Below, in pieces: positions 1 through 64,000 of a stretch of DNA of 64,000 nucleotides. The DNA is from Streptomyces sp. NBC_00358 (GTDB lineage: Bacteria > Actinomycetota > Actinomycetes > Streptomycetales > Streptomycetaceae). A program made the translations under genes and the position numbers. Where the stretch lies: positions 930,001 through 994,000 of the forward strand of contig NZ_CP107976.1 in assembly GCF_036099295.1 (NCBI RefSeq), in the 5' to 3' direction. Under the pieces are notes generated by a model. That model was not told the origin of the DNA and made no database searches. It saw only the letters and a program-made list of their open reading frames with translations. Position 1 is the first letter of the stretch. Each line of letters opens with the position of its first letter.

Positions 1-692
1 CCGAGTTGGTCGCTGTAGTACTGACCGCCCTCGGTGAGCGTGTCCTCGGCGTTGGCGTTGCCGAGCTGGCCGAAGGCGGACCCCTGGGAGAGCAGTCCGG
101 TGATCCGCTCGCCCTGGCGGAGTTGCTGGTCGGGACAGCGCAGGGCCTCTTCGAGGGTTCCGGCCATCTCCCATTCGGCGTCCCGCACGGTGCGGTGCAC
201 GGTGACGACGGCGGCGACGCGGATCGGGCCCTTGCCGTTCCCGGCCGGCAGTTCGCTGTAGCGGGTGAGACTGGCGAGCACCGTCGAGGGCAGTGGTTCG
301 CGCTGCCAGACGCAGTTCGCGTCGAGCACGGGCCAGTAGCCGGGGTCACTCTCGTACGGGTTCCGCTTGACGTAGCCGGGGCCCCAGTTGTCGGGGGTCG
401 ACGCGATGGCGCGGGCCAGGCGTAAGCCGTCCGCGCGGGTTCTGGGTGCTCGGCCGGGATCGGGACGAAAGCCCAGTCCTGTGCCGCTGGGGGTCGGGGC
501 CGGCGAGGCGGAACCCTTACCGCTGCTGGGAGTCGGGGCCGAGACGGCGCTCGTACGCCTGCTCGCGGTCGCGTCGTTCGAGACCGTGGGTTTCGCGGTC
601 CCGGCGTCCCCCGCCCCCGCCGAGCAGCCGGCGAGCACCAGCCCCGTGGCTAACGCCCCGCAGCACAGCCGCACCGGTCTCCGATACGCCAT
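1..692 (-). CDS. secreted lipoprotein, 3' end outside window
   Basis: Partial gene reading leftward off the window edge, so only the N-terminal 230 residues are visible. The start at 690-692 gives a short Arg-containing N-terminus, a hydrophobic stretch and a lipobox LVLAGC, with the lipidated Cys at residue 23. A low-complexity Ser/Thr/Pro/Gly linker follows to about residue 75, then a globular part rich in Trp and Tyr. I do not recognise a family. Residue 14 (complement of 651-653) is a TTA leucine codon, so translation may depend on the developmental tRNA encoded by bldA. The lipoprotein assignment is firm; the function is unknown. Confidence 0.75.
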   Translation of the reverse strand, partial: MAYRRPVRLCCGALATGLVLAGCSAGAGDAGTAKPTVSNDATASRRTSAVSAPTPSSGKGSASPAPTPSGTGLGFRPDPGRAPRTRADGLRLARAIASTPDNWGPGYVKRNPYESDPGYWPVLDANCVWQREPLPSTVLASLTRYSELPAGNGKGPIRVAAVVTVHRTVRDAEWEMAGTLEEALRCPDQQLRQGERITGLLSQGSAFGQLGNANAEDTLTEGGQYYSDQL

Positions 693-854
693 GAACGTCC
701 CCCATCCGCAAGGGTGTTCCCCCACGGGGAGGGTATCGACTATGCCTCCGGGGCACTACGCATTGCCGCGGTCCGTTGCCTCGCGACGGCCGCGGCACAT
801 GCGAACGGGCCACACCGCCGGATCGCCGTCGCCCGAGTCCGCGCCGGACACGCG

Positions 855-901
855 CCGAACAAGCGGTCCGGGCGTTTCTCAGCGCCGGACCGCTTGTTCG
901 G
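855..901. terminator. 17-bp perfect hairpin
   Basis: A perfect 17-bp inverted repeat (855-871 with 885-901) encloses a 13-nt loop. It lies 43 bp beyond the stop of the leftward hydrolase gene, between it and the lipoprotein gene. There is no T-tract, as is usual for Streptomyces terminators. Confidence 0.75.
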
Positions 902-943
902 TCTTGTGGGCCGCCCTCCGGGTCCCGCCGGGAGGCCGCCGGA

Positions 944-1771
944 TCAGCCGCGCGCGAAGTCGAGCAGGTCGGCGTTGAACGTCTCGGCGAACTCGGGCAC
1001 CATCGCGAGGCCGTGGGGGGCACCCGGGTACACCTTGTAGACCGCGCCCTTGACGAGCTTCGAGGACTTGTCGCCGGACGCCACGATGGGCACGATCTGG
1101 TCGTCGTCGCCGTGCACGATGAGCGTGGGCACGTCGATCTTCTTGAGGTCTTCGGTGAGGTCCGTCTCGGAGAACGCCTTGACGCAGTCGTAGGCGCCCT
1201 TGATGCCCACCGTCATGCCCCAGAGCCAGAACTCGTCCCGCGTCCCCTGGGTGACGGTCGATCCGTCGCGGTTGGCGCCGTAGAACGGGGCGCTGAGGTC
1301 CTTGTAGAACTGCGAACGGTCGGTCTCCACCCCCTTGCGGATCTCGTCGAAGACGTCGATCGGAAGACCTTCGGGGTTCTCGTCCGTCTTGAGCATGAGC
1401 GGTGGGATCGCTCCGACCAGGACCGCCTTGGCCACCCGGCCGGAGCCGTGCCGGCCGAGGTAGCGCGTGACCTCGCCGCCGCCGGTCGAGTGGCCGACCA
1501 GGATCGCGTCCCGGAGGTCCAACTCCTCGATGACCGCCGCCAGGTCGTCGGCGTAGGTGTCCAGATCGTTGCCGTCCCAGGTCTGGCCGGAGCGTCCGCC
1601 ACCGCGCCGGTCGTGGGCGACGGCCCGGAAGCCGTTGTCCGCCATCACCTTCATCTGGGCGTCCCAGGCGTCCGCGGTCAGCGGCCAGCCGTGGGAGAAG
1701 ACGACCGGCCGGCCCGACCCCCAGTCCTTGTAGAAGATCTGCGTGCCGTCCTTGGCGGTGGCGAAGGGCAT
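944..1771 (-). CDS. alpha/beta hydrolase, non-heme chloroperoxidase type
   Basis: 275-aa cytoplasmic alpha/beta-hydrolase of the cofactor-free haloperoxidase/esterase group. Visible elements are the oxyanion HGWP (27-30), the nucleophile elbow GHSTGGG with Ser95, the acid in HGDDDQIVP (Asp224) and the catalytic His in APHG (His253). Length and motif spacing match bacterial non-heme chloroperoxidases, which act in vivo mainly as esterases or perhydrolases; the natural substrate cannot be read. I chose the ATG at 1769-1771 because AGAGGA lies just upstream and the protein begins directly with the domain; the frame stays open further upstream without homology-like sequence. It is monocistronic and followed by a strong hairpin. 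Confidence 0.9.
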
Positions 1772-2133
1772 GTGCGGTTCCTCTCGCGTCTGGTTCCGGA
1801 AATCACTCTTCACACGCCGACGGTGCCCGCGTCGGTCCGGTCGGCGGCGCGGAGGGATACGGCAGCGTCTCCCGCGCCGGCCCCGGGGCGTGCCCGCCAC
1901 GCCACAAGCCTGCGGCGGACGTTCGAGGGCGATGGGGGGACCGGCAGCACGAATTGACCGGAATGAGCACGTCGTCCACATCACCCTAGCCGAGGGGCCA
2001 CGCTTCGTCGCGCCGGGCGGACGCCGCCTGCGAGCGCGACGGAAGACTGAGCCGTAGGGGCGATCTTGCCAGTCCCCACGAGCACTTTGCCGACCGTCTC
2101 CGTATCTTCCGGCCGCGTCCGGGAGTTGGCGCG
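1772..2133. other. divergent intergenic region, no gene seen
   Basis: 362 bp between the leftward hydrolase and the rightward P450. It must carry both promoters. I see no convincing ORF, RNA or strong palindrome. Confidence 0.5.
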
Positions 2134-3375
2134 GTGCCCGTGTCGATCATCGAGTCCGGAGCCGACGTGCCCGCTCCTCCTGTCCCCTCCCCGCCCGCCG
2201 GCCTGCTGGCCGCACGGGTGCGGGACCCGTACCCGTACTTCGCCTGGCTGCGCCGTCATGCGCCCGCTCACGCGGACCGCAGGCCCGGCCGGCCCACCGT
2301 CTGGCAGATCTCCCGTTACGCGGACGTCCGCGCGCTGCTGACCGACGGGCGGCTGAGCAAGGACCCGGGCCGGGTCCCCGGCTATGTGCCGGGGCCGGCC
2401 GGGCTCAACCGGCATCTGGTCCACGCCGACCCCCCGGACCACACCCGGCTGCGGACCCTGGTGAACGCCGCGTTCGTCCCCCGCCGTATCGCCCGGCTGG
2501 CGCCCTTCATCGAGGACACCGCGAACCGTCTGCTGGACAGGATCGAGCACGACACCCATGTGGACGTGATCGCCGCCTTCGCGGCGCCCCTCACCTTCAG
2601 GATGATCTGCGCGATCCTCGGCGTCCCCGGGGAACTCGACACCGCGGCGACCCGGGACACGCTCATGGCCACGATCGCGCCCGATCCGGGCCGGGACCCC
2701 GCCCGGGTCGAGAGCGATCTGCACGCCCTCCTCGACAACCTGATCGCCGGCAAGCGAACCGGGGGCGAAAGCGGTGAGGTCGACCTGCTGGGCGCGCTCG
2801 TCCGGGCCGGTGACCACAGCGGGGCGATGAGCGAGGAGGAACTGCGCTCGACCGCCTACCTCCTGCTGCTCGTCGGCCACGACACCACCATGAACCTCAT
2901 CGGCAACGGCATGCTCGCGCTGCTCCGGAACCCGGACCAGGCTGCCCGGCTGACCTCGCCCGACTCCGGCCCGGAGCTGATCGGCACGGCGGTCGAGGAA
3001 CTGCTCCGCTACGACTCGCCGGTCCGGGACGCGACCTTCCGGTGCGCCGCAGAACCGATCACCCTGCACGGCCGGTCGATCGGCGAGGGCGACATCGTCA
3101 GCCTCCTGATCGGCTCCGCCAACCGCGACGAGGCGCGATTCCCGGAAGCGGACCGGCTCGACGCGGGCCGAACACCCAATGACCACCTCGCCTTCGGCTA
3201 CGGACCGCACTTCTGCATCGGGGCCGCGCTGGCCCGGCTCGAAGGCACCGTCGCCCTTCCTCTGCTGCTCCAGCGGCTGGGCCCGGTGCGGTTGGCCAAA
3301 CCCGACGACGAACTCCCCTGGCGGCCGGCCCGGGTGATGCGCGGACTGGCCGCGCTGCCCGTCGTACGGACCTGA
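2134..3375 (+). CDS. cytochrome P450
   Basis: 413-aa soluble bacterial class I P450 mono-oxygenase. It shows the [11 protein letters not shown] segment (97-107), the I-helix oxygen-activation motif GHDTT (248-252), the K-helix ExxR (Glu289-Arg292) and the heme loop [17 protein letters not shown] with proximal Cys361. It needs a ferredoxin and a reductase, neither of which is encoded nearby. The start is GTG with GGGAG 8 nt upstream. The next gene on the same strand, an enoyl-CoA hydratase homologue 94 bp away, may be cotranscribed, hinting at an acyl substrate, but this is only context. Confidence 0.95.
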
Positions 3376-3469
3376 CCTCATCGCCGGTTCCCGCGCCTGC
3401 CCGGCCACCGGCCCCCGCCCGTCCGCCCGTCCGCCGGGCATTCCTCGATCGGCACCAGGAGCACACCGT

Positions 3470-4243
3470 ATGGACAGCCATGACCCCGTAGTGACGACGG
3501 CCGAACCACGGCCCGGCGTCCTGCTCATCACGCTGAACAGGCCGCGCGTCCGCAACGCCGTCGACCAGGCGCTGGCCGACGCCCTGGACTCGGCCCTGAC
3601 GCGACTGGAGGCCGACCCGTCCCTGTCGGTGGGCATCCTCACCGGGGCGGGCGGCCACTTCTGTTCGGGGATGGACCTCAAGGCCTTCCCCACCGAAGGC
3701 GTTCCGCTCGTCGCGGACCGCGGGCTCGCCGGGCTGACCCGAGCCCGCATCCGCAAGCCGCTCATCGCCGCGGTCGAGGGCGCGGCCGTCGCGGGAGGCT
3801 TCGAACTCGCCCTGGCCTGCGACCTCATCACGGCGTCCGAGCCGGCGTTCTTCGCCCTGCCGGAAGTCGCCCGCGGGCTCGTCGCGGCCGAAGGCGGAGC
3901 CGTCCGTCTCCCCGGCCGGCTCCCGTACCACGTGGCCATGGAGATGCTGCTGACCGCGACTCCCCTGCCCGCCCCGGACGCGGCGCGGTACGGCCTGGTC
4001 AACCGGCTCACTCGCGAGGGCGGAGCGCTCGACGCGGCCCTCTCGCTCGCCGAACGCGTCCAGGCCCAGTCCCGCGACGCCGTCCACATCACGAAGCGGA
4101 TCGTCCAGGACACCCGCGGTTTCGACGATCACAGCGCCTACGCGGTTCAGGATCCCCTGAGCGCACCGGTCTTCACCACCGGCGCCGCCACCGAGGGCGC
4201 CCGGGCGTTCACCGAGAAGCGCCCGCCCGCCTGGAGCCGCTGA
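3470..4243 (+). CDS. enoyl-CoA hydratase/isomerase family protein
   Basis: 257-aa crotonase-fold protein. The oxyanion-hole segments are HFCSGMDLKAF (63-73) and the GGFE turn (109-112). Both acidic residues used by true enoyl-CoA hydratases are present: Glu112 in GGFE and Glu132 in the LPEV segment. A hydratase on an acyl-CoA is therefore plausible, though the family is catalytically diverse. The ATG has GGAG upstream. It may be read with the preceding P450 gene. It converges on the GntR regulator with only 22 bp between stops. Confidence 0.9.
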   Translation: MDSHDPVVTTAEPRPGVLLITLNRPRVRNAVDQALADALDSALTRLEADPSLSVGILTGAGGHFCSGMDLKAFPTEGVPLVADRGLAGLTRARIRKPLIAAVEGAAVAGGFELALACDLITASEPAFFALPEVARGLVAAEGGAVRLPGRLPYHVAMEMLLTATPLPAPDAARYGLVNRLTREGGALDAALSLAERVQAQSRDAVHITKRIVQDTRGFDDHSAYAVQDPLSAPVFTTGAATEGARAFTEKRPPAWSR

Positions 4244-4265
4244 TCGGTTCGGCCTTCCGCCGCCC

Positions 4266-5153
4266 TCACGTCGCGGGTCCGCCCTCACCTCCTCCACCGT
4301 CGCGCCCGAAGGGGCCGCCGGCCACGACGCCCCGGGTGGAGAAGGTGACGGGCTCGCCGGGCAGGAAGTCTCCCGGTGGGATGCCCGGGTGGTGCCCGTC
4401 GCGGGGCGAGGGGTGCCGGGACCGCGGGCCGAGCGCCAGCCGGGAGACGATGCGGTAGCGGTCCCCGCGGTAGACCGAGTGGACGTACTCCACCGGTCGG
4501 CCCAGGGCGTCCGAGGTGAGGCGCTCGAACAGCAGGGCCGGGGACAGCTCCGGTACGTCGAGCAGTCCCGCCTCCTCGCGGGTCACCACCGTGGGCTCGA
4601 TCGACTGCACCGCCTCACTGACCTGGATTCCGTGCCGTTCGCCGAGGTGCTCGTACAGGTCGCCGTTCTCCAGTTCGTCACTGGTCAGGTCGGGCACCAG
4701 GTTCGCGGGGACGTGCAGGTACTCGATGGCCATGGGGGATCCGTCGACGAGGCGGAGCCGTGCCACGTACCGGATTCCGGCCGCGGGCGATATGCGGAGC
4801 CTGCGGCCCACCCGGGCGCCGGCCGGCATGGTGCTGAACTCCAGGAGCCTGCTGGTCCATGTGCCCGCGGCCTGGGGGAGGCTGAAGTTCCGCCGGTCCG
4901 GGACCAGTTCCTGGGTGATCTTCTCAGCGGCCACGAACATGCCTCGCCCGTGCTCGCGCACCAGGAGCCCGGCCACCACGAGTTGGTCCACGGCCGCGCG
5001 CAACGTGGGGCGGGACACCCCGAGCCGGGCGCAGAGAGCGCGCTCGGAGGGAATGGCGTCACCGGGGCGACGTTCCTCGATGAGTTCGAGGATCGTGTCA
5101 CGGACTCTTTCACGCTTGAGTACCGCGCGGGACGCGGCGGGATCGATCTCCAT
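4266..5153 (-). CDS. GntR-family (HutC/UTRA) transcriptional regulator
   Basis: 295-aa regulator. A GntR winged helix-turn-helix occupies about residues 8-75 (PSERALCARLGVSRPTLRAA is the recognition region), followed by a UTRA ligand-binding domain to about residue 240 and a Gly/Pro-rich tail of about 45 residues. HutC/DasR-type regulators usually sense sugars or sugar phosphates. The ATG at 5151-5153 is where homology starts; the frame is open far upstream without meaning. It is divergent from a secreted CBM3-GH16 enzyme, with repeated ACTGGTC-like motifs between them, so it probably represses that gene and itself in response to a glucan-derived signal (inference). Confidence 0.9.
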   Translation of the reverse strand: MEIDPAASRAVLKRERVRDTILELIEERRPGDAIPSERALCARLGVSRPTLRAAVDQLVVAGLLVREHGRGMFVAAEKITQELVPDRRNFSLPQAAGTWTSRLLEFSTMPAGARVGRRLRISPAAGIRYVARLRLVDGSPMAIEYLHVPANLVPDLTSDELENGDLYEHLGERHGIQVSEAVQSIEPTVVTREEAGLLDVPELSPALLFERLTSDALGRPVEYVHSVYRGDRYRIVSRLALGPRSRHPSPRDGHHPGIPPGDFLPGEPVTFSTRGVVAGGPFGRDGGGGEGGPAT

Positions 5154-5181
5154 GCAGGGCTCTCGTTCGTCGTCGGTACCG

Positions 5182-5380
5182 GCCAACTGGTATGGCTCGC
5201 GACCATAACTGGTCAGCTGGTCAAGCGGGTTGAACCCGACAGGCTTCAGCACACAGGTAACCCGATTCTTGCCGATCCCAGCAAGTCCCCCTAATTCCAG
5301 GGGGGTTGACGATCCCATTGGTCTATGCCACTTTTCAGGCGACGTCAACTGGTAAGCCCCGTCGGCCGACTGGTCAACCA
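5182..5380. promoter_or_regulatory. cluster of GntR operator-like motifs
   Basis: The divergent region holds repeated half sites of the form (A/G)(A/C)CTGGT(C/A). Two form inverted repeats: GACCAtaacTGGTC at 5201-5214 and TGGTcaACCA at 5371-5380. Further half sites lie near 5184, 5215, 5316 and 5345. HutC-type GntR proteins bind GGTC/GACC palindromes, so these are probably sites for the adjacent regulator. The remaining part of 5154-5453 contains no gene. Confidence 0.6.
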
Positions 5381-5453
5381 CGGCATGTCTTCTCGTGTTC
5401 CTGAGCACCCCCACCTCCCGCGGTTCGGCGGGAGCCCACCGAAAGGAACCCGC

Positions 5454-6878
5454 ATGAGAAACCGTCCACCCACGGGCCGCCGTCGCCTGGCCCTCGCCCT
5501 GTCCGCCCTCCTGGGTGGCACCGCCCTGGTCGCCGTACCGATGTCCGCACCCGCCGCGGCGGCCGGAGGTCTCGCGGTCCAGTACCGAACGAGCGCGAGC
5601 GGGGCCACCGCCGACCAGAGCGAGCCCTGGTTCAAGGTGCGCAACACCGGCTCCGCGACGGTTCAGTTGAGCCAGGTGAGGATCCGCTACTACTTCAAGG
5701 CGGACTCGGCGAGCACCACCTACCGGTTCGCCTGTTCCTGGGCGGTCAAGGGATGCGCGAACGTCACCGGTACCTTCGGCACGCTGACCCACCCCACCGG
5801 AACCGCGGACCGGTACCTGGAGATCGGCTTCACCTCCACGGCCGGCGCGCTGGCACCCGGCGCCGACACCGGGGACATGCAACTGCGCTTCTACCGGTCC
5901 GACTGGCAGTCCCTGATCCAGGCGGACGACTACTCCTTCAACGGTACGCAGACCTCGTACGGGGACTGGAACAAGGTCACCGCCCAGCTCGCCGGATCCA
6001 CCGTGTGGGGCACGGCACCCGAGGGCAACGACCCCACCGACCCGCCGGACCCGACCGACCCGCCCGGTGGCGGCCAGGCGCTGTTCGACGACTTCAGCTA
6101 CTCGTCGTCCACCGACCCCGCGATCTCGGCGCACGGCTGGAACGTCCGCTCCAACTCCGGCGGCCCCGGGATTCCCGGCGCGACCTGGGACCCCTCCCAG
6201 GTCACCTTCCCCACCGTGTCCGGCAACGCGGTGATGAACCTGCGGACGTCGACCTCGGGCACCGCGGAGTCGACCCGGCAGACCGAAGTCGTGTCCAAGA
6301 GCATGAAGTTCAAGAACGGCACCTACGCGGCTCGGGTGAGGTTCGCCGACGCACCGGCCTCCGGCCCGGACGGCGATCACCTGGTGCAGACGTTCTTCAC
6401 CATCAACGACCTCACGGCTCCGATGGCCGACGACTACGCCGAGTACGACTTCGAGTACCTGCCGAACGGCGGCTGGGGCGAGCCGGGAAACATCCTCTAC
6501 ACGACCTCCTGGGAGACCTACAACCCTGATCCCTGGCAGGCCGTCAACCAGCACACCGAGGCGCGCCAGAGCTACGCCGGATGGCACGACCTGGTACTCA
6601 CCATCGACAACAGCAGCATCAAGTACTACATCGACGGACAGCTCTTCGGCACCCACGACGCCCAGTACCTGCCCGAGCGGCCGATGTCGATCAACTTCAA
6701 CCAGTGGCTGATCGACCTCGCCGGTCAGACCTCGACCGCGGCGCGCGCCTACGACGAGCAGGTCGACTACGTCCTGCACGTCAAGGACCAGGCCCTCACC
6801 CCGGCCCAGGTGGCCACGAAGGTCGCCGGGTACCGCAGCGCGGGCACCGCCTTCGTGGACGACGTCCCGGCTCCCTGA
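5454..6878 (+). CDS. secreted CBM3-GH16 family glycosidase
   Basis: 474-aa exported protein. There is a signal peptide with twin/triple Arg (residues 9-11), a hydrophobic core and an APAAAAGG cleavage region near residue 38. A family 3 carbohydrate-binding module follows (about 40-185; WFKVRNTGSATVQLS, YLEIGFTS and SDW motifs), then a DPTDPPDPTDPPGGG linker and a GH16-like jelly roll. The catalytic E-x-D-x-E signature is Glu330-Tyr-Asp332-Phe-Glu334. GH16 enzymes cleave beta-1,3/1,4 glucans or galactans; the exact specificity is not readable. CBM3 suggests crystalline-cellulose or similar binding. GAAAGGAAC precedes the ATG. Probably controlled by the divergent GntR protein. Confidence 0.88.
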   Translation: MRNRPPTGRRRLALALSALLGGTALVAVPMSAPAAAAGGLAVQYRTSASGATADQSEPWFKVRNTGSATVQLSQVRIRYYFKADSASTTYRFACSWAVKGCANVTGTFGTLTHPTGTADRYLEIGFTSTAGALAPGADTGDMQLRFYRSDWQSLIQADDYSFNGTQTSYGDWNKVTAQLAGSTVWGTAPEGNDPTDPPDPTDPPGGGQALFDDFSYSSSTDPAISAHGWNVRSNSGGPGIPGATWDPSQVTFPTVSGNAVMNLRTSTSGTAESTRQTEVVSKSMKFKNGTYAARVRFADAPASGPDGDHLVQTFFTINDLTAPMADDYAEYDFEYLPNGGWGEPGNILYTTSWETYNPDPWQAVNQHTEARQSYAGWHDLVLTIDNSSIKYYIDGQLFGTHDAQYLPERPMSINFNQWLIDLAGQTSTAARAYDEQVDYVLHVKDQALTPAQVATKVAGYRSAGTAFVDDVPAP

Positions 6879-6942
6879 CGCGGTCGGTCCGGGCGGCCTG
6901 CTCGCCGACCGGCTGCCGGGTCGCCGGGCAGTCCCGGAAAAC

Positions 6943-6974
6943 CTGTCGGCGAGCGCACGGGCGCTCGCCGACAG
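6943..6974. terminator. bidirectional terminator hairpin
   Basis: A perfect 14-bp stem (6943-6956 with 6961-6974) closed by an ACGG tetraloop lies between the converging glycosidase and SGNH esterase genes and can serve both. Confidence 0.8.
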
Positions 6975-7010
6975 AGACGTACAGGCGCTGGGTGCCCCGA
7001 CCGGGACCGG

Positions 7011-7937
7011 TCAGTGGCGGCGCCCGGCTCCCTGGTCCAGGTGCGCCAGCACCGCGCGCGCCATGGCCTCCTGACCCTTGGCGTTGGGGTGGGCCGGCGC
7101 GGCCGGCGAGGTCGGGCGCAGCGGTTCGATCCAGCGGTCGGCGGGCGCCTTGCACATGTCGTGGCCCACGGTCGGCCCGTAGGTGTCGACGTACTCGGCC
7201 CGGTTCAGCAGCGCCACCGTGCGCAGCATCAGATTCAGCCGCTTGCCGGTGTCCCTCAGATAGGGGAAGTCCTTCGCGGCGAAGGGAACGGTCGGATAGC
7301 AGCCGCTGCCGTCGTCGGGCAGCAGGTCGGGGTAGCCGACGACGACCACACGCGCGTGCGGCGCTCTGGCGTGCACCTCGCGGATGACCCGGGCGACCTT
7401 GGGGGCGGTCTGGAGGATGTTCAGGGTGAGCTGGTCGTAACCCGCGGCGCCGTAGTACTGCTGGCAGGGGTTGCCCGTGAGGTCCTTCGAACTGAGTCCG
7501 GCGCAGGTGGCGATGATGGGGCCGAACCCCATGTCGTTGCCGCCGATCTGCAGGGTCACCAGGTCGGTGTCGTGCTTGACCGCGTCGAGCTGGGGTCCGT
7601 TGGTCCCCTGTGCCTTCCACATCTCGTCGGTCTTGGCGCCGGAGCAGCTCACGTCCGTGAACGAGGCGAACTTGCGCGCGGCCGCGGTGATCGAGGGGTA
7701 GTTGTGGTCGGACCGAGCGCAGTTCGCGTCGACCTGCTGGGGAATCAGCGGCCCCGACGTGTACGAGTCACCGAGCGCGACGTAGTCCACGCCGTGCGAT
7801 CCGTGCCCTTCGCCCGCCGCGGCGGGGGTCGCCGCGGCGACCCCCGCGACGAGCGCGCAACTGCTCAGCGCGGCTCCCAGCGCCATGGTGCCCCGTCGCC
7901 TCGGGACGGCGTCGTCCGGACGCGTGTGATGGTTCAT
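7011..7937 (-). CDS. secreted SGNH/GDSL esterase-lipase
   Basis: 308-aa exported hydrolase of the Streptomyces GDSL lipase type. An RRR-containing signal peptide ends near residue 42. Block I is ALGDSYTSG with Ser58, block III is GGNDMGFG, and the catalytic His lies in AHPNAKGQ (about 283). Several Cys residues suggest the disulfides found in extracellular members. Expected to hydrolyse acyl esters outside the cell. GGGGAGGGG precedes the ATG at 7935-7937. Monocistronic, ending at the shared hairpin. Confidence 0.9.
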   Translation of the reverse strand: MNHHTRPDDAVPRRRGTMALGAALSSCALVAGVAAATPAAAGEGHGSHGVDYVALGDSYTSGPLIPQQVDANCARSDHNYPSITAAARKFASFTDVSCSGAKTDEMWKAQGTNGPQLDAVKHDTDLVTLQIGGNDMGFGPIIATCAGLSSKDLTGNPCQQYYGAAGYDQLTLNILQTAPKVARVIREVHARAPHARVVVVGYPDLLPDDGSGCYPTVPFAAKDFPYLRDTGKRLNLMLRTVALLNRAEYVDTYGPTVGHDMCKAPADRWIEPLRPTSPAAPAHPNAKGQEAMARAVLAHLDQGAGRRH

Positions 7938-8135
7938 CGTGCCCCTCCCCTGATTCCGTGACGGCCCGCTGAACGGGTACCGGCTTCCCTCGGCGCACCC
8001 TGGATCGCCGCGCCGCGACAGGCCGGACGGCTCCTGCCCGGCAGACCCAACCTGGCCTGTATACCGGCCGGTAGGCCGCCGGGCCAGAGTTTGATCGCCC
8101 TCCACTTGTCCAACTCTCATCCATCTCCCGCCGGT

Positions 8136-9902
8136 TCAGTCCGTGTAGAGGCTCTCGATGAGCGCCGCGTGGCGTTCGGCGACCCCTGCCCGGCGAACCT
8201 TGTGCGTGACCGTGAGCTCGGTCCCGCCGGGAGTCCATTCCTCGGTGAGGACCGCGTGCCCGCGGATCTGTTCGGGCCGGGACAGCCGGGTGTTGGCGTC
8301 CTCCACCGCGAGGGCGACGGCCTCTTCGAGTTCCTTCGCGTAGGCCCTCGCCGGTTCGGCGGCGGACCGGCCCGTCCGGGCGGCCCAGTCCGCGACCTGT
8401 TCGGGGTCGAGGACGACGAGGGCCACGTTGTGGGGACGGGCGTCGCCGACGACGACGGCGTGCCCGATCAGGGGCGTGGACGCGGTCAGGACGGCTTCGA
8501 TCCGCGCCGGGGACATGACCTTGCCCCCGGTGTTGATGATGAGGTCCTTCTTGCGGTCGACGATCCGGACGTAGCCCTCGGCGTCGACCGTGGCGATGTC
8601 TCCGGTGTGCAGCCAGCCCTCGCTGTCGATCGCCTCCGCGGTGAGCTCCGGATCGTCCCGGTAGCCGCGCATCACGAAGGGGGCGCTCAGCAGGAGTTCA
8701 CCGTCCTCGGCGATCCTGACGCGGGCCCCCGGGACCGGCCTGCCCACCGTGCCCGGCCTGGCGTGACCGGGTCGGTTCATCAGTCCCATGCCGGACAGCT
8801 CGGACATGCCCCAGGCGTCGCCCAGGGGCAGTCCGATGCCCTGGAAGAACTCGATCAGGCCCTCGGGGGCGGGTGCCGCTCCCGTGACGCAGACGCGAGC
8901 GCGGTCCAGGCCGAGGCGGCGCCGCAGCTCGGCCAGAACGGGTTCGGCCCGGGCGAGTTCGCTGGCCTGATCGTCCGTCAGGGGGCCGGACCGGGCGAGG
9001 TCGGCCGCCCGGCGTCCGGTGGCGACGCAGCTCTCCACCAGGGCCCGCAGCTCGGGTTCGCTGTCGGCGACGGCCTTGGACAGTACAGCGCGCATACGCT
9101 GCCAGACCGCCGGGACCGCTCCGAACATGGTGGGCCGTACCGCGGTCAGTGCCTCGGGCAGCTTCCTGAGGTCGGCGACACAGGTCAGCCGGGTACCGAA
9201 GCGCATATGGGTGTAGTGCGAGGCCCAGCGGTCCGCGATGTGGGCGGCGGGCAGGAACGACACATGGGTGTCCTCCTCGGTGAGGCCGAACAGTTCGCCG
9301 GTCGCGTCGAGTTGGGCCGTCATTCCGGCGTGGGTGATCTCCACCGCCTTGGGACGGCCGGTGGTGCCCGAGGTGTGGATCAGGGTGAGGACGTCGTCCG
9401 CCGCCACGCGATGCCAGTGGGCGGCGAAGTCGAAGTCGTCGGCCGCGGCTTCCGCCAGGGCCGGCAGGTCCAGGGTCCCCTCGGCGGCTCCGTCCATGGT
9501 GATCAGGTGACGCACGTCCGTGCCGGTGAGCGCCTGCCGCAGGACCGGGAGGAACCGCGCCTCGGTCACGAGGACACGGGCGCCGGAGCGCGTGAGGAGA
9601 TCGGTGATCTGGTCGGGGGGCAGCGTGTTGTACAGCGAGAAGGGGATCGCGCCGAGATGGAGGGCGGCGCAGTCGACGATGTGGAACTCGGGCCGGTTGG
9701 TGAGCATGAGCGCGACCGTGTCGCCGTGCCGCGTACCCAGGCCGTGGAGCCCCCCGGCGACGGACGCGGCACGGGCCGCGTACTGCGCCCAGGTGATCGC
9801 TTCGCCCTCCGGGGTGAGCAGGGCCGGGGCGTCGGGCCGTGCGGCGGCGGTGCGCTGGAAGGCATGGCAGAGCGTGGCCGGGGACGCGCCTTGTGCGGGC
9901 AT
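8136..9902 (-). CDS. long-chain fatty acyl-CoA ligase
   Basis: 588-aa AMP-forming acyl-CoA synthetase. The P-loop TSGTTGRPK lies near residue 190, followed by the adenylate motif WGMSELSGMG, GWLHTGD and the hinge/A10-side segment VDRKKDLIINTGGK. The long ANL architecture with a bacterial FadD15-like C-terminus fits fatty-acid activation. CAGGAG lies 6 nt before the ATG. It is the last gene of a TetR-GMC-decarboxylase-ligase operon, 24 bp after the preceding stop, so it probably activates the acid left by the upstream redox/decarboxylase enzymes (inference). Confidence 0.93.
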   Translation of the reverse strand: MPAQGASPATLCHAFQRTAAARPDAPALLTPEGEAITWAQYAARAASVAGGLHGLGTRHGDTVALMLTNRPEFHIVDCAALHLGAIPFSLYNTLPPDQITDLLTRSGARVLVTEARFLPVLRQALTGTDVRHLITMDGAAEGTLDLPALAEAAADDFDFAAHWHRVAADDVLTLIHTSGTTGRPKAVEITHAGMTAQLDATGELFGLTEEDTHVSFLPAAHIADRWASHYTHMRFGTRLTCVADLRKLPEALTAVRPTMFGAVPAVWQRMRAVLSKAVADSEPELRALVESCVATGRRAADLARSGPLTDDQASELARAEPVLAELRRRLGLDRARVCVTGAAPAPEGLIEFFQGIGLPLGDAWGMSELSGMGLMNRPGHARPGTVGRPVPGARVRIAEDGELLLSAPFVMRGYRDDPELTAEAIDSEGWLHTGDIATVDAEGYVRIVDRKKDLIINTGGKVMSPARIEAVLTASTPLIGHAVVVGDARPHNVALVVLDPEQVADWAARTGRSAAEPARAYAKELEEAVALAVEDANTRLSRPEQIRGHAVLTEEWTPGGTELTVTHKVRRAGVAERHAALIESLYTD

Positions 9903-9926
9903 GGCGGCTCCTGTCGCGAGGGGGCT

Positions 9927-10691
9927 CTAGAGGTTCGGGGTGGTCGTACCTGTCGGCGCGGACGGTGTCGACGGTCCGGACGGACCGGACGGACCCAAGG
10001 GCGCGGACGGCGCGGGAGGGGAAAGCGGCGCGGGTGGGGAAGGCGCGATCGATCCGGAGGGCGCCGACATGGCGGGGGCCGCGTCCCCGAATCGGAGGGT
10101 GAAGTCGTTCAGGGCCAGGCTGAGGAACGGCGGCCGGCGGCCCAACTCCCGCAGGGGGCCGCCTTCCTGTGCGGTCCAGCGGGCCCGTGCGGTGCGTACG
10201 GTGGAACGCGAGCGCACGGAGCTGGTCTTCAGTCCGCCGTCGAGGTTCTGCGCCACACGGTAGGTGAGCGGCCAGCGGCCGGGTATCCGGCGGCCGGGCT
10301 CGAAGGCCGCGGTGGCCAGTACGTCCTCCCCCGTCGCCGCGGCGGCCCGTACTCCGGCGGTCCGGTCGATGGCGAAGTCCGCCATCTCCTTGGGGATGCC
10401 CCACAGTTCACGGCCGCCCGCCATCGACGCGGCGCTGTCCACCCAGATGTCGGTGACGCACACACGCGGACGGCTGCCGTCGCGTACGAGGACGGCCCGG
10501 AGCAGTTCGTTGTAGTGCAGGACGCTGTCGTTCTCGTAGACGACCCACGCGGCGCCGACCGCGCCGCGTCCGGCGATGGTGAGGGGCCGGGTGCCGTCCG
10601 CCACCGTGGGCAGTTCGCGGGTCGGCACCAGCCACAGCGACAGGTACATCTGGCCGGCCAGGTGCCAGGGTTCCTCGGGGTAGGGCGTCAT
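9927..10691 (-). CDS. acetoacetate decarboxylase-like protein
   Basis: 254-aa protein whose first ~200 residues resemble the acetoacetate decarboxylase family. The GRELWGIPKEMADF segment (about 94-107) carries the Lys at the family's Schiff-base position. The last ~45 residues are a Ser/Pro/Ala/Gly low-complexity tail unlike the family. The start overlaps the upstream GMC oxidoreductase stop as ATGA, so translation is coupled. It may decarboxylate or bind a beta-keto product of the oxidoreductase; many family members have other activities. Confidence 0.75.
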   Translation of the reverse strand: MTPYPEEPWHLAGQMYLSLWLVPTRELPTVADGTRPLTIAGRGAVGAAWVVYENDSVLHYNELLRAVLVRDGSRPRVCVTDIWVDSAASMAGGRELWGIPKEMADFAIDRTAGVRAAAATGEDVLATAAFEPGRRIPGRWPLTYRVAQNLDGGLKTSSVRSRSTVRTARARWTAQEGGPLRELGRRPPFLSLALNDFTLRFGDAAPAMSAPSGSIAPSPPAPLSPPAPSAPLGPSGPSGPSTPSAPTGTTTPNL

Positions 10692-12400
10692 GGGGTGTCC
10701 TTTCCGGTGGGAGGATCCAGCCGCAGCGCCGCCGGGGCGGTCGCGGGCACGGCCGGGTGCCTCGGCGGTACCGGCCGCAGTCGGCGGTAGGGCAGGCCGG
10801 GCGCGGGCCGGAGGTCGTCCTCGCCGTGGTTGGGCCACAGGGCGACGGCCCGTTCGGCCAGTGCGGTGATGGTGAGGGAGGGGTTCACCCCGAGGTTCGC
10901 GGAGATGGTGGAACCGTCGATGACATGCAGGCCCGGGTGCCCGTGCAGCCGGTGGTAGGGGTCGACGACTCCGGACTCCGGGCTCTCGCCGACGGCACAC
11001 CCGCCGATGAGATGTCCGGTGGTGGGGATGTCGAACAGGTCGGCCCAGGTGCCGCAGGGCTGCCCGCCGATCCGCTCGGCCGCTCTGCGGGCCATCCGGT
11101 GGCCCGCGGGTATCCAGGTCGGATTGGGCGTGCCCTCGCCGGGGCGGCTGGTCAGTCGCCTGCGCCCGGTGAGGGTGCGGCGGAGGTAGGTCGTCACGGA
11201 GTTGTCGAGGGACTGCATGACCAGCAGGACGACGGACTGCTGGGACCAGCGGCGCGGGCTGTGCAGGCTGGGCAGGTCGCGCAGGTTGCGTGCCATCGCC
11301 ACCAGGCCGACGAGCAGGCGGGAACGGCCGGGAACGGGGTCGACGAGCATCGCGCCGAGCAGCCCCAGCAGGTTGCTGCCGCGGCCGTAGCGGACCGCTT
11401 CGACGTGTGTGTTCGCGTCGAGGTGCACGGAGGAGGTGATGGCGACGCCCCGGCTGAAGTCGGTGGTGCTGTCCCTGGCCCGGACGCCCAGAATGGCCTC
11501 GGAGTTGGTGCGGGTCAGCAGTCCGAGGCGGGGCGACACCCGCGGCAGCGAGCCGCCGGCCCGCAGCCGGTGCAGCAGCCGCTGCGTGCCCAGGGCGCCC
11601 GCCGCGAAGACGACGTGCCGGGCGGTCAGGGTCCGCCTGCGGCGCGGCGGCCCGCCGCCCGTGCGTACGGAGGTCACGGCCCAGCCGTCACCGTCCCGGG
11701 TGACGTCGGTGACCGTGCGCAGGGCCAGTACCCGGGCGCCGGCGCGTTCGGCCAGGCCCAGGTAGTTCTTCGGCAGGGTGTTCTTCGCGTTGTGCCGGCA
11801 GCCCGTCATGCACGCGCCACAGTGCAGACAGGCGTTGCGGTCCGGTCCGGCCCCGCCGAAGTAGGGGTCCGCCACCCGGGCACCGGGGACGGCGTCGGGC
11901 GGCCCGAAGTGCACGCCGACCGGCGCGGACGTGAAGGTGTCCGCGCGGCCGAGGTCGTCCGCGGTGTCCTTGAGGAGCCGGTCGGCCTCGGTGAACAGGG
12001 GGTTGGGGGTGACGCCCAGCATGCGGCGGGCCTGCCCGTAGTAGGGCGCGAGTTCGCTTCGCCAGTCGGTGATGCCGGCCCACGGCGACCCCTGGTAGAA
12101 GGCCTCGGGCGGTTCGTAGAGCGTGTTGGCGTAGCCGAGGGAGCCGCCGCCGACACCCGCGCCCGTGAGGACGAGGACATCTCCGAGCAGGGTCATGCGC
12201 AGGATGCCCGTGCAGCCGAGCCGCGGGGCGAAGAGGTAGTCGCGCACATGCCAGGACGTACGGGGGAGGTCGCTGTCGGCGAAACGGCGGCCGGCCTCCA
12301 GGACACCGACGCGGTACCCCTTCTCCGTGAGGCGCAGTGCGGTGACGCTGCCGCCGAATCCGGAGCCGATGACGAGTACGTCGTAGTCGGGTTCGCCCAT
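10688..12400 (-). CDS. GMC-family FAD oxidoreductase (cholesterol oxidase-like)
   Basis: 570-aa flavoprotein. The N-terminal dinucleotide fold VIGSGFGGS (10-18) binds FAD, a GAGVGGGSLGYANT segment follows, and the C-terminal GMC signature (HLIGGCAVG...DGSTISANLGVNPSLTI) carries the active-site His/Asn. A four-Cys segment CLHCGACMTGC lies mid-protein, as in cholesterol-oxidase-like GMC enzymes that align with ferredoxin Cys motifs. It probably oxidises an alcohol on a sterol or long-chain substrate. Start ATG 12398-12400 overlaps the TetR stop (TGATG). Second gene of the TetR operon. Confidence 0.9.
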   Translation of the reverse strand: MGEPDYDVLVIGSGFGGSVTALRLTEKGYRVGVLEAGRRFADSDLPRTSWHVRDYLFAPRLGCTGILRMTLLGDVLVLTGAGVGGGSLGYANTLYEPPEAFYQGSPWAGITDWRSELAPYYGQARRMLGVTPNPLFTEADRLLKDTADDLGRADTFTSAPVGVHFGPPDAVPGARVADPYFGGAGPDRNACLHCGACMTGCRHNAKNTLPKNYLGLAERAGARVLALRTVTDVTRDGDGWAVTSVRTGGGPPRRRRTLTARHVVFAAGALGTQRLLHRLRAGGSLPRVSPRLGLLTRTNSEAILGVRARDSTTDFSRGVAITSSVHLDANTHVEAVRYGRGSNLLGLLGAMLVDPVPGRSRLLVGLVAMARNLRDLPSLHSPRRWSQQSVVLLVMQSLDNSVTTYLRRTLTGRRRLTSRPGEGTPNPTWIPAGHRMARRAAERIGGQPCGTWADLFDIPTTGHLIGGCAVGESPESGVVDPYHRLHGHPGLHVIDGSTISANLGVNPSLTITALAERAVALWPNHGEDDLRPAPGLPYRRLRPVPPRHPAVPATAPAALRLDPPTGKDTP

Positions 12401-13050
12401 CACGGCCTCTTCGGCACGAAGTCGGCGAGGACCGGGTCGATCAGCCGCGCGACGTTCGCCCGGCGGACTTCCGGGTGTTCTCCCGCGAGCCGCACCGGTC
12501 CTTCGAGGCCGGGTGCGTGGGCCACCAGCGCGAAATACGGCAGCAGGACGAGCAGCAGCGACAGCAGGGCGTCGATGTCGGCGCCTTTGCGCAGGTCGCC
12601 GGTCTCGACCGCCCGCTCGACCAGGGGCCGCAGACCGGCCAGGTAGATGTCCTGCACCGGAGCGCGTACGGCGTTGCGGACGGCCGGGTCGAGCTCCATG
12701 TTGGTCGCGGCGGTGACCCCGCGCTCCAGGGGATGGCCGGCGAAGTAGTCGATCCAGGCCTCCAGCGCGTCGGTGAGGTAGCGGGAGAACTCCGTGGAGC
12801 CGTCGTACCCGTCGAGCCAGGGCCGCATGGCGGTGTAGATGCGCAGGGAGGTCTGCTCGGCCACGTAGGCGAACAGGTCGAGCTTGCCCTCGAAGTACTG
12901 GAACAGCGAGCCCTTGGCCACGCCGGCCTCGCGGGCGATGACGTTGAGGCTTCCGGTGGAGTAGCCGTGGGTGCCGAACTCGTCCATCGCGGCGACCAGG
13001 ACCCGTTCGCGGCGCACCGGTGACAGACGGGTCCAGGTGGAAGTGGGCAT
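12400..13050 (-). CDS. TetR-family regulator of the GMC/FMO locus
   Basis: 216-aa repressor with an N-terminal TetR helix-turn-helix (IAREAGVAKGSLFQYFEGK, about 32-50) and an all-helical ligand domain. I chose the ATG at 13048-13050 because AGGAG lies 7 nt upstream; an earlier ATG at 13080 would start inside the operator palindrome. First gene of the operon with the GMC oxidoreductase, decarboxylase-like and acyl-CoA ligase genes, and divergent from a flavin monooxygenase. Two matching palindromes in the intergenic region are its likely operators, giving autoregulation and control of both sides. Confidence 0.88.
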   Translation of the reverse strand: MPTSTWTRLSPVRRERVLVAAMDEFGTHGYSTGSLNVIAREAGVAKGSLFQYFEGKLDLFAYVAEQTSLRIYTAMRPWLDGYDGSTEFSRYLTDALEAWIDYFAGHPLERGVTAATNMELDPAVRNAVRAPVQDIYLAGLRPLVERAVETGDLRKGADIDALLSLLLVLLPYFALVAHAPGLEGPVRLAGEHPEVRRANVARLIDPVLADFVPKRP

Positions 13051-13064
13051 GAGCGCTCCTGCGT

Positions 13065-13096
13065 ATGACCGGGCGGTCATGTGACCGCCCGGTCAT
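13065..13096. promoter_or_regulatory. TetR operator palindrome 1
   Basis: A 32-bp inverted repeat: TGACCGGGCGGTCA, a TG centre, then TGACCGCCCGGTCA, flanked by a matching A/T pair. It sits just upstream of the TetR ribosome-binding site, so binding would block the leftward promoter. Confidence 0.8.
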
Positions 13097-13212
13097 CGTG
13101 GATGCGATGGGGGCGGCTGTCAACGAGTCGTACAGGAAACGCTATTGGCTCCACACGCGCCCGAACCGGTTCTGGGTGCAGGGTCATTGACAGACCGCAT
13201 GCCACGCAGCAG

Positions 13213-13250
13213 CCTGTGACCACCCGGTCATGTGACCGGGTGGTCACAGG
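13213..13250. promoter_or_regulatory. TetR operator palindrome 2
   Basis: A perfect 18-bp-arm inverted repeat around the same TG centre. It shares the core CCGGTCA-TG-TGACCGG with palindrome 1 and lies 151 bp from it, centre to centre. It ends at the ribosome-binding site of the flavin monooxygenase gene. Confidence 0.8.
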
Positions 13251-13261
13251 AAGGGGCGGAC

Positions 13262-14599
13262 ATGGAAAGGGTGTGTGTGATCGGGGCGGGCTCGTCCGGG
13301 ATCGCGGCCTGCCAGGTGCTCGCGGCGCGCGGTATCCCGTACGACTGCTACGAGACCGGCTCCGAGGTGGGCGGCAACTGGCGCTATCTGAACGACAACG
13401 GGATGTCGTCCGCCTACCGCTCCCTGCACATCAACACCTCGCGCCAGATCATGGAGTACGCAAGCTTCCCCATGCCGCAGGACTGTCCGCTCTACCCCGG
13501 CCACGCGCACATCGCCCGGTACTTCGACAGCTTCGTGGACCACTTCGGGCTGCGGCCGTCGATCTCCTTCCGCACCGAAGTGGTCCGCGTGGAGCAGGTT
13601 CCGGGCGGGCGGTGGAGCGTGACGACCCGCCACCGCGACTCGGGCGAGACGGCCGAACGGATCTACGGAGCCGTCCTGGTCGCCAACGGCCATCACTGGA
13701 AGCCCCGTTGGCCCGGGCCGTCGCTGCCGGGAGCCGAGGACTTCACCGGCACGCAGACGCATGCGCACGACTACCGGACACCGGAGGCGTTCGCCGACCG
13801 CCGGGTCCTCGTCCTCGGTATCGGCAACTCCGCCTGCGACATCGCGGTGGAGACCTCGCGGGTGTCCCGGCGGACGGTGCTCGCCATGCGCCGCGGCGCG
13901 CACATCCTGCCCAAGTACCTGTTCGGCGTGCCCACCGACCATCTCACCGGCTCCTGGCTGGCACGGGCTCCGCTGTCCGTGCAGGAGCACGGTCTGCGGC
14001 TCATGCTGCGGCTCAGCCGGGGCAGGCTGAAGGACTACGGGCTGCCGACGCCCCGCCATCGCGTGCTGGGGGCCCATCCGACCATCTCCGACGACCTGCT
14101 GTCGCGCCTCGGCCACGGCGACATCGCCGTGCGGCCCGCTCCCGTACGACTGGAGGGCGACCGGGTGACGTTCGAGGACGGGAGTACGGAGGAGATCGAC
14201 GCGATCGTCTACTGCACGGGCTACGACATCGCGTTCCCGTTCCTGAAGGACGAGGTGATCGACCCGTCCGACAACGACATCGACCTCTACCACCGGGTGG
14301 TCGCGCCGGACCGTCCCGGCCTCTACTTCATCGGGCTGGTCCAGCCCCTCGGCGCGATCATGCCGCTCGCGGAGGCCCAGTCGCACTGGGTCGCGGACCT
14401 GCTGGAGGGCCGGTGCGCGCTGCCCGGACCCGAGCGGATGCGCCAGGAGACCCGGGCGTACCGCGCGGGGCTCGCGCGCCGCTACGTCACCTCGACCCGG
14501 CACACCATCCAGGTCGACGCGCAGGCCTACCTCCGGGAGCTGCGGGCCGAACGGCGCAGGGGCGGGGCCCGGGTCCGGCGGCGGGCCGCCGGCCGCTGA
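13262..14599 (+). CDS. flavin-containing monooxygenase
   Basis: 445-aa class B flavoprotein. FAD site VIGAGSSGIAA (6-16), an FMO-type FTGTQTHAHDYR segment near residue 162, a second dinucleotide fold VLGIGNSACDIA for NADPH, and YCTGYDIAFPF near residue 317. Such enzymes oxygenate soft N or S atoms or perform Baeyer-Villiger oxidation; the FMO motif here ends HAHDYR rather than the BVMO HxxxWP, favouring N/S oxidation or alkane-ketone chemistry. The ATG at 13262 follows AAGGGG; an in-frame GTG at 13232 lies inside the operator. Divergent from and probably co-regulated with the TetR operon. Followed by a strong hairpin. Confidence 0.9.
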   Translation: MERVCVIGAGSSGIAACQVLAARGIPYDCYETGSEVGGNWRYLNDNGMSSAYRSLHINTSRQIMEYASFPMPQDCPLYPGHAHIARYFDSFVDHFGLRPSISFRTEVVRVEQVPGGRWSVTTRHRDSGETAERIYGAVLVANGHHWKPRWPGPSLPGAEDFTGTQTHAHDYRTPEAFADRRVLVLGIGNSACDIAVETSRVSRRTVLAMRRGAHILPKYLFGVPTDHLTGSWLARAPLSVQEHGLRLMLRLSRGRLKDYGLPTPRHRVLGAHPTISDDLLSRLGHGDIAVRPAPVRLEGDRVTFEDGSTEEIDAIVYCTGYDIAFPFLKDEVIDPSDNDIDLYHRVVAPDRPGLYFIGLVQPLGAIMPLAEAQSHWVADLLEGRCALPGPERMRQETRAYRAGLARRYVTSTRHTIQVDAQAYLRELRAERRRGGARVRRRAAGR

Positions 14600-14623
14600 G
14601 AACCCGGCCCGCAGGGCGGCCGT

Positions 14624-14654
14624 GCGGGGGCATCGCCGTGCGCGATGCCCCCGC
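14624..14654 (+). terminator. 13-bp terminator hairpin
   Basis: A perfect 13-bp stem (14624-14636 with 14642-14654) and 5-nt loop lie 25 bp after the flavin monooxygenase stop. Confidence 0.8.
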
Positions 14655-14841
14655 TCGCGTGTCCGCCCCCGCCGAGCTCCCCAACTCACCCTGGGCGCAC
14701 GCCTGTTCCGCGCCCGGACCGCAGCAGAGCTCAGCGGACCCCGCCCGCGTGACCCAGATCACCCGGCCGGGGTGCATAGTGCGGTGCCCTCCAGCGTCTT
14801 TCCCCAGGTGTACGAAGGCGGCAAGCACGGGGACGGTGCGG

Positions 14842-15357
14842 ATGGAACAGGCAAGAGCCGAGGGGATCGACGGCTTCGACGGGTTCGTCGCGGCCCGTTG
14901 GTCGGCGCTGTTCCACCTCGCCCGCCTGCTCTGCGCGGGTGACCGGCACCGCGCCGAGGATCTGCTCCAGGAGGCACTGGTCAAACTCTGGTTCGTCTGG
15001 CCGAAGATCGCCGACGAGGCACCCGAGGCGTACGTGCGCAAGGTGCTGGCACGCGCCGCCGCCCGCTCCGCCCGGCGGCGGTGGTGGGGCGAACGCCCCG
15101 TGGAGGCGCTGCCGGATCTGGCGCACACCGGCGACGAGTCCGCGGCCGTGGTGGAACGGTCGCGGCTGGAAGCGGCTCTGGCCCAACTCCCGTCCCGGCA
15201 ACGGGCGGCCGTCGTGCTGCGCTACTACCAGGATCTGCCCGAACGGCAGGTCGCGGAGGTCCTGGGCTGCCCGCTCGGCACCGCCCGTTCCCACGCGTCA
15301 CGCGGTGTGGCGCGGCTGCGCCAGATCCTGACGGATGTCATCGAGCCGGTGGGGTGA
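14842..15357 (+). CDS. SigE-family ECF RNA polymerase sigma factor
   Basis: 171-aa sigma-70 factor of the small actinobacterial SigE-like ECF group. Region 2 spans about 10-75 (FVAARWSALFHLARLL, then HRAEDLLQEALVKLW) and region 4 about 105-160 (LPSRQRAAVVLRYYQDLPERQVAEVLG, split by a helix turn). The ATG is preceded by GGGGACGG. Eight bp separate its stop from a small single-span membrane protein, the usual place for its anti-sigma partner. Confidence 0.9.
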   Translation: MEQARAEGIDGFDGFVAARWSALFHLARLLCAGDRHRAEDLLQEALVKLWFVWPKIADEAPEAYVRKVLARAAARSARRRWWGERPVEALPDLAHTGDESAAVVERSRLEAALAQLPSRQRAAVVLRYYQDLPERQVAEVLGCPLGTARSHASRGVARLRQILTDVIEPVG

Positions 15358-15365
15358 AGGGAAGC

Positions 15366-15887
15366 ATGGATCACTTCGAGCGGGAGTTGGCGCGGATGAT
15401 GCGCGACTCCCAGGAACACACCCCCTTCGAGCCCGCACAGCAGAACAGCCTCCGGGCCGGTGTGCGCGTCCGCCGCCGGGTCCGCGCGGCGCGACGGGCG
15501 GCGAGCTGCGTCCTGGCCGCCGCCGGGGTCGGCGTCGGCCTGTTCCTGCTGCCGCACACCCCGGAACACGACGTGCCGCTGGGCCCCGTACCGCGGCCCG
15601 CGACCAGCCCCACCGCCCGGTACGCCGAACCGTCACCGACCCCGTCGTCGAGCGGGACCCCCACCGGGTCGGCCACCGCCACGGCCCAGAACACCGCCGG
15701 AACCTCCGGTCCGCCCGACTCGCCCAGCGCGACCGGGAGTTCGACCTCGGTGTCCTCCGGCCCCGGGGGAACCGAGACGACCAGTGCGCCCCCTACGGCG
15801 CCGGTGACGCCGAGCGAGACTCCGTCGTCGCCGCCCGCGTCGATCGACGAACCGTCGTCCTCGGCCGACGCGACCAGCTCCGGGTAG
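15366..15887 (+). CDS. putative membrane anti-sigma-like protein
   Basis: 173-aa protein: an N-terminal cytoplasmic segment of about 42 residues with acidic and basic clusters, one hydrophobic span (about 44-62) and a long extracytoplasmic tail of Ser, Thr, Pro, Gly. No catalytic motif. Position directly after a SigE-like sigma gene and its topology suggest it holds that sigma factor at the membrane; no zinc anti-sigma His/Cys motif is visible, so this is inference. GAAGGGA lies 3-9 nt before the ATG. Confidence 0.7.
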   Translation: MDHFERELARMMRDSQEHTPFEPAQQNSLRAGVRVRRRVRAARRAASCVLAAAGVGVGLFLLPHTPEHDVPLGPVPRPATSPTARYAEPSPTPSSSGTPTGSATATAQNTAGTSGPPDSPSATGSSTSVSSGPGGTETTSAPPTAPVTPSETPSSPPASIDEPSSSADATSSG

Positions 15888-16018
15888 CTCCGGCACGACC
15901 TCCGCCGGACCGCCCCCGGGCCCGTCCGGCGATCCACCCCCATCCGCACACCGTCGGCGCAGTTCGGCCATGAGTGTCCTCGGCCTGCCTCGCGACGGAG
16001 AACAGAACAGGACGAAAC

Positions 16019-17431
16019 ATGACGAAGGCATTGTGGTCCGCTCCCCGGGACTTCGAGGGCCTCGCGGACTCCGAGGACCGCGATCGGGGACTGCCCATGG
16101 AGCGAGATCCCCGAAAACGGCGGCCTGTCGACCGCCGCCTCGGCATCGGCCGCCTCCGTGCCGGCCGACACCCCGTCGAGCGCCTGTCCGTCGACGGACA
16201 CCCCGTGGACCGCCTGCCCGTTCGCCTTCCGTTGCCGGCGGAGCACACGGAGCCCGTCCTGGACGTGGTCGTCCCCGTGTTCAACGAGGAGAAGGATCTG
16301 GAACCGAGTGTGCGGCGCCTGCACGCGCACCTGCGCGACACGTTCCCGTACCCGTTCCGCATCACCGTCGCCGACAACGCCAGCACCGACGCCACCCCGC
16401 GGATCGCCGCCCGGCTGGCCGCCGAACTGCCCGAGGCCACTTGGATACGGCTCGACGAGAAGGGACGCGGCCGGGCTCTGCGCACCGCGTGGGCGGGCTC
16501 GAACGCCCCGGTGCTCGCCTACCTGGACGTGGATCTGTCCACCGAACTGAACGCGCTCCTGCCGCTGGTGGCCCCGCTGATATCCGGGCACTCCGACATC
16601 GCCATCGGCTCCCGGCTGGCCCGCGGCTCCCGGGTGACCCGCGGCCCCCGGCGCGAGATCATCTCCCGTTGCTACAACGCCCTGTTGCGGTCCACTCTCG
16701 CCGTCGGCTTCTCCGACGCGCAGTGCGGCTTCAAGGCCGTCCGCCGCGATGTGGCCGAACGCCTGCTGCCCCTGGTGGAGGACTCGGGGTGGTTCTTCGA
16801 CACCGAGCTGCTGGTGATCGCGGAACGCGCCGGACTGCGTATCCACGAGGTACCGGTCGACTGGGTGGACGACCCCGACAGCCGGGTCGACCTGGTCTCC
16901 ACGGCCGTGGCCGACCTGCGCGGCATCGCGAGGATCGGCCGCTCGCTGGCCCGCGGCACACTGCCGACCGCACGGCTCGGGCGCTCCTCCGAGAACGCGC
17001 AACCCGCTTCACTGACCGCGCAGTTGCTGCGGTTCGGCGCCGTCGGCGCGGTGAGCACGCTCGGCTACGTCCTCCTGTACGCGGCCCTGCGCCCGGTGAC
17101 GGGGCCTCAGGCGGCCAACGCCTGGGCACTGCTGGTCTGCGCCGTCGCCAACACGGCCGCGAACCGCAGGGTCACCTTCGGGCTGCGCGGCCGGGGCGGA
17201 GCGCTGCGCCACCAGGCCAAGGGGCTGGCGGTGTTCGGCCTCGGCCTGGCCCTCACCGGCGGCGCTCTGGCCGCGCTGCACCGCTGGACGCACCAACCCG
17301 GGCGGTCCGCCGAGATCATGGTGCTGATCGCCGCCAACCTGGCCGCGACGCTGGTGCGTTTCCTGCTCCTGCGCACCTGGGTGTTCACCGCCGACGCCCA
17401 CGGCGACACCACGGGAGCCGGGCCGCGATGA
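16019..17431 (+). CDS. GT2 glycosyltransferase fused to GtrA-like membrane domain
   Basis: 470-aa protein with a family 2 glycosyltransferase domain (about 80-320) of the dolichyl-phosphate mannose/glucose synthase type: VVVPVFNEEKDLEP, DNASTDAT, and the DVDLST metal-binding motif near residue 178. A GtrA-like four-helix membrane domain follows (about 342-455). It likely transfers a sugar from a nucleotide donor to polyprenyl phosphate. The first ~75 residues are Arg-rich and unlike the family; an internal ATG at 16097 is an alternative start. The stop overlaps the next gene as ATGA; the next gene is a lipid-sugar-dependent transferase, suggesting one pathway for cell-surface glycosylation. 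Confidence 0.85.
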   Translation: MTKALWSAPRDFEGLADSEDRDRGLPMERDPRKRRPVDRRLGIGRLRAGRHPVERLSVDGHPVDRLPVRLPLPAEHTEPVLDVVVPVFNEEKDLEPSVRRLHAHLRDTFPYPFRITVADNASTDATPRIAARLAAELPEATWIRLDEKGRGRALRTAWAGSNAPVLAYLDVDLSTELNALLPLVAPLISGHSDIAIGSRLARGSRVTRGPRREIISRCYNALLRSTLAVGFSDAQCGFKAVRRDVAERLLPLVEDSGWFFDTELLVIAERAGLRIHEVPVDWVDDPDSRVDLVSTAVADLRGIARIGRSLARGTLPTARLGRSSENAQPASLTAQLLRFGAVGAVSTLGYVLLYAALRPVTGPQAANAWALLVCAVANTAANRRVTFGLRGRGGALRHQAKGLAVFGLGLALTGGALAALHRWTHQPGRSAEIMVLIAANLAATLVRFLLLRTWVFTADAHGDTTGAGPR

Positions 17432-18972
17432 ACGACTCCGGCCCGCCGAACACCCCGGCACGACAGCACAACAGGCCGCGCTCCGGCGTCCGTTGGCCCC
17501 GCAGCGAGCAGCCGGACGCCCCGAGGCCGCCCCACGGCACCGGCTCGGCACCCGGCATCCGTGCGACGTACGACACCGGCTCGGCTCACGGCCTGTGCTC
17601 GACACACGACACCGGTTCGACGAACGGCCTGTGCTCGACGCACGGCATCCGTCCGCACGGCGAGGAGACCGCCGCGCACTCCTCCGGCGCACCCGCCGCC
17701 GCCTGGGCCCGCGCCAGCGCCCGCGAGGGCTGGACGCGGCTGTGCCGGGCGGCGAGGCCGCACGCCCCGGTCCTCGCGCTGTACGGCACGATGAAGCTCA
17801 TCGGCTTCTGCGTCTTCATGTACCTGCTGGACTCCTCCGGGGACTTCCGCCGGAAGAACCCGCGCTTCGGAGGCGGCGCCCACACCTGGGACGTCCTGGC
17901 CACCTGGGACGGCTGGTGGTACCAGCAGATCGCCGCGCACGGCTACCATCCCGCCCTCGTACCCGTACCCGGCGCCACCGGCCTGATCACCCTTGAGGGC
18001 AACTCAGCGGCGTTCTTCCCGCTGTACCCCGCCCTGATGCGCCTCGTCTCCTCCTGCACCGGGCTCGGGCTGCTCGGCGCGGGCCTGGTGGTCTCCGTCG
18101 CCGCCTCGTTCGTCGCCGCCCTGGCCGTCCACGCCGTGACCGCCCGGATCAGCGGCCGGCGCGCCGGGCTGGCCGCCGCCGGGCTGTGGGCCGTGTGGCC
18201 CGGCTCCGGCATGGAGTGGTCCGGCTATTCGGAGTCCCTCTACGTCGCCCTCGCCGCCTGGGCCTGCTACGCCGTCATGCGCCGGAACTGGATCACCGCC
18301 GGCCTCCTGACCTGCGCCGCGGGCCTCACCCGGCCGACGGCCACCGCACTGATCGCGGCACTCACCCTCGCCGTACTGGTGGAGCTGCTCCGGCAGCGGC
18401 GCGCGGTACGCCGTTGGGGAGGCTCCCCCGCTCCGGACGGGTCGGGGCGCCCGGACGCGGTCCTGCGCCCGCTGGCGGCGGTGGTGATCGCCCCTCTCGG
18501 TCTGGTCGGCTACCTCGGCTGGGTGGGCTACCGCATGGGCGACTACGGCGGGTACTTCAAACTGCAGGACGGCGCCTGGGCCCACACGTTCGACTACGGC
18601 CGGCACACCGTCAAGGTGCTCACCTCGCTCATGGTCGGCCACTACGACTACCTCTACGCCTACCCCTTCGAAGACGTCATCGCCGCGGGCACCGTCCTGC
18701 TGGCCCTGCTCGCCCTGCCGCTGCTGTTCCGGCTGCGCCCACCGCTCGTCCTGACCGTCCACACCGTCCTGACGACGGCGCTCGTCCTCGGGAGCCAGCA
18801 GATCTTCGGCAACGTCTCCCGCTATCTGCTCCCGGCCTTCCCCCTGCTCATCCCCTGCGCCACCGCCATGCGCCGGCTCAGCACGCCGGTGCTGTGCACG
18901 GTCCTCACGATCGCGGCCCTCGCGTCCGGCTCCTACGCCGGATACGTCCTGTTCGAAATCGGCATTCCGTGA
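17428..18972 (+). CDS. PIG-V-like polytopic mannosyltransferase
   Basis: 514-aa integral membrane protein. After a hydrophilic ~110-residue N-terminus there are roughly eight to ten hydrophobic helices. WDGWWYQQIAAHGY (about 152-165) and FFPLYP match the GT-C/PIG-V mannosyltransferase family, which uses polyprenyl-phosphate sugars on the outer face. The hydrophilic N-terminus carries an imperfect repeat, GLCSTHDTGSTN followed by GLCSTHGIR. Translationally coupled (ATGA) to the upstream polyprenyl-phosphate sugar synthase-like gene, which could make its donor. Ends at a hairpin. Confidence 0.85.
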   Translation: MNDSGPPNTPARQHNRPRSGVRWPRSEQPDAPRPPHGTGSAPGIRATYDTGSAHGLCSTHDTGSTNGLCSTHGIRPHGEETAAHSSGAPAAAWARASAREGWTRLCRAARPHAPVLALYGTMKLIGFCVFMYLLDSSGDFRRKNPRFGGGAHTWDVLATWDGWWYQQIAAHGYHPALVPVPGATGLITLEGNSAAFFPLYPALMRLVSSCTGLGLLGAGLVVSVAASFVAALAVHAVTARISGRRAGLAAAGLWAVWPGSGMEWSGYSESLYVALAAWACYAVMRRNWITAGLLTCAAGLTRPTATALIAALTLAVLVELLRQRRAVRRWGGSPAPDGSGRPDAVLRPLAAVVIAPLGLVGYLGWVGYRMGDYGGYFKLQDGAWAHTFDYGRHTVKVLTSLMVGHYDYLYAYPFEDVIAAGTVLLALLALPLLFRLRPPLVLTVHTVLTTALVLGSQQIFGNVSRYLLPAFPLLIPCATAMRRLSTPVLCTVLTIAALASGSYAGYVLFEIGIP

Positions 18973-18994
18973 CGAGCACCCGTGCTACGTGCGG

Positions 18995-19026
18995 CCGGCC
19001 CGCGGCGCGGAAGCGCCACGGGCCGG
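18995..19026. terminator. bidirectional terminator hairpin
   Basis: 14-bp arms (18995-19008 with 19013-19026) with one mismatch and a 4-nt loop lie between the converging mannosyltransferase and monooxygenase-fold genes. Confidence 0.7.
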
Positions 19027-19044
19027 TGGGTGCCGACGATCCGC

Positions 19045-19374
19045 CTACGGCTGGGCCGGCGCCGCCTGCTGCACGACCTCGAAGGACCACAGAGTGGAGC
19101 CACTGGCCGCCGGCTTGGGACGCTCGGCGCCCTGCGCGTCACCGCCCTGGTGGGCGGCCTTCATCGGGCCCTCCATCCAGGCCTGGAACGATTCCTCGTC
19201 GCGCCACCGGGTGTAGACGAGATAACTGTCGGTGCCTTCGACGGGCCGGAGGAGTTCGAACCACTCGAACCCGTCGGAGCCCTCGACGGCATGGGCGCGG
19301 GAGGCGAAGCGCTTCTCCAGCGTCTCCCGCTGCTCGGCGGGTACGGCCAGTACGTTGATCTTGACTACGCTCAT
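19045..19374 (-). CDS. antibiotic biosynthesis monooxygenase (ABM) domain protein
   Basis: 109-aa small ferredoxin-like alpha+beta protein of the ABM superfamily. Conserved elements are the N-terminal strand VVKINVL, the GFEWFELLRPV strand, the YLVYTRW strand and the EESFQAWM helix. Members include cofactor-free quinone-forming monooxygenases, heme-degrading enzymes and proteins of unknown role; no heme His pattern is decisive here. A G-rich Shine-Dalgarno lies just before the ATG at 19372-19374; an earlier in-frame ATG adds 13 unconserved residues. Confidence 0.85.
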   Translation of the reverse strand: MSVVKINVLAVPAEQRETLEKRFASRAHAVEGSDGFEWFELLRPVEGTDSYLVYTRWRDEESFQAWMEGPMKAAHQGGDAQGAERPKPAASGSTLWSFEVVQQAAPAQP

Positions 19375-19440
19375 CCCCCCATCCTGCCGCACCACGGTCG
19401 GCGCGAGGCTCATGGGCCGACCGACGGCTGCGGGATCGGG

Positions 19441-20439
19441 TCAGGCGTTGGTGAGGAGCTGGAGCGTGTCGATCACTCGGTTGGAGAAGCCCCACTCGTT
19501 GTCGTACCAGGCGACCACCTTGATGTGACGGCCGTCGACGCGGGTGAGGGCCGAGTCGAAGATCGACGAGGCCGGGTTGCCCGTGATGTCGGACGACACG
19601 AGCGCGTCCTCCGAGTATTCGAGAACACCCGCGAGCGGGCCCTCGGCCGCGGCGCGGTAGGCCGCGAGGACCTCGTCACGCGTCACATCGCGGGCCACGG
19701 TCGTGTTGAGCTCGACGATCGAGCCCACCGGGACCGGCACCCGGATCGAGTCGCCCGACAGCTTGCCTTCGAGGTTCGGCAGCACGAGGCCGATCGCCTT
19801 GGCGGCACCGGTCGTGGTCGGCACGATGTTGACGGCGGCGGCACGAGCACGGCGGGCGTCGCGGTGCGGCCCGTCCTGCAGGTTCTGCTCCTGGGTGTAC
19901 GCGTGCACCGTCGTCATGAACCCGTGCTCGATGCCCGCGAGATCGTCGAGCACCGCGGCCAGCGGCGCGAGCGCGTTCGTGGTGCACGACGCGTTGGAGA
20001 CGATCGTGTGCGCGGCCGGATCGTAGGCGTCGTTGTTGACACCGAACGCGAGGGTCACGTCGGCGCCCTCCGCCGGCGCGCTGACGAGGACCTTCCTCGC
20101 TCCGGCGTCGAGGTGCGCCCCGGCGGCCTTGGCCGAGGTGAAACGGCCGGTGGCCTCCAGTACGACGTCGACGGCGAGCTCGGCCCAGGGCAGCTCTCCC
20201 GGTTCGCGCTCGGCCAGCACCCTGATGCGCCGGCCGTCGACGACGAGGGTGTCCCCGTCGACGGTCACCGGGCGGCCGAGCCGGCCGGACGTCGAGTCGT
20301 AGGCGAGCAGCCGCGCGAGCGTGGCGGGCTCGGTGAGGTCGTTGACCGCGACGACCTCCAGGTCGGTGTCGCGTTCCAGCAGCGCGCGCAGCACATTGCG
20401 TCCGATGCGGCCAAATCCGTTGATGGCGATACGAGTCAT
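19441..20439 (-). CDS. gap: type I glyceraldehyde-3-phosphate dehydrogenase
   Basis: 332-aa glycolytic enzyme that converts glyceraldehyde 3-phosphate to 1,3-bisphosphoglycerate. NAD fold INGFGRIGRN (5-14), catalytic Cys in SNASCTTNALAP, catalytic His in TTVHAYTQEQ, and C-terminal WYDNEWGFSNR. Full length. AAGGGA lies 8 nt before the ATG at 20437-20439. It stands alone beside a GlxA-type regulator rather than in a gap-pgk-tpi operon, so it is probably a second, non-operonic paralogue. Confidence 0.96.
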   Translation of the reverse strand: MTRIAINGFGRIGRNVLRALLERDTDLEVVAVNDLTEPATLARLLAYDSTSGRLGRPVTVDGDTLVVDGRRIRVLAEREPGELPWAELAVDVVLEATGRFTSAKAAGAHLDAGARKVLVSAPAEGADVTLAFGVNNDAYDPAAHTIVSNASCTTNALAPLAAVLDDLAGIEHGFMTTVHAYTQEQNLQDGPHRDARRARAAAVNIVPTTTGAAKAIGLVLPNLEGKLSGDSIRVPVPVGSIVELNTTVARDVTRDEVLAAYRAAAEGPLAGVLEYSEDALVSSDITGNPASSIFDSALTRVDGRHIKVVAWYDNEWGFSNRVIDTLQLLTNA

Positions 20440-20618
20440 GAGTGGTGTCCCTTCGGCTCCCCTCCAGGTTCGCGCGCCGCATCGGGCCATGACAGCGGCG
20501 AGATCGCCACGGTCCGCAAGGATCGCGCCACCGGACTACTGGGCCCGTACGGATCGCGCCACCGGGTGACAGGGGCCCGCACGGAACACGCCGGCCCGTG
20601 ACGGGGCTCGTCGGTCGC

Positions 20619-21578
20619 CTACTCGCCGCGGGTGAACGTGCGCCGGTATTCACTCGGCGTGGTGCCGAGGATCCGCTGGAAGTGCAGCCGCAGATTGGCG
20701 CCGGTGCCGAGACCCACACCGGCGGCGATCTGCTCGACGCTCCATTGCGAACGCTCCAGGAGCTCGCGGGCCATGTCGATGCGGGCGCGCATGACCCATT
20801 GCATGGGCGTGTAGCCCGTGTCGTCGGCGAAGCGTCGCGAGAAGGTCCGCGGCGACACGGCGGCGTGCTGGGCGAGCGCCTCCAGCGAGAGGGGTTCGCC
20901 GAGCCGGTGCAGCGCCCACTCGCGGGTGGCGGCGAATCGTTCGCCCAGCGGCTCGGGGACGCTGCGCGGCACGTACTGCGCCTGGCCGCCACTGCGGTAG
21001 GGGGCCGCGACGAGACGCCGGGCCGCATGGTTCGACGCGGCCACTCCGAGGTCGCCGCGCAGGATGTGCAGGCACAGGTCGATGCCCGAGGCCGCGCCGG
21101 CCGACGTGAGCACGCTTCCCTCGTCGACGAAGAGGACGTTCTCGTCGACCTTGATGAGCGGATGTCTCGCCGCGAGCGCCCGCGTGTAGTGCCAGTGCGT
21201 CGTGGCGCGTCTGCCGTCGAGCAGCCCCGTGGCGGCGAGCGCGAACGCCCCTGTCGAGATGGCGGCGAGGCGCGCGCCCCGCTCATGGGCCCCGATCAGC
21301 GCGTCGACGACGGCCCTTGGCGGGTCCTCGCGGTCCGGAGACCGGTAGCCGGGGACGAAGACGAGTTCGGCCCAGGCGAGTTGTTCGAGGCCGTGGGCCA
21401 CGTGGTACGAGAGGCCGTCGCCGCCGGTCACGAGACCGGGTGCCGCGCCGCACACCCGTACCTCGTACGGCATGCTCGCCCGGGTGGTGAACACCTGGGC
21501 GGCGATACCGACATCGAGTGGTTTGGCACCTTCGAGCACGAGGACGGCGACGCGACGCAGGGGGGAAGCTGATGGCAC
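20619..21578 (-). CDS. GlxA-family AraC-type regulator with DJ-1/PfpI domain
   Basis: 319-aa regulator. The N-terminal two thirds (about 8-175) form a DJ-1/PfpI (class I glutamine-amidotransferase-like) domain, whose nucleophile position reads ISTGAFALA, Ser rather than Cys, so it is a sensor and not an enzyme. The C-terminal AraC DNA-binding domain has two helix-turn-helices (LEALAQHAAVSPRTFSRRF and SVEQIAAGVGLG). It follows gap on the same strand with 179 bp between them, and diverges from the amidase-like gene. Effector unknown. Confidence 0.9.
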   Translation of the reverse strand: MPSASPLRRVAVLVLEGAKPLDVGIAAQVFTTRASMPYEVRVCGAAPGLVTGGDGLSYHVAHGLEQLAWAELVFVPGYRSPDREDPPRAVVDALIGAHERGARLAAISTGAFALAATGLLDGRRATTHWHYTRALAARHPLIKVDENVLFVDEGSVLTSAGAASGIDLCLHILRGDLGVAASNHAARRLVAAPYRSGGQAQYVPRSVPEPLGERFAATREWALHRLGEPLSLEALAQHAAVSPRTFSRRFADDTGYTPMQWVMRARIDMARELLERSQWSVEQIAAGVGLGTGANLRLHFQRILGTTPSEYRRTFTRGE

Positions 21579-21951
21579 GGTGACGAGGGTACGTGGGCGG
21601 GCGGATCACGGCGGTCCGACGTGCTCGCGCCGACCGCTCTCGTGCCCCTCTCCTGCCGGCCTCTCGACACTTGAGGGCGTGTCAACCCTCCGATACGGCA
21701 GGTGGCAGCGGTGTCTGACGCCCTGCCAGGGGGGACGGCGGGTGTCCGGCACGGTCGGCCGAACGGGCCGGGAAGCGACGGCCGGACACCGACGGGTCCT
21801 GCCTGTTGCGGGGATTGCCCGCCCGAGCGCGGAGCTGCGGCTTTCCGTGGTCTCACCTGGATACCGCTTCGGCAACCCCCTTCACAGGAGCCACACACGC
21901 CGTGCGAGGATGCGGCTCCGGTATCGAATACCGGCGTAGAGGGGAACACCA
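21579..21951. other. divergent intergenic region, no gene seen
   Basis: 373 bp between the GlxA-type regulator and the secreted amidase-like gene. The last ~60 bp is less GC-rich and should hold the rightward promoter; a GAGGGGAAC ribosome-binding site ends it. No ORF or RNA was recognised. Confidence 0.5.
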
Positions 21952-23124
21952 TTGAAATCAAGGAAACTGAGCCGTAAGCGGCAACGCGCAACCATAGTCG
22001 GGGCGGCGGCCGCCTCGGTCGTCGCCGGCGCAGCTCTGCTGCCCAACTGGTCCGCGGGCGCGGCGAGTGTCACCGCCGACCCCAAGGTGGACGCGTCGAC
22101 GAAGGCGACCTTCCAGCGGTTGGCGGACGCGGTCTTCACCGACCGTACCGACGCCCTGGTGGCCGACGACGGGGCGAAGCGGAAGACCTCGCGGTTCTCC
22201 GGCGAGGTGCGCCTGTCCTCGGCCCAGTCGCGTGCCGAGAAGTCCGCGCTGACGAAGCTGGAGGACCGCAAGGCCCGTCTGGCGGCGCTCGGCGAGAAGT
22301 ACCGCTCGGCCAACACGACTGTGGTTCTGGACCGTACGCAGGTGAAGGGCCGTCACGCCAGCGTCGACGTCACCGAGACGACGACGCTGGCCTACGACAA
22401 GGCCAAGGGCACCGAGCCGAAGACCACCGGCTTCGCTGCGCACCACACGCTCACGTTCAAGGCCGACCGCAAGGGCGACTGGCAGCTCACGAACATCCGT
22501 GACACGGACGACGGGGTGGCGGTCAACCAGGTCGCGGCCACCACGTACGTGGCCACGCCGATGACCGGCGACAGCACTCCGCCGGCCGCGACCCGTTCCG
22601 CCATCACGCAGCCCGCGCCGGCCAAGCCGAAGAACTTCTCGGCCACCGGTCTGGACTACAAGGCCATGGCGACGTACGCGGCGAAGTACTGGAACAACTA
22701 CAACCCGGCCTACCCGAACTTCAACGGGGAGGGAGCCGGCGGCGACTGCACCAACTTCGTCAGCCAGACCCTGAAGGCCGGCGGCTGGAAGCACGTTCCC
22801 GGTTACACGAACGACTTCCACAAGTGGTTCGGCAACTCCGACATCCAGTCGGACTCGTTCGTCGGCGTCAACGAGTTCTCGTGGTTCGCCCTGTCCTCCA
22901 AGCGGGCCACCAGCCTCGCCAACGTCTATCAGGCCGACGTCGGTGACGTCATCCAGATGGACTTCAACAAGGACGGGTCCAAGGACCACACGATGATCGT
23001 CACGTACCGCAGCCCGCAGGGCGTGCCGTATGTGTCGTACCACTCCACCAACACCTACAACAGGTCGTTGGCGAGCATCATCGCGTCGTACCCGAACGCG
23101 GCGTACTACGCCTACCGCACCTGA
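21952..23124 (+). CDS. secreted amidase-domain protein (Amidase_6-like)
   Basis: 390-aa exported protein. A basic N-terminus and hydrophobic span with a likely cleavage near residue 38 start it; residues 40-215 form a Lys/Thr-rich region of unknown fold; about 230-385 match the putative amidase domain seen in Gram-positive secreted proteins: YAAKYWNNYN, then GGDCTNFVSQTL with the probable nucleophile Cys, and KDHTMIVTY with the probable His. It may cleave amide bonds in cell-wall peptides. The start is TTG with GAGGGG 7 nt upstream. Codon use is slightly less GC-rich than the neighbours. Confidence 0.85.
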   Translation: MKSRKLSRKRQRATIVGAAAASVVAGAALLPNWSAGAASVTADPKVDASTKATFQRLADAVFTDRTDALVADDGAKRKTSRFSGEVRLSSAQSRAEKSALTKLEDRKARLAALGEKYRSANTTVVLDRTQVKGRHASVDVTETTTLAYDKAKGTEPKTTGFAAHHTLTFKADRKGDWQLTNIRDTDDGVAVNQVAATTYVATPMTGDSTPPAATRSAITQPAPAKPKNFSATGLDYKAMATYAAKYWNNYNPAYPNFNGEGAGGDCTNFVSQTLKAGGWKHVPGYTNDFHKWFGNSDIQSDSFVGVNEFSWFALSSKRATSLANVYQADVGDVIQMDFNKDGSKDHTMIVTYRSPQGVPYVSYHSTNTYNRSLASIIASYPNAAYYAYRT

Positions 23125-23139
23125 GCGGTCGCGGTCCCG

Positions 23140-23176
23140 GGGCGGGAGGCCGGCATCACGTGCCGGGCTCCCGCCC
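23140..23176. terminator. bidirectional terminator hairpin
   Basis: 16-bp arms with one mismatch (23140-23155 with 23161-23176) and a 5-nt loop lie between the converging amidase-like and DoxX-like genes. Confidence 0.75.
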
Positions 23177-23200
23177 TTCGCGTTGCGTGCGCCGTACCGG

Positions 23201-23566
23201 TCAGAGCCGGACGGTCCCCAGCCAGACGGCCGCCGCGGCGGCCACCAGCAGGACGATGTTGAGTCCGAGCACCCGTATCTCGCCGCGCGTCACATGGACG
23301 ACGATTCCGCCGACCTGGATCAGGACGAGACCGCTCGCCGCGGCGACGGCGAGCCACGGCGCGATCCCGGTGAGCGGCGGCAGGATCAGGCCCGCGGCAC
23401 CGAGGACCTCCAGCGTCCCGATGAGCCGGACCGCCGGCATCGGAACGCGGTCGACCCACCCCATCATGGGCTGGAGCTGCTCCTGGCTCCGCAGGATCTT
23501 CAGGCCTCCGGCGTAGAGGTAGAAGGCCGCCAGCAGCGCTGCGACGATCCAGTAGGCGACGTCCAT
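23201..23566 (-). CDS. DoxX-like membrane protein
   Basis: 121-aa four-helix membrane protein of the DoxX family (YLYAGGLKI near the N-terminus, then three further hydrophobic spans). The biochemical role in this family is poorly defined; some members are linked to thiol or quinone redox balance. AAGGGG precedes the ATG at 23564-23566; a second in-frame ATG five codons upstream is less well placed. Divergent from an HxlR regulator with 107 bp between starts, the common DoxX-HxlR arrangement. Confidence 0.88.
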   Translation of the reverse strand: MDVAYWIVAALLAAFYLYAGGLKILRSQEQLQPMMGWVDRVPMPAVRLIGTLEVLGAAGLILPPLTGIAPWLAVAAASGLVLIQVGGIVVHVTRGEIRVLGLNIVLLVAAAAAVWLGTVRL

Positions 23567-23673
23567 GATGGCCCCTTGCACGATGGTTACCAGGCGTAAG
23601 TGGCCTCATGATGGGTCACTGCCGGAACGCGTGCAAAAGGCACACGGGTGTGCGCGAGGAACAAGGAGCTGTC

Positions 23674-24051
23674 ATGTCGCAGTACGAGGACACGTGCATG
23701 ATCCGCGGGGACGGCGGGCGGACGATCCGCGCCGTGCTCGACCGGATCTGCGACAAGTGGACGCTGCTGATCGTGACGACCCTGGAGCGGGGGCGGCTGC
23801 GCTTCACCGACCTGCAGCGGCAGGTACCGGGTATCTCGCAGCGCATGCTGACGCTGACTCTGCGGAACCTGGAGCGCGACGGTCTGGTGTCCCGGACGGT
23901 GTACGCGGAGGTCCCGCCCCGCGTCGAGTACGCGCTGACCCCCACCGGGCAGAGCCTCATCCCGCCGGCGCTCGCCCTGGCCGGCTGGGCGATCGAGCAC
24001 ATCGCGGAGATCGAGGCCAGCAGGACCGCGTATGGGGAACGGTCCGGCTGA
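23674..24051 (+). CDS. HxlR-family transcriptional regulator
   Basis: 125-aa MarR-like winged-helix protein. The conserved N-terminal Cys (MSQYEDTCMI, Cys8) can act as a redox sensor in HxlR proteins. DKWTLLIVTTL and the recognition region ISQRMLTLTLRNLERDGLV define the family. AAGGAG lies 6 nt before the ATG at 23674; a start at 23608 would run through the promoter. It probably controls the divergent DoxX-like gene. Confidence 0.92.
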   Translation: MSQYEDTCMIRGDGGRTIRAVLDRICDKWTLLIVTTLERGRLRFTDLQRQVPGISQRMLTLTLRNLERDGLVSRTVYAEVPPRVEYALTPTGQSLIPPALALAGWAIEHIAEIEASRTAYGERSG

Positions 24052-24081
24052 ATCCGATGGGGCGGGGGTCCCGCGCCGGGC

Positions 24082-25485
24082 TCAGCGCTGGAAGGCGGCG
24101 CCGAGGGCCGCGCCGGTGACGGGCGCCGCGAGGGTGTGCGGTCCGTAGCTCACCGCTCCGGTCGCGGTGACGCCCGAGGCGGTGCCCGGGAAGACCCAGA
24201 CGCCCCCGGAACCGCTGTTCTCCTTCGGCGCCGAGACGACGACGTACCCGCCGACGACGGCCGTGCGGCCGCCGAAGGCGTCACCGTTCTCCGCCGTACC
24301 GGGCACTCCTGCCGTGTTCTGGCTGAAGACCTGGACCGCGGTGCCGGTGAGGCCCGCCCGGCTCCCCCGCAGGACGGCGAAGGTGCCGGCGTCGGTCCGC
24401 CCGGCGTGGTCCTCGCCGGGCACTCCGGCGACGACGTCGGCGTAGCCGTCGCCGGTGACGTCGCCGACGGAGACGTCGGTGCCGAACCGGTCGCCGCTCT
24501 CCCCCGTACCGGGGACACCGGGGGTGTCCTGGCCGATCAGGGTGGCCCGCGCCGCGAACCCGTTCGCCGTGCCCCGCACCACCCCCACGAGGCCGCCGCC
24601 GCCGGCGGTACTGCGGCCGAAGACGACGTCCTGGCGCCCGTCGTGGTCGACGTCGCCGAGGGCGATGCTGTCGGCGGAGACGGTGTCGGGCGCGGCTATG
24701 AGCGGCCCCGCCACCAGACCGTCGTGGGTGCCTCGCAGCAGTTGGAGCCGAGGGGGCGGGACCGCGCCGCCGTCGTCCGAGTCCCACGAACCACTGCTGA
24801 CGACCAGGTCGGTCGTGCCGTCTCCGTCCACGTCACCCGCCGCCATGGCGTAGACGTGGACGTCCAGGTCCACGAGGGGTCCGGTGCGGGCCGCGGCGCC
24901 GGTCCGGCTGATGGGGCCGTACCGGGTCTCGTAGGCCGTCGCCAGGTCCAGGTGTCCGTCCCCGTCGAAGTCACCGGCCCGGGTCGCGTTCCTGCCCTCC
25001 CCGACGACGGCGGCGGTGGCGAGTCCGCCCACGCTGCCCCACAGGACGGTCTGCCGTCCGACGTCACGGGCGCTGCCCACGTCCTCGCCGGGAGACCCGA
25101 CGACCAGGTCGGTGAAACCGTCGCCGTCCAGGTCCGCGGCCGTGAGGTCGCTGCCGAAGCGGTCACCGGCCTCCGCCGTGCCGGGGATTCCGTAGCGGTC
25201 CTGGCTGACGAGCTGGCGCTTGACGCCGTCCGGGCCCTTGCCCATGCCGTAGACGACGGCGAAGTACCCTGCTCCGGCCCTGCCGTTGACGGTGCCGCCC
25301 GGGGCGCCGATCGCCACGTCGAGGTATCCGTCACCGTCGAAGTCGGCGCGCACCGACCCCGTCGCGGTGGCCGCGAGGACACCCGCGGAGACGTCCTGCG
25401 GCGAGGCCGCAGCGGGCGCCACCCCCGTGGCGGACAGGGCGACGGCGGCGGCGACCACAGGCAGGCGAAGCTTTCGGGAGGACAA
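24082..25485 (-). CDS. secreted FG-GAP repeat (integrin-like beta-propeller) protein
   Basis: 467-aa exported protein. Signal peptide to about residue 28, then about seven FG-GAP/VCBS repeats filling the chain. At least six have a calcium-loop pattern such as DFDGDGYLDVAIGAPG, DLDGDGFTDLVVGSPG, DVDGDGTTDLVV or DVTGDGYADVVAGVPG, giving a seven-bladed propeller. No separate catalytic domain is visible, so it may bind ligands or surfaces. The start is TTG at 25483-25485 with GAGGGG 7 nt upstream; the longer frame to 25599 would place an unlikely Arg-rich leader before the signal peptide. Confidence 0.88.
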   Translation of the reverse strand: MSSRKLRLPVVAAAVALSATGVAPAAASPQDVSAGVLAATATGSVRADFDGDGYLDVAIGAPGGTVNGRAGAGYFAVVYGMGKGPDGVKRQLVSQDRYGIPGTAEAGDRFGSDLTAADLDGDGFTDLVVGSPGEDVGSARDVGRQTVLWGSVGGLATAAVVGEGRNATRAGDFDGDGHLDLATAYETRYGPISRTGAAARTGPLVDLDVHVYAMAAGDVDGDGTTDLVVSSGSWDSDDGGAVPPPRLQLLRGTHDGLVAGPLIAAPDTVSADSIALGDVDHDGRQDVVFGRSTAGGGGLVGVVRGTANGFAARATLIGQDTPGVPGTGESGDRFGTDVSVGDVTGDGYADVVAGVPGEDHAGRTDAGTFAVLRGSRAGLTGTAVQVFSQNTAGVPGTAENGDAFGGRTAVVGGYVVVSAPKENSGSGGVWVFPGTASGVTATGAVSYGPHTLAAPVTGAALGAAFQR

Positions 25486-25827
25486 GGCGGACCCCTCGGG
25501 ACGGTGGTGAGCGCTCGACCGGGCTGTGGACGCCCGGTGCCCCACAAGACCCGCGCAGGACCACGAAGGTTGTACGCCGCCCCTCCGCCTCGGATTCACC
25601 GGGACGCGGCTGTCCGGTCGTACCGGCGCGGCTGTGCGGCTGTGCGGCTGTGCGGCTGTGCGGACACTCTCCTGATGGAGGACGGCAACCCGGCCGCGGC
25701 GCCGTGCCGTCGAGGCCGGCCCGTACCGGCGAAGGAGGCGGGCCGCGGATTCGCGCTTCGCGGGAGGGCGCCACGCCCGCTCGGCGCGTTCGGGAACCGG
25801 CCCGGCCCGCTCCCTAGGATGCGACGC
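25486..25827. other. divergent intergenic region with an 8-bp tandem repeat
   Basis: 342 bp between the FG-GAP gene and the epoxide hydrolase. It contains the GCGGCTGT repeat listed separately; no gene is supported. Confidence 0.5.
25628..25663. repeat. 8-bp tandem repeat GCGGCTGT
   Basis: Four exact copies of GCGGCTGT plus a partial fifth, in the divergent promoter region upstream of the FG-GAP gene and epoxide hydrolase. A change in copy number would alter promoter spacing. Confidence 0.85.
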
Positions 25828-27003
25828 ATGTCTGATGCCCCGCCCCGCCCCGAGCCGTTCAGTCCGCGGACCGACCCGTCCGTGCTCGACGACCTCCGCT
25901 CACGACTGCGCGGAACGCGCTGGCCGGACGCCCCCGAGGACGCCGGCTGGTCGCTCGGGACCGATGTCGGCTATCTCCGCGAGCTCGTCGCCTACTGGGC
26001 CGACGGCTTCGACTGGCCGGCGCGGGAGGCGGAGCTCGCGCGGCTTCCCCGTTTCCGCGTCCCGGTCGGCGGTCTCGGGATCCACTTCGTGCACGCCCGA
26101 GCCGTCGCACCGGCCGGGCCGGTCCTGCCGCTGGTGCTCAGCCACGGCTGGCCGGACTCGTTCTGGCGGTACACGAAGGTCATCCCGCTGCTGACCGATC
26201 CCGGCGCGCACGGGGGCGACCCCGCGGACGCGTTCGACGTGGTCGTGCCCGACATGCCTGGCTACGGATACTCCGACCGGCCCACCGGACCGCCGCTGGA
26301 CTCCGTCTCGGTGGCCGGTCTGTGGGCCGAGCTCATGGGTGTCCTCGGCTACCGGCGCTTCGGCGCGGCCGGCGGTGACATCGGCAGTCATGTGAGCCGC
26401 TACCTCGCACTCGACCACCCCGACCGCGTCGTGGCCGTCCACCGCATGGACGGGGGCCTTCCCGTGTTCACCGGCGACCCCGCCGAGCTCACGCCCGAGG
26501 AGCGCGCGTGGATGGAGGGCGCGGGGGTCTGGGGCGGTACGGAGGGTGCGTACGCCGCCATGCATCGCACGAAGCCGCAGACCGCCGCCGTGGGGCTCAC
26601 GGACTCGCCGGCCGGGCTCGCCGCCTGGATCGTCGAGAAGCTCCGGGCGTGGAGCGACTGCGACGGCGATGTCGAGCGGTCGTTCTCGAAGGACGAGATC
26701 CTCACGAACGTGACGCTGTACTGGCTCACGGGGACGATCGGTTCGTCGATGCGGATGTACCGCGCGAACGGGGCTATCCCGCCCGCGCAGCTCGCCCGCC
26801 GGGTGGAGGTGCCCTCCGGCTTCTCGATCTTCCCCGGCGACATGGTCCGCCCGCCGCGGGCGTGGCTGGAGCGCACGACGAACCTCACGCGTGTCACCGA
26901 ACCGGCCCGCGGCGGCCACTTCGCCCCGTTCGAGGAGCCCGAGCTGTACGCGGAGGAACTACGGGCGTTCTTCCGCCCGTACCGGCCGAGGGCGACGCAC
27001 TGA
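25828..27003 (+). CDS. epoxide hydrolase (EHN domain, alpha/beta hydrolase)
   Basis: 391-aa microsomal-type epoxide hydrolase. An N-terminal EHN domain (about 8-110, DLRSRLRGTRWPD pattern) precedes the alpha/beta fold. HGWPDSFWRY gives the HGxP oxyanion motif, the nucleophile Asp is in GGDIGSHV, and the catalytic His is in GGHFAPFEEPE. It opens epoxides to diols. AGGA lies 9 nt before the ATG at 25828. Monocistronic. Confidence 0.93.
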   Translation: MSDAPPRPEPFSPRTDPSVLDDLRSRLRGTRWPDAPEDAGWSLGTDVGYLRELVAYWADGFDWPAREAELARLPRFRVPVGGLGIHFVHARAVAPAGPVLPLVLSHGWPDSFWRYTKVIPLLTDPGAHGGDPADAFDVVVPDMPGYGYSDRPTGPPLDSVSVAGLWAELMGVLGYRRFGAAGGDIGSHVSRYLALDHPDRVVAVHRMDGGLPVFTGDPAELTPEERAWMEGAGVWGGTEGAYAAMHRTKPQTAAVGLTDSPAGLAAWIVEKLRAWSDCDGDVERSFSKDEILTNVTLYWLTGTIGSSMRMYRANGAIPPAQLARRVEVPSGFSIFPGDMVRPPRAWLERTTNLTRVTEPARGGHFAPFEEPELYAEELRAFFRPYRPRATH

Positions 27004-28138
27004 CGCGACGCGTCCCGCTCGGCCGGGTCGCGCCGCAGGTCACTGGGTCCCGGGAACACCGATCGGCGTGCTCATGCGTTCCGTCGGCCCGCCGAAGCGC
27101 GGGACGAGCGCCCTCTCCCCTCCCCACCGACCCGCTCACCGCGAACACGACCGGATTTCTGCGGCCCGGCGGCCGGCGCAGGACTCCGTACCGGAACCCG
27201 GGAAGCCCTCGGACGCCTCCGCCTCGCCTCAATTCACCGCCGGCCGGAGCCACCGCGGCCCGGGTACTCCGCGACAAGCGCGGGATTGCTGCCGGATTCA
27301 ACATCTTGGTATTCTTCACGGCACTGTCGGCTCCCTTCAGTCCGGTTCCCCAAGAAGCCCTTCCATGACCGCCGTTGCCGTGCGTCGTCCGGCTCTCCTG
27401 CGGGCGTTTCCTCCACCGGCGAGGACGGATTGTTCGACGGCCGACTTCTCGGCCGGGCAGGAACTTCTCGTCCCCGGGTGCCCTTCGCACCCACCGCCAG
27501 TGGAGATCGAGTCCCCCGCGCCGCACAATTTCTCGTGGCGTTCGGATCTCGTACCTCCGAGTCCGGTGTCCTGCCGGCATCGGGAGGCGGGAGATGGGCA
27601 AGTGGTCCTGGATCACGAGCTGTTGATCGGATGCGACAACGCGGTCACGGCGGCCGCGGCACCGCCCCCGGAGCCGGCGGGCATCCGGCGCGCGCCGGGT
27701 CGTGGTGCGGTCCATGGGGCGCGTTCCGCTCCGGCGGGCCCGCCGGATCCGGGGGATGAACCCTGCGGCTGCATTACGCCCCAGGACACGCGAACCCTCA
27801 CAATCGCACGGCGGGAGGAGGCGCGAGGTGCCATAACTCGCCAAGTTCCCCACCTCCGTTGACGGGCCAAACAGTGGCTAAATATCATCGTTCTGAAGTT
27901 CGGTTAGAGGTCGATTGATCTGCATGTCTCGCGATTCGGGCCGATCCGGCCCCTTTCCGCGGGCATCGAACGGCACTGCATAAACGGGGGGATTCGTGAT
28001 GTCAGGGGTCGAGACCGCCGGACCTTGTCCGGCGTTTTTCATTCCGGGAGAATTACCGGAGTTCAGATACAGGAATGTCCGGCCATTGCCCGATGGGCGG
28101 GTCGTATGCCGTCGTTTTTCTGTGGCGGGGGGCATTCC
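27004..28138. other. 1.1-kb region without a supported gene
   Basis: Between the epoxide hydrolase and the first SARP gene. Several frames are open here, for example on the plus strand from 27365 to 27862, but their translations look random: alternating Pro/Arg/Ser, no hydrophobic core and no family resemblance. The part from about 27800 to 28138 is clearly less GC-rich and probably carries the SARP promoter and leader. A decayed gene is possible but I cannot identify it. Confidence 0.45.
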
Positions 28139-28948
28139 ATGTTGTTTTTCTCCGTGCTAGGTCACGTCGAAGTACGCGCCCGTGACCGGGTGTTCCAGCT
28201 CGCCGGCGCCATGCAGCAGCTGTTGCTCGCGGCGCTTCTCGTCTCACGGGGCGAGCTCGTCACCGTGGACTCGCTCATCCTCGAACTGTGGGGCGGCAAT
28301 CCACCGTCCAAGGTGCAGAACGCGCTCCAGGCCCAAGTGAGCAGGATCCGCAGGAGTCTGGCGCTGCTCGAACCCGAGCGGCCCGGATCACGGGTGATCA
28401 CGACGCCCTCGGGCTATCTGTTCTCGGTCGGCCGACAGGAACTCGACGCGCATGTCTTCATGGACACCGTCGATCGTGTGAGGCGAACCGTCGCGGACGG
28501 CGCGTCGACGGACCCGGGCCAGGACGTACGTGAACTACGTCGGGCACTGGCGTTCTGGAGCGGCCCGGTATTCGGCGGCCTTCGTGTCGGACCCCTCTGC
28601 CAGGCTGTCGCGGCCCGGTACGTGGAGGCCAAGAACGCGGCACTCACCCTGCTCTTCGAGTTGGAGCTGAAGTCCGGCTCGCATGCCCGCATTCTTCCGG
28701 AACTGGCGGAGGCGTACGAGCAGAACCCCACGAACGAGAAACTCTGCATGCTCCTCATGGGGGCGCTCTACCGCTGCGGACGCCAGCGGGACGCGCTCGG
28801 CGTCTACCGCAAGTGCCGGCGCAACCTGGTCGACGACCTGGGGGTCGAACCGACACCCGCGCTGCGCCGCTACGAGAAGGCCATCCTCACCCACGACCCC
28901 GAGCTGCTCGGCGAACCCGTGGGGCACTCCGGCCGGATGGGGATGTGA
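28139..28948 (+). CDS. SARP-family transcriptional activator
   Basis: 269-aa Streptomyces antibiotic regulatory protein. An OmpR-type winged helix (about 1-98; VDSLILELWGGNPPSK and the RIRRSL recognition segment) is followed by the bacterial transcriptional activation (BTAD) TPR-like domain (about 100-250). Small SARPs bind heptamer direct repeats with 11-bp period and activate cluster promoters. Its own target is not evident; it precedes the sulfur genes, which converge on it. A G-rich stretch lies just before the ATG at 28139; no TTA codon was seen. Confidence 0.92.
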   Translation: MLFFSVLGHVEVRARDRVFQLAGAMQQLLLAALLVSRGELVTVDSLILELWGGNPPSKVQNALQAQVSRIRRSLALLEPERPGSRVITTPSGYLFSVGRQELDAHVFMDTVDRVRRTVADGASTDPGQDVRELRRALAFWSGPVFGGLRVGPLCQAVAARYVEAKNAALTLLFELELKSGSHARILPELAEAYEQNPTNEKLCMLLMGALYRCGRQRDALGVYRKCRRNLVDDLGVEPTPALRRYEKAILTHDPELLGEPVGHSGRMGM

Positions 28949-28955
28949 GCCCTGC

Positions 28956-28983
28956 CGCGTCACGGCACAAAAGCCGTGACGCG
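28956..28983. terminator. terminator hairpin overlapping the chelatase 3' end
   Basis: A perfect 11-bp stem (28956-28966 with 28973-28983) with loop ACAAAA, 7 bp past the SARP stop. Its right arm lies within the last codons of the converging chelatase gene. Confidence 0.75.
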
Positions 28984-29775
28984 CGGACGTGAACAGGCCT
29001 GATCGAACCGGTGCAGGACCGTCTCCACCACTTCCGGGGCGTCGCCGAGCACCGGCGCGACGAGATCGGCCCGCGCGGCACCCCGCGCTATGCGGTCGGT
29101 CAGGAACCCGGGAGCCAGGACGTAGCAGGCGACCGCCACCCGGGCACAGCCCAGGGCACGCAGCCGTCGCACGGCCCACGCGGTTCCGGCGCCGACGGCG
29201 CCGGAACCACCGACGGCCGGCGGCTCGTCGGCGGGCAGGGAGGCGAACGCGGGTCGCACGGCGCACCAGCCGGTGCGCCGCCACTCCCGCGCGATTTCCG
29301 CGATCACCGCGTTCGCCTCCGGATCGGAGGTTCCCGCCGAGGCCAGCACCAGCCCGGTCGAGGACTTGTCTCCGGGCGTCAACCCGGCCTCGTACAGCCG
29401 TCGTTCGAGAGCCCGCGACAGCGGCGGCGCGGGTCCGAGGACAGCGGCCTGCTCGATCCGCAGCTCCGGCGGCGACTGCCGCAGCAGCGCCGGGATGTCC
29501 GCCCTGGCGTGGAAGGCGCGACTCAACAGCAGTGGTACCGCGACGACTTCGCGCGCCACCCGCGCCTCCCCCGGTCCCGCGCGCCGCACCTCACTCGCCA
29601 GCGCCGTCAACACCCCCTGCACCGAGGGGACGTCGAAGTCCAGGAACGCGATCTCCACCCGCAGCCCCGGTCGCCGGGCGCGCACCCGCCCCGCAAGGGC
29701 GCGCAGCGTCTTGGCGTGCCGCGGATCGCGGCTGCCGTGGGCGACGGCGAGCAGCACGGGCTGCACCGGGATCAC
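28960..29775 (-). CDS. sirohydrochlorin chelatase (CbiX/SirB family)
   Basis: 271-aa two-lobe chelatase. Lobe 1 starts with LLAVAHGSRDPRH, with the metal-binding His at about residue 13; lobe 2 starts near residue 138 with LVLASAGTSDPEAN, where the His position is Ala. It should insert iron or cobalt into sirohydrochlorin. In a sulfur-assimilation operon iron insertion to form siroheme for sulfite reductase is the likely role. GTG start overlaps the upstream permease stop (GTGA). Last gene of the operon. Confidence 0.9.
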   Translation of the reverse strand: MIPVQPVLLAVAHGSRDPRHAKTLRALAGRVRARRPGLRVEIAFLDFDVPSVQGVLTALASEVRRAGPGEARVAREVVAVPLLLSRAFHARADIPALLRQSPPELRIEQAAVLGPAPPLSRALERRLYEAGLTPGDKSSTGLVLASAGTSDPEANAVIAEIAREWRRTGWCAVRPAFASLPADEPPAVGGSGAVGAGTAWAVRRLRALGCARVAVACYVLAPGFLTDRIARGAARADLVAPVLGDAPEVVETVLHRFDQACSRPRVTAFVP

Positions 29776-30659
29776 AACGCCCGCTCGAACAGACCTCGGC
29801 TGCGCAGGACACGCCGTTCCAGCGGGGAGAAGACCAGTACGTCGATGCCGATACCGACCAGCAGGATGAGGATGATCGTGGCGAGCACGCCCGACATGTC
29901 GCTGTAGGTCCGGAAGTTCTCCAGCAACTGGCCGAGACCAGTGCCGAGATCGGGCGAGCTGGCGATCAGTTCGGCGGCCATCAGGGAGCGCCAGGCGAAC
30001 GCCCAGCCCTGCTTGAGTCCCGCGAGAAAGCCGGGGAGCGCGGCGGGGAGAAGTACATGGCGGACCGAGGCCAGTCCGGTGGCGCCGACGACCCGGCCCG
30101 CGCGCAGATACAGCGGCGGGGTCTGATCGACGCCCGCGACCAGGCCGTTGGCGATGGAGGGCACGGCGCCGAGCAGCACGACCGCGTACACGGTGGTGTC
30201 GGTGAGCCCGAACCAGATCATCGCGGCCGGTACCCAGGCCACCGACGGCAGCGACTGCAAACCCGACAGGATCGGCCCGATCGCCGCCCGGACGGGCCTG
30301 ATCCGCGCGACCGCGAGACCGAGCGGTGTGCCGATCGCGATCGACATGCAGAAGCCGAGCGCCCCTCGGGAGACGCTGGTCCACACATAGCCGAACAGCG
30401 TGCCCTCCAGCCACAACTGCCGGATGGACCGGGCCACGTCGAGCGGACCGGGCAGGACGTGATCGGGCTTGAGATCCATGACGGCGGCGAGCTGCCAGGC
30501 GCCGATGATCAGAGCGACGGTGCACAGGGGCGGGAGCACGGTGGACAGGACCCGGCCCGCGAACGGGGTCCGTGCGGTGGCGGTGGGCCTCTCCAGCGCG
30601 TCGAGTCCCGCTTCGAGCCCGGCCAGACCGCTCGTGTCCTCGGTCTCACTGCCTGCCAT
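29772..30659 (-). CDS. ABC transporter permease, sulfonate/taurine type
   Basis: 295-aa BPD permease of the SsuC/TauC group with about six membrane helices. The ATPase-coupling EAA loop is AAELIASSPDLGTGLGQLL (approx. 230-248). It forms the membrane channel for the ATPase and lipoprotein encoded upstream. The start at 30657-30659 overlaps the ATPase gene end by 14 nt. Substrate could be an aliphatic sulfonate or another sulfur source; the surrounding cys genes support sulfur import. Confidence 0.92.
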   Translation of the reverse strand: MAGSETEDTSGLAGLEAGLDALERPTATARTPFAGRVLSTVLPPLCTVALIIGAWQLAAVMDLKPDHVLPGPLDVARSIRQLWLEGTLFGYVWTSVSRGALGFCMSIAIGTPLGLAVARIRPVRAAIGPILSGLQSLPSVAWVPAAMIWFGLTDTTVYAVVLLGAVPSIANGLVAGVDQTPPLYLRAGRVVGATGLASVRHVLLPAALPGFLAGLKQGWAFAWRSLMAAELIASSPDLGTGLGQLLENFRTYSDMSGVLATIILILLVGIGIDVLVFSPLERRVLRSRGLFERAL

Positions 30660-31440
30660 GGCGGCGGATCTCCCCTCGCAGTTCCTCGGTGATCTCCACG
30701 GAGAGTTCGGCGACCGCGGAGTCCTCGATCCGGCGGGGCTGCGCGATGTCCACCGTCCATTGCCGGGCGATGCGCCCGGGGCGGGAGGTGAGCAGGACCA
30801 CGCGCTGCGCGAGCCGCACGGCCTCACGGACGTTGTGCGTGACGAAGAGGACCGACAGTCCGGTCTCCGCCCAGACGCGGGTCAGTTCGTCGTGCAGTAC
30901 GTCCCGGGTGATCGCGTCCAGGGCGGCGAACGGCTCGTCCATCAGCAGCAGCCGGCTGTCCTGGGCGAGGGCCCGCGCGAGTGCCACCCGCTGCCGCATA
31001 CCACCGGACAGCTCGTGCACCCGCTTGCCGTACGACCCCTTCAGCCGGACGAGTTCGAGGAGCCGCTCCGCCTCCGGGCGCCGCTCCGCCCTGGGCAGGC
31101 CGCGCATGCGCAGCGCCAGTTCGATGTTCTTGCCCGCGGTCAGCCAGGGAAAGAGGGCGTGTTCCTGGAACATCAGGGCCGGGCGCCCGCCGGGCACGCC
31201 GATCGTCCCGCGGGTCGGCTCGTCGAGACCGGCGACCAGGTTGAGCAGCGTCGATTTGCCGCACCCCGAGGCGCCCAGCAGCGTGACGAACTCTCCGGTC
31301 GCCACATCGAGGGTGATGTCGTCCAGCACGGGCTGACCGGCCGGCCGGCCGAACGACTTCGACACACGGTCGAGCCGCGCGGCGGGGAGCGGCGCGTCAC
31401 GGGCGGACTCGGGAGTCCGTTTGACGAGGTGGGTGGCCAT
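30646..31440 (-). CDS. ABC transporter ATPase, sulfonate/taurine type
   Basis: 264-aa nucleotide-binding subunit of the SsuB/TauB group. Walker A GASGCGKST (about 56-64), Q-loop LMFQEHALFPWL, signature LSGGMRQR, Walker B LLLMDEPFAALD and H-loop FVTHNVREA are all present. Energises the adjacent permease. Sixteen bp after the substrate-binding protein gene. Confidence 0.94.
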   Translation of the reverse strand: MATHLVKRTPESARDAPLPAARLDRVSKSFGRPAGQPVLDDITLDVATGEFVTLLGASGCGKSTLLNLVAGLDEPTRGTIGVPGGRPALMFQEHALFPWLTAGKNIELALRMRGLPRAERRPEAERLLELVRLKGSYGKRVHELSGGMRQRVALARALAQDSRLLLMDEPFAALDAITRDVLHDELTRVWAETGLSVLFVTHNVREAVRLAQRVVLLTSRPGRIARQWTVDIAQPRRIEDSAVAELSVEITEELRGEIRRHGRQ

Positions 31441-31456
31441 GAGTGTCGCCTTCCGG

Positions 31457-32566
31457 TCAGTCGGCGCCGAGGCCGGCGTCGTCGACCGCGGGCCGTCCCG
31501 CGGCTCTGAGGGCCTTGTTGAGGGGCCGGAGGTCGTAGATGCGGTCGAGCAGCGGGTTCTGGAGCAGCCCGGCCGCGACCGCGTGGGCCGCTTCCTCGCG
31601 CAAGGTGGCGGCGAGCGGGTCGTCGAGGATCTGGACGTGGTCGAAGGCCATGTCCAGTACCTTCGGCGGCAGTTCCTTGCCCGAGTCGGCCTTCAGTCTC
31701 CTGTCGACGGAGGCCTTCGCCTGCTCGGGATGGGCGTTGATCCAGGCGTTGGTGCGCACGGAACCGCGCAGCAGTGCCTCCACGACATCGCGATGTCGTT
31801 TCAGGAACCGCTGGGAGACGATCATGTTCGTGATGACGAACCGCCCGTCCTTCCAGAGCTTCTTCTCGTCCACCAGGACCCTGCCCCCGGCAGCGACCAG
31901 CCGGGCCGCCGTCGGTTCCGGCACCCAGGCCCCGTCGAGGTCGCCCCGTTCGAAGAGGGCGGGGATCTCCTTGTTGTCGACGCGCTGGACCTTCACGTCT
32001 CCCCGCCCGCTCCGGGCGTCGACCTTGAGGCCCCGGCGCGCGAGGTAGTCGAGGAGGGCCACGTCCTGGGTGTTGCCGAGCTGCGGCGAGGCGATCGTCC
32101 GGCCTTTGAGCGCAGCCGGTGAACCGATCTTCCGGGGGTTCACCACCAGGCTGACGCCGCCCGAGGCCGAGCCCGAGATGATCCGCAGACTGGTGCCGTT
32201 GGACCTGGTGTAGCCGTTGATGGCGGGTGACGGGCCGATCCAGCCGATGTCGATCGCGCCCCCGTTCAACGCCTCGATCTCGGAGGGACCCGCGTCGAAC
32301 GCCTGGGTCCTGATCTTCGTTCCCCCCAACTCCTTCTGGAAGAAGCCTTGTTGGAGACCGACGAGGGCGGTGGCATGGGTGATGTTCGGGAAGTATCCGA
32401 TCCGCACCTGGTCCACTCCGCCGATCTTCGCGCCGGTCGCGAGGACGGCCGGGCGGCCCGCGTCCTCGGCCTGGGAGCCGTAGCCGCAGCTCGCGGCGGC
32501 GAGCACGGAGAGAAGGACTACGGGGAGACATCGCCTCGCGGAACGGATGGTGAGTGGGGCTGGCAC
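31457..32566 (-). CDS. sulfonate-type ABC substrate-binding lipoprotein
   Basis: 369-aa extracytoplasmic solute-binding protein of the SsuA/TauA/NMT1 fold. Signal peptide with lipobox LAAASC (lipidated Cys near residue 27), then RIGYFPNITHATALVGLQQGFF typical of the family (given here in parts: RIGYFPN and ATALVGL), GGAIDIGWIGPSP and IASPQLGNTQDVAL. Captures an aliphatic sulfonate or related compound for the importer. Fifteen bp after cysN. Confidence 0.92.
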   Translation of the reverse strand: MPAPLTIRSARRCLPVVLLSVLAAASCGYGSQAEDAGRPAVLATGAKIGGVDQVRIGYFPNITHATALVGLQQGFFQKELGGTKIRTQAFDAGPSEIEALNGGAIDIGWIGPSPAINGYTRSNGTSLRIISGSASGGVSLVVNPRKIGSPAALKGRTIASPQLGNTQDVALLDYLARRGLKVDARSGRGDVKVQRVDNKEIPALFERGDLDGAWVPEPTAARLVAAGGRVLVDEKKLWKDGRFVITNMIVSQRFLKRHRDVVEALLRGSVRTNAWINAHPEQAKASVDRRLKADSGKELPPKVLDMAFDHVQILDDPLAATLREEAAHAVAAGLLQNPLLDRIYDLRPLNKALRAAGRPAVDDAGLGAD

Positions 32567-32581
32567 GGCTACTCCCTTGCC

Positions 32582-33880
32582 TCACAGGCCGGTTGAGGTC
32601 GTCGCAGAGTGGTGCGGGTGCGTGGCGGGGGCGGCCTCCGCCATGCCCGCGGTGAGTGTGGTGCCGTCGCTCGGGTCGATCAGGATGAACGAACCGGTGC
32701 GCCGGGAGTCGGCGTAGGCGTCCACCGGCAGTGGTTCCGCGGTGCGGAGGCTCACGCGGCCGATGTCGTTGGCCACGAGCCGGCCCGGGTGCGGGTGCAG
32801 CGAGAGGTCGTCCAGGGTCAGCCGGGACGGGATGTCCTTGACGATCGCCTTGACCGTGCGGGTGCCGTGCTTGAGCAGCACCCGGTGGCCGACGGTGAGC
32901 GGCTGGTCGGCGACATGGCAGACGGTCGCCTCGATGTCCCGCGTGGTCGCCGGGGCGTCCTTGCCGGGCGCGATCAGGTCGCCGCGTGAGACGTCGAGGT
33001 CGTCCGCCAGGAGCATGGTCACCGACTGCGTCGTCCAGGCGGCCTCCACCGGCTCGCCCAGCAGGTCGATGCCGGAGATCGTCGAGGTGCGGCCCGAGGG
33101 CAGCACGATGATCTCCTCGCCGACGCGGAAGGTACCGGCGGCGATCTGACCGGCGTAGCCCCGGTAGTCCGGGTGTTCGGCGGTCCCCGGGCGGATCACG
33201 TACTGCACGGGCAGCCGGGCGTGGCAGTGCGCCGGACCGTGGCCGACCTCGACCGTCTCCAGGTGCTCCAGGACGGTCGGGCCGCCGTACCAGTCCATGT
33301 TCGCGGACGGCTCGACCACGTTGTCACCGGCGAGCGCCGAAACAGGGATCGCGGTGACTTCCGGGACGCCCAGTTCGAGCACGTACGCCGTGAACTCCTC
33401 GGCGATCGCCGCGAAGACGGACTCCCTGTACTCGACGAGGTCCATCTTGTTGACGGCGAGGACGACGTGCGGGACGCGCAGCAGCGCGGCGATCGCCGCG
33501 TGCCGACGGGTCTGCTCGACCACACCATTGCGGGCGTCGACGAGGATCACCGTCAGCTCCGCGGTGGAGGCGCCGGTGACCATGTTCCGCGTGTACTGAA
33601 CGTGCCCGGGGGTGTCGGCGAGGATGAACCGGCGGCGCGCGGTGGCGAAGTAGCGGTAGGCGACGTCGATGGTGATGCCCTGCTCGCGTTCGGCGCGCAG
33701 GCCGTCGGTGAGCAGAGCGAGGTCCGGCACTGCCTGGCCGCGGTTGCGGGAGGCGTGCTCGACGGCCTCCAACTGGTCGGTGAGGAGGGACTTCGAGTCG
33801 TGCAGGAGGCGCCCCACCAGGGTGGACTTGCCGTCGTCGACGGAACCCGCGGTGGCCAGACGCAGCGTGTCAGCGGTCAT
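32582..33880 (-). CDS. cysN: sulfate adenylyltransferase subunit 1 (GTPase)
   Basis: 432-aa GTPase subunit of ATP sulfurylase. G1 GSVDDGKST (12-20), G3 DTPGH, G4 NKMD, then EF-Tu-like beta-barrel domains to about residue 410. GTP hydrolysis drives formation of adenylyl sulfate from sulfate and ATP with CysD. No CysC domain is fused to its C-terminus. Two bp after the cysD stop. Confidence 0.96.
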   Translation of the reverse strand: MTADTLRLATAGSVDDGKSTLVGRLLHDSKSLLTDQLEAVEHASRNRGQAVPDLALLTDGLRAEREQGITIDVAYRYFATARRRFILADTPGHVQYTRNMVTGASTAELTVILVDARNGVVEQTRRHAAIAALLRVPHVVLAVNKMDLVEYRESVFAAIAEEFTAYVLELGVPEVTAIPVSALAGDNVVEPSANMDWYGGPTVLEHLETVEVGHGPAHCHARLPVQYVIRPGTAEHPDYRGYAGQIAAGTFRVGEEIIVLPSGRTSTISGIDLLGEPVEAAWTTQSVTMLLADDLDVSRGDLIAPGKDAPATTRDIEATVCHVADQPLTVGHRVLLKHGTRTVKAIVKDIPSRLTLDDLSLHPHPGRLVANDIGRVSLRTAEPLPVDAYADSRRTGSFILIDPSDGTTLTAGMAEAAPATHPHHSATTSTGL

Positions 33881-33882
33881 GT

Positions 33883-34803
33883 CTAGAAGTACCCCTCGCG
33901 CTTGCGGTCTTCCATCGCGGCCTCGGACATCTTGTCGTCGGCGCGGGTGGCACCGCGCTCGGTGAGCCGGGAGGCGGCGATCTCGGTGATGACGGCGTCC
34001 AGCGTGGTCGCCTCGGAGTCGACGGCGCCGGTGCAGGACATGTCACCCACGGTCCGGTAGCGGACGAGCCGCTTCTCGACCGTCTCGCCGTCCTTCGGGC
34101 CGCCCCACTCACCGGCGGTCAGCCACATGTTCGACCGCTGGAACACCTCACGCTCGTGCGCGAAGTAGATGTCGGGAAGTTCGATGCCCTCGCGGGCGAT
34201 GTACTGCCACACGTCCAGCTCGGTCCAGTTGGACAGCGGGAACACCCGCACGTGCTCGCCGGGCGCGTGACGGCCGTTGTAGAGCTGCCACAGCTCGGGG
34301 CGCTGGCGGCGCGGGTCCCACTGCGAGAACTCGTCCCGCAGCGAGAACACCCGCTCCTTGGCGCGGGCCTTCTCCTCGTCACGGCGGCCGCCGCCGAACA
34401 CGGCGTCGAAGCGCTCGGACTGGATCCTCTCGGTCAGCGGCAGCGTCTGCAGCGGGTTGCGCGTCCCGTCCGGGCGCTCGCGCAGCACACCGCGGTCGAT
34501 GTAGTCCTGCACCGAGGCCACGTGCAGCCGCAGGCCGTGCCGCTCCACCGTCCGGTCGCGGTATTCGAGGACCTCGGGGAAGTTGTGCCCGGTGTCCACG
34601 TGCAGCAGCGTGAAGGGCACCGCGGCCGGCGCGAACGCCTTCAGCGCGAGGTGCAGCATCACGATCGAGTCCTTGCCACCGGAGAACAGGATCACCGGCC
34701 GCTCGAACTCACCCGCCACCTCACGGAAGATGTGCACGGCCTCGGACTCCAGCGCGTCCAAGTGGGAAAGGAACAGGGTCACTTCGGCGGTCGGCGCGCT
34801 CAC
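33883..34803 (-). CDS. cysD: sulfate adenylyltransferase subunit 2
   Basis: 306-aa catalytic subunit of ATP sulfurylase, a PP-loop nucleotidyltransferase. SGGKDS motif near residue 41-46, HVDTGHNFPE, FGGGRRDEEKARAKER and the C-terminal EDRKREGYF are all intact. The GTG start overlaps the upstream cysC remnant stop as GTGA. Confidence 0.96.
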   Translation of the reverse strand: MSAPTAEVTLFLSHLDALESEAVHIFREVAGEFERPVILFSGGKDSIVMLHLALKAFAPAAVPFTLLHVDTGHNFPEVLEYRDRTVERHGLRLHVASVQDYIDRGVLRERPDGTRNPLQTLPLTERIQSERFDAVFGGGRRDEEKARAKERVFSLRDEFSQWDPRRQRPELWQLYNGRHAPGEHVRVFPLSNWTELDVWQYIAREGIELPDIYFAHEREVFQRSNMWLTAGEWGGPKDGETVEKRLVRYRTVGDMSCTGAVDSEATTLDAVITEIAASRLTERGATRADDKMSEAAMEDRKREGYF

Positions 34804-35021
34804 ACCGGCCCCCGCTCCGCGAGCGGGGCGTGGACCGCGTCGCCGTCCAGGACCTCCACCCGGTGGCCCTCCTCGCGCAGCCGGCCCGCCAGTTCACAGG
34901 CGATGGTGGTCCTGCCCGCACTGGGCAGACCCGTGAGCCAGACGGTGGCTCCGCTCGTCACTTGCCGCTCCTGGGAAATCGTGGGGTCCGCGGCGGGCGC
35001 GGCCGTCGTCGTGTCCGTCAT
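34800..35021 (-). CDS. cysC: truncated adenylyl-sulfate (APS) kinase remnant
   Basis: A 73-aa frame where other Streptomyces carry an APS kinase of roughly 175-180 residues. Residues 21-60 match the CysC N-terminus (GATVWLTGLPSAG, then ELAGRLREEGHRVEVLDGD). The P-loop Lys is replaced by Arg (GLPSAGRTT), and after VLDGD the chain jumps to AVHAPLAERGPV, which resembles the family's extreme C-terminus. About 105-120 residues appear deleted in frame. It cannot be an active kinase. The 4-nt overlaps with cysH (ATGA) and cysD (GTGA) are kept, so it may survive only to couple translation. Confidence 0.82.
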   Translation of the reverse strand: MTDTTTAAPAADPTISQERQVTSGATVWLTGLPSAGRTTIACELAGRLREEGHRVEVLDGDAVHAPLAERGPV

Positions 35022-35725
35022 CCGTGCAGCCCGCACTCGGTCTTCGCCCGGCCCGCCCAGCGGCCGGCGCGCGCGTCCTCGCCCTCCAGCACCCGGCGGG
35101 TGCAGGGCGCGCAGCCGACGGACGCGTAACCGTCCGTCAGCAACGGGTTGGTCAACACGCCGTGTTCGGCGACATACGCGTCCACGTCCGCCTGCGTCCA
35201 GCGGGCGATCGGCGAGACCTTGACCTTCCGCCGCTTCTCGTCCCAGCCCACGACCGGGGTGTTCGCCCGGGTCTCGGACTCGTCGCGACGCAGCCCGGTC
35301 GCCCACGCGTCGTACGCGGTCAGGCCCTCCTCCAGCGGCTTGACCTTGCGCAGGGCGCAGCACAGGTCCGGGTCACGGTCGTGCAGCCTCGGCCCGTGCT
35401 CCGCGTCCTGCTCGGCCACACTCCGACGCGGGGTGAGGGTGATGACGTTGACGTCCATCACCGCCTCGACCGCGTCACGGGTACCGATCGTCTCCGGGAA
35501 GTGGTAACCCGTGTCCAGGAACACCACGTCCACGCCGGGCTTGGCGCGCGAGGCGAGATGCGCGACGACCGCGTCCTCCATGGACGAGGTCACACAGAAC
35601 CTCGACCCGAACGTGTCCACCGCCCACCTGAGGACCTCCAGCGCCGACGCGTCCTCCAGGTCACGCCCCATCCGCCCGGCGAGCAACCGGAGTTCGCCGG
35701 AACGGCCGGTGTCAGCGCCCTTCAT
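35018..35725 (-). CDS. cysH: adenylyl-sulfate (APS) reductase, [4Fe-4S] type
   Basis: 235-aa reductase of the CysH family. The PP-loop-like TSSMEDAVV lies near residue 47, LDTGYHFPE near 70. The cluster Cys pairs DLCCALRKVKPL and GCAPCTRR are both present; these bind a 4Fe-4S cluster and mark use of APS rather than PAPS. It reduces APS to sulfite with thioredoxin. That makes APS kinase dispensable, consistent with the decayed cysC beside it. AGGGAG precedes the ATG at 35723-35725. Confidence 0.95.
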   Translation of the reverse strand: MKGADTGRSGELRLLAGRMGRDLEDASALEVLRWAVDTFGSRFCVTSSMEDAVVAHLASRAKPGVDVVFLDTGYHFPETIGTRDAVEAVMDVNVITLTPRRSVAEQDAEHGPRLHDRDPDLCCALRKVKPLEEGLTAYDAWATGLRRDESETRANTPVVGWDEKRRKVKVSPIARWTQADVDAYVAEHGVLTNPLLTDGYASVGCAPCTRRVLEGEDARAGRWAGRAKTECGLHG

Positions 35726-35897
35726 TCGCCGCTCCCTGGCCGACGCCCAGCGCCACGAGTCCGAGCAGCCGGAGGAACGAGAAGCTGAACGCGCGCTCGC
35801 ACGCGCCGCATTTCCAGGTGTCATGCCCCTCACCGGCCCGGAAGAGCCCCTTGTACTCGCAGTACGGGCAGGGGTGGAGCAACTCGCGTTCAGTCAT
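35712..35897 (-). CDS. small zinc-ribbon protein of the cys operon
   Basis: 61-aa protein with CPYC and CGAC pairs 19 residues apart (about residues 10-32), a likely zinc ribbon, followed by a short hydrophobic C-terminal segment. First gene of the leftward cys operon; it overlaps cysH by 14 nt. AGGAG lies 7 nt before the ATG at 35895-35897. A small protein of this kind commonly precedes cysH in Streptomyces; its role is unknown, perhaps in metal or redox sensing. Confidence 0.8.
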   Translation of the reverse strand: MTERELLHPCPYCEYKGLFRAGEGHDTWKCGACERAFSFSFLRLLGLVALGVGQGAANEGR

Positions 35898-36258
35898 TGG
35901 TTCTCCTGTCCGGAAGCACTGTGACAAAGGGTTCTCTCGATGACGGTAAAAGCCTCGAAGGGAAATACCCTTTTCCGGAGATCGGCAGTGCCGGTCACCT
36001 TAGCAACGGCCGCGGATAGGCCACTGACACGGCGCTGATGCGTTCCGCGGTCCGGCGCCGCAAGCGCTGTGTCAGCGTGCGGTCAGCGGTGTTTGAGATA
36101 GTCGCGGATGGATTTCGCGGGCCGCTGCGGGACTCATCGGCGGCCCACCTTGAAGATCCGGGAAATCCCTTGCCCAGAGCCCCTCGGTCCGGGGCCATTG
36201 CGCATGCCTGCGACCGGGGGACCCGAACCGCAAGTTCCAGAAGAGGGGCAATTGCACG
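35898..36258. promoter_or_regulatory. divergent promoter region of the sulfur island
   Basis: 361 bp between the leftward cys operon and the rightward methanethiol-oxidase-like operon. It is less GC-rich than the coding DNA. A short inverted repeat AAGGGaaataCCCTT lies near 35958-35972, close to where the leftward promoter would be. I recognise no riboswitch fold and no ORF. Confidence 0.5.
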
Positions 36259-37998
36259 ATGAGACTATCCAGGCTCCGAAGAACAGGGTTCTCACGGCGT
36301 TTGTCCGTGGTTCTTCTGACCTTAGGACTGACCACTGCCCTCCTCGGCGGATCCGGTCAGGCACAGGAGTCGGCCACGTCGTGGACCTCCGAGTTCACGG
36401 CGTCCAACGGAACGACCTACACCGCCACCAACCATCTGCTGGCCAAGGCGCGCGGACACGGGCGCGAGTGGCTGCTCGCCTGGGCGGGTCCGGTGGACCA
36501 CACCACGCCCGACTTCCTCACCGTCATCGACGCGACACCCGACTCACCGCACTACGGCGAGGTCGTCAACACGGTGACGATGGGGCCGGGCAAGGGCAAC
36601 GAGCCGCACCACATGCAGTACCTCTGGCACAAGGGCGCCCGGCTGTTCGCGGGCGGCATCCTGACGGACACGACGTTCGTGTTCGACACGAAGGCCCTGC
36701 CGGCCGTCAAGCTCGTCGGCGTGAACGTCCCCACGGACACCCCGTGCGGCACGCTGCCGGACGCCTACCAGGTGCTGCGTGACGGCACCGCGTACGGCAC
36801 GTACATGGGCGGCCCGAACATCACCGGACCGTGCACCTACACCAACGGCGAGGTGCGGGAGGGCAACGGTGCCGGGGGCTCGCCCGGCGAGATCGTCTAC
36901 TTCGGCAAGGACGGCCGGACCGTCTCCGAGATCCCCGCGGCCGTGAAGGGCGGCGAGGACCCGGTCCAGTGCGGCAACGTACCGGTGCTGAAGGAGGCGA
37001 GCTGCGCCAACCCGCACGGCATCGCCGTACGCGAGGACATGAACATCATGGTCGCCAGCGACTTCGTCGAGGCACGCAATTTCGTGACCCCCGACGTGGA
37101 ACTGCGTGAGGACCTCGCGCGGCAGACGGTCCGCGTCTGGGACATCAGCGACCGGGCCGACCCGAAGCTGAAGTCCGTCTCCAAGGTCGCGGACGGTCCC
37201 CGGCTCGCCCAGGAGAAGGACCCGATCTTCGGCGAGTCCCGGGTGCTCATGGAGACGGCGCTGCCCAACAAGCACGGCCACAAGGGTGCGTTCGTCTCCT
37301 CGATGACCGGCGGCGCGGTCTTCTACACGCCGGACATCACGGCCACGAAGCCGAAGTGGAAGGAGGTGCTGGACGACACCACGCCGTACCAGACCTTCGC
37401 CCCCGACGGCTCGGTGACCGGTGGCGGCGACAACTCCAGCTGGCTGGCCGTCAGTCCGGACGACCGCTACCTGTTCCACACGGTGATGGGCGCGTCGAAG
37501 CCCTACGGAGAGCCGCTCGACCGGACGACCGGCATGGTCTATGTGCTGGACATCCACAAGCTGCTCGCCTCGGGCGACGACCCGCGGTGCTCCATCGACA
37601 AGCTCGACGAGGTCTACAAGGGCGGCGACGAGAGCGACTGTCCCGGCCTGGTCGGTACCGTCCCGATCCGGGACACCACCGACGGCGGACCCCACTGGGG
37701 CGCGATGGACAACTTCACCCAGGGGAAGGACGGCATGTACCGCGAGGCCACCCAGGTCAAGCGGATCGCCACCGCCAACTACTTCCTGGCCGGCGCCTTC
37801 GGCGGCGACGGCGACCACCGGGTGTGCATGTTCACCCTCGGCGGGAAGACGGGGATCTCCCTGGACAAGCGGTTCCGCGACGAGGTCACCGGCGAGCCGT
37901 GCGTCAGCTTCAACCGGACGTCGTGGCCGCACGGCGACACCGGTGACGCTCGGCCCCACGGTGTGCTGTTCGTCGTGAGCGACGGCGTGCTGCGGTGA
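36259..37998 (+). CDS. secreted methanethiol oxidase / SBP56-family protein
   Basis: 579-aa exported protein of the selenium-binding-protein 56 family, which includes methanethiol oxidase. Signal peptide with an RR pair at 13-14 ends near residue 38. Conserved DFLTVIDATP and the NEPHHMQ segment (His117, His118) match the metal-ligand region of bacterial methanethiol oxidase; ANPHGI and ARPHGV lie further on. The third ligand region (PHTMY in characterised enzymes) reads PDAYQ, so the metal site may differ. Methanethiol oxidase yields formaldehyde, H2S and H2O2, which fits the sulfur context. The stop overlaps the next start (GTGA). Confidence 0.78.
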   Translation: MRLSRLRRTGFSRRLSVVLLTLGLTTALLGGSGQAQESATSWTSEFTASNGTTYTATNHLLAKARGHGREWLLAWAGPVDHTTPDFLTVIDATPDSPHYGEVVNTVTMGPGKGNEPHHMQYLWHKGARLFAGGILTDTTFVFDTKALPAVKLVGVNVPTDTPCGTLPDAYQVLRDGTAYGTYMGGPNITGPCTYTNGEVREGNGAGGSPGEIVYFGKDGRTVSEIPAAVKGGEDPVQCGNVPVLKEASCANPHGIAVREDMNIMVASDFVEARNFVTPDVELREDLARQTVRVWDISDRADPKLKSVSKVADGPRLAQEKDPIFGESRVLMETALPNKHGHKGAFVSSMTGGAVFYTPDITATKPKWKEVLDDTTPYQTFAPDGSVTGGGDNSSWLAVSPDDRYLFHTVMGASKPYGEPLDRTTGMVYVLDIHKLLASGDDPRCSIDKLDEVYKGGDESDCPGLVGTVPIRDTTDGGPHWGAMDNFTQGKDGMYREATQVKRIATANYFLAGAFGGDGDHRVCMFTLGGKTGISLDKRFRDEVTGEPCVSFNRTSWPHGDTGDARPHGVLFVVSDGVLR

Positions 37999-39239
37999 GC
38001 AACACCTTCTCGATCCAGTCGTCCGCGGCGGCCGTCGGCCGCCGCGGGCCCCTGGTCCTGGCCGCGCAGGACTTCCGGCCGTTGTACGGCGTCCTGCTGG
38101 GCGCGTTCGTCCTGACGTGCGGGATCGGCCTGATCATGCTGCAACTGCGGTACGGGCGGCTGCGCCGACGGCGTACCGTACTCGCCTCCTCCGCCGTCAT
38201 CGTGGTCACGTCCGTGCTGGTGGGTATGACCGCGTCGCACGACTCCGGATCCACCGCCGTCGGCGAACCCGGTGTACCCCTGCTGAGCGCCGCCCGGTCG
38301 GGGGCACAGCGGGTACCGGTCCTCGTCGTGCCGAACCGTCCCGGGTTCAACCTGGTGGGCATCGCCGCGGACGTGGCGTCCGCCGGCACCGACCCGGCAC
38401 GGCTCGCCGACGGCCGACGGCACGGCGGTTCGGAGCGCACCTGGGTGGGGGTCACCCTCAAGGCCGGCGCACAGCGGCTGTACGTCTCCGCCGACGGCGT
38501 CTCCGCGTCGCTGGACGTCGACACCGGCCACCGGCCGGCCGCGGAGTCCGCCACCCTGCGCGGCGCGGACGGCCCGGAGTGCGCCTCCGCGGCTCTGGGC
38601 GCGCTGCTCGCCAGCAGCGAGCGGCCCTGGTCCGGGTGTCCAGCCGACCGGCTCACCACCGCCGACGCCGGCATGCTGCGGGCGACCGTGCGTTTCGTGG
38701 CGGGACGCGGGGCACGGAGCGTCGCCCTGCGCGCCGACGGTTCACCCCGTGACCGGGCCGCCGCCACCGTGGTCCGCGAAGCCGCGGCCCGCGAGGGACT
38801 CACCGTGGTGGCGCCGGGCAAGGGTGCGGTTCCGCTGATCGTGGTCACCGACTGGGCGGTCGCCGCGTCCCAGGTCAAGGAGGTCGAGTCGGGCCGGGTC
38901 AGGGCCGAGGGCACCTACCTGGCGCCCTGGCTGCTCTCGCCGCCGGTGCTCGGCCCCGCCGCGGGCCAGCTCATCCCGCTGCGGTACGACCCGCGGGGCC
39001 CAGCCGCCGAGCGGTACCTGTCCGCGTTGAGCCGACGGTTCCCCGGAGAGATCCCCAGCGCCGCCGGATACGAGGCCTGGCAGCGGCAGTTGGGCGGCGA
39101 CTTCGGCCCGGTCCTGCTGTACGCGGCGGCCGAGGTGTACATCCCGGGCATGCCCGCGCACCAGCACACGGGCGCGGACTGGCTCACCAGCGGAATGATC
39201 ACCCCGGTCTCGGGTCCGCTGACACAGCCGACGCCATGA
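37995..39239 (+). CDS. membrane protein with periplasmic-binding-like outer domain
   Basis: 414-aa protein not assigned to a family. Two hydrophobic helices (about 30-51 and 62-80) precede a ~330-residue extracytoplasmic part. Alternating strand/helix pattern and the C-terminal AERYLSALSRRFPGEIP and AAGYEAWQ segments recall type I periplasmic-binding proteins (inference). Coupled to the upstream methanethiol-oxidase-like gene by GTGA, and its stop overlaps an ATG upstream of sulfite reductase, so the three form one unit. It may help the secreted oxidase, for example by anchoring or ligand sensing. Confidence 0.65.
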   Translation: MSNTFSIQSSAAAVGRRGPLVLAAQDFRPLYGVLLGAFVLTCGIGLIMLQLRYGRLRRRRTVLASSAVIVVTSVLVGMTASHDSGSTAVGEPGVPLLSAARSGAQRVPVLVVPNRPGFNLVGIAADVASAGTDPARLADGRRHGGSERTWVGVTLKAGAQRLYVSADGVSASLDVDTGHRPAAESATLRGADGPECASAALGALLASSERPWSGCPADRLTTADAGMLRATVRFVAGRGARSVALRADGSPRDRAAATVVREAAAREGLTVVAPGKGAVPLIVVTDWAVAASQVKEVESGRVRAEGTYLAPWLLSPPVLGPAAGQLIPLRYDPRGPAAERYLSALSRRFPGEIPSAAGYEAWQRQLGGDFGPVLLYAAAEVYIPGMPAHQHTGADWLTSGMITPVSGPLTQPTP

Positions 39240-39313
39240 CGATCCGAAACCATGACGATCCGAGGCCAGCCGCTCTCCGCGGCCGGGTCGAGGCCGGAGA
39301 AGGGCAGCACACC

Positions 39314-41038
39314 ATGACGGACACGGCGCCCGCCTCGCGCCCCCCGCGGGCCCGGCGTGAGGGCTCGCACGGCGAGGGCCAGTGGGCCCACGGACAGCAC
39401 GAACCCCTCAACAGGAACGAGGAGATCAAGAAGGACGAGGACCCGCTGCGGGTGCGCGAGCGCGTCGAGCGGATCTACGCGCATCACGGCTTCGCCTCCA
39501 TCGAACCGGACGATCTGCGCTCCCGGCTGCGCTGGTGGGGCCTGTACACCCAGCGGCGCCCCGGGATCGACGGCGGGCGCACGGCCGTCCTCGCCCCCGA
39601 GGAGCTGGAGGACGAGTACTTCATGCTCCGCGTCCGCATCGACGGCGGACGCCTGGACCTGCGCCAGCTCCGCGCCGTCGCCGACATCTCGGTCCGCTGG
39701 GCCCGCGGCACCGCCGACATCACCGACCGGCAGAACATCCAGCTGCACTGGGTACGCGTCGAGGACGTCCCCGAGATCTGGCGCCGGCTCGAAGCGGTCG
39801 GGCTGTCGACCACCGAGGCGTGCGGCGACTGCCCCCGGGTCGTCGTCGGCAGCCCGGTCGCGGGCGTCTCTGCGGACGAACTCCTCGACGCCACCCCGGC
39901 GATCGAGGAGATCACGGCCCGCTACATCGGCGACCCCACGCTGTCCAACCTGCCGCGCAAGTACAAGACGGCGGTGAGCTGGCTGCCCGACATCCCGTAC
40001 GAGATCAACGACCTGGCGTTCCTCGGCAGCGTCCATCCCGAGCACGGTCCGGGGTTCGACCCGTGGGTGGGCGGCGGACTGTCCACGGCGCCGCGGCTGG
40101 CCGAACGGCTGGGCGCCTGGGTGCCGTTGGAGGACGTGCCCGAGGTGTGGGTGGCCGTGACCCGGCTGTTCAGGGACTACGGCTACCGCAGGCTGCGCAA
40201 CCGCGCACGGCTGAAGTACCTGGTGGCCGACTGGGGTGTGGAGCGGCTGCGCAAAGTACTGGAGGAGGAGTACCTTCGCCGCCCGCTCACCGACGGCCCC
40301 GCCCCGGTGCTGCCGCCCGCGCCCCTCGACCACATCGGGGTCCGACGGCAGCGCGACGGGCGCTACTTCGTCGGAGCGGCACCGGTGGCCGGGCGGGTCT
40401 CCGGCGCAGTCCTGGCCCGGCTCGCCGACCTGGCCGAAGCCCATGGCTCGACGCGGGTCCGGCTCACCCCGTACCAGAAGATCCTGGTGCTCGACGTGAC
40501 CGATCCGGCCTCGCTCGTCGGGGAGTTGCGCGCCCTCGGCCTGGAGGCCGAGCCGTCGTCCTGGCGGCGCAACACCATGGCCTGCACCGGCATCGAGTAC
40601 TGCAAGCTGGCGATCGTCGAGACCAAGGAGCGGGCGGCCACGCTGGTCGCCGAGCTCGAACGGCGGCTCGCCGAGGAGGCGTTGGACATCACCGTCAACG
40701 TGAACGGCTGCCCGAACGCCTGCGCGCGCACCCAGGTCGCCGACATCGGGCTCAAGGGACAGCTCGTGACCGACGCGGACGGCAACCAGACCGAGGGCTT
40801 CCAGGTGCACCTCGGCGGCGGCCTCGCGCTGCGGGACGGAGCGGACGGCCGCTTCGGCAGGAAGCTGCGCGGTCTGAAGACCACCGCGGCCGAACTGCCC
40901 GACTACGTCGAACGTCTGACACGCGCCTACCTGGCGGGCCGTGAGAACGAGAACGAGACGTTCACCGAATGGACGGCGCGTGCCACGGAGGACGAACTGA
41001 AACAGACGGGTGTTCACCCCGGCGAAGGGCCGGGGTGA
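39314..41038 (+). CDS. ferredoxin-type sulfite/nitrite reductase
   Basis: 574-aa siroheme enzyme of the ferredoxin-dependent assimilatory sulfite reductase family of actinobacteria. N-terminal GEGQW pattern, ARGTADITDRQNIQLHW, LSTTEACGDCPR, and the siroheme/4Fe-4S ligands CTGIEYC and NGCPNACAR. It reduces sulfite to sulfide, the step after CysH. I prefer the ATG at 39314 (GAGAAGGG upstream, family-like N-terminus). An ATG at 39236 overlaps the previous stop as ATGA and would add 26 unconserved residues. In many Streptomyces this gene belongs to the cysH unit; here it is on the opposite strand behind two inserted genes. Confidence 0.92.
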   Translation: MTDTAPASRPPRARREGSHGEGQWAHGQHEPLNRNEEIKKDEDPLRVRERVERIYAHHGFASIEPDDLRSRLRWWGLYTQRRPGIDGGRTAVLAPEELEDEYFMLRVRIDGGRLDLRQLRAVADISVRWARGTADITDRQNIQLHWVRVEDVPEIWRRLEAVGLSTTEACGDCPRVVVGSPVAGVSADELLDATPAIEEITARYIGDPTLSNLPRKYKTAVSWLPDIPYEINDLAFLGSVHPEHGPGFDPWVGGGLSTAPRLAERLGAWVPLEDVPEVWVAVTRLFRDYGYRRLRNRARLKYLVADWGVERLRKVLEEEYLRRPLTDGPAPVLPPAPLDHIGVRRQRDGRYFVGAAPVAGRVSGAVLARLADLAEAHGSTRVRLTPYQKILVLDVTDPASLVGELRALGLEAEPSSWRRNTMACTGIEYCKLAIVETKERAATLVAELERRLAEEALDITVNVNGCPNACARTQVADIGLKGQLVTDADGNQTEGFQVHLGGGLALRDGADGRFGRKLRGLKTTAAELPDYVERLTRAYLAGRENENETFTEWTARATEDELKQTGVHPGEGPG

Positions 41039-41043
41039 ACACC
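41009..41043 (+). terminator. terminator hairpin spanning the sulfite reductase stop
   Basis: A perfect 15-bp stem (41009-41023 with 41029-41043) with a 5-nt loop. The stop codon at 41036-41038 lies inside the right arm, so the last coding bases form half of the terminator. Confidence 0.8.
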
Positions 41044-41102
41044 GAAAGGCCGTGGACCGCACCTGAACAATCCGAACTCCTGGCACAGAGAAAGGACGGG
41101 CC

Positions 41103-41855
41103 GTGCGGATTGAACTGCTGGGACCTCTGGAAATCATCGACGAGGACGACATCCACTTCCGTATACCGGGTGAAAAGCTGCGGACCATTGTCGCGGCGCT
41201 CGCCCTGTCCAGCGGAAAGGTCGTCTCCCGCGACGAACTGATCGACGAACTCTGGGCGGAGAGGCCGCCCCGGGACGCAATAAATTCACTGCAAGGACAT
41301 ATCGCGCGGCTGCGGCGCATTCTCGTCACCCGGATCGGCAGGGAGAACCTGCGCGGGGTCGTGCAGACCACACCCGCCGGATACCGGTTGCAGCTCCCCG
41401 CCGACCACATCGACGCGCTGCGCTTCACCGCACTCGTGGAGTCCGCGGCGCCACTGCTCGAAGAGGACCCCGGAGCGGTCATCCGGACGCTGAACAGCGC
41501 GCTCGCCCTGTGGCGGGGACCCGCGCTGTTCGACACCGGCCAGGGCATGATCTGCCGCATGGCCTACACCCACCTGGAGGAGAGCCGGCTGATCGCGCAC
41601 GAGCGCAGGATCGACGCCCAGCTCGACCTCGGTCTCCACCAGGCGGTCATCCCGGAGGCCGAGCGGCTCCACATGCGCTATCCCCTGCGCGAGCACTTCT
41701 GCCGGCAGCTGATGGCCGCACTGTGCCGCTCCGGACGGCAGGGCGAGGCGATCAACGTGTACAGCCGTACCCGCCAACGCCTGGTGCGGGAACTGGGCAT
41801 CGAACCCTCGCCCCAGCTCAGGCGTGTCTTCAGCGAGATCCTCTCCCAGACCTGA
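41103..41855 (+). CDS. SARP-family activator, probable cluster regulator
   Basis: 250-aa SARP. OmpR-type winged helix (about 1-95; VVSRDELIDELWAERPPRDA and LRRILVTRIG) followed by a BTAD domain (about 98-246, ending YSRTRQRLVRELGIEPSPQLRR). GTG start with AAAGGACGGG upstream. It stands at the edge of the azoxy-type cluster and converges on the ten-gene operon. Its likely binding site is the 11-bp-spaced CTGAGA triplet at the operon's divergent promoter. The valanimycin cluster also carries a SARP. No TTA codon was seen. Confidence 0.93.
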   Translation: MRIELLGPLEIIDEDDIHFRIPGEKLRTIVAALALSSGKVVSRDELIDELWAERPPRDAINSLQGHIARLRRILVTRIGRENLRGVVQTTPAGYRLQLPADHIDALRFTALVESAAPLLEEDPGAVIRTLNSALALWRGPALFDTGQGMICRMAYTHLEESRLIAHERRIDAQLDLGLHQAVIPEAERLHMRYPLREHFCRQLMAALCRSGRQGEAINVYSRTRQRLVRELGIEPSPQLRRVFSEILSQT

Positions 41856-41898
41856 CCTCCGCTTCCCGGTACGGTGATCGCGGCGGGTGCCCTGGCCC

Positions 41899-43137
41899 TC
41901 AGGCCCGCCCGAGAACCAGCACCGCGTTCTGGCCGCCGAACCCGAACGAGGTGCTGACCGCCAGCTCGCCCGTGAGATCACGGGGAGCCTTGGCCACGAC
42001 GTCGATCTCGATCGCCGGATCCAGACTCTGCAGGTTCGCGGTGGGCGGCACGAGCCGGTGCTCCAGCGTGAGCGCGGTGACGGCCGCCTCGATGGCGCCG
42101 GCCGCCCCCAGCGAGTGGCCGACCACACCCTTCACGGACGTGACCGCCGGACCGTCGCCCAGCACCCGGCGCAGCATTCGGGCCTCCGTGACGTCGTTGA
42201 GCGGTGTCGCGGTGCCATGGGCGTTGACGTGCCCGATCTCGTCGGCGCCGACCCCCGCGTCGGCCAGGGCCGTGCGCAGCGCCAGTTCCGCGCCGCGGCC
42301 GTCCGGATCGGGAGCCGTGGCGTGATGGGCGTCGGCGCTGGCGCCGTACCCGCTGATCAGCGCGTGGACCGAACCGCCGCGCGCCCGAACGTCCGCGGGC
42401 CGCTCCAGGACCAGCACGGTCGCTCCCTCGGCGGGTACGAACCCGTCCCGGTCCACGTCGAAGGGGCGCGAGGCGTTGGCCGGGGCGTCGCGGCGGGCGG
42501 AGAGCGCGCCCATCTGGCTGAACCCGGCGACGATCGAGGGGATCAGGCAGGCCTCGGTGCCGCCGGTGATGACGACATCGCAGGTGCCGGCGCGCAGCAG
42601 TTCGCGAGCCGTGCCGATCGCGGTGGTGCCGGAGGCGCAGGCGGTGGACGTCACCAGGTTGGGACCCCGGGCCCCGCACTCCATGGCGATGTAACCGGCC
42701 GTCATGTTCACAGCGAGCATCGGAATCAGCATCGGGGAGACCTGGTCGAAGCCCTGGTCGAGCAGCACGTGGTGCTGCTTCTCCCAGGTGGCCGCTCCTC
42801 CGATGCCGCTGCCGATGACCACGCCGACCCGGGCGCCGTCCCACACGGCCGTGTCCAGGCCGGCGTCGGCCAGCGCCTCGGCCGCGGCGGCCAGCGCGAA
42901 CTGGCTGCTGCGGTCGAGACGCCAGGCCTTGCGCCGGCCCAGGGCCTTCGCCGGGTCGAAGCCGGGCACATGACAGCCGAAGTCGGCGCGGGTGCCCGCC
43001 AGCGCGGGTACCTCGCTCGCCTCCGTCGTCTCGCCCCGCAGGATGCGCGTCCAGGAGGCGGCGGTGCCGATGCCCGCCGCGGTCACCATGCCGATCCCGG
43101 TGACCGCGGCGGCGAACGGGGGCCTGACGTCCGGCAT
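41899..43137 (-). CDS. beta-ketoacyl-ACP synthase (KAS I/II, FabF-like)
   Basis: 412-aa condensing enzyme. Active-site STACASGT with Cys167, catalytic His in NAHGTATPLND (about 303) and in GVVGHSLGAAG (about 340), and C-terminal FGFGGQNA. It elongates ACP-bound acyl chains. Its start overlaps the ACP stop (TGATG). With the ACP and KAS III upstream it forms a small dedicated fatty-chain module, probably building the alkyl part of the product (inference). Last gene of the ten-gene operon. Confidence 0.95.
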   Translation of the reverse strand: MPDVRPPFAAAVTGIGMVTAAGIGTAASWTRILRGETTEASEVPALAGTRADFGCHVPGFDPAKALGRRKAWRLDRSSQFALAAAAEALADAGLDTAVWDGARVGVVIGSGIGGAATWEKQHHVLLDQGFDQVSPMLIPMLAVNMTAGYIAMECGARGPNLVTSTACASGTTAIGTARELLRAGTCDVVITGGTEACLIPSIVAGFSQMGALSARRDAPANASRPFDVDRDGFVPAEGATVLVLERPADVRARGGSVHALISGYGASADAHHATAPDPDGRGAELALRTALADAGVGADEIGHVNAHGTATPLNDVTEARMLRRVLGDGPAVTSVKGVVGHSLGAAGAIEAAVTALTLEHRLVPPTANLQSLDPAIEIDVVAKAPRDLTGELAVSTSFGFGGQNAVLVLGRA

Positions 43138-43394
43138 CAGCCCGTCACTCCCGGCTGCCCGGCGGCCAGCTTCTTCTCCACCATCGCCGCCGCGTCGGCC
43201 ACCGTGGCGTCCAGTTCCAGCTCGTCGTCCTTGATGGGGACGCCGAACTCCTGCTGGGCCGCCAGGCCCAGTTCGACCAGGGCGAGCGAGTCCACTTCGA
43301 GTTTGCGGAAGGTCACTTCGGGCGAGATCTCGTCGGCCTCCAGGCCGCAGACCCGCACCAGCAGGGCGACCAGACGATCGCTCGTGTCACTCAT
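43137..43394 (-). CDS. acyl carrier protein
   Basis: 85-aa ACP. The phosphopantetheine site is LEVDSLALVELG with Ser36. The chain has the four-helix pattern and the acidic recognition helix II. GAGGAGAGG precedes the ATG at 43392-43394. It should carry the chain made by the neighbouring KAS and KAS III. Confidence 0.95.
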   Translation of the reverse strand: MSDTSDRLVALLVRVCGLEADEISPEVTFRKLEVDSLALVELGLAAQQEFGVPIKDDELELDATVADAAAMVEKKLAAGQPGVTG

Positions 43395-43444
43395 GGGATG
43401 CCTCTCCTCGGTTGTCCGTCGTGATGTGCCGGTCGGCCGGTGAT

Positions 43445-43523
43445 GTACGAGGTGGTCGGTGGGATATGCGGTGATCAGTGGCGTACGAGGTGGTGGGCGG
43501 TGCCCGGTCGGTGGCGTACGAGG
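43445..43523. repeat. degenerate ~35-bp direct repeats
   Basis: GTACGAGG recurs at 43445, 43483 and 43516 within related GTGGTCGGTG-like sequence, in the 137-bp gap between the KAS III and ACP genes. This is the only sizeable gap in the otherwise overlapping operon. Meaning unknown. Confidence 0.6.
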
Positions 43524-43531
43524 GGTGCGGT

Positions 43532-44536
43532 TCAGTACGCCTCGACGGCCGGCCAGCGGACCGTGCAGGCCCCCCAGGTCAGCCCGCCGCCGAACGCGGT
43601 CATCAGCACCCGGTGGCCGGGGCGCAGCGTGCCGCTCGCGACGGCGTCGGCGAGGGCCAGCGGCACGGAGGCGGCCGAGGTGTTGCCGACGCGGTCGAGG
43701 TGGATCGCGCACCGCTCCCGTTCCACGCCCATCCAGTCGGCCAGGGCGTGCATGATCCGTACGTTGGCCTGGTGGGCGACGAGCAGGTCCACGTCCGCCA
43801 CCGACCAGCCCGCGCCGCGCAGGGCCTGTTCGGAGGACTCGGCCATGGATTCCACCGCGTGCCGGAACACGGCCCGGCCCGCCATCCGGAAGTAGGGGTC
43901 GCTCTGTGCGGCCGTCGCCGCCCGGAACGGGTCGCGGGACCCGCCGGAGGGCACCTGGATCAGGTCGTCCGCCGATCCGTCGGAGCCGAGCTGGAAGGGG
44001 CCGAGCGCACCGGGTTCGTCCGGCCGGCCCGCCCGCAGTACGACCGCTCCGGCGCCGTCACCGAAGATGGACCGGGTGGAGCGGTCACCGGGGTCGAGGA
44101 TGCGGGAGAACGCGTCCGCGCCGATGACCAGGACGGAGTCGGCGGACCCGGCGGCGATGAACCCGGCCGCGGTCGCCAGCCCGTAGAGGAAACCGGTGCA
44201 GACGGCGGCCACGTCGAACGCCGGGACCGGGCCGAGCCCGAGCCGGGCCGCGACGCGGGGCGCGGTCGCCGGGAGGGGGTGGTCGGGGGTCGCCGTGGCC
44301 AGCACGACCGCGTCCACCGCGATGTCCGACGCGGACTTCAGCGCCCGCGCCCCCGCCTCGACGGCGAGGTCCGAGGTGGCGAGCTCCTCGTCGAGGATGT
44401 GGCGGGCGCCGATGCCGGTGCGCGTGCGGATCCAGGCGTCCGAGGTGTCGAGTTCCCGGGCGAGCTCGTCGTTGGTGACCGCCCTGGGCGGCAGCCAGGA
44501 ACCGAGTCCGCACACGACTGCGGCCCGAGCGGTCAC
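43532..44536 (-). CDS. beta-ketoacyl-ACP synthase III (FabH-like)
   Basis: 334-aa starter-condensing enzyme. Nucleophile Cys113 in AAVCTGFLYG, catalytic His in VAHQANVRI (about 250) and Asn in VGNTSAASVP (about 280). It starts chains by joining an acyl-CoA primer to malonyl-ACP. The GTG start overlaps the upstream di-iron gene stop (GTGA). Confidence 0.95.
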   Translation of the reverse strand: MTARAAVVCGLGSWLPPRAVTNDELARELDTSDAWIRTRTGIGARHILDEELATSDLAVEAGARALKSASDIAVDAVVLATATPDHPLPATAPRVAARLGLGPVPAFDVAAVCTGFLYGLATAAGFIAAGSADSVLVIGADAFSRILDPGDRSTRSIFGDGAGAVVLRAGRPDEPGALGPFQLGSDGSADDLIQVPSGGSRDPFRAATAAQSDPYFRMAGRAVFRHAVESMAESSEQALRGAGWSVADVDLLVAHQANVRIMHALADWMGVERERCAIHLDRVGNTSAASVPLALADAVASGTLRPGHRVLMTAFGGGLTWGACTVRWPAVEAY

Positions 44537-45492
44537 AGGGCTTCCTCGAGGCCCATGTAGGCGAGCCGCGCGCGCTGCATCCTGTCCGCCCATTCGTGCG
44601 CCGTCCCGGCCCGCTCCTCGGCGGTGGTGTCGACCAGCCGCCGCCCCGGCCAGGCCTCGTAGTCGCCGACCAGTTCGCCGTGCCGTTCGAGGCCCTGCTG
44701 GAACAGCTCCTCGCGGCGCATCACCAGATCCTGCGAGGGCAGCTTCTCCCACAGGGCGTACCCCTCCTGGATCAGCTCCAGGATCCGCGGCTTGTCCTCG
44801 GGGTGGCGCAGCAGGTGCTCCCGGGCGATGGAGCTGCCGACGGTGAGGTGCCGGATCTCGTCGATGCCCGCGCCGCGCTCGATGTCGGCCGCCGCCGGAT
44901 CGAAGACCCGCCACTTGCGCTCGCTCAGTTCCGCGGAGGGGGCGAGAACCCCCTCGACGAGCACCGTGAGGATCACGACGCCACCGATGAAGTCCCGCCG
45001 GTCGCGCAGGGCGCGCAGGCCGAACTCCTCCAGCGGCACCAGGATGCGCTCGCTGTCGGCGGCGGCCAGCCGGTCGATCGCCGTCCACAGGTCGTCCTCG
45101 GCGATGCCGAGCGACAGAAGATGGCGCCGGAAGACCATCGCGTGCCGTGCCTCGTCGAGCAGTTGCGTCGAGTAGAACTCCAGCGAGGCGTTGTCGGGGG
45201 CCACCGCCACCATGTACGCGATGGCACGGGTGGCCTTCTCCTCCGCGATGGAGCGGAAGGCCAGTTCCTGGCTGAGCGCGCTGTTCAGCGGCCCCGGCTC
45301 GGCCATCACCGGCAACGGTCGTACGTCGTCGGGGTGGCCGAGGGGATGGCCGCGCAGCGTGCCCTGCGGCACGGACCGCAGCCAGTAGCGCAGATCGCAG
45401 GAGTCGGCGGTCAGTTCCAGGTTCATGGCGCCGTCGACGAGTGAGGGCGCGTGCTCCCAGTCGGCTTCGGGTGGCGTGCTGGACACGGTCAT
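44533..45492 (-). CDS. VlmB-like ferritin-fold di-iron protein
   Basis: 319-aa helical protein with a complete two-iron ligand set: Glu84 or Glu85 in SIAEEKATR, DEARH (Glu114, His117), Glu180 in VLVEGV, and DEIRH (Glu212, His215). The fold matches ferritin-like oxygenases, and its place among vlm homologues suggests VlmB, a valanimycin protein required after seryl transfer. It probably performs an oxygen-dependent step in N-N or azoxy formation (inference). Overlaps both neighbours by 4 nt. Confidence 0.75.
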   Translation of the reverse strand: MTVSSTPPEADWEHAPSLVDGAMNLELTADSCDLRYWLRSVPQGTLRGHPLGHPDDVRPLPVMAEPGPLNSALSQELAFRSIAEEKATRAIAYMVAVAPDNASLEFYSTQLLDEARHAMVFRRHLLSLGIAEDDLWTAIDRLAAADSERILVPLEEFGLRALRDRRDFIGGVVILTVLVEGVLAPSAELSERKWRVFDPAAADIERGAGIDEIRHLTVGSSIAREHLLRHPEDKPRILELIQEGYALWEKLPSQDLVMRREELFQQGLERHGELVGDYEAWPGRRLVDTTAEERAGTAHEWADRMQRARLAYMGLEEAL

Positions 45493-46046
45493 CGATCCCT
45501 TTCCACGGACAGCGGGCGGACGGCGGCACGGCCGGGGCTCAGTTCCTCGGCGAAGTTGACCAGTGGGGTCCCGGTGCTCCGGGAGCCGCAGGAGACACCG
45601 GCGAAGATCACCCGGTGGTCGCCGACGGCGGTGCTGCGCAGGATGTGGCACTCCAGCCAGGCGACGGCGTCCTTCAGCCGGGGCACCCCGTGCGAGCTCA
45701 GTCCCGCCCAGGTATCGGACGGCAGTTGGGCCAGTCCCCGGGGGCGCTTCTTCGAGGCGAAGTGGTCGGCGAGGAAGGCCTGTCCGGACGCGAGGCCGTT
45801 GACGACGAAGCGGTCGCGTGCCAGCAGGGACCGCAGACCCCGGCTGTCCTCCCGCAGGGCCACGGAGATGATCGGCGGCTCCATGGACGCGAGCGCCACC
45901 GTGCTCACCGTGACCCCTTCGACGGTGTCGGGATCGCCGCAGGTCAGTACCGCGACACCGGTCGCCAGGCGGCGGACGGTGGCCCGCGTCTGCTGCGCGC
46001 CGGCCGCGGTGCCCGTCCGCCGCTCGGCGGCGAGGGTCTCCCTCAT
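45489..46046 (-). CDS. flavin reductase (VlmR-like)
   Basis: 185-aa flavin:NAD(P)H reductase of the FMN-binding split-barrel group. Helix RRLATGVAVLTC, VSTVALASMEPPIISVAL and the RFVVNGLASGQ and HRVIFAGV segments are typical. It should supply reduced FAD or FMN to the acyl-CoA-dehydrogenase-fold N-hydroxylase in the same operon, as VlmR does for VlmH. Overlaps both neighbours as ATGA. Confidence 0.9.
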   Translation of the reverse strand: MRETLAAERRTGTAAGAQQTRATVRRLATGVAVLTCGDPDTVEGVTVSTVALASMEPPIISVALREDSRGLRSLLARDRFVVNGLASGQAFLADHFASKKRPRGLAQLPSDTWAGLSSHGVPRLKDAVAWLECHILRSTAVGDHRVIFAGVSCGSRSTGTPLVNFAEELSPGRAAVRPLSVERDR

Positions 46047-46534
46047 GACGTCCTCGCGTCCAGGTGGGCGGACACGGGGGCGAGCCGCTCCTCCTTGCCC
46101 TCGAACCCGGCGCGGAAGCGCAGGTACCCGGGGTCCTCGACCGGCTCGAACGGCAGCCGGAAGCTCTTGAGGAAGTTCCCGAACAGGGCACGGTCGCCGA
46201 AGAGATGGATCGGCAGGGCGAGCAGCGCCCACTCGGCACCGAACGCCCAGATCCACACCAGGGCCACGAGACCTTCGGTGACGAGGCTGTGCATGACGTT
46301 GTAGAGCACGTAGTAGACCTTGGAGATGTCCTTGGTCGTACTGCGGTGGTAGGCGATCGCTCCGGGGATGTAGCCGATCAGGTCGATGTAGAGGAACAGG
46401 CCGATGAAGGCCGGCCAGGACACGTCTCCCAGGTGGTCGAAGAACAGTACGGCGGCCACCACCAGGCCCAGGGCGTACTCGGCGCGGTGCAGTTTCGCCG
46501 TGGTCGGCGTCTCGAAGAGGTTCTTGGCGTCCAT
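46043..46534 (-). CDS. small polytopic membrane protein (possible VlmO equivalent)
   Basis: 163-aa membrane protein with about four hydrophobic helices between residues 20 and 120 and a basic hydrophilic tail. Polar residues within the helices include Asp34, His35, Asp51, His63, His82 and His115, a pattern sometimes seen in membrane metal sites, though no family is recognised. The valanimycin cluster needs an integral membrane protein, VlmO, at a late step; equivalence is a guess. Coupled to both neighbours (TGATG and ATGA). Confidence 0.6.
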   Translation of the reverse strand: MDAKNLFETPTTAKLHRAEYALGLVVAAVLFFDHLGDVSWPAFIGLFLYIDLIGYIPGAIAYHRSTTKDISKVYYVLYNVMHSLVTEGLVALVWIWAFGAEWALLALPIHLFGDRALFGNFLKSFRLPFEPVEDPGYLRFRAGFEGKEERLAPVSAHLDARTS

Positions 46535-47043
46535 CAGCGTGCTCCTCCCACCGGGGCTGCCGCCGCCAGGACGGCGGCCAGTGCCCTGGCTACGGCCTCG
46601 TCGCCGATCACCTCGGCGTTCGGGAACAGTCCCCGCACCACGCGGGCGATGGTCTCCTTGAACACCCGCTCCGCCACCGGGTCGAGAATCCCGGCGAGGG
46701 AGGGGATGCCGAAGTCGAAGGCGGTGTCGAAGGCGATCCGGCAGCCGTCGCCGTCGGCGGCGATCACCCAACTCCCGGAGAATTCCTCGAAGTCGCCGTC
46801 GATCTGCTCGAAGACGATGGTCAGCGCCGCCGGATCGAACCGGTCGGTCTCGGTCCAGCGCAGGATGCCGTTGCGGAAGTACACCTCCCAGTCGCTGGAC
46901 TCGTCCGTGTCGCTGGTGTGACGGACCGTCACGGACCGTACGACGTCTACGAGATCGGGGTAGGCGGCGAAGTCCTTCACCCGGGCGAAAGCGGCCTGAG
47001 GACTCACCCCCGGCACTCCGAGGGTCACATGGGCACTACGCAT
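46534..47043 (-). CDS. SRPBCC-family protein
   Basis: 169-aa START/Bet v 1-like domain (coenzyme Q-binding/polyketide cyclase type). AFARVKDFAAYPDLVDVVRSV at the start (shown in part: DFAAYPDLVD), WEVYFRNGILRWTETD mid-protein and a long C-terminal amphipathic helix give the hydrophobic cavity. Could bind or cyclise a hydrophobic intermediate. I start at 47041-47043, behind GGAAGG. Overlaps the aminotransferase end by 8 nt. Confidence 0.8.
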   Translation of the reverse strand: MRSAHVTLGVPGVSPQAAFARVKDFAAYPDLVDVVRSVTVRHTSDTDESSDWEVYFRNGILRWTETDRFDPAALTIVFEQIDGDFEEFSGSWVIAADGDGCRIAFDTAFDFGIPSLAGILDPVAERVFKETIARVVRGLFPNAEVIGDEAVARALAAVLAAAAPVGGAR

Positions 47044-48475
47044 GGCCGTCGCCACCTTCCGACGAGAGCGAGTAGGCGGAGGCCTGCCTGCCGCACGCGC
47101 GGTCGAAGGCCTCGTACAGGAAGTCCGTTTCGGAACGGGACAGCACGGCGGGCGGGGTGAGCCGCAGCACGTGGTCCGAGTTGAGCGAGTGGTTGGCGAT
47201 GACGCCCTGTTCCACGAGCTCGATCAGCAGGTCTCCGGCCGCGCCGGGCCGGACGAACTCGAAGCCCAGCAGCAGGCCCCGGCCGCGCACCTCGCGCAGT
47301 CCGTCGCCGTAGTGGCCGCGGGCGATCTCCCCCAGCGAGGCGAGCAGTTCGTCGCCGAGAACCCGGGCCCGCTCGACGAGACCGTCCTCGTGGATCGCGG
47401 CGAGCGCCCCTTGGGCCGCCGCCATGGCGAGCGGCGCCCCGGAGAACGTCGAGGTGTGCAGATACGGGTCCCGGTCGAAGACCGCGAAGGCCGCCGGGGT
47501 GGCGACCACGGCCGAGACCGGGACGATCCCGCCGCTGAGCCCCTTGCCGACGAGCAGCGCGTCCGGGGTGATCCGTTCCCGGTCGGCGCCCCACCAGGCG
47601 CCGAGCCGGCCGAGGCCTGTCTGCACCTCGTCGAGCACGAAGAACGCGCCGTGGCTGCGGCACAGCTCCTGTACCCGGGTGAGGTAGCCGTCCGGCGGGA
47701 CGACCACGCCGGCCTCGCCCTGGACCGGCTCGACCACGACACAGCACTCGCCCGGATGCCGGGCCAGGACTTCCTCCAGGGCCGTGGCGTCACCGTAGGC
47801 GACATGATCCACGTCCGGCAGCAGGGGGCCGAAGGGGTCGCGGAAGACGTCGCGGCCGGTCAGGCTGAGGGCGCCCATGGTCTTGCCGTGGTAGCCGTCC
47901 ACGGTGGCGACGAGATGCCGTTTGTCCTGGGTGCGGGCCATCTTGATGGCGCATTCGACGGCCTCGGCGCCCGAGCCCGCGAAGTGCACCCGTTCCAGTC
48001 CGGGCGGGGCGACCGCCACCAGCGCGTCGGCGGCCAGCGCGGCCTGCGGCTCCAGGAACACCCGGGTCGCGACGGGGTGCCGGTGCAGTTGCTCGGAGAC
48101 GTACCGGACCACCGTGGGGTGCCGGGCGCCCATCAACAGCACCCCGTAGCCACCGCAGTTGAGGAACCCGCGGCCCTCGGAGGTGTACACCCAGGCCCCG
48201 CGCGACTCGGTCTCGATGTGGCCGCCGAACATCTCGCCCAGGACGGCCCGGCCCTTGTTGAGGCGGCGCCGGTAGAGCCGCCCCAGCTCCTCCCGGTTCA
48301 GGGGTGAGCGGGCGGGCGCGGCGGTACCGAGGGAGGCCGGGGCCGGCGAAGGCGAAGGCGAAGGCGAAGGCGAAGGCGAAGGCGAAGGCGAAGGCGAAGG
48401 CGAAGGTAACTGTGACGGCGGCTGTGACGGCGGCTGTGACGGTACGGATGTGGCGGAGGCCGGGGACACGGTCAT
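47036..48475 (-). CDS. class III PLP-dependent aminotransferase
   Basis: 479-aa aminotransferase. FAGSGAEAVECAIKMAR, DGYHGKTMGALSLTG, VVEPVQGEAGV, VLDEVQTGLGRLG and the PLP Lys in LLVGKGLSGG are intact. By position it could convert a long-chain aldehyde to the amine that is then N-hydroxylated (inference); omega-amino donors are usual. The first ~50 residues are a Ser-Pro repeat made by ten GGCGAA hexamers, and codon 23 (complement of 48407-48409) is TTA, so translation may need the bldA tRNA. Eight bp after the N-hydroxylase gene. Confidence 0.92.
   Translation of the reverse strand: MTVSPASATSVPSQPPSQPPSQLPSPSPSPSPSPSPSPSPSPSPAPASLGTAAPARSPLNREELGRLYRRRLNKGRAVLGEMFGGHIETESRGAWVYTSEGRGFLNCGGYGVLLMGARHPTVVRYVSEQLHRHPVATRVFLEPQAALAADALVAVAPPGLERVHFAGSGAEAVECAIKMARTQDKRHLVATVDGYHGKTMGALSLTGRDVFRDPFGPLLPDVDHVAYGDATALEEVLARHPGECCVVVEPVQGEAGVVVPPDGYLTRVQELCRSHGAFFVLDEVQTGLGRLGAWWGADRERITPDALLVGKGLSGGIVPVSAVVATPAAFAVFDRDPYLHTSTFSGAPLAMAAAQGALAAIHEDGLVERARVLGDELLASLGEIARGHYGDGLREVRGRGLLLGFEFVRPGAAGDLLIELVEQGVIANHSLNSDHVLRLTPPAVLSRSETDFLYEAFDRACGRQASAYSLSSEGGDGHA
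48345..48440. repeat. hexanucleotide microsatellite in the aminotransferase N-terminus
   Basis: Ten exact tandem GGCGAA units at 48345-48404, read on the minus strand as alternating Ser-Pro, then 12-bp GGCGGCTGTGAC units to 48440 encoding Pro-Pro-Ser-Gln. All units are multiples of three, so length changes stay in frame. Confidence 0.95.
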
Positions 48476-48483
48476 CGCCGGCC

Positions 48484-49611
48484 TCACGCGATCCGCAGCG
48501 GTCGGCCGGCCAGGTGCTCCAGGAGCGGGCCGGCGATGCTCGACCTGGACGGCGGGTGGAAGGACAGTCCGTGCGAGGCCGCCGCCAGGTAGGCGACGTC
48601 CGGCGAGCCGATGAACGCCATCCCGCCGAGGAGTTCGACGGCCTGGTGCACGGACTCCGCGAGGGCGTCCTGCGCCGCGTACCGCGCGATCAGGGACTTG
48701 GCGAGCGCCTCGTCGCCGGTCTCCCCCTGCTCGATCATCCGCGCCATGCCCTCCAGGAGCAGTGCCGCGCCCTCCAGCCGGCACAGCAGCCGCGCCCGTT
48801 CGGAGTCGGTGCCCCGGCCGCGCTCCACGACGCGTTCCGCCAGGGCACTCGCCATCCCGAGGTACGAACCGGAGATGAGCAGTTCGAACCAGATGAACCC
48901 GACCGTCTGGAGGTTGTCCATGGCCCCCTGGTCGGCCTGCTCCGTCCGCATGAGCTGCTGCTCGCTGATGAACACGTCCTCCAGCCGCAGCTCGTCGCTC
49001 TCCGCGCCCGCGAGGACGGAGTTCGCCCAGAACGGATGCACCGACAGGCCGTCGACGCCCTTGGGCACCAGCAGGACGGCCGAGGCGTCCTCGCCGGGCA
49101 CGGCCACGCTCGCGGTGAGCAGATCCATCGACCGCGACAGACTGCATGGCTTCTTCGAGCCGTTGATCCGGTAGCCGCCCTCGACGACGGTGGCCCGCAT
49201 GGACGGGGTCAGGATGCCCTGGCCGGTGCGGCCCTCGGCGAAGCCGGAGGCGACCAGCAGGTTCTGTTCCGCGATGCCCTCCAGGAGAGCCCACTCGGCA
49301 CCGCCGGCCTGCAGGCTGTCGGCCAGGGTGAACAGGGTGGCCACGGAGAAGTGGTGCATGGTCGTGGCCACCGCCAGCGAAGGCGCCGCCGCTCCGAGGG
49401 CGCGGGTGACCTGCAGTGCCTCCCGGGGACCCGCGCCTGAGCCGGCGTAGGTCTTGGGGATGACCAGTTGGGGTCCCCCGTGACGACGGAACAGGGCGAT
49501 GGCGGGAGAGTCCGGGGACTCCAGTTCGGTCAGCGGGAACTCGCCGAGTCCGGCGAGCAGTCCGGGCATGAATTTCTCGCACGTCTCGCGCGCGGCATCC
49601 AATGGGCGCAT
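48484..49611 (-). CDS. acyl-CoA-dehydrogenase-fold amine N-hydroxylase (VlmH-like)
   Basis: 375-aa flavoprotein of the acyl-CoA dehydrogenase superfamily. LVIPKTYAGSGAGPREAL and GYRINGSKKPCSLS show the fold. The usual C-terminal YRD...EGT region with the catalytic Glu is replaced by AAASHGLSFHPPSRSS, which favours a reduced-flavin monooxygenase over a dehydrogenase. VlmH, the isobutylamine N-hydroxylase of valanimycin, belongs here and uses a separate reductase, also present in this operon. Likely substrate: a long-chain amine. AGGAG precedes the ATG at 49609-49611. Confidence 0.82.
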   Translation of the reverse strand: MRPLDAARETCEKFMPGLLAGLGEFPLTELESPDSPAIALFRRHGGPQLVIPKTYAGSGAGPREALQVTRALGAAAPSLAVATTMHHFSVATLFTLADSLQAGGAEWALLEGIAEQNLLVASGFAEGRTGQGILTPSMRATVVEGGYRINGSKKPCSLSRSMDLLTASVAVPGEDASAVLLVPKGVDGLSVHPFWANSVLAGAESDELRLEDVFISEQQLMRTEQADQGAMDNLQTVGFIWFELLISGSYLGMASALAERVVERGRGTDSERARLLCRLEGAALLLEGMARMIEQGETGDEALAKSLIARYAAQDALAESVHQAVELLGGMAFIGSPDVAYLAAASHGLSFHPPSRSSIAGPLLEHLAGRPLRIA

Positions 49612-49643
49612 GGCAGCTCTCTCCTAGTGCGCGGACGGGGTGT

Positions 49644-51320
49644 TCAGCACTCTCGCCGGTCCATGGCCCGCCAGGCACCGAAGACCGCGTCACGGGGACG
49701 CGACCCGGTGCTCACGCTGAGCCCCTGGACGTGCGAGGTGCGCAGGATCGGGTAGTTGGCCTCGCCGAAGACGCCGCCGGTCAGGCCCGTACCGCCGTGC
49801 GTCGGCAGATAGGGGAGGAAACCGATGTGCGAGTCGTTCACCTTCAGGATTCCGCCGGTGGTGATCCGGGCGACGAACGCGTCGACGACCGCCCGGTCGC
49901 GGGCCCATACGGAATTCCGCAGGCCGTAGGCGTTGGAGTTGACGAAGTCGACGAAACTGTCGATGAGTTCGGCGTCCGGTGCCGGTTCCGCGACCACCAC
50001 CGGGATCAGCGGAAAGAAGGTCTCGTCGCGTACGGCGTCGATCTCCCGGGCGTCCTCCAGTCCGCGGACGACGACCACCGTGGGCTCCAGGAAGATGCCG
50101 GCCGTGTCGCGGGTCTCGTCGATCTGCATGGCGTGCCCGCCGCAGGCGATCTCCGCGCCGTTCTCCACGGCGTCCCGCAGGCAGGAGAAGAACTTCTCGT
50201 TGCGCAGGACGGGTGTCAGGAGGACATCCTCCTCCCAGGCGTATCCGGGGCGGATATGACCGGCAAGACGGACGATGTTCGCGATGAGCCGATCGGCGGC
50301 CTCCGGGTGCACGAGCACCTGGTTCGGAATCATGCAGAGTTGTCCCGAACCGAAGAAGCTCTCGGTGATCGCCTCCGCCGCCAGTTCGAGATCGGCGTCC
50401 TTCCAGACCACGACGGCGTCGTTTCCGGCCAGTTCCAGGATGGGCTTCTTGCCGGCCGCGATGCATCGTTCCTCGAAGGTGATGCCGTTCTCGCTGCTCC
50501 CGAAGTACATGATGTCGTCGACCTTCGGGCTCCGCAGCCAGGCGGCGAGCATGGGTGCCGGGTCGCCGCACACCACGTTCAGGGTGCCGGGCGGGGCGCC
50601 GATCTCCTCCAGTGCCGGGACGACGATCTCGTGCAGGACGTACATCGCCCCCAGCGGGGCGCTGCGCGGTGCGCGGACGACCAGGGAGTTGCCCGCCATG
50701 ATCGCGGTGGCGCCCAGCAGGGTGCTGGACAGCGGTGCGTTCTGCGGCGGGTTGAGGCACACCACGCCGTCCGGGAGCCTGCGCACGGCCAGTTGCCGGT
50801 CGTTCTGCCGGAACTCCTGGAGCATCTGGGACCGGTAGAAGCCCAGCGACTGCGGCCCGAAGCAGTCGAGCATGCCGGACACCTGCCAGCGGGCCAGCGG
50901 CAGCGGATGTCCCTCGTCCACGAGGACGTCCACGATCTCCTGGGCGCGCTCCACGATGCGCCGGTGGATCTGACGGCCCAGCTCGGTGAGCCGTACGTCG
51001 AGCGGGAACGCCGCCCAGCGCGGAGCGGCCTCGGCCGCGGCCTCCACGGCCAGCGCGACGGTGTCGCGGTCCGCCTTGGCCACCTTGGCCACGATGCTGC
51101 CGGGCAGTTCGTCGGGCTCCCGCTGCCCGCGCTCCAGCTTGCGCTTGAGGCTGAGGCTCGCGAACGCGTCGTCGAGCAGTGCGTCGGCGCCGACGACATA
51201 GACCCACTCACCGCCGTCCAGGCATTCTCCGTTCACATAGGACCGGTACGTACGCAACCGCCGAGCGGAAATCCCGCCGCGTCGCCGGCCGGCCGGAGCG
51301 GACAACTGAACGCTGGTCAC
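49644..51320 (-). CDS. aldehyde-dehydrogenase-fold enzyme
   Basis: 558-aa ALDH-superfamily enzyme. The general-base region ILELAGND (Glu), the catalytic Cys in FGSGQLCMIPNQ and the C-terminal NDSHIGFLPYLPTHGGTG are recognisable. It is longer than usual (about 480): a charged segment near residues 40-75 (LKRKLERGQREPDELPG) is inserted in the N-terminal strand region. It could reduce an acyl thioester to aldehyde before transamination, or oxidise an aldehyde; sequence cannot decide. GTG start behind a G-rich site. First gene of the ten-gene operon, divergent from the VlmA-like gene. Confidence 0.85.
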   Translation of the reverse strand: MTSVQLSAPAGRRRGGISARRLRTYRSYVNGECLDGGEWVYVVGADALLDDAFASLSLKRKLERGQREPDELPGSIVAKVAKADRDTVALAVEAAAEAAPRWAAFPLDVRLTELGRQIHRRIVERAQEIVDVLVDEGHPLPLARWQVSGMLDCFGPQSLGFYRSQMLQEFRQNDRQLAVRRLPDGVVCLNPPQNAPLSSTLLGATAIMAGNSLVVRAPRSAPLGAMYVLHEIVVPALEEIGAPPGTLNVVCGDPAPMLAAWLRSPKVDDIMYFGSSENGITFEERCIAAGKKPILELAGNDAVVVWKDADLELAAEAITESFFGSGQLCMIPNQVLVHPEAADRLIANIVRLAGHIRPGYAWEEDVLLTPVLRNEKFFSCLRDAVENGAEIACGGHAMQIDETRDTAGIFLEPTVVVVRGLEDAREIDAVRDETFFPLIPVVVAEPAPDAELIDSFVDFVNSNAYGLRNSVWARDRAVVDAFVARITTGGILKVNDSHIGFLPYLPTHGGTGLTGGVFGEANYPILRTSHVQGLSVSTGSRPRDAVFGAWRAMDRREC

Positions 51321-51384
51321 CCCAGGTCCCCCGCCTTCTGTAGACCAACTTCGACTGATTCGACGGCAACCTTCGCCAAGGCCT

Positions 51385-51413
51385 CTGAGAAAGCGCTGAG
51401 ACGGTTCTGAGAC
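51385..51413. promoter_or_regulatory. three CTGAGA direct repeats at 11-bp period (SARP-operator-like)
   Basis: CTGAGA occurs at 51385, 51396 and 51407, exactly 11 bp apart, in the 167-bp divergent region between the ten-gene operon and the VlmA-like gene. SARP activators bind heptamer direct repeats with this period just upstream of the -10 box, so this is a good candidate site for the SARP at 41103. Confidence 0.75.
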
Positions 51414-51487
51414 CGTTGTTTCAGTCGGCTTCACGTCCCCGCTGAAAGAGTTCCGGGCGTTCCTGCAGATCCTCGAAGGGCGGTGCG

Positions 51488-52519
51488 GTGAATCGATCAC
51501 GGATACGGCGGACGGCGGCACCCGCGGCGGACGCGAGCGACGGCGTCCACTCCGGTTTGCTGTCGGCCGTGGAGAAGCACGCCGACAATCCGAGCGCGTT
51601 CCTCGCGCTCAATGAGGGGAACCAGTACTTCCGCGACAGGGGTGGCGACGGCTTCGTCGTCTACCGGCGTTCCGGCCACCATCTCGTCCAGTTCGGCGGG
51701 GTGTTCGCCGCTCCGGAACAACGGGCGTCCCTCCTGCGTTCGTTCCGCTCCTTCGCGCGTGAACAGCGCTGCACGATCGTGGGAATCCAGTTGCAGCGCG
51801 AGGATCTCGGCCTGTTCCACGAAGAGGGTTTCACCATCAACCAGGTGGGCTCGTCGTATTCGCTGGACCTCACCGGATTCAGCCTGCGCGGTTCGAAGTT
51901 CGTGAAGCTGCGCAACAAGATCTCCCGCGCCCGGCGCAGCGGTCTGACGGTCGCCGAGACGGACTGGGAGACGTGCGCGCGGAGCATCGAGCGGATCGAC
52001 AAGGCGTGGCTCCGTTCAAAGGGCCGGCACGTCAAGGAGATCGAGTTCCTGGTGGGCCAACTGGGCGGCCCCGCGCAGCAGCACCGGCGGCTCTTCGTCG
52101 GCACGCTGGACTCCGGACCGGTCTCGTACATCTCCTACAGTCCCGCCCACGGCAGCCGGCCGGGCTGGCTGCACGACCTCAGCAGGCGGCTGCCGGACGC
52201 CCCGCCGGGGGTGATGGAGGCGGTCAACCTGCACGCGACGGAGACCTTCATCAAGGAGGGCGCCGACTGGCTGCACTTCGGCTTCACCCCGTTCACCGGC
52301 CTCGCCCCGGAGCACGAGCCGGCCGGGGCGAGCAGGATGACGGGGCGGTTCATGCGGCTGCTCGCCGAGCACGGGCACGCCGTCTACCCGGCCTCGACCC
52401 AGCTCGCGTACAAGGAGAAGTGGGGTCCGCAGGTGGTGCTGCCGGAGTATCTCGCCTTCGAGCACGGCGCCAGTCTCGGAGCGATCTGGCAGGTCCTGCG
52501 GGTCACCAAGTCGGTGTGA
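51488..52519 (+). CDS. VlmA-like aminoacyl-tRNA-dependent transferase (MprF/DUF2156 fold)
   Basis: 343-aa soluble protein related to the C-terminal transferase domain of lysyl-phosphatidylglycerol synthase: two GNAT-like lobes, with LNEGNQYFRDRGGDGFVVY, FHEEGFTINQVG, KLRNKISRARRSG and the late FGFTPF and YKEKWGP segments. VlmA of valanimycin has this fold and moves serine from seryl-tRNA to an alkylhydroxylamine oxygen. No membrane segments are present. GTG start with GAAGGG upstream. In this cluster it should act on the N-hydroxylated long-chain amine; its tRNA donor may be the tRNA-like gene at 59058. Confidence 0.83.
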   Translation: MNRSRIRRTAAPAADASDGVHSGLLSAVEKHADNPSAFLALNEGNQYFRDRGGDGFVVYRRSGHHLVQFGGVFAAPEQRASLLRSFRSFAREQRCTIVGIQLQREDLGLFHEEGFTINQVGSSYSLDLTGFSLRGSKFVKLRNKISRARRSGLTVAETDWETCARSIERIDKAWLRSKGRHVKEIEFLVGQLGGPAQQHRRLFVGTLDSGPVSYISYSPAHGSRPGWLHDLSRRLPDAPPGVMEAVNLHATETFIKEGADWLHFGFTPFTGLAPEHEPAGASRMTGRFMRLLAEHGHAVYPASTQLAYKEKWGPQVVLPEYLAFEHGASLGAIWQVLRVTKSV

Positions 52520-52633
52520 GGCGGGGGCGGTTGCGAGCACGGCCGTCCGGCGCGAAAGCGTCGTTCGAACCATCGAATCCAGGGAGTACGGTGTGCACTC
52601 GCCGGACCACAGAGTGCGACACACGGGGGAACC

Positions 52634-53338
52634 ATGCGTACGGAGACCGCGCTGCGGCGCGAGGAGAGCGATGAGCACTGCCTGAGTACCGCAGAGGCGG
52701 AGGCCTGTCTGGCGGGGGCGCGCTGGCGGCGCTTCCTGGTGATCGGCGACGAGGTCGCCGACGGCCGGGGAGAGCCGGCCGAGGGCTACGGCCGTGACGG
52801 CTGGGCGGATCGGGTGGCCGGGTCCCTGCGCCGGGTCCAGCCCGGCCTCGCGTATCTCAACCTCGGCAGGAAGGGCCGGCTGGCGGCCGAGATCCGGTCC
52901 CGGCAGCTCGGCCGCGTACTGGAGTTCAAGCCCGATCTGACGGCGCTGACCTGCTGCGGCAGCGAACTGCTGCGCGACCCCTTCGACGCGGACACCGTGG
53001 AGGGGGAGTTCGACCGGGTGGTGGCGCCGTTGCGCGACAACGGGGGTGACGTGCTGCTGCTGAACTGGTTCGACATCACCCGCTACGGGCCCGGTACGGA
53101 CGAGGAGACCGAGCGCCTCCGGATCCGGCTGCGCGAACTGGCCGAGCGCAAACAGGCGGTGGCCCTCAGGCACGGCGCGATCTATGTGAACCTCGCCGCG
53201 CACGCGGCGGCCGCCGACCGGAACGTGTACGGCGCCGACGGCAGCACCCCCACCATGCGGGGTCATGCCATCGCCGCCGCCTCGGTGATCCGCGGGCTCG
53301 GCGCCCATCTCGCCGGTGCCGCGGACGAGCGCCGGTGA
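52634..53338 (+). CDS. catalytically dead SGNH-hydrolase paralogue
   Basis: 234-aa protein aligning along its length with the SGNH hydrolase at 58270. Block I reads FLVIGDEVADG, Glu40 in place of the nucleophile Ser. Block III reads TCCGSELL instead of VCGGND, losing the Asn. The DxxH pair reads DGST, so His is Thr while the Asp stays. The fold core (YLNLG, MRGHA and GAHLA) is kept. A non-hydrolytic binding or partner role is likely. 114 bp after the VlmA-like gene. Confidence 0.82.
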   Translation: MRTETALRREESDEHCLSTAEAEACLAGARWRRFLVIGDEVADGRGEPAEGYGRDGWADRVAGSLRRVQPGLAYLNLGRKGRLAAEIRSRQLGRVLEFKPDLTALTCCGSELLRDPFDADTVEGEFDRVVAPLRDNGGDVLLLNWFDITRYGPGTDEETERLRIRLRELAERKQAVALRHGAIYVNLAAHAAAADRNVYGADGSTPTMRGHAIAAASVIRGLGAHLAGAADERR

Positions 53339-53364
53339 GACTTCGGCGCCGGCCCGGAAACCCG

Positions 53365-53970
53365 TCAGGCCTTGGCGAAGGACGAGAAGAGCAGACGGAA
53401 CTGGCGCAGCGTGGCATCGAGCAACTCGTCGGCGTCGCCGTCGGCGTGGGCCAGCGCGACGGCGCTCTCGCAGGCGGCGCCGTGCACCATCGAGGCGACG
53501 GCCGTCACGTCCGCGCGCGAACGCTCCCTGCCGAGCAACTGGCCGAGACCGTAGGCGATCATGCGCCGGCAGTCCGAGCGGATCGCCCGCATCTCCGCCC
53601 AGCCCAGCGCTCCCGGCGCGTCGATGAGGGTGATGCGCTGGGTGCTCGGCTCCATCGACATGACCAGGAACTCGCGCATGCCCTCGTACAGGCCGTCCCA
53701 GGGGTCCTCGTGGAGGGTGAACGTCTGCGCGATGGCGCTCGACAGCCGGCTCTCCTCCGCCTCGTAGACGGCGCGGAACAGGTCCCGCTTGTTCTTGAAG
53801 TGGTGGTAGAGCGCGCCCTTGCTCGCCCCGATCTCCTCACAGATCGCGTCGAGCGAGGTCGCGGTGTACCCGTCTCTGGCGAAGAGCTTGCGAGCGGCGG
53901 AGAGCAGTTCGTTCGTCGTCGTACGAGAACGCTCTTCCTGCGATCGGCGTACCCGCTGCTGGCTGCCCAT
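53365..53970 (-). CDS. TetR-family repressor of the exporter/sigma region
   Basis: 201-aa TetR protein. HTH ATSLDAICEEIGASKGALYH (in the region 38-57), then a helical ligand domain of the AcrR C-terminal type. Start ATG 53968-53970 with an AGGAGG 13 nt upstream; a start at 54009 is possible. It is divergent from an ECF sigma gene with a 21-bp palindrome between them; the same 21-bp element, inverted and 18/21 identical, sits in front of the MFS exporter at 61606. It probably senses the product or a precursor and releases export. Confidence 0.9.
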   Translation of the reverse strand: MGSQQRVRRSQEERSRTTTNELLSAARKLFARDGYTATSLDAICEEIGASKGALYHHFKNKRDLFRAVYEAEESRLSSAIAQTFTLHEDPWDGLYEGMREFLVMSMEPSTQRITLIDAPGALGWAEMRAIRSDCRRMIAYGLGQLLGRERSRADVTAVASMVHGAACESAVALAHADGDADELLDATLRQFRLLFSSFAKA

Positions 53971-54067
53971 GGATCCGACCCGCCCTCCTGACCCCCCGAA
54001 AACGTCCATCGTTCGATCTTAGCGTCTCCCCCTCGTACCGAGAGTTCACCGATCCTCGGTTTCATAG

Positions 54068-54088
54068 ACATACCATCGGTTGGAATGT
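54068..54088. promoter_or_regulatory. TetR operator, sigma/TetR promoter
   Basis: 21-bp imperfect palindrome; on the minus strand it begins ACATTCCAACC and ends GGTATGT, with 8 of 10 pairs matching about the centre. Located between the TetR and ECF sigma genes. Confidence 0.75.
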
Positions 54089-54178
54089 AACATCACGGCC
54101 GCAGGGCGCCAACCCCGAGTCCAGGCCCGCGGCAGGTCCCCGTCCCTCTGGCCGTATCCGGCAAGGAGGTCATCAGCC

Positions 54179-54694
54179 ATGCACAGCCCCGCACCTCCCG
54201 GCGCACAGGTTCCCGCTGACCGATGGGAACTGTTGCTCCCGCACCGGGAGCGCATCCACCGGCTCGCGAGGTCCCGGCTCTCCGGGGACCAGGAGGCCGA
54301 GGACTGCGCACAGGAGGCCCTGATCCGTGCGGCGACCTTCCGCGACCTCGACGAGAGCCGGGTCGGCCCGTTCCTCACCACGGTGACCCTGCGGCTCTGC
54401 ATCGACATCCACCGCCGCGACGAGCGCGCCCGGCGGCTGCTGCGCGGCCCCTGCGCCGAGGTCACGGCGAGCCCGGAGGAGCTGATCTGCGCGGCCCAGG
54501 AGGAGGCCTGGGCGCTGGAACAGGTCGACCGGCTCGCCGGGCGCGAACACCAGGTGATCGTCGCCCGCCTCAACGGCATCAGCACCCGCGAGTTCGCCAG
54601 CCGGCGCGGCATCTCCCTCAAGGCGGCCGAGAGCGCCTTCACCAAGGCCCGCGCCAGACTGCGCCGCTGGTACGAGGAGGCGTTGACGGGCTGA
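54179..54694 (+). CDS. ECF-type RNA polymerase sigma factor
   Basis: 171-aa sigma-70 protein. Region 2: LARSRLSGDQEAEDCAQEAL to RATFRDLDE (about 35-65, shown in part); region 4: QVDRLAGREHQVIVARLNG and FASRRGISLKAAESAF (about 118-155). AAGGAGGT lies 10 nt before the ATG at 54179; an earlier ATG at 54080 would begin inside the TetR operator. No anti-sigma gene follows. It may control part of the cluster; targets unknown. Confidence 0.85.
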   Translation: MHSPAPPGAQVPADRWELLLPHRERIHRLARSRLSGDQEAEDCAQEALIRAATFRDLDESRVGPFLTTVTLRLCIDIHRRDERARRLLRGPCAEVTASPEELICAAQEEAWALEQVDRLAGREHQVIVARLNGISTREFASRRGISLKAAESAFTKARARLRRWYEEALTG

Positions 54695-55616
54695 GCGGAC
54701 GGCAGGGAACGGCTGGGCGGACGGACCGCCGGGCCGCGTCGGGAGCGCCGGCACCTCGCGGGCGCGCGGCCGACCGGACCGCGGCGGGTCGGATCACGAA
54801 AACGTGGGGTGGCGGAACATGGGACACCGATCGGGAGACGGACCGGGGGTCGGAGGGCAGGCCTCGACCTGCCCGTGCCCCCGCTGCCCGACCGGGCCCC
54901 CTCCAGCCGGCCCTCGCCTCGCGAGCCTCGACGACTCTCAGTTCCTGGGCTTCGACGGCGCCCGGCAGCCGTGCGCAGGCCATCGCGATACCCGGCGGCA
55001 TCCTGACGGACTCCGCCGTACCCCAGTGGCGACCGGACCCCCCGACGCCCAGCCGCAGGCGCACACACGCCGCGGCACCTCACCACGGGCCCACGCACTC
55101 CCCCATGACCGGCCCCAGCCTGCTCGGCTCCCCCATGGCCAGGCGCGGACCGACGGACCTCGGGATACCCGGCCACGGGTGCGGGGAATCGGTCCGGCGC
55201 ATCATCGGGCCCTGGGGCCGCGTCTCGGCGTCGCCGGTAACCCAATAATCGTGAGCCCGCGGGTAGCGGGACCGCACTTCGGCCTCGCCGGAACCCCGGT
55301 GACGGTGAACCTGCGGGAAGCGGGACCGCCTTTCGGCGTCGCCGGAACCCCGGTGACCGTGGGCCCGCGGGTAGCGGGACCGCACTTCGGCGTCGCCGGA
55401 ACCCCGGTGACCGTGAACCTGTGGGACGCCGGACCGCACTTCGGCGTCGCCGGAACCCCGGTGATCGTGGACCTGCGGGAAGCGGGACCGCGCTTCGGCG
55501 TCGCCGGAACCCCGGTGACCGTGGGCCCGCGGGAAGCCGGGCCGCGCTTCGGCGTCGCCGGTACCCCGGGGGCCGTGGGCCTGCCGGGAGTGGCGCCGCC
55601 GCTGGGGGCGCCGGGT
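54695..55616. other. 0.9-kb convergent region without a supported gene
   Basis: Between the ECF sigma and MmgE/PrpD-like genes. All frames are open over long stretches because of GC content, but translations are Arg/Pro/Gly-rich and frame-ambiguous. The right-hand part, 55226-55603, is a 54-bp tandem repeat. I would not call a protein here. Confidence 0.5.
55226..55603. repeat. seven-copy 54-bp tandem repeat
   Basis: Units begin with CGGCGTCGCCGG (CGGCCTCGCCGG in one) at 55226, 55280, 55334, 55388, 55442, 55496 and 55550, exactly 54 bp apart. Copies diverge mainly in their second half (GTGAACCTGCGG versus GTGGGCCCGCGG). The array ends 13 bp before the stop of the MmgE/PrpD-like gene. It is a multiple of three in both directions, so no frame is favoured. 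Confidence 0.92.
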
Positions 55617-57101
55617 TCATGCGGTCGTCCGCTCCAGCGCCGCGTTCAGGAGCTTGGTCACCTCCTGGGCGGAGGCCGTCTCCAGAGCGGCCATCGCGTC
55701 GGCGGTGTCCGCGGTCCCTCCGGTGCCGAGGAACTTCTCGCGCACCAGGGAGGCGGCCGGCGGTCCGCCCACCGCTCCTACCGGAACGTCCACCTGCCGG
55801 CTCACCGAACGACCGTCGCGGAACTCGACGGTCACCCGCGCCCCCGTCACCTTCCGCGCGGAACGGAAGTCCTCGCTCGGCGCCTCCAGCTCGCCCACCA
55901 GATCCACCAGCCACTGCCCGTCGTCCTTCCAGCGCGCGCCGAACGGGCGCAGCCACTCGGCGGCCCGGGGGCCCGCCTGCCGGAGCGCCTCGCCGAAGGG
56001 AACCTCGCTGTGGAACAGGTCGTAGGTCATCCGTTCGTCGAGGCGCGGCTCGACGAGTTCCGCGAGCCGCCACCGCTCCTCGTCCGCGACTCCCGGGGCG
56101 GCGAAGTCCCCGGTGGTCAGGTCACCGGTGAGCAGCACGGTCGCCAGCAGGTACGGCAGCGCGAACACCAGCGCGCTCACCGGCGAGTCGGCGCCCCGCA
56201 GATACACGCCCGCCTGGGCGTTCACCAGCATCGTGTAGAGCGAGGTGTCCACGGTGATCCCGGTGATGTCCCGGGCCCGTACCGGCCCCAGCTCCCGGTG
56301 GAGTTCGAGTCCGCAGTCGACCGCCGCGTCCATGCCAGGACCACCGGGGTGCACCTTGAACGACGTCGTATGGGTGTGCCAGCGCCGCCCGAGCCCGGAG
56401 GTCACGGCGGCGGGCAGCGGCACGGCGGCGAACCGGGACAGGAATCCGTCCGGGTGTTCCAGGATCTCCTTGCTGCCGGTGAAGCCCGCCGCGGCGGCGT
56501 CGCACGCGTCCAGGCCCACGGAGACGGGCGTCGAGGCGCTGAAGACCTTGGCGTCACCGCCGAGGAACCCGATCGGCACGGTGCGCGGCGGCAGCCCGAG
56601 GCCGAGGCCGATCGCGTCGACCCAGCGCCGCGCGGTCGCGTTCTCGCCCCGCAGCCGCCCGGCGATGGCGCCGATCACATGGGTGAAGGTGGCGCTCTGC
56701 CCGCGGAAGGGCCCCAGGGTGGCCGCCGCCGTGACGCGCGCGGCGCACTCGTTGGCCACGACGACCGAGGTCAGCAGCGCGCGCCCGTCCAGCTCCTGGC
56801 TCTGCGCGTACGCCATGGGCACGGCCACGGTCGAGTTGGACAGGTGCCCGGCGAACGCCGTGTCGTCGAAGTGCAGCCACGACCCGAGTCCGGCGAGCAC
56901 GAAGGCGGCGCGCCGCGGATCGGGCTGCAGCGGCGGTCCGAAGCCCGCGGCCAGTTTCCGGCCCAGCGGATGCGTCGCGCCGATGCGCATGGCCGCGCAC
57001 TGGGACAGTATCTGCAGCTTTGCTATGTCCACGACATCCGGCGGTATGTCCTCGAACCGCAGAGCATGGGCCCATTCCGAGAGTTCTTCGGTGAGGGTCA
57101 T
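55617..57101 (-). CDS. MmgE/PrpD-family protein (VlmK-like)
   Basis: 494-aa protein of the MmgE/PrpD (2-methylcitrate dehydratase) family: HFDDTAFAGHLSNSTVAVPM near residue 80, then LGLPPRTVPIGFLGGDAKVF and the central KVHPGGPGMDA segment. VlmK of valanimycin belongs to this family and eliminates phosphate from phosphorylated valanimycin hydrate to give the alkene. The kinase partner (VlmJ-like) is encoded at 59204. Expected role: dehydration of the serine-derived hydroxymethyl group. AAGGAG precedes the ATG. Divergent from the methyltransferase gene. Confidence 0.85.
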   Translation of the reverse strand: MTLTEELSEWAHALRFEDIPPDVVDIAKLQILSQCAAMRIGATHPLGRKLAAGFGPPLQPDPRRAAFVLAGLGSWLHFDDTAFAGHLSNSTVAVPMAYAQSQELDGRALLTSVVVANECAARVTAAATLGPFRGQSATFTHVIGAIAGRLRGENATARRWVDAIGLGLGLPPRTVPIGFLGGDAKVFSASTPVSVGLDACDAAAAGFTGSKEILEHPDGFLSRFAAVPLPAAVTSGLGRRWHTHTTSFKVHPGGPGMDAAVDCGLELHRELGPVRARDITGITVDTSLYTMLVNAQAGVYLRGADSPVSALVFALPYLLATVLLTGDLTTGDFAAPGVADEERWRLAELVEPRLDERMTYDLFHSEVPFGEALRQAGPRAAEWLRPFGARWKDDGQWLVDLVGELEAPSEDFRSARKVTGARVTVEFRDGRSVSRQVDVPVGAVGGPPAASLVREKFLGTGGTADTADAMAALETASAQEVTKLLNAALERTTA

Positions 57102-57358
57102 CGGTCTCCTTCACGGCCGCCGTTGCACACGGCGGCGTCCACGGCGGTCACCCTGCGCCGCCCTGCTTCTTTCCGGTTACGCGACAAGGGCGCCGAACCC
57201 TCGCAAACAACGGGAATCCCCGGGCCCGGAAAACGGAATACGCCCTTACTCAGGGGCTTACCGGAGTGGGCGCGTAAGACAGTCGACGCACACGCGCCCT
57301 TCACTCACCGGCTCTTCTCCCGCGCTCCCCATGGGCCGAATTCCGGAAAGGAATCACC

Positions 57359-58273
57359 ATGCTGACACCGCACCAGCCGACCCGAATGCAATCGGGTCTG
57401 CCGAGCGACACCGCGTACCTCACCGCACGCGCCCGCGCCGCCGACGCGATCGTCGAACCCGCGCGCCGGCTGCTCGACGACCGCTTCGCCTCCCTGTTCG
57501 TCACCGAGCCCCCGCTCCCCCGGACGTCCGAGGAGGCGATCGCCCGGCTGACCGCGATGGACTCCGCGCACGGCGGCTTCATCGCGGAGATCCTGCTGCG
57601 CCAGCGGTTCTTCGAGGACCAGCTGATACGCGCGGTCGCCACCGGCATCCGCCAGGTGGTGCTGCTGGGCGCCGGCTACGACACCACCGCGCTGCGGATG
57701 CCCGGATACGACCGGCTGCGCTACTTCGAGGTCGACCACCCCGCCACCCAGCGCGCGAAGCTCGAAACCCTGGTGGAGGCGGCCGTCGACGCCCCGTCGG
57801 TGACCTACGTCCCGGTGGACTTCGAGGCGGGCGACTCGCTCACCGAGGCCCTCGCCGACGCGGGGTTCGTGAGCGGCCGGCCGTGCGTCGTCGGCTGGCT
57901 GGGCGTCACCTTCTTCCTGCGCCGCGACGCCTTCGAGCGCACCCTGCACCACCTCACCGACCTGTGCGCACCAGGGAGCAGCCTCGTCTTCGACTACATG
58001 GACGAGAGCGTCGTCGACGGCACCACCCGCTACGAGGGCGCCCTGTCGATGGCCCGCAAGGTGGGCGCGCAGGGCGAGCCGTACGTCACCGGGCTGACCG
58101 CGGAGACCGCGTCCGAGGCCGCTCGCCAGGCGGGCTTCTGGCCGACCGAGGAGGTGCGGGTCCCCGAGCTCGTACGGCGCTACGGCGGCGCCGATCCCTA
58201 CTGCAAGGACGACGACTTCATGGGCCTGATCGCGGCCGAACGCGCCGCGCGGGAGAACGGAGAAACGACATGA
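57359..58273 (+). CDS. SAM-dependent O-methyltransferase (LCM/PPM family)
   Basis: 304-aa methyltransferase of the leucine-carboxyl-methyltransferase-like group. SAM site VVLLGAGYDTTALR (100-113), FEVDHPATQ, and GWLGVTFFLRRDAFERTL. Family members usually methylate carboxyl groups or hydroxyls. In this cluster a methyl ester on the serine-derived carboxylate is plausible. AAAGGAA lies 6 nt before the ATG. The stop overlaps the SGNH hydrolase start as ATGA, so methylation and esterase-like functions are coupled. Confidence 0.88.
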   Translation: MLTPHQPTRMQSGLPSDTAYLTARARAADAIVEPARRLLDDRFASLFVTEPPLPRTSEEAIARLTAMDSAHGGFIAEILLRQRFFEDQLIRAVATGIRQVVLLGAGYDTTALRMPGYDRLRYFEVDHPATQRAKLETLVEAAVDAPSVTYVPVDFEAGDSLTEALADAGFVSGRPCVVGWLGVTFFLRRDAFERTLHHLTDLCAPGSSLVFDYMDESVVDGTTRYEGALSMARKVGAQGEPYVTGLTAETASEAARQAGFWPTEEVRVPELVRRYGGADPYCKDDDFMGLIAAERAARENGETT

Positions 58274-58965
58274 CCACGACCGAAGGACCCACCGCCGAGG
58301 AGACCGACGCGCATGTCCTGCCCCCCGAGGAGGTCGACCGGTTGCTGGGCAAGGCCCCCTGGAAGCGCTTCGCGGTCATCGGGGACAGCCTCGCCGAAGG
58401 ACTCGGGGAGTCCTCCCCCGGCTACGCGGACTCGCCCTGGGCGGAGCGGGTCCTGGAGGCGCTGCGCCGGGTCGATCCCGGTATGGAGTACCTGAACCTG
58501 GGTGTACGCCATCTCAAGGCGGCCCAGGTGCGGGCGGGACAGCTCGAAGAGGCCCTGGACTTCCGTCCGGACCTCGCCTCGGTGGTGTGCGGCGGCAACG
58601 ACATGCTCGCCCGCGACTTCTCGGCGGAAGCCGTGGAGGCCGAACTCGACGCGATGGTAAGGCCGTTGCGCGAGCGGGGCGCCGACGTCTTCGTCTTCAC
58701 CATCCAGGACATCACGAAGGTCTTCCCCGAACAGCTCGGCGGCGGAGGCCTGAGCGGTCGCATCGAGATCTTCAACGACCAGGTGCGCAAGGTGGCCGCT
58801 CGGCACGGTGCCCTCGTCATCGACATGTGGGCCCACCCCACCAGCAGCTCCCGCAGCGTCTTCAGCGCGGACATGCTGCACGCCTCGATGCGCGGCCACG
58901 CCGTGCTGGCGTCAGCGGTGTTCGCCCAGCTCGGCGCGCATCTGGCGGCGTCGCAGGGCCACTGA
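58270..58965 (+). CDS. SGNH/GDSL hydrolase, catalytically intact
   Basis: 231-aa cytoplasmic hydrolase. Block I VIGDSLAEG (Ser40), block III CGGND (Asn109), and DMLH giving Asp200-His203. Short N-terminal extension without signal peptide. It is the intact counterpart of the dead paralogue at 52634. May hydrolyse an ester or thioester intermediate such as the O-seryl or acyl-carrier link (inference). Coupled to the methyltransferase gene. Confidence 0.88.
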   Translation: MTTTEGPTAEETDAHVLPPEEVDRLLGKAPWKRFAVIGDSLAEGLGESSPGYADSPWAERVLEALRRVDPGMEYLNLGVRHLKAAQVRAGQLEEALDFRPDLASVVCGGNDMLARDFSAEAVEAELDAMVRPLRERGADVFVFTIQDITKVFPEQLGGGGLSGRIEIFNDQVRKVAARHGALVIDMWAHPTSSSRSVFSADMLHASMRGHAVLASAVFAQLGAHLAASQGH

Positions 58966-59012
58966 GAGGGCCGTGTCAGAGAGATCTCAGAACGCCCTGG
59001 CACCTTGGAGAT

Positions 59013-59055
59013 GTGCACCGAACCGCAAGCCTTCGAGGCAAGCGCTTCGGTGTAC
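59013..59055 (+). other. extended hairpin directly upstream of the tRNA-like gene
   Basis: Outer arms 59013-59022 and 59046-59055 pair at 9 of 10 positions. Inside, 59024-59026 pairs with 59042-59044; after a symmetric AA/AA internal loop, GCCT (59029-59032) pairs with AGGC (59036-59039) around a TCG loop. It ends 2 nt before the tRNA-like acceptor stem. It may end the upstream transcript or present the precursor to RNase P. Confidence 0.65.
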
Positions 59056-59057
59056 GA

Positions 59058-59149
59058 GGAGAGATTCCCGTAGCGGCCCAACGGGGATCCGGGAAGCATC
59101 CCGGACCGGGGCTTCATCGCCCTCGCAGGTTCGAATCCTGCTCTCTCCG
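59058..59149 (+). tRNA. tRNA-Ser-like RNA with degenerate anticodon arm
   Basis: A full class II cloverleaf. Acceptor GGAGAGA (59058-59064) pairs perfectly with TCTCTCC (59142-59148), then discriminator G (59149) and CCG. D-arm: CCCG/CGGG with an 11-nt loop containing GG. T-arm: GCAGG TTCGAAT CCTGC (59125-59141), perfect. Variable arm: GGGC TTCATC GCCC (59109-59122). These are the elements seryl-tRNA synthetase reads (G73, G2-C71, A3-U70, long variable arm). The anticodon arm is abnormal: CCGGG/CCCGG with a 6-nt loop AAGCAT and no U33, so decoding is unlikely. Encoded in the same direction as its neighbours, inside the azoxy-type cluster. Confidence 0.82.
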
Positions 59150-59203
59150 CCGCTCCGTGTCAGGTTCCGGTCGTCCGCCCGTCGAGATCCGAGGAGTTCA
59201 GGC

Positions 59204-60157
59204 ATGCAGCCAGGCCGGTGGGCGGACTCCGGTGTACTGATCACCAACCCCCTCGCCGGGGCGGGACGCGTCGACCTCGTCGACGCCGGCACACTGGCCA
59301 GGTCCTGCGCGGAACTGGTCGGGGACCTCACGGTGATCGGGACCAGGTATCGCGGCCATGCCGAGGAGATCGCGGTCAAGGCCGTCGCCGACGGCGCCGA
59401 CCTGGTGGTCGTGGCAGGCGGCGACGGCACCACCCGCGAGGTGGCCTCCGGGCTCGTCCGGGCCGGCGTGGAGCGGTCCGGGGCGTTGCTGCCCGCGCTG
59501 TTCTGCGTACCCGTCGGCACCGCCAACTCCTTCTACCGCGAGATCTGGTCCGACCGTCCCTGGCGACAGACGCTGGCCGAGGCGCTGTCCGGGCCCGCAC
59601 GCCGGGTACGGCACATCGACGTGGCGCACATTCAGGAGAGCGACACCTACGCCCTGCTCGGCACGGGAACGGGTGTCGTCGCCGAGGTTCTCGCCGCCGC
59701 CAACCGCCTCACCGAGCTGGCCGGCCGCGACCGCTACCGGCAGGCGGTGGCCCGGGTCGTGGCGGCGCACAGGCCCTACCCCGCGCGGATAACGGTGGAC
59801 GGCGAGGTGGTGCACGACGGGACCGTCCAGCTCACCAACATAGGTGGCGGCCGGTACCGCGCCGGGCAGTTCAAACTGATGCCGCGCTCCGTCCTCGACG
59901 ACGGACTGCTGGACCTGTGCGCGTTCGACGGCACCTGCGACCTGATCGAACTGCTGAACCTGACCCGCGAGGGACAGCACGTCGAACGCCCCGGGGTGAT
60001 CTACACCCGGGGCCGGCACTTCGTCGTGGAGCGCACCGACGGCGCGCCCCTGTCCCTGGAGTACGACGGCGAGATGGCGACCGGGGAGCGGTCCCGCTGC
60101 ACAGTGGGTCTCCGCGCCGGCGTCCTGCCGTTTCTCGCACCGCCGCACCGGGCGTGA
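59204..60157 (+). CDS. diacylglycerol-kinase-family protein (VlmJ-like)
   Basis: 317-aa kinase of the DAGK/YegS family: NPLAGAGR near the N-terminus, the ATP site VVAGGDGTTREV (69-80), VPVGTANSF and the C-terminal LSLEYDGEMA. VlmJ of valanimycin is in this family and phosphorylates valanimycin hydrate so that VlmK can eliminate the phosphate; the VlmK-like gene is at 55617. GAGGAG lies 7 nt before the ATG. Directly downstream of the tRNA-like gene. Confidence 0.85.
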   Translation: MQPGRWADSGVLITNPLAGAGRVDLVDAGTLARSCAELVGDLTVIGTRYRGHAEEIAVKAVADGADLVVVAGGDGTTREVASGLVRAGVERSGALLPALFCVPVGTANSFYREIWSDRPWRQTLAEALSGPARRVRHIDVAHIQESDTYALLGTGTGVVAEVLAAANRLTELAGRDRYRQAVARVVAAHRPYPARITVDGEVVHDGTVQLTNIGGGRYRAGQFKLMPRSVLDDGLLDLCAFDGTCDLIELLNLTREGQHVERPGVIYTRGRHFVVERTDGAPLSLEYDGEMATGERSRCTVGLRAGVLPFLAPPHRA

Positions 60158-60199
60158 GCCGGGGAAGAGCGGCGGCACCCGGATACGGAGGAGACCCCC

Positions 60200-61372
60200 A
60201 TGCACGGTGCCGAGCGCACCGCCGACGACCGGTGGGTGCTGCCCACGGCAGGCGACACCCACTTCACCTGGAACTACGACGAGGGCCGGGACCGGCTGCT
60301 GAGCCTGTACCAGAAGGGCAAGGACAAGCAGTGGGACAGCACGGCGCGCATCGCCTGGGAGACCGAGGTCGACCCGTACGACGCGCTCGGCACTCCGGAG
60401 AACACGCTCGCCCTGTACGGCTCCCGGCAGTACGCGAAACTGAACGAACGCGAGCGGCGGGAAATGCGCCGCCACATGGCGTCCTGGGAATTCAGCCAGT
60501 TCCTGCACGGTGAACAGGGGGCGATGATCTGCTCGGCGCGGATCGTCGAATCGGTCCCCGATCTCGACTCGAAGTTCTATGCCGCGACCCAGGTGATGGA
60601 CGAGGCCCGGCATGCCGAGATCTTCTCCCGTTTCCTGAAGGAGAAGATCGGGATGGAATACCCGATCAACTCCCATCTGAAGAGCCTGCTCGGCGACTCC
60701 CTCTCGGATTCACGGTGGGACATGCCGTATCTCGGAATGCAGGTGCTGATCGAGGGTCTGGCGCTCGCGGCGTTCGGAATTCTCCGGGACAAGACGAACA
60801 AGCCGCTGCCGAAGCAGATCCTCGCCTACGTCATGCAGGACGAGGCCCGGCACGTCGCCTTCGGCAGGCTGGCCCTTCGGGACTACTACGCGGAGCTGAC
60901 CTCCCGGGAGAGGGCCGAGCGCGAGGAGTTCGTGGTCGAGGGCTGCTACCTCATGCGGGACCGCTTCCGGATGCAGGAGGTCTGGGAGAACCTCGGTTTC
61001 GACATGGCCGAGTGCATGGAGTACATGGACAAGGGCCCCCGCATGCAGGCGTTCCGCTCCCGCCTCTTCACCCGGATCGTCCCCTGCGTGAAGGACATCG
61101 GGCTGTGGGGACCGGCCGTGAAGAGGGCGTACGAGGACATGGGTGTCCTCGACATGGCCAAGAGCGATCTGCTCGCCCTGATGGCCTCGGACGAGGCGCA
61201 GGCCGAGTTGCTGGACCGCGAGCGCCGCGAGGAGCGCGAGCGCGAGAACCACGAACTGGCGGTCCGTGTCGCCGAGGTGGACGCGGCTGTCGCGGCAGGG
61301 GCGGAGGGACCCGTGGGGGCCGACGGAGCGACGGGGACCAGGGGTACGGCGCAGACCAGGGACACGGCCTGA
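60200..61372 (+). CDS. second ferritin-fold di-iron oxygenase
   Basis: 390-aa helical protein with a textbook di-iron site: Glu105 (FLHGEQG), DEARH (Glu135, His138), Glu185 (VLIEGLA) and DEARH (Glu215, His218). It differs clearly from the VlmB-like protein (44533) outside the motifs. The last ~60 residues are charged, then Ala/Gly/Thr-rich. Probably an oxygen-activating step on nitrogen or on the alkyl chain, for example desaturation or N-oxidation (inference). GGAGGAG lies 6 nt before the ATG; 42 bp after the kinase gene. Confidence 0.82.
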   Translation: MHGAERTADDRWVLPTAGDTHFTWNYDEGRDRLLSLYQKGKDKQWDSTARIAWETEVDPYDALGTPENTLALYGSRQYAKLNERERREMRRHMASWEFSQFLHGEQGAMICSARIVESVPDLDSKFYAATQVMDEARHAEIFSRFLKEKIGMEYPINSHLKSLLGDSLSDSRWDMPYLGMQVLIEGLALAAFGILRDKTNKPLPKQILAYVMQDEARHVAFGRLALRDYYAELTSRERAEREEFVVEGCYLMRDRFRMQEVWENLGFDMAECMEYMDKGPRMQAFRSRLFTRIVPCVKDIGLWGPAVKRAYEDMGVLDMAKSDLLALMASDEAQAELLDRERREERERENHELAVRVAEVDAAVAAGAEGPVGADGATGTRGTAQTRDTA

Positions 61373-61569
61373 GACGGGGCGTGCGCCCCAGGGGCCGAGA
61401 CCCGAGACCCACCTCCCGGACCCTCGGGGCACGCGCTCCCGCTCGCCGCCCGTCCGGCCCGCGCACGGCCGGCGCACGGCCCTCCCCCGGCGCGCAGACC
61501 CGGCAGTGCGAGCGACGGGTCGGCTGCGCTCAGTGACAACCCGATTGACGGCCGAGCACTCACACAGAT

Positions 61570-61590
61570 ACATTCCAACCATCGGTATGT
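61570..61590. promoter_or_regulatory. TetR operator, exporter promoter
   Basis: 21-bp element beginning ACATTCCAACC and ending GGTATGT, 18/21 identical to the minus strand of the operator at 54068-54088. It ends 15 bp before the MFS exporter ATG, immediately upstream of its GGAGG ribosome-binding site. Confidence 0.75.
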
Positions 61591-61605
61591 TGGAGGTGTT
61601 AAGCG

Positions 61606-63066
61606 ATGAGCGCTGGGCCCGCTGAAGCGGCGGCCAAGCGGGGGTACGTGCCCCTGCTGCTCCTCGCGTCGAGTGCGACCTTCCTGGCCGTCCTCGACGT
61701 GACGATCGTCAACCTGGCCATTCCTGATCTGCACAAGGACTTCAAGGGCTCCGCCCTGGCGGACCTGTCCTGGGTGATCACCGTCTACGCCACTGTGTTC
61801 GCCGCGCTGCTGGCACCCGCGGGGCGCCTCGCGGACGTGATCGGCCGACGTTCCCTCTTCACCGCCGGCATCGCCGTCTTCACGGCGATGTCCCTGGTGT
61901 GCGCACTGGCTCCGAACATCCCCGTCCTGCTGGCCGCCAGGGCCCTGCAGGGCGCCGGAGCCGCCGCGATGATCCCGGCGTCCCTCGCCATCGTCCTGAT
62001 GGACACACCGCCCGAGGAGCGGCGCGCCGCGATCGGCAAGTGGAGCGCGGCCTCCGCGTTCGCCGCCGCGGTGGGCCCGTCGATCGGTGGTGTCCTGGTC
62101 GACACCCTCGGCTGGCGGTCGCTGTTCCTGATCAATGTCCCGTTCGGCCTGCTGCTCCTGCTCCGCGCGCCCATCATTCCCCGGACCACCCGCCCGGAGA
62201 GCAGCAAGGTGCCGGACCTGATCGGCACGATCCTGCTCGGGCTCGGCATCGGACTGCTCAGCCTCGGCATCTCCAAGGGCGAGGACTGGGGCTGGGGCGA
62301 CGCGGCGACAGTGGGCTGTCTGGCCGTGGGCGCCGTCTCCATGGCGATCACCCTGATGCGCTCCAGGACCCACTCGGCTCCGGCCGTGGAGACCAGCCTG
62401 TGGCGCAGCCGGACCTTCGCCCTGGCGAACCTGTCCGTGTTCTTCTACGGCGCCTGCCTGTTCGCCTGGCTCCTGGTCGGCGTCCTCTACGTCACCTCGG
62501 TGTGGCACTGGTCGGAGCTGAAGGCGGGCCTGGCGGTGACCCCGGGCGCCATCGCGGCGACCCTGGTGGCCCTGTACTCGGGCAGGATCCAGACGAAGTA
62601 CGGTCCGCGGGTCGTCGTGGTGGCCGGGGCGATCGTGCTCGCGGGCACCGGTTTCTTCCTCGCCTTCACCCTGCCGGACGAGCCCGACTTCCTCGGCTAC
62701 TGGCTGCCCACCGGCATCCTGGCCGGCGCGGGCATGGGCGCGATCACCACGGGAACGTCGACCGCCGCCGCCCTCTCGGTCTCCCCGCTGCGCTTCGCGG
62801 CGGCGACCGGACTCAACCAGACGGCCCGCCAGGTCGGCGGCGCCTTCGGTATCGCCACGCTGGCCACCCTGCTCAGCAAGGCGAGCACGGACGCCGCCGA
62901 CTACGGGCACGTGCTGCTGTTCTGCTCCATCGTCACCGCCCTGTCCGGCCTGGCGGGCCTCGGGCTCGTCATCAAGGCCCCGCCGGCCGCGCCCCAGGGC
63001 CAGTCCGCCCAGGGCACGGCGTCCGGCGCCGAGCGGACGGCCGAGGCGAAACCGACCACCCGCTGA
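61606..63066 (+). CDS. MFS exporter, 14-helix drug:H+ antiporter type
   Basis: 486-aa membrane transporter of the DHA2/EmrB group with about 14 hydrophobic helices. FLAVLDVTIVNLAIPDL (helix 1, motif D1-like), LADVIGRRSLF (motif A) and GAGAAAMIPASLAI plus AVGPSIGGVLVD (motif C region) are clear. It probably exports the cluster product. GGAGG lies 9 nt before the ATG. The operator shared with the TetR gene indicates repression by that regulator. Valanimycin resistance also uses an MFS pump (VlmF). Confidence 0.93.
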   Translation: MSAGPAEAAAKRGYVPLLLLASSATFLAVLDVTIVNLAIPDLHKDFKGSALADLSWVITVYATVFAALLAPAGRLADVIGRRSLFTAGIAVFTAMSLVCALAPNIPVLLAARALQGAGAAAMIPASLAIVLMDTPPEERRAAIGKWSAASAFAAAVGPSIGGVLVDTLGWRSLFLINVPFGLLLLLRAPIIPRTTRPESSKVPDLIGTILLGLGIGLLSLGISKGEDWGWGDAATVGCLAVGAVSMAITLMRSRTHSAPAVETSLWRSRTFALANLSVFFYGACLFAWLLVGVLYVTSVWHWSELKAGLAVTPGAIAATLVALYSGRIQTKYGPRVVVVAGAIVLAGTGFFLAFTLPDEPDFLGYWLPTGILAGAGMGAITTGTSTAAALSVSPLRFAAATGLNQTARQVGGAFGIATLATLLSKASTDAADYGHVLLFCSIVTALSGLAGLGLVIKAPPAAPQGQSAQGTASGAERTAEAKPTTR

Positions 63067-63158
63067 CCTCCGAGGGGCGGCGCGCGCCGGATGCCGCCCA
63101 CCCGGTCGCCGTCCATCCGATCCAGGTACACACAAAACCGACGGAAGGTACGCAAGAG

Positions 63159-63584
63159 ATGCCCATCAAGTCCAGCGAAGCTCTCTACACCGCAGTCGCC
63201 ACCGCCGAGGGTGGCCGGGAGGGCCGCGTATCCACCGAGGACGGCAAGCTCGACATCGTCGTCAGCCAGCCCAAGGAACTGGGCGGCACGGGCGGTGGCA
63301 CCAATCCCGAGCAGCTCTTCGCCGCCTGCTACAGCGCGTGTTTCCACGCCTCGATCGGAATCATCGCCCAGATGCAGAAGATCGACATCACCGGTTCCAG
63401 CGTGACGGCCCGCGTCGGCATCGGCCGCAACGACGCCGGCTTCGGCATCGTCGCCGAACTCACCGCCCACCTCCCCTCGGTGGACGAGGCCACCGCCAAG
63501 GCGCTGGTGGAGAAGGCGGACCAGATCTGCCCGTACTCCAAGGTGACCCGTGGCGACATCGAGGTAACGATCAAGACGGCCTGA
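63159..63584 (+). CDS. organic hydroperoxide resistance protein (OsmC/Ohr family)
   Basis: 141-aa thiol peroxidase. The two redox Cys lie in FAACYSACFHAS (the reactive Cys is in this motif) and in ADQICPYSKVT; Arg and Glu residues of the family are retained (GRVSTEDG, NPEQLFAACY). It reduces organic hydroperoxides with lipoylated proteins. It may protect against peroxides made by the cluster's oxygenases, or just be the first gene past the cluster. AAGG lies about 10 nt before the ATG at 63159. Confidence 0.94.
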   Translation: MPIKSSEALYTAVATAEGGREGRVSTEDGKLDIVVSQPKELGGTGGGTNPEQLFAACYSACFHASIGIIAQMQKIDITGSSVTARVGIGRNDAGFGIVAELTAHLPSVDEATAKALVEKADQICPYSKVTRGDIEVTIKTA

Positions 63585-64000
63585 CCCACGCCGCGAAGAC
63601 CCCGCCGTCCGGTGAACCAGCCGGGCGGCGGGGTCTTCGTCCGTCCCGGCCGCCCGCACCGGACGGCCCACCACCCCGGGCACGGCAGGCGGAAGCACCA
63701 GGACGCGCGTCAACACGGTTGATTCGGGGCGGAGTTGCCGGTCCGGGCCGCCGGGTGACCCCAACCTGCCGGGCCTGCGTCCGGCCGAGGGGTGCACCCC
63801 GGCCGAGGCGGACGTGTTCACCCGCCGTCCGCGATCGCCGCCGGTGGTCCGCACGCCTGCCACCACCTGACCCGGGGCCCTCGCCGGTGCCGCCGGACCG
63901 CGGCACCGGCGCGTCCGTGCTCGCGGCCCGCGCGTCTCCTGCCTAGGCTCTAAGGGGTGGGCGGAACGGTGGAGGACCGGCTCGGAGCGGCGGGACCGGT
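63585..64000. other. intergenic tail of the window
   Basis: 416 bp holding the Ohr terminator and then no supported gene. A TAGGCT -10-like box at 63944 is followed by GTG at 63957, which could be a leaderless start of a gene running off the window; too little is visible to call. Confidence 0.4.
63595..63638 (+). terminator. 18-bp terminator hairpin
   Basis: 63595-63612 pairs with 63621-63638, 17 Watson-Crick pairs and one T-G pair, with an 8-nt loop, 10 bp after the Ohr stop. Confidence 0.85.

What the first reader, a model, noticed from the sequence alone, without database searches (positions are those of the whole stretch)
59058..59149. Dedicated seryl-tRNA-like RNA inside an azoxy-type biosynthetic cluster
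Seen directly: a 92-nt class II cloverleaf with a perfect 7-bp acceptor stem, G73, a perfect 5-bp T-stem with TTCGAAT loop, and a GGGC/GCCC variable arm, but an anticodon arm with a 6-nt AAGCAT loop and no U33. Established: SerRS recognises tRNA-Ser through the long variable arm, acceptor pairs and G73, not the anticodon; VlmA of valanimycin uses seryl-tRNA to O-acylate an alkylhydroxylamine. Inference: this RNA is charged with serine but does not decode, so it acts as a private donor for the VlmA-like transferase (51488) and shields translation from competition. I do not know of a described example in an azoxy pathway.
Basis: partly seen in the sequence, partly recalled or inferred. Interest (0 to 1): 0.93.

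Follow-up and report, generated by a model that had tools for sequence, protein, structure and literature searches.

The report
Private serine tRNA without an anticodon
A Streptomyces gene cluster that is predicted to make an azoxy compound carries a tRNA-shaped RNA whose anticodon arm has no standard loop; it belongs to a conserved RNA family found almost only in genomes that also hold the same transferase gene, and it likely hands serine to that enzyme instead of to the ribosome.

Summary
The RNA is real and not a lone oddity. At 59058-59149 lies a class II tRNA-like RNA with intact acceptor, D, variable and T arms and G73, but an anticodon arm closed by a short non-standard loop. A covariance model found at least 144 copies in 51 of 392 same-genus genomes; 49 of the 51 also have a close homologue of the window's VlmA-like transferase (2 of the 312 genomes without one have the RNA), and those two hold a more distant VlmA homologue beside the RNA. 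Thirty-nine copies lie under 1 kb upstream of VlmA, all divergent; others sit directly 5' of the VlmJ homologue, as in the window. Acceptor and T arms are 99% conserved; the anticodon arm drifts but stays mostly paired. Of the 51 genomes 26 also carry a divergent second seryl-tRNA synthetase, 24 of them within 27 kb. A genome whose length matches Kitasatospora setae, a source of studied valanimycin enzymes, has the RNA in two such clusters. A VlmA clade with azodyrecin-like gene content, where alanine is the proposed donor, lacks it (0 of 17). Best reading: a dedicated, non-translating seryl-tRNA donor for azoxy biosynthesis. Transcription and charging are untested. A review calls the diversion of Ser-tRNA into valanimycin unexplained.

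The parts
59058..59149 (+). tRNA-like RNA (class II, serine type), standard anticodon loop lost
   Evidence: family model R1 90.5 bits, own tRNA-Ser genes 43-54 bits
59058..59064 (+). acceptor 5' strand GGAGAGA, pairs with 59142-59148; G73 at 59149
   Evidence: acceptor helix 99.9% paired in 96 distinct sequences
59088..59105 (+). anticodon-arm replacement TCCGGG-AAGCAT-CCCGGA, no 7-nt loop
   Evidence: canonical-arm test passed by 1 of 88 distinct family members and by 4 of 4 own tRNA-Ser
59204..60157 (+). VlmJ-like kinase (DAGK_cat/YegS_C), ATG 54 nt after the RNA
60200..61372 (+). AurF-like diiron protein
   Evidence: AurF 57.3 bits
51488..52519 (+). VlmA-like transferase (LPG_synthase_C)
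   Evidence: 206 bits; 80 of 392 genus genomes at E <= 1e-60
55617..57101 (-). VlmK-like MmgE/PrpD protein
46043..46534 (-). VlmO-like protein, 163 aa from the ATG at 46534
   Evidence: weak DUF4260 match, 13.2 bits, below cut-off; D51, H82, H110, D114 all present, the residues reported for VlmO (PMC11705231)
47036..48475 (-). aminotransferase
   Evidence: part of this frame matches aminotransferase models; start codon chosen from the translation printed, stop
48484..49611 (-). acyl-CoA-dehydrogenase-like protein, candidate VlmH-type N-hydroxylase
   Evidence: Acyl-CoA_dh_M, below cut-off; homologues in VlmA loci
49644..51521 (-). aldehyde dehydrogenase
41899..45529 (-). KS, ACP and KAS III genes, probable acyl-chain supply
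41103..41855 (+). SARP-type regulator
57359..58273 (+). SAM methyltransferase (LCM/TIGR00027)
58198..58965 (+). SGNH hydrolase, ends 93 nt before the RNA; true start not determined

Best explanation
This is a tRNA-like RNA of serine type, conserved beside azoxy-type biosynthesis genes, that has lost the standard decoding loop and is predicted to be charged with serine by a seryl-tRNA synthetase and used by the VlmA-like transferase as its private serine donor. Shown by sequence: the intact acceptor, D, variable and T arms, G73, the absence of a usable anticodon loop, the family-wide conservation, the genome-level link to VlmA homologues and the physical link of many copies to VlmA or VlmJ homologues. 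Inferred: transcription and processing, CCA addition, serylation (by the housekeeping enzyme in this genome, by a cluster-borne second SerRS in many relatives), inability to work in translation, and serine transfer from it to an alkylhydroxylamine. The arrangement would let the pathway draw serine without competing with the ribosome for Ser-tRNA.
For: Co-occurrence: RNA in 51 of 392 genus genomes, 49 of them with VlmA at E <= 1e-60; 31 have VlmA only, 310 neither (Fisher p 1.8e-38, not corrected for kinship). The two others, G168 and G300, have a 38-39% VlmA homologue 2.3-2.4 kb from the RNA. Family sample, partly the same genomes: RNA in 37 of 297, 8 of 17 genera, 36 of the 37 with VlmA. Phylum sample of 246: only G000; two weaker hits are ordinary tRNA-Ser. 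Position: 39 of 144 copies lie < 1 kb upstream of VlmA, all divergent; 15 of the 27 loci hold both VlmJ and an RNA, and in 12 of these the RNA is directly 5' of VlmJ on the same strand. Selection: acceptor and T arms 0.99 conserved, anticodon arm 0.62; all five pairing measures above all 500 shuffles. Canonical anticodon arm in 1 of 88 members, 4 of 4 own tRNA-Ser. Divergent second SerRS (24-41 bits to PF02403; housekeeping 82-95) in 26 of 51 RNA genomes and 0 of 29 others tested, 24 of 26 within 27 kb of VlmA or RNA; in the two examples given to Pfam the class II core domain is present. Serine against alanine: the 14-leaf VlmA clade of the window is RNA-bearing throughout; a 17-leaf clade with an Ady1-like methyltransferase (16 of 17) and no VlmJ, VlmK or second SerRS nearby has no RNA.
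Against: No transcript, CCA-tail or charging data. G000 has only the housekeeping SerRS by PF02403. Three VlmA loci grouping with serine-type ones (G337, G073, G086) have no model match above 48.3 bits in the genome, the range of ordinary tRNAs. 85 of 144 copies are over 25 kb from VlmA or on another contig, and the dispersed ones examined lie beside unrelated genes. The Vlm labels rest on family and neighbourhood, not on alignment to Vlm sequences. The association is partly inherited and the p value ignores that. Loop size from free folding is not decisive: 2 of 4 real tRNA-Ser also fold with small loops, and 2 of 4 family members folded freely did not give the cloverleaf.
Confidence: 0.84

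Rival explanations
1. It is a decaying tRNA-Ser pseudogene or an integration scar left by a mobile element.
For: Non-standard anticodon arm; no Rfam tRNA match at cut-off; tRNA genes are usual attachment sites (general knowledge); many dispersed copies in some genomes.
Against: Acceptor and T arms are 99% conserved and paired across 96 distinct sequences while the decoding arm varies most, the reverse of decay; tight genome-level link to VlmA; none of ten neighbours of dispersed copies in G365 given to Pfam is an integrase or transposase; two dispersed positions share neighbours between G365 and G327, by eye.
Confidence: 0.03
2. It is a working elongator tRNA with an unusual anticodon loop, serving translation of the cluster's genes or a rare codon.
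For: Tertiary positions such as U8, A14, G18, G19 and the TTC loop are mostly kept; ARAGORN assigns anticodons.
Against: ARAGORN assigns Ser, Glu, Asp, Leu or no anticodon to different members and misses others; folded loops are GCAA, GCGA, TTCG, GTCA and many others with no shared triplet; 1 of 88 passes a canonical-arm test.
Confidence: 0.03
3. It is a regulatory or competitor RNA: a seryl-tRNA decoy that titrates SerRS, EF-Tu or VlmA, or senses serine charging to gate the pathway.
For: High copy number in some genomes (11 in the genus sample; 14 in the family sample; both equal the number of candidates scored, so lower bounds) could suit a titrating RNA; many copies sit in the divergent region before VlmA.
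Against: A co-occurring divergent SerRS with its core domain and the conserved acceptor end point to a charged substrate; absent from the clade with azodyrecin-like gene content.
Confidence: 0.08

Closest known systems
Non-proteinogenic tRNA-Gly isoacceptors of Staphylococcus aureus used for the pentaglycine bridge
   Same: tRNA genes charged by the normal synthetase but poorly used in translation, feeding a non-ribosomal transferase (PMC4052509 and PMC8007984, passages).
   Different: According to those passages they escape through weak EF-Tu binding and altered positions 18-19; here positions 18-19 are GG in nearly all members and it is the decoding loop that is gone; the amino acid would be serine and the pathway is secondary metabolism.
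Valanimycin VlmA/VlmL system
   Same: VlmL makes Ser-tRNA and VlmA moves serine to isobutylhydroxylamine (PMC4052509 and PMC12945691, passages); homologues, at family level, of VlmA, H, O, J, K and a SARP, and in relatives a second SerRS.
   Different: No dedicated tRNA gene is mentioned in the passages read; the review says how Ser-tRNA is directed into the pathway is unknown. The window's genome has no second SerRS.
tRNA-Sec
   Same: Class II tRNA, serylated by SerRS and kept apart from normal elongation (PMC9976931, passages); best Rfam tRNA match (30.1 bits).
   Different: Below the Rfam cut-off; no UCA in the loop; linked to VlmA. That bacterial tRNA-Sec has an 8-bp acceptor against 7 here is recalled.

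Membership tests
Canonical elongator tRNA-Ser | variable arm, G73, G1-C72 and G2-C71 | tested here: met
   pairs 1 and 2 G-C in 96 of 96, G73 in all; identity elements from PMC9976931 (passages)
Canonical elongator tRNA-Ser | 5-bp anticodon stem and 7-nt loop with U33 | tested here: not met
   (1 of 88 family members; 4 of 4 own tRNA-Ser pass)
Canonical elongator tRNA-Ser | serylated in vivo and used by the ribosome | not testable with these tools
   no RNA data
tRNA-Sec | Rfam RF01852 score above cut-off | tested here: not met
   30.1 bits against 47
tRNA-Sec | UCA anticodon | tested here: not met
   loop AAGCAT
Dedicated non-translating donor tRNA (S. aureus tRNA-Gly kind) | charged but excluded from protein synthesis | not testable with these tools
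   inferred from lost anticodon loop and kept acceptor end
Dedicated non-translating donor tRNA (S. aureus tRNA-Gly kind) | tied to an aminoacyl-tRNA-dependent transferase | tested here: met
   genomic link only: 49 of 51 RNA genomes with VlmA at E <= 1e-60, the other 2
Valanimycin-type azoxy cluster | VlmO with D51, H82, H110, D114 | tested here: met
   residues from PMC11705231 (passages)
Valanimycin-type azoxy cluster | VlmA, VlmH, VlmJ, VlmK homologues | tested here: inconclusive
   right Pfam families; no Vlm sequence was on hand to align
Valanimycin-type azoxy cluster | cluster-borne SerRS (VlmL) | tested here: not met
   no second SerRS in G000 nor in the window
Valanimycin-type azoxy cluster | azoxy product | not testable with these tools
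   no chemistry

The most novel reading that the evidence does not exclude
Streptomycetaceae carry a whole class of anticodon-less seryl-tRNAs devoted to azoxy natural products, including the valanimycin pathway itself, and in about half of the genus genomes that carry the RNA it is paired with its own divergent SerRS (VlmL type), forming a natural private charging channel: a SerRS-tRNA pair that works outside the genetic code.
Probability: 0.55. Interest if true: 0.96.

Novelty: new variant of a known kind. Interest (0 to 1): 0.91.

Why it matters
It answers in outline a stated open question: how Ser-tRNA is steered from translation into an azoxy antibiotic (PMC4052509, passage read: still unknown). 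It gives a genome-mining marker that may separate clusters using serine from those using alanine, suggests why cluster-borne SerRS enzymes exist, and offers a naturally evolved candidate for an orthogonal SerRS-tRNA pair whose tRNA has no anticodon loop to interfere with decoding. Common tools hide these genes: no Rfam family reached its cut-off in the window or in six relatives' loci, and ARAGORN gives members scattered anticodons or misses them.

Tried and rejected
Pseudogene, integration scar, elongator tRNA and tRNA-Sec: see rivals and membership rows. A sigma-70-like promoter or a terminator near the RNA: none found, so own promoter or operon read-through is open. Loop size from free folding as proof of non-decoding: dropped as sole evidence (2 of 4 real tRNA-Ser also gave small loops; 2 of 4 members gave no cloverleaf). 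A first pattern for collecting copies was mistyped and found none; the corrected one still misses members, for example at L236, L241 and L242, so copy counts rest on the covariance model. Those counts are lower bounds where a genome reaches the number of candidates scored (11, 14). Gene picks of the base-composition script were wrong for several genes and were replaced by Pfam results. A worry that second-SerRS loci were not azoxy clusters, because 16 of 18 showed no VlmO match within 10 kb, was tested on seven RNA loci lacking VlmO: all seven have VlmO, VlmH, aminotransferase and aldehyde dehydrogenase homologues just beyond. Literature: eight searches aimed at this RNA or its pathway listed no report of it, judged from listings, and from passages in the papers opened; searches had other aims. 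Most subscription papers and all preprints are not held, so an earlier description cannot be excluded.

Full report
Observation. The sequence at 59058-59149 is a class II tRNA-like RNA: 7-bp acceptor, G73, 5-bp T stem with TTCGAAT, D arm, a variable arm, and an anticodon arm closed over AAGCAT or, with one more pair, AGCA. ARAGORN calls tRNA-Ser with an improvised anticodon. It folds more stably than 200 of 200 shuffles. No Rfam family reaches its cut-off in the window; tRNA-Sec is the best weak tRNA match. The genome's four tRNA-Ser genes that were fetched are ordinary.

Setting. The window lies at 930001-994000 of a 9.3-Mb single-contig genome, G000. Around the RNA are proteins of the families of the valanimycin enzymes: LPG_synthase_C (VlmA type), MmgE/PrpD (VlmK type), DAGK/YegS (VlmJ type), an acyl-CoA-dehydrogenase-like protein (VlmH type), and an aminotransferase, KS, ACP and KAS III. 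That VlmJ and VlmK are of the kinase and MmgE/PrpD kinds is recalled; their roles in phosphorylation and dehydration are in PMC9379638 and PMC4052509 (passages). The protein at 46043-46534 (-) has a weak DUF4260 match, the same weak match reported for Ady6 (PMC9379638), and carries D51, H82, H110 and D114, the residues reported as essential in VlmO (PMC11705231, passages). Vlm names here are by family and neighbourhood; no Vlm sequence was aligned. The RNA begins 93 nt after the SGNH hydrolase gene and ends 54 nt before the VlmJ-like start, all on the + strand.

A family. Regions of up to 20 kb around 80 of the 81 other VlmA places were fetched. A covariance model from nine members found 46 copies at 77 bits or more in these regions and the window; four own tRNA-Ser score 43-54 and the next match 18.8. 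Genus-wide, 144 copies in 51 of 392 genomes pass E <= 1e-12. In the family sample 37 of 297 genomes and 8 of 17 genera have it. In 246 genomes drawn across the phylum only G000 has it; two hits of 64-65 bits are ordinary tRNA-Ser. Ten of 32 named loci carry it within the 8-21 kb fetched, among them Streptomyces bohaiensis, S. djakartensis, S. pyxinae, S. scopuliridis and Kitasatospora griseola; the genome paper of another K. griseola strain reports a valanimycin-like cluster (PMC4384148, passage).

Link to VlmA. Of 392 genomes, 49 have both, 2 RNA only, 31 VlmA only, 310 neither. The two RNA-only genomes have a 38-39% VlmA homologue 2.3-2.4 kb from the RNA. In the family sample 36 of 37 RNA genomes have VlmA; the exception, G454, is 76% complete. 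Of 144 copies, 39 lie within 1 kb of VlmA, all upstream and divergent; 20 are at 1-25 kb, 25 further, and 60 on a contig without VlmA. Of 27 loci laid out, 15 hold both VlmJ and an RNA; in 12 the RNA is directly 5' of VlmJ on the same strand (in two of these, and in one of the three others, the RNA place comes since the pattern missed it). Tandem arrays of two to five occur.

Selection on structure. In 96 distinct sequences the acceptor, D, variable and T helices are 99-100% paired and the modelled anticodon-arm pairs 80%; all five pairing measures exceed all 500 shuffles and the slid controls. The alignment was fitted to the model, which favours the structure. Mean frequency of the commonest base is 0.99 in acceptor and T arms, 0.87 in the D arm, 0.70 in the variable arm, 0.62 in the anticodon arm. 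The anticodon-plus-variable segment is more stable than the mean of its shuffles in 88 of 88 distinct sequences. With the other arms held, the first loop has four bases in 55 of 88, GCAA most often, with no common triplet and none of seven bases. A canonical anticodon arm is found in 1 of 88, against 4 of 4 controls. So the parts that serve folding, processing and serylation are kept, and the part that serves decoding is not. That bacterial serine identity rests on the variable arm, G73 and acceptor pairs and not on the anticodon is from PMC9976931 (passages).

Second SerRS. Among 80 genomes searched with PF02403 (51 RNA-bearing, 25 with VlmA only, 4 with neither), all have a housekeeping-type enzyme; 26 of the 51, and none of the 29, also have a divergent SerRS scoring 24-41 bits; 24 of these 26 lie within 27 kb of VlmA or the RNA, the other two on contigs without either. 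Higher-scoring extra SerRS genes (53-86 bits) occur in both groups. In five examples against six housekeeping ones, N-terminal arms are 27% and cores 40% identical. One contig reads RNA, VlmJ, VlmK, SerRS (L246). Within 10 kb of VlmA, 16 of 18 second-SerRS loci showed no VlmO match, but in all seven RNA loci of this kind that were extended (five with the second SerRS found in the first region or its extension among those listed, the others likewise) VlmO, VlmH, aminotransferase and aldehyde dehydrogenase homologues follow just beyond. G000 has no second SerRS, so there the housekeeping enzyme would have to charge the RNA.

Serine against alanine. On a tree of 81 VlmA sequences the RNA follows clades. 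The window and 13 others form a clade, support 0.96, all RNA-bearing; a 17-leaf clade, support 1.00, has no RNA, a methyltransferase like the window's in 16 of 17, and no VlmJ, VlmK or second SerRS match within the fetched regions. That content resembles azodyrecin clusters, for which alanyl-tRNA is proposed as donor (PMC9379638, passages); the match to Ady1 itself was not tested. Over all loci, methyltransferase without VlmK occurs in 0 of 49 RNA-bearing and 20 of 31 RNA-free ones; VlmK, VlmJ or second SerRS in 29 of 49 and 2 of 31. Three loci of serine-type neighbourhood or position in the tree (G337, G073, G086) lack the RNA: best matches in these genomes are 46-48 bits, like ordinary tRNAs. 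This speaks against strict necessity.

Valanimycin. Genome G538 has one contig of 8,783,278 bases, the length given for Kitasatospora setae KM-6054/ATCC 33774 (PMC5813959 and PMC4210621, passages), listed as a source of studied valanimycin VlmO (PMC11705231). It has two VlmA loci: one with five tandem RNAs between VlmJ and VlmA, the other with VlmA, VlmH, VlmO, SerRS, SARP, VlmK, VlmJ and two RNAs 5' of VlmJ. The identification by length and the assignment of the second locus to valanimycin are inference.

Dispersed copies. Six genus genomes have 8 or more copies, all six with the divergent SerRS; those examined in three of them lie between unrelated genes and keep the conserved arms. Gene dosage is one guess; it is not tested.

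Verdict. A real, widespread, selected RNA family tied to VlmA-type transferases. The private-donor mechanism is the best explanation; charging, exclusion from translation and donor use are inferred. A review passage states that how Ser-tRNA reaches the valanimycin pathway is unknown, and eight searches listed in Tried and rejected showed no description of this RNA.

Noticed in passing
L155-L173 (G365, G327, G388): Dispersed, conserved copies of the RNA, 8 to at least 11 per genome, mostly in intergenic spots beside unrelated genes; two positions appear shared between G365 and G327.
   Followed up: partly
L246:2654-3916; L094:14874-16211: Divergent second seryl-tRNA synthetase with its core domain and a strongly altered N-terminal tRNA-binding arm in RNA-bearing clusters.
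   Followed up: partly
window 36259-41038: Three-gene set (SBP56-like, unknown 414 aa, nitrite/sulfite-reductase-like) has homologues at 54-74% identity in VlmA loci L109 and L114 (in L114 without the SBP56-like gene), so it may belong to some azoxy clusters.
   Followed up: no
window 29772-33880: ABC transporter with an NMT1-like binding protein next to an EF-Tu-type GTPase; may be sulfate or sulfonate assimilation.
   Followed up: no
L012, L013, L014 (G000 805366-805495, 8679152-8679281, 252151-252285): Three low-scoring tRNA matches elsewhere in the genome (29-45 bits to RF00005); ARAGORN calls nothing, Gly and Trp.
   Followed up: no
L232 (G454): RNA copies in a genome without VlmA at E <= 1e-60; assembly 76% complete.
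   Followed up: partly
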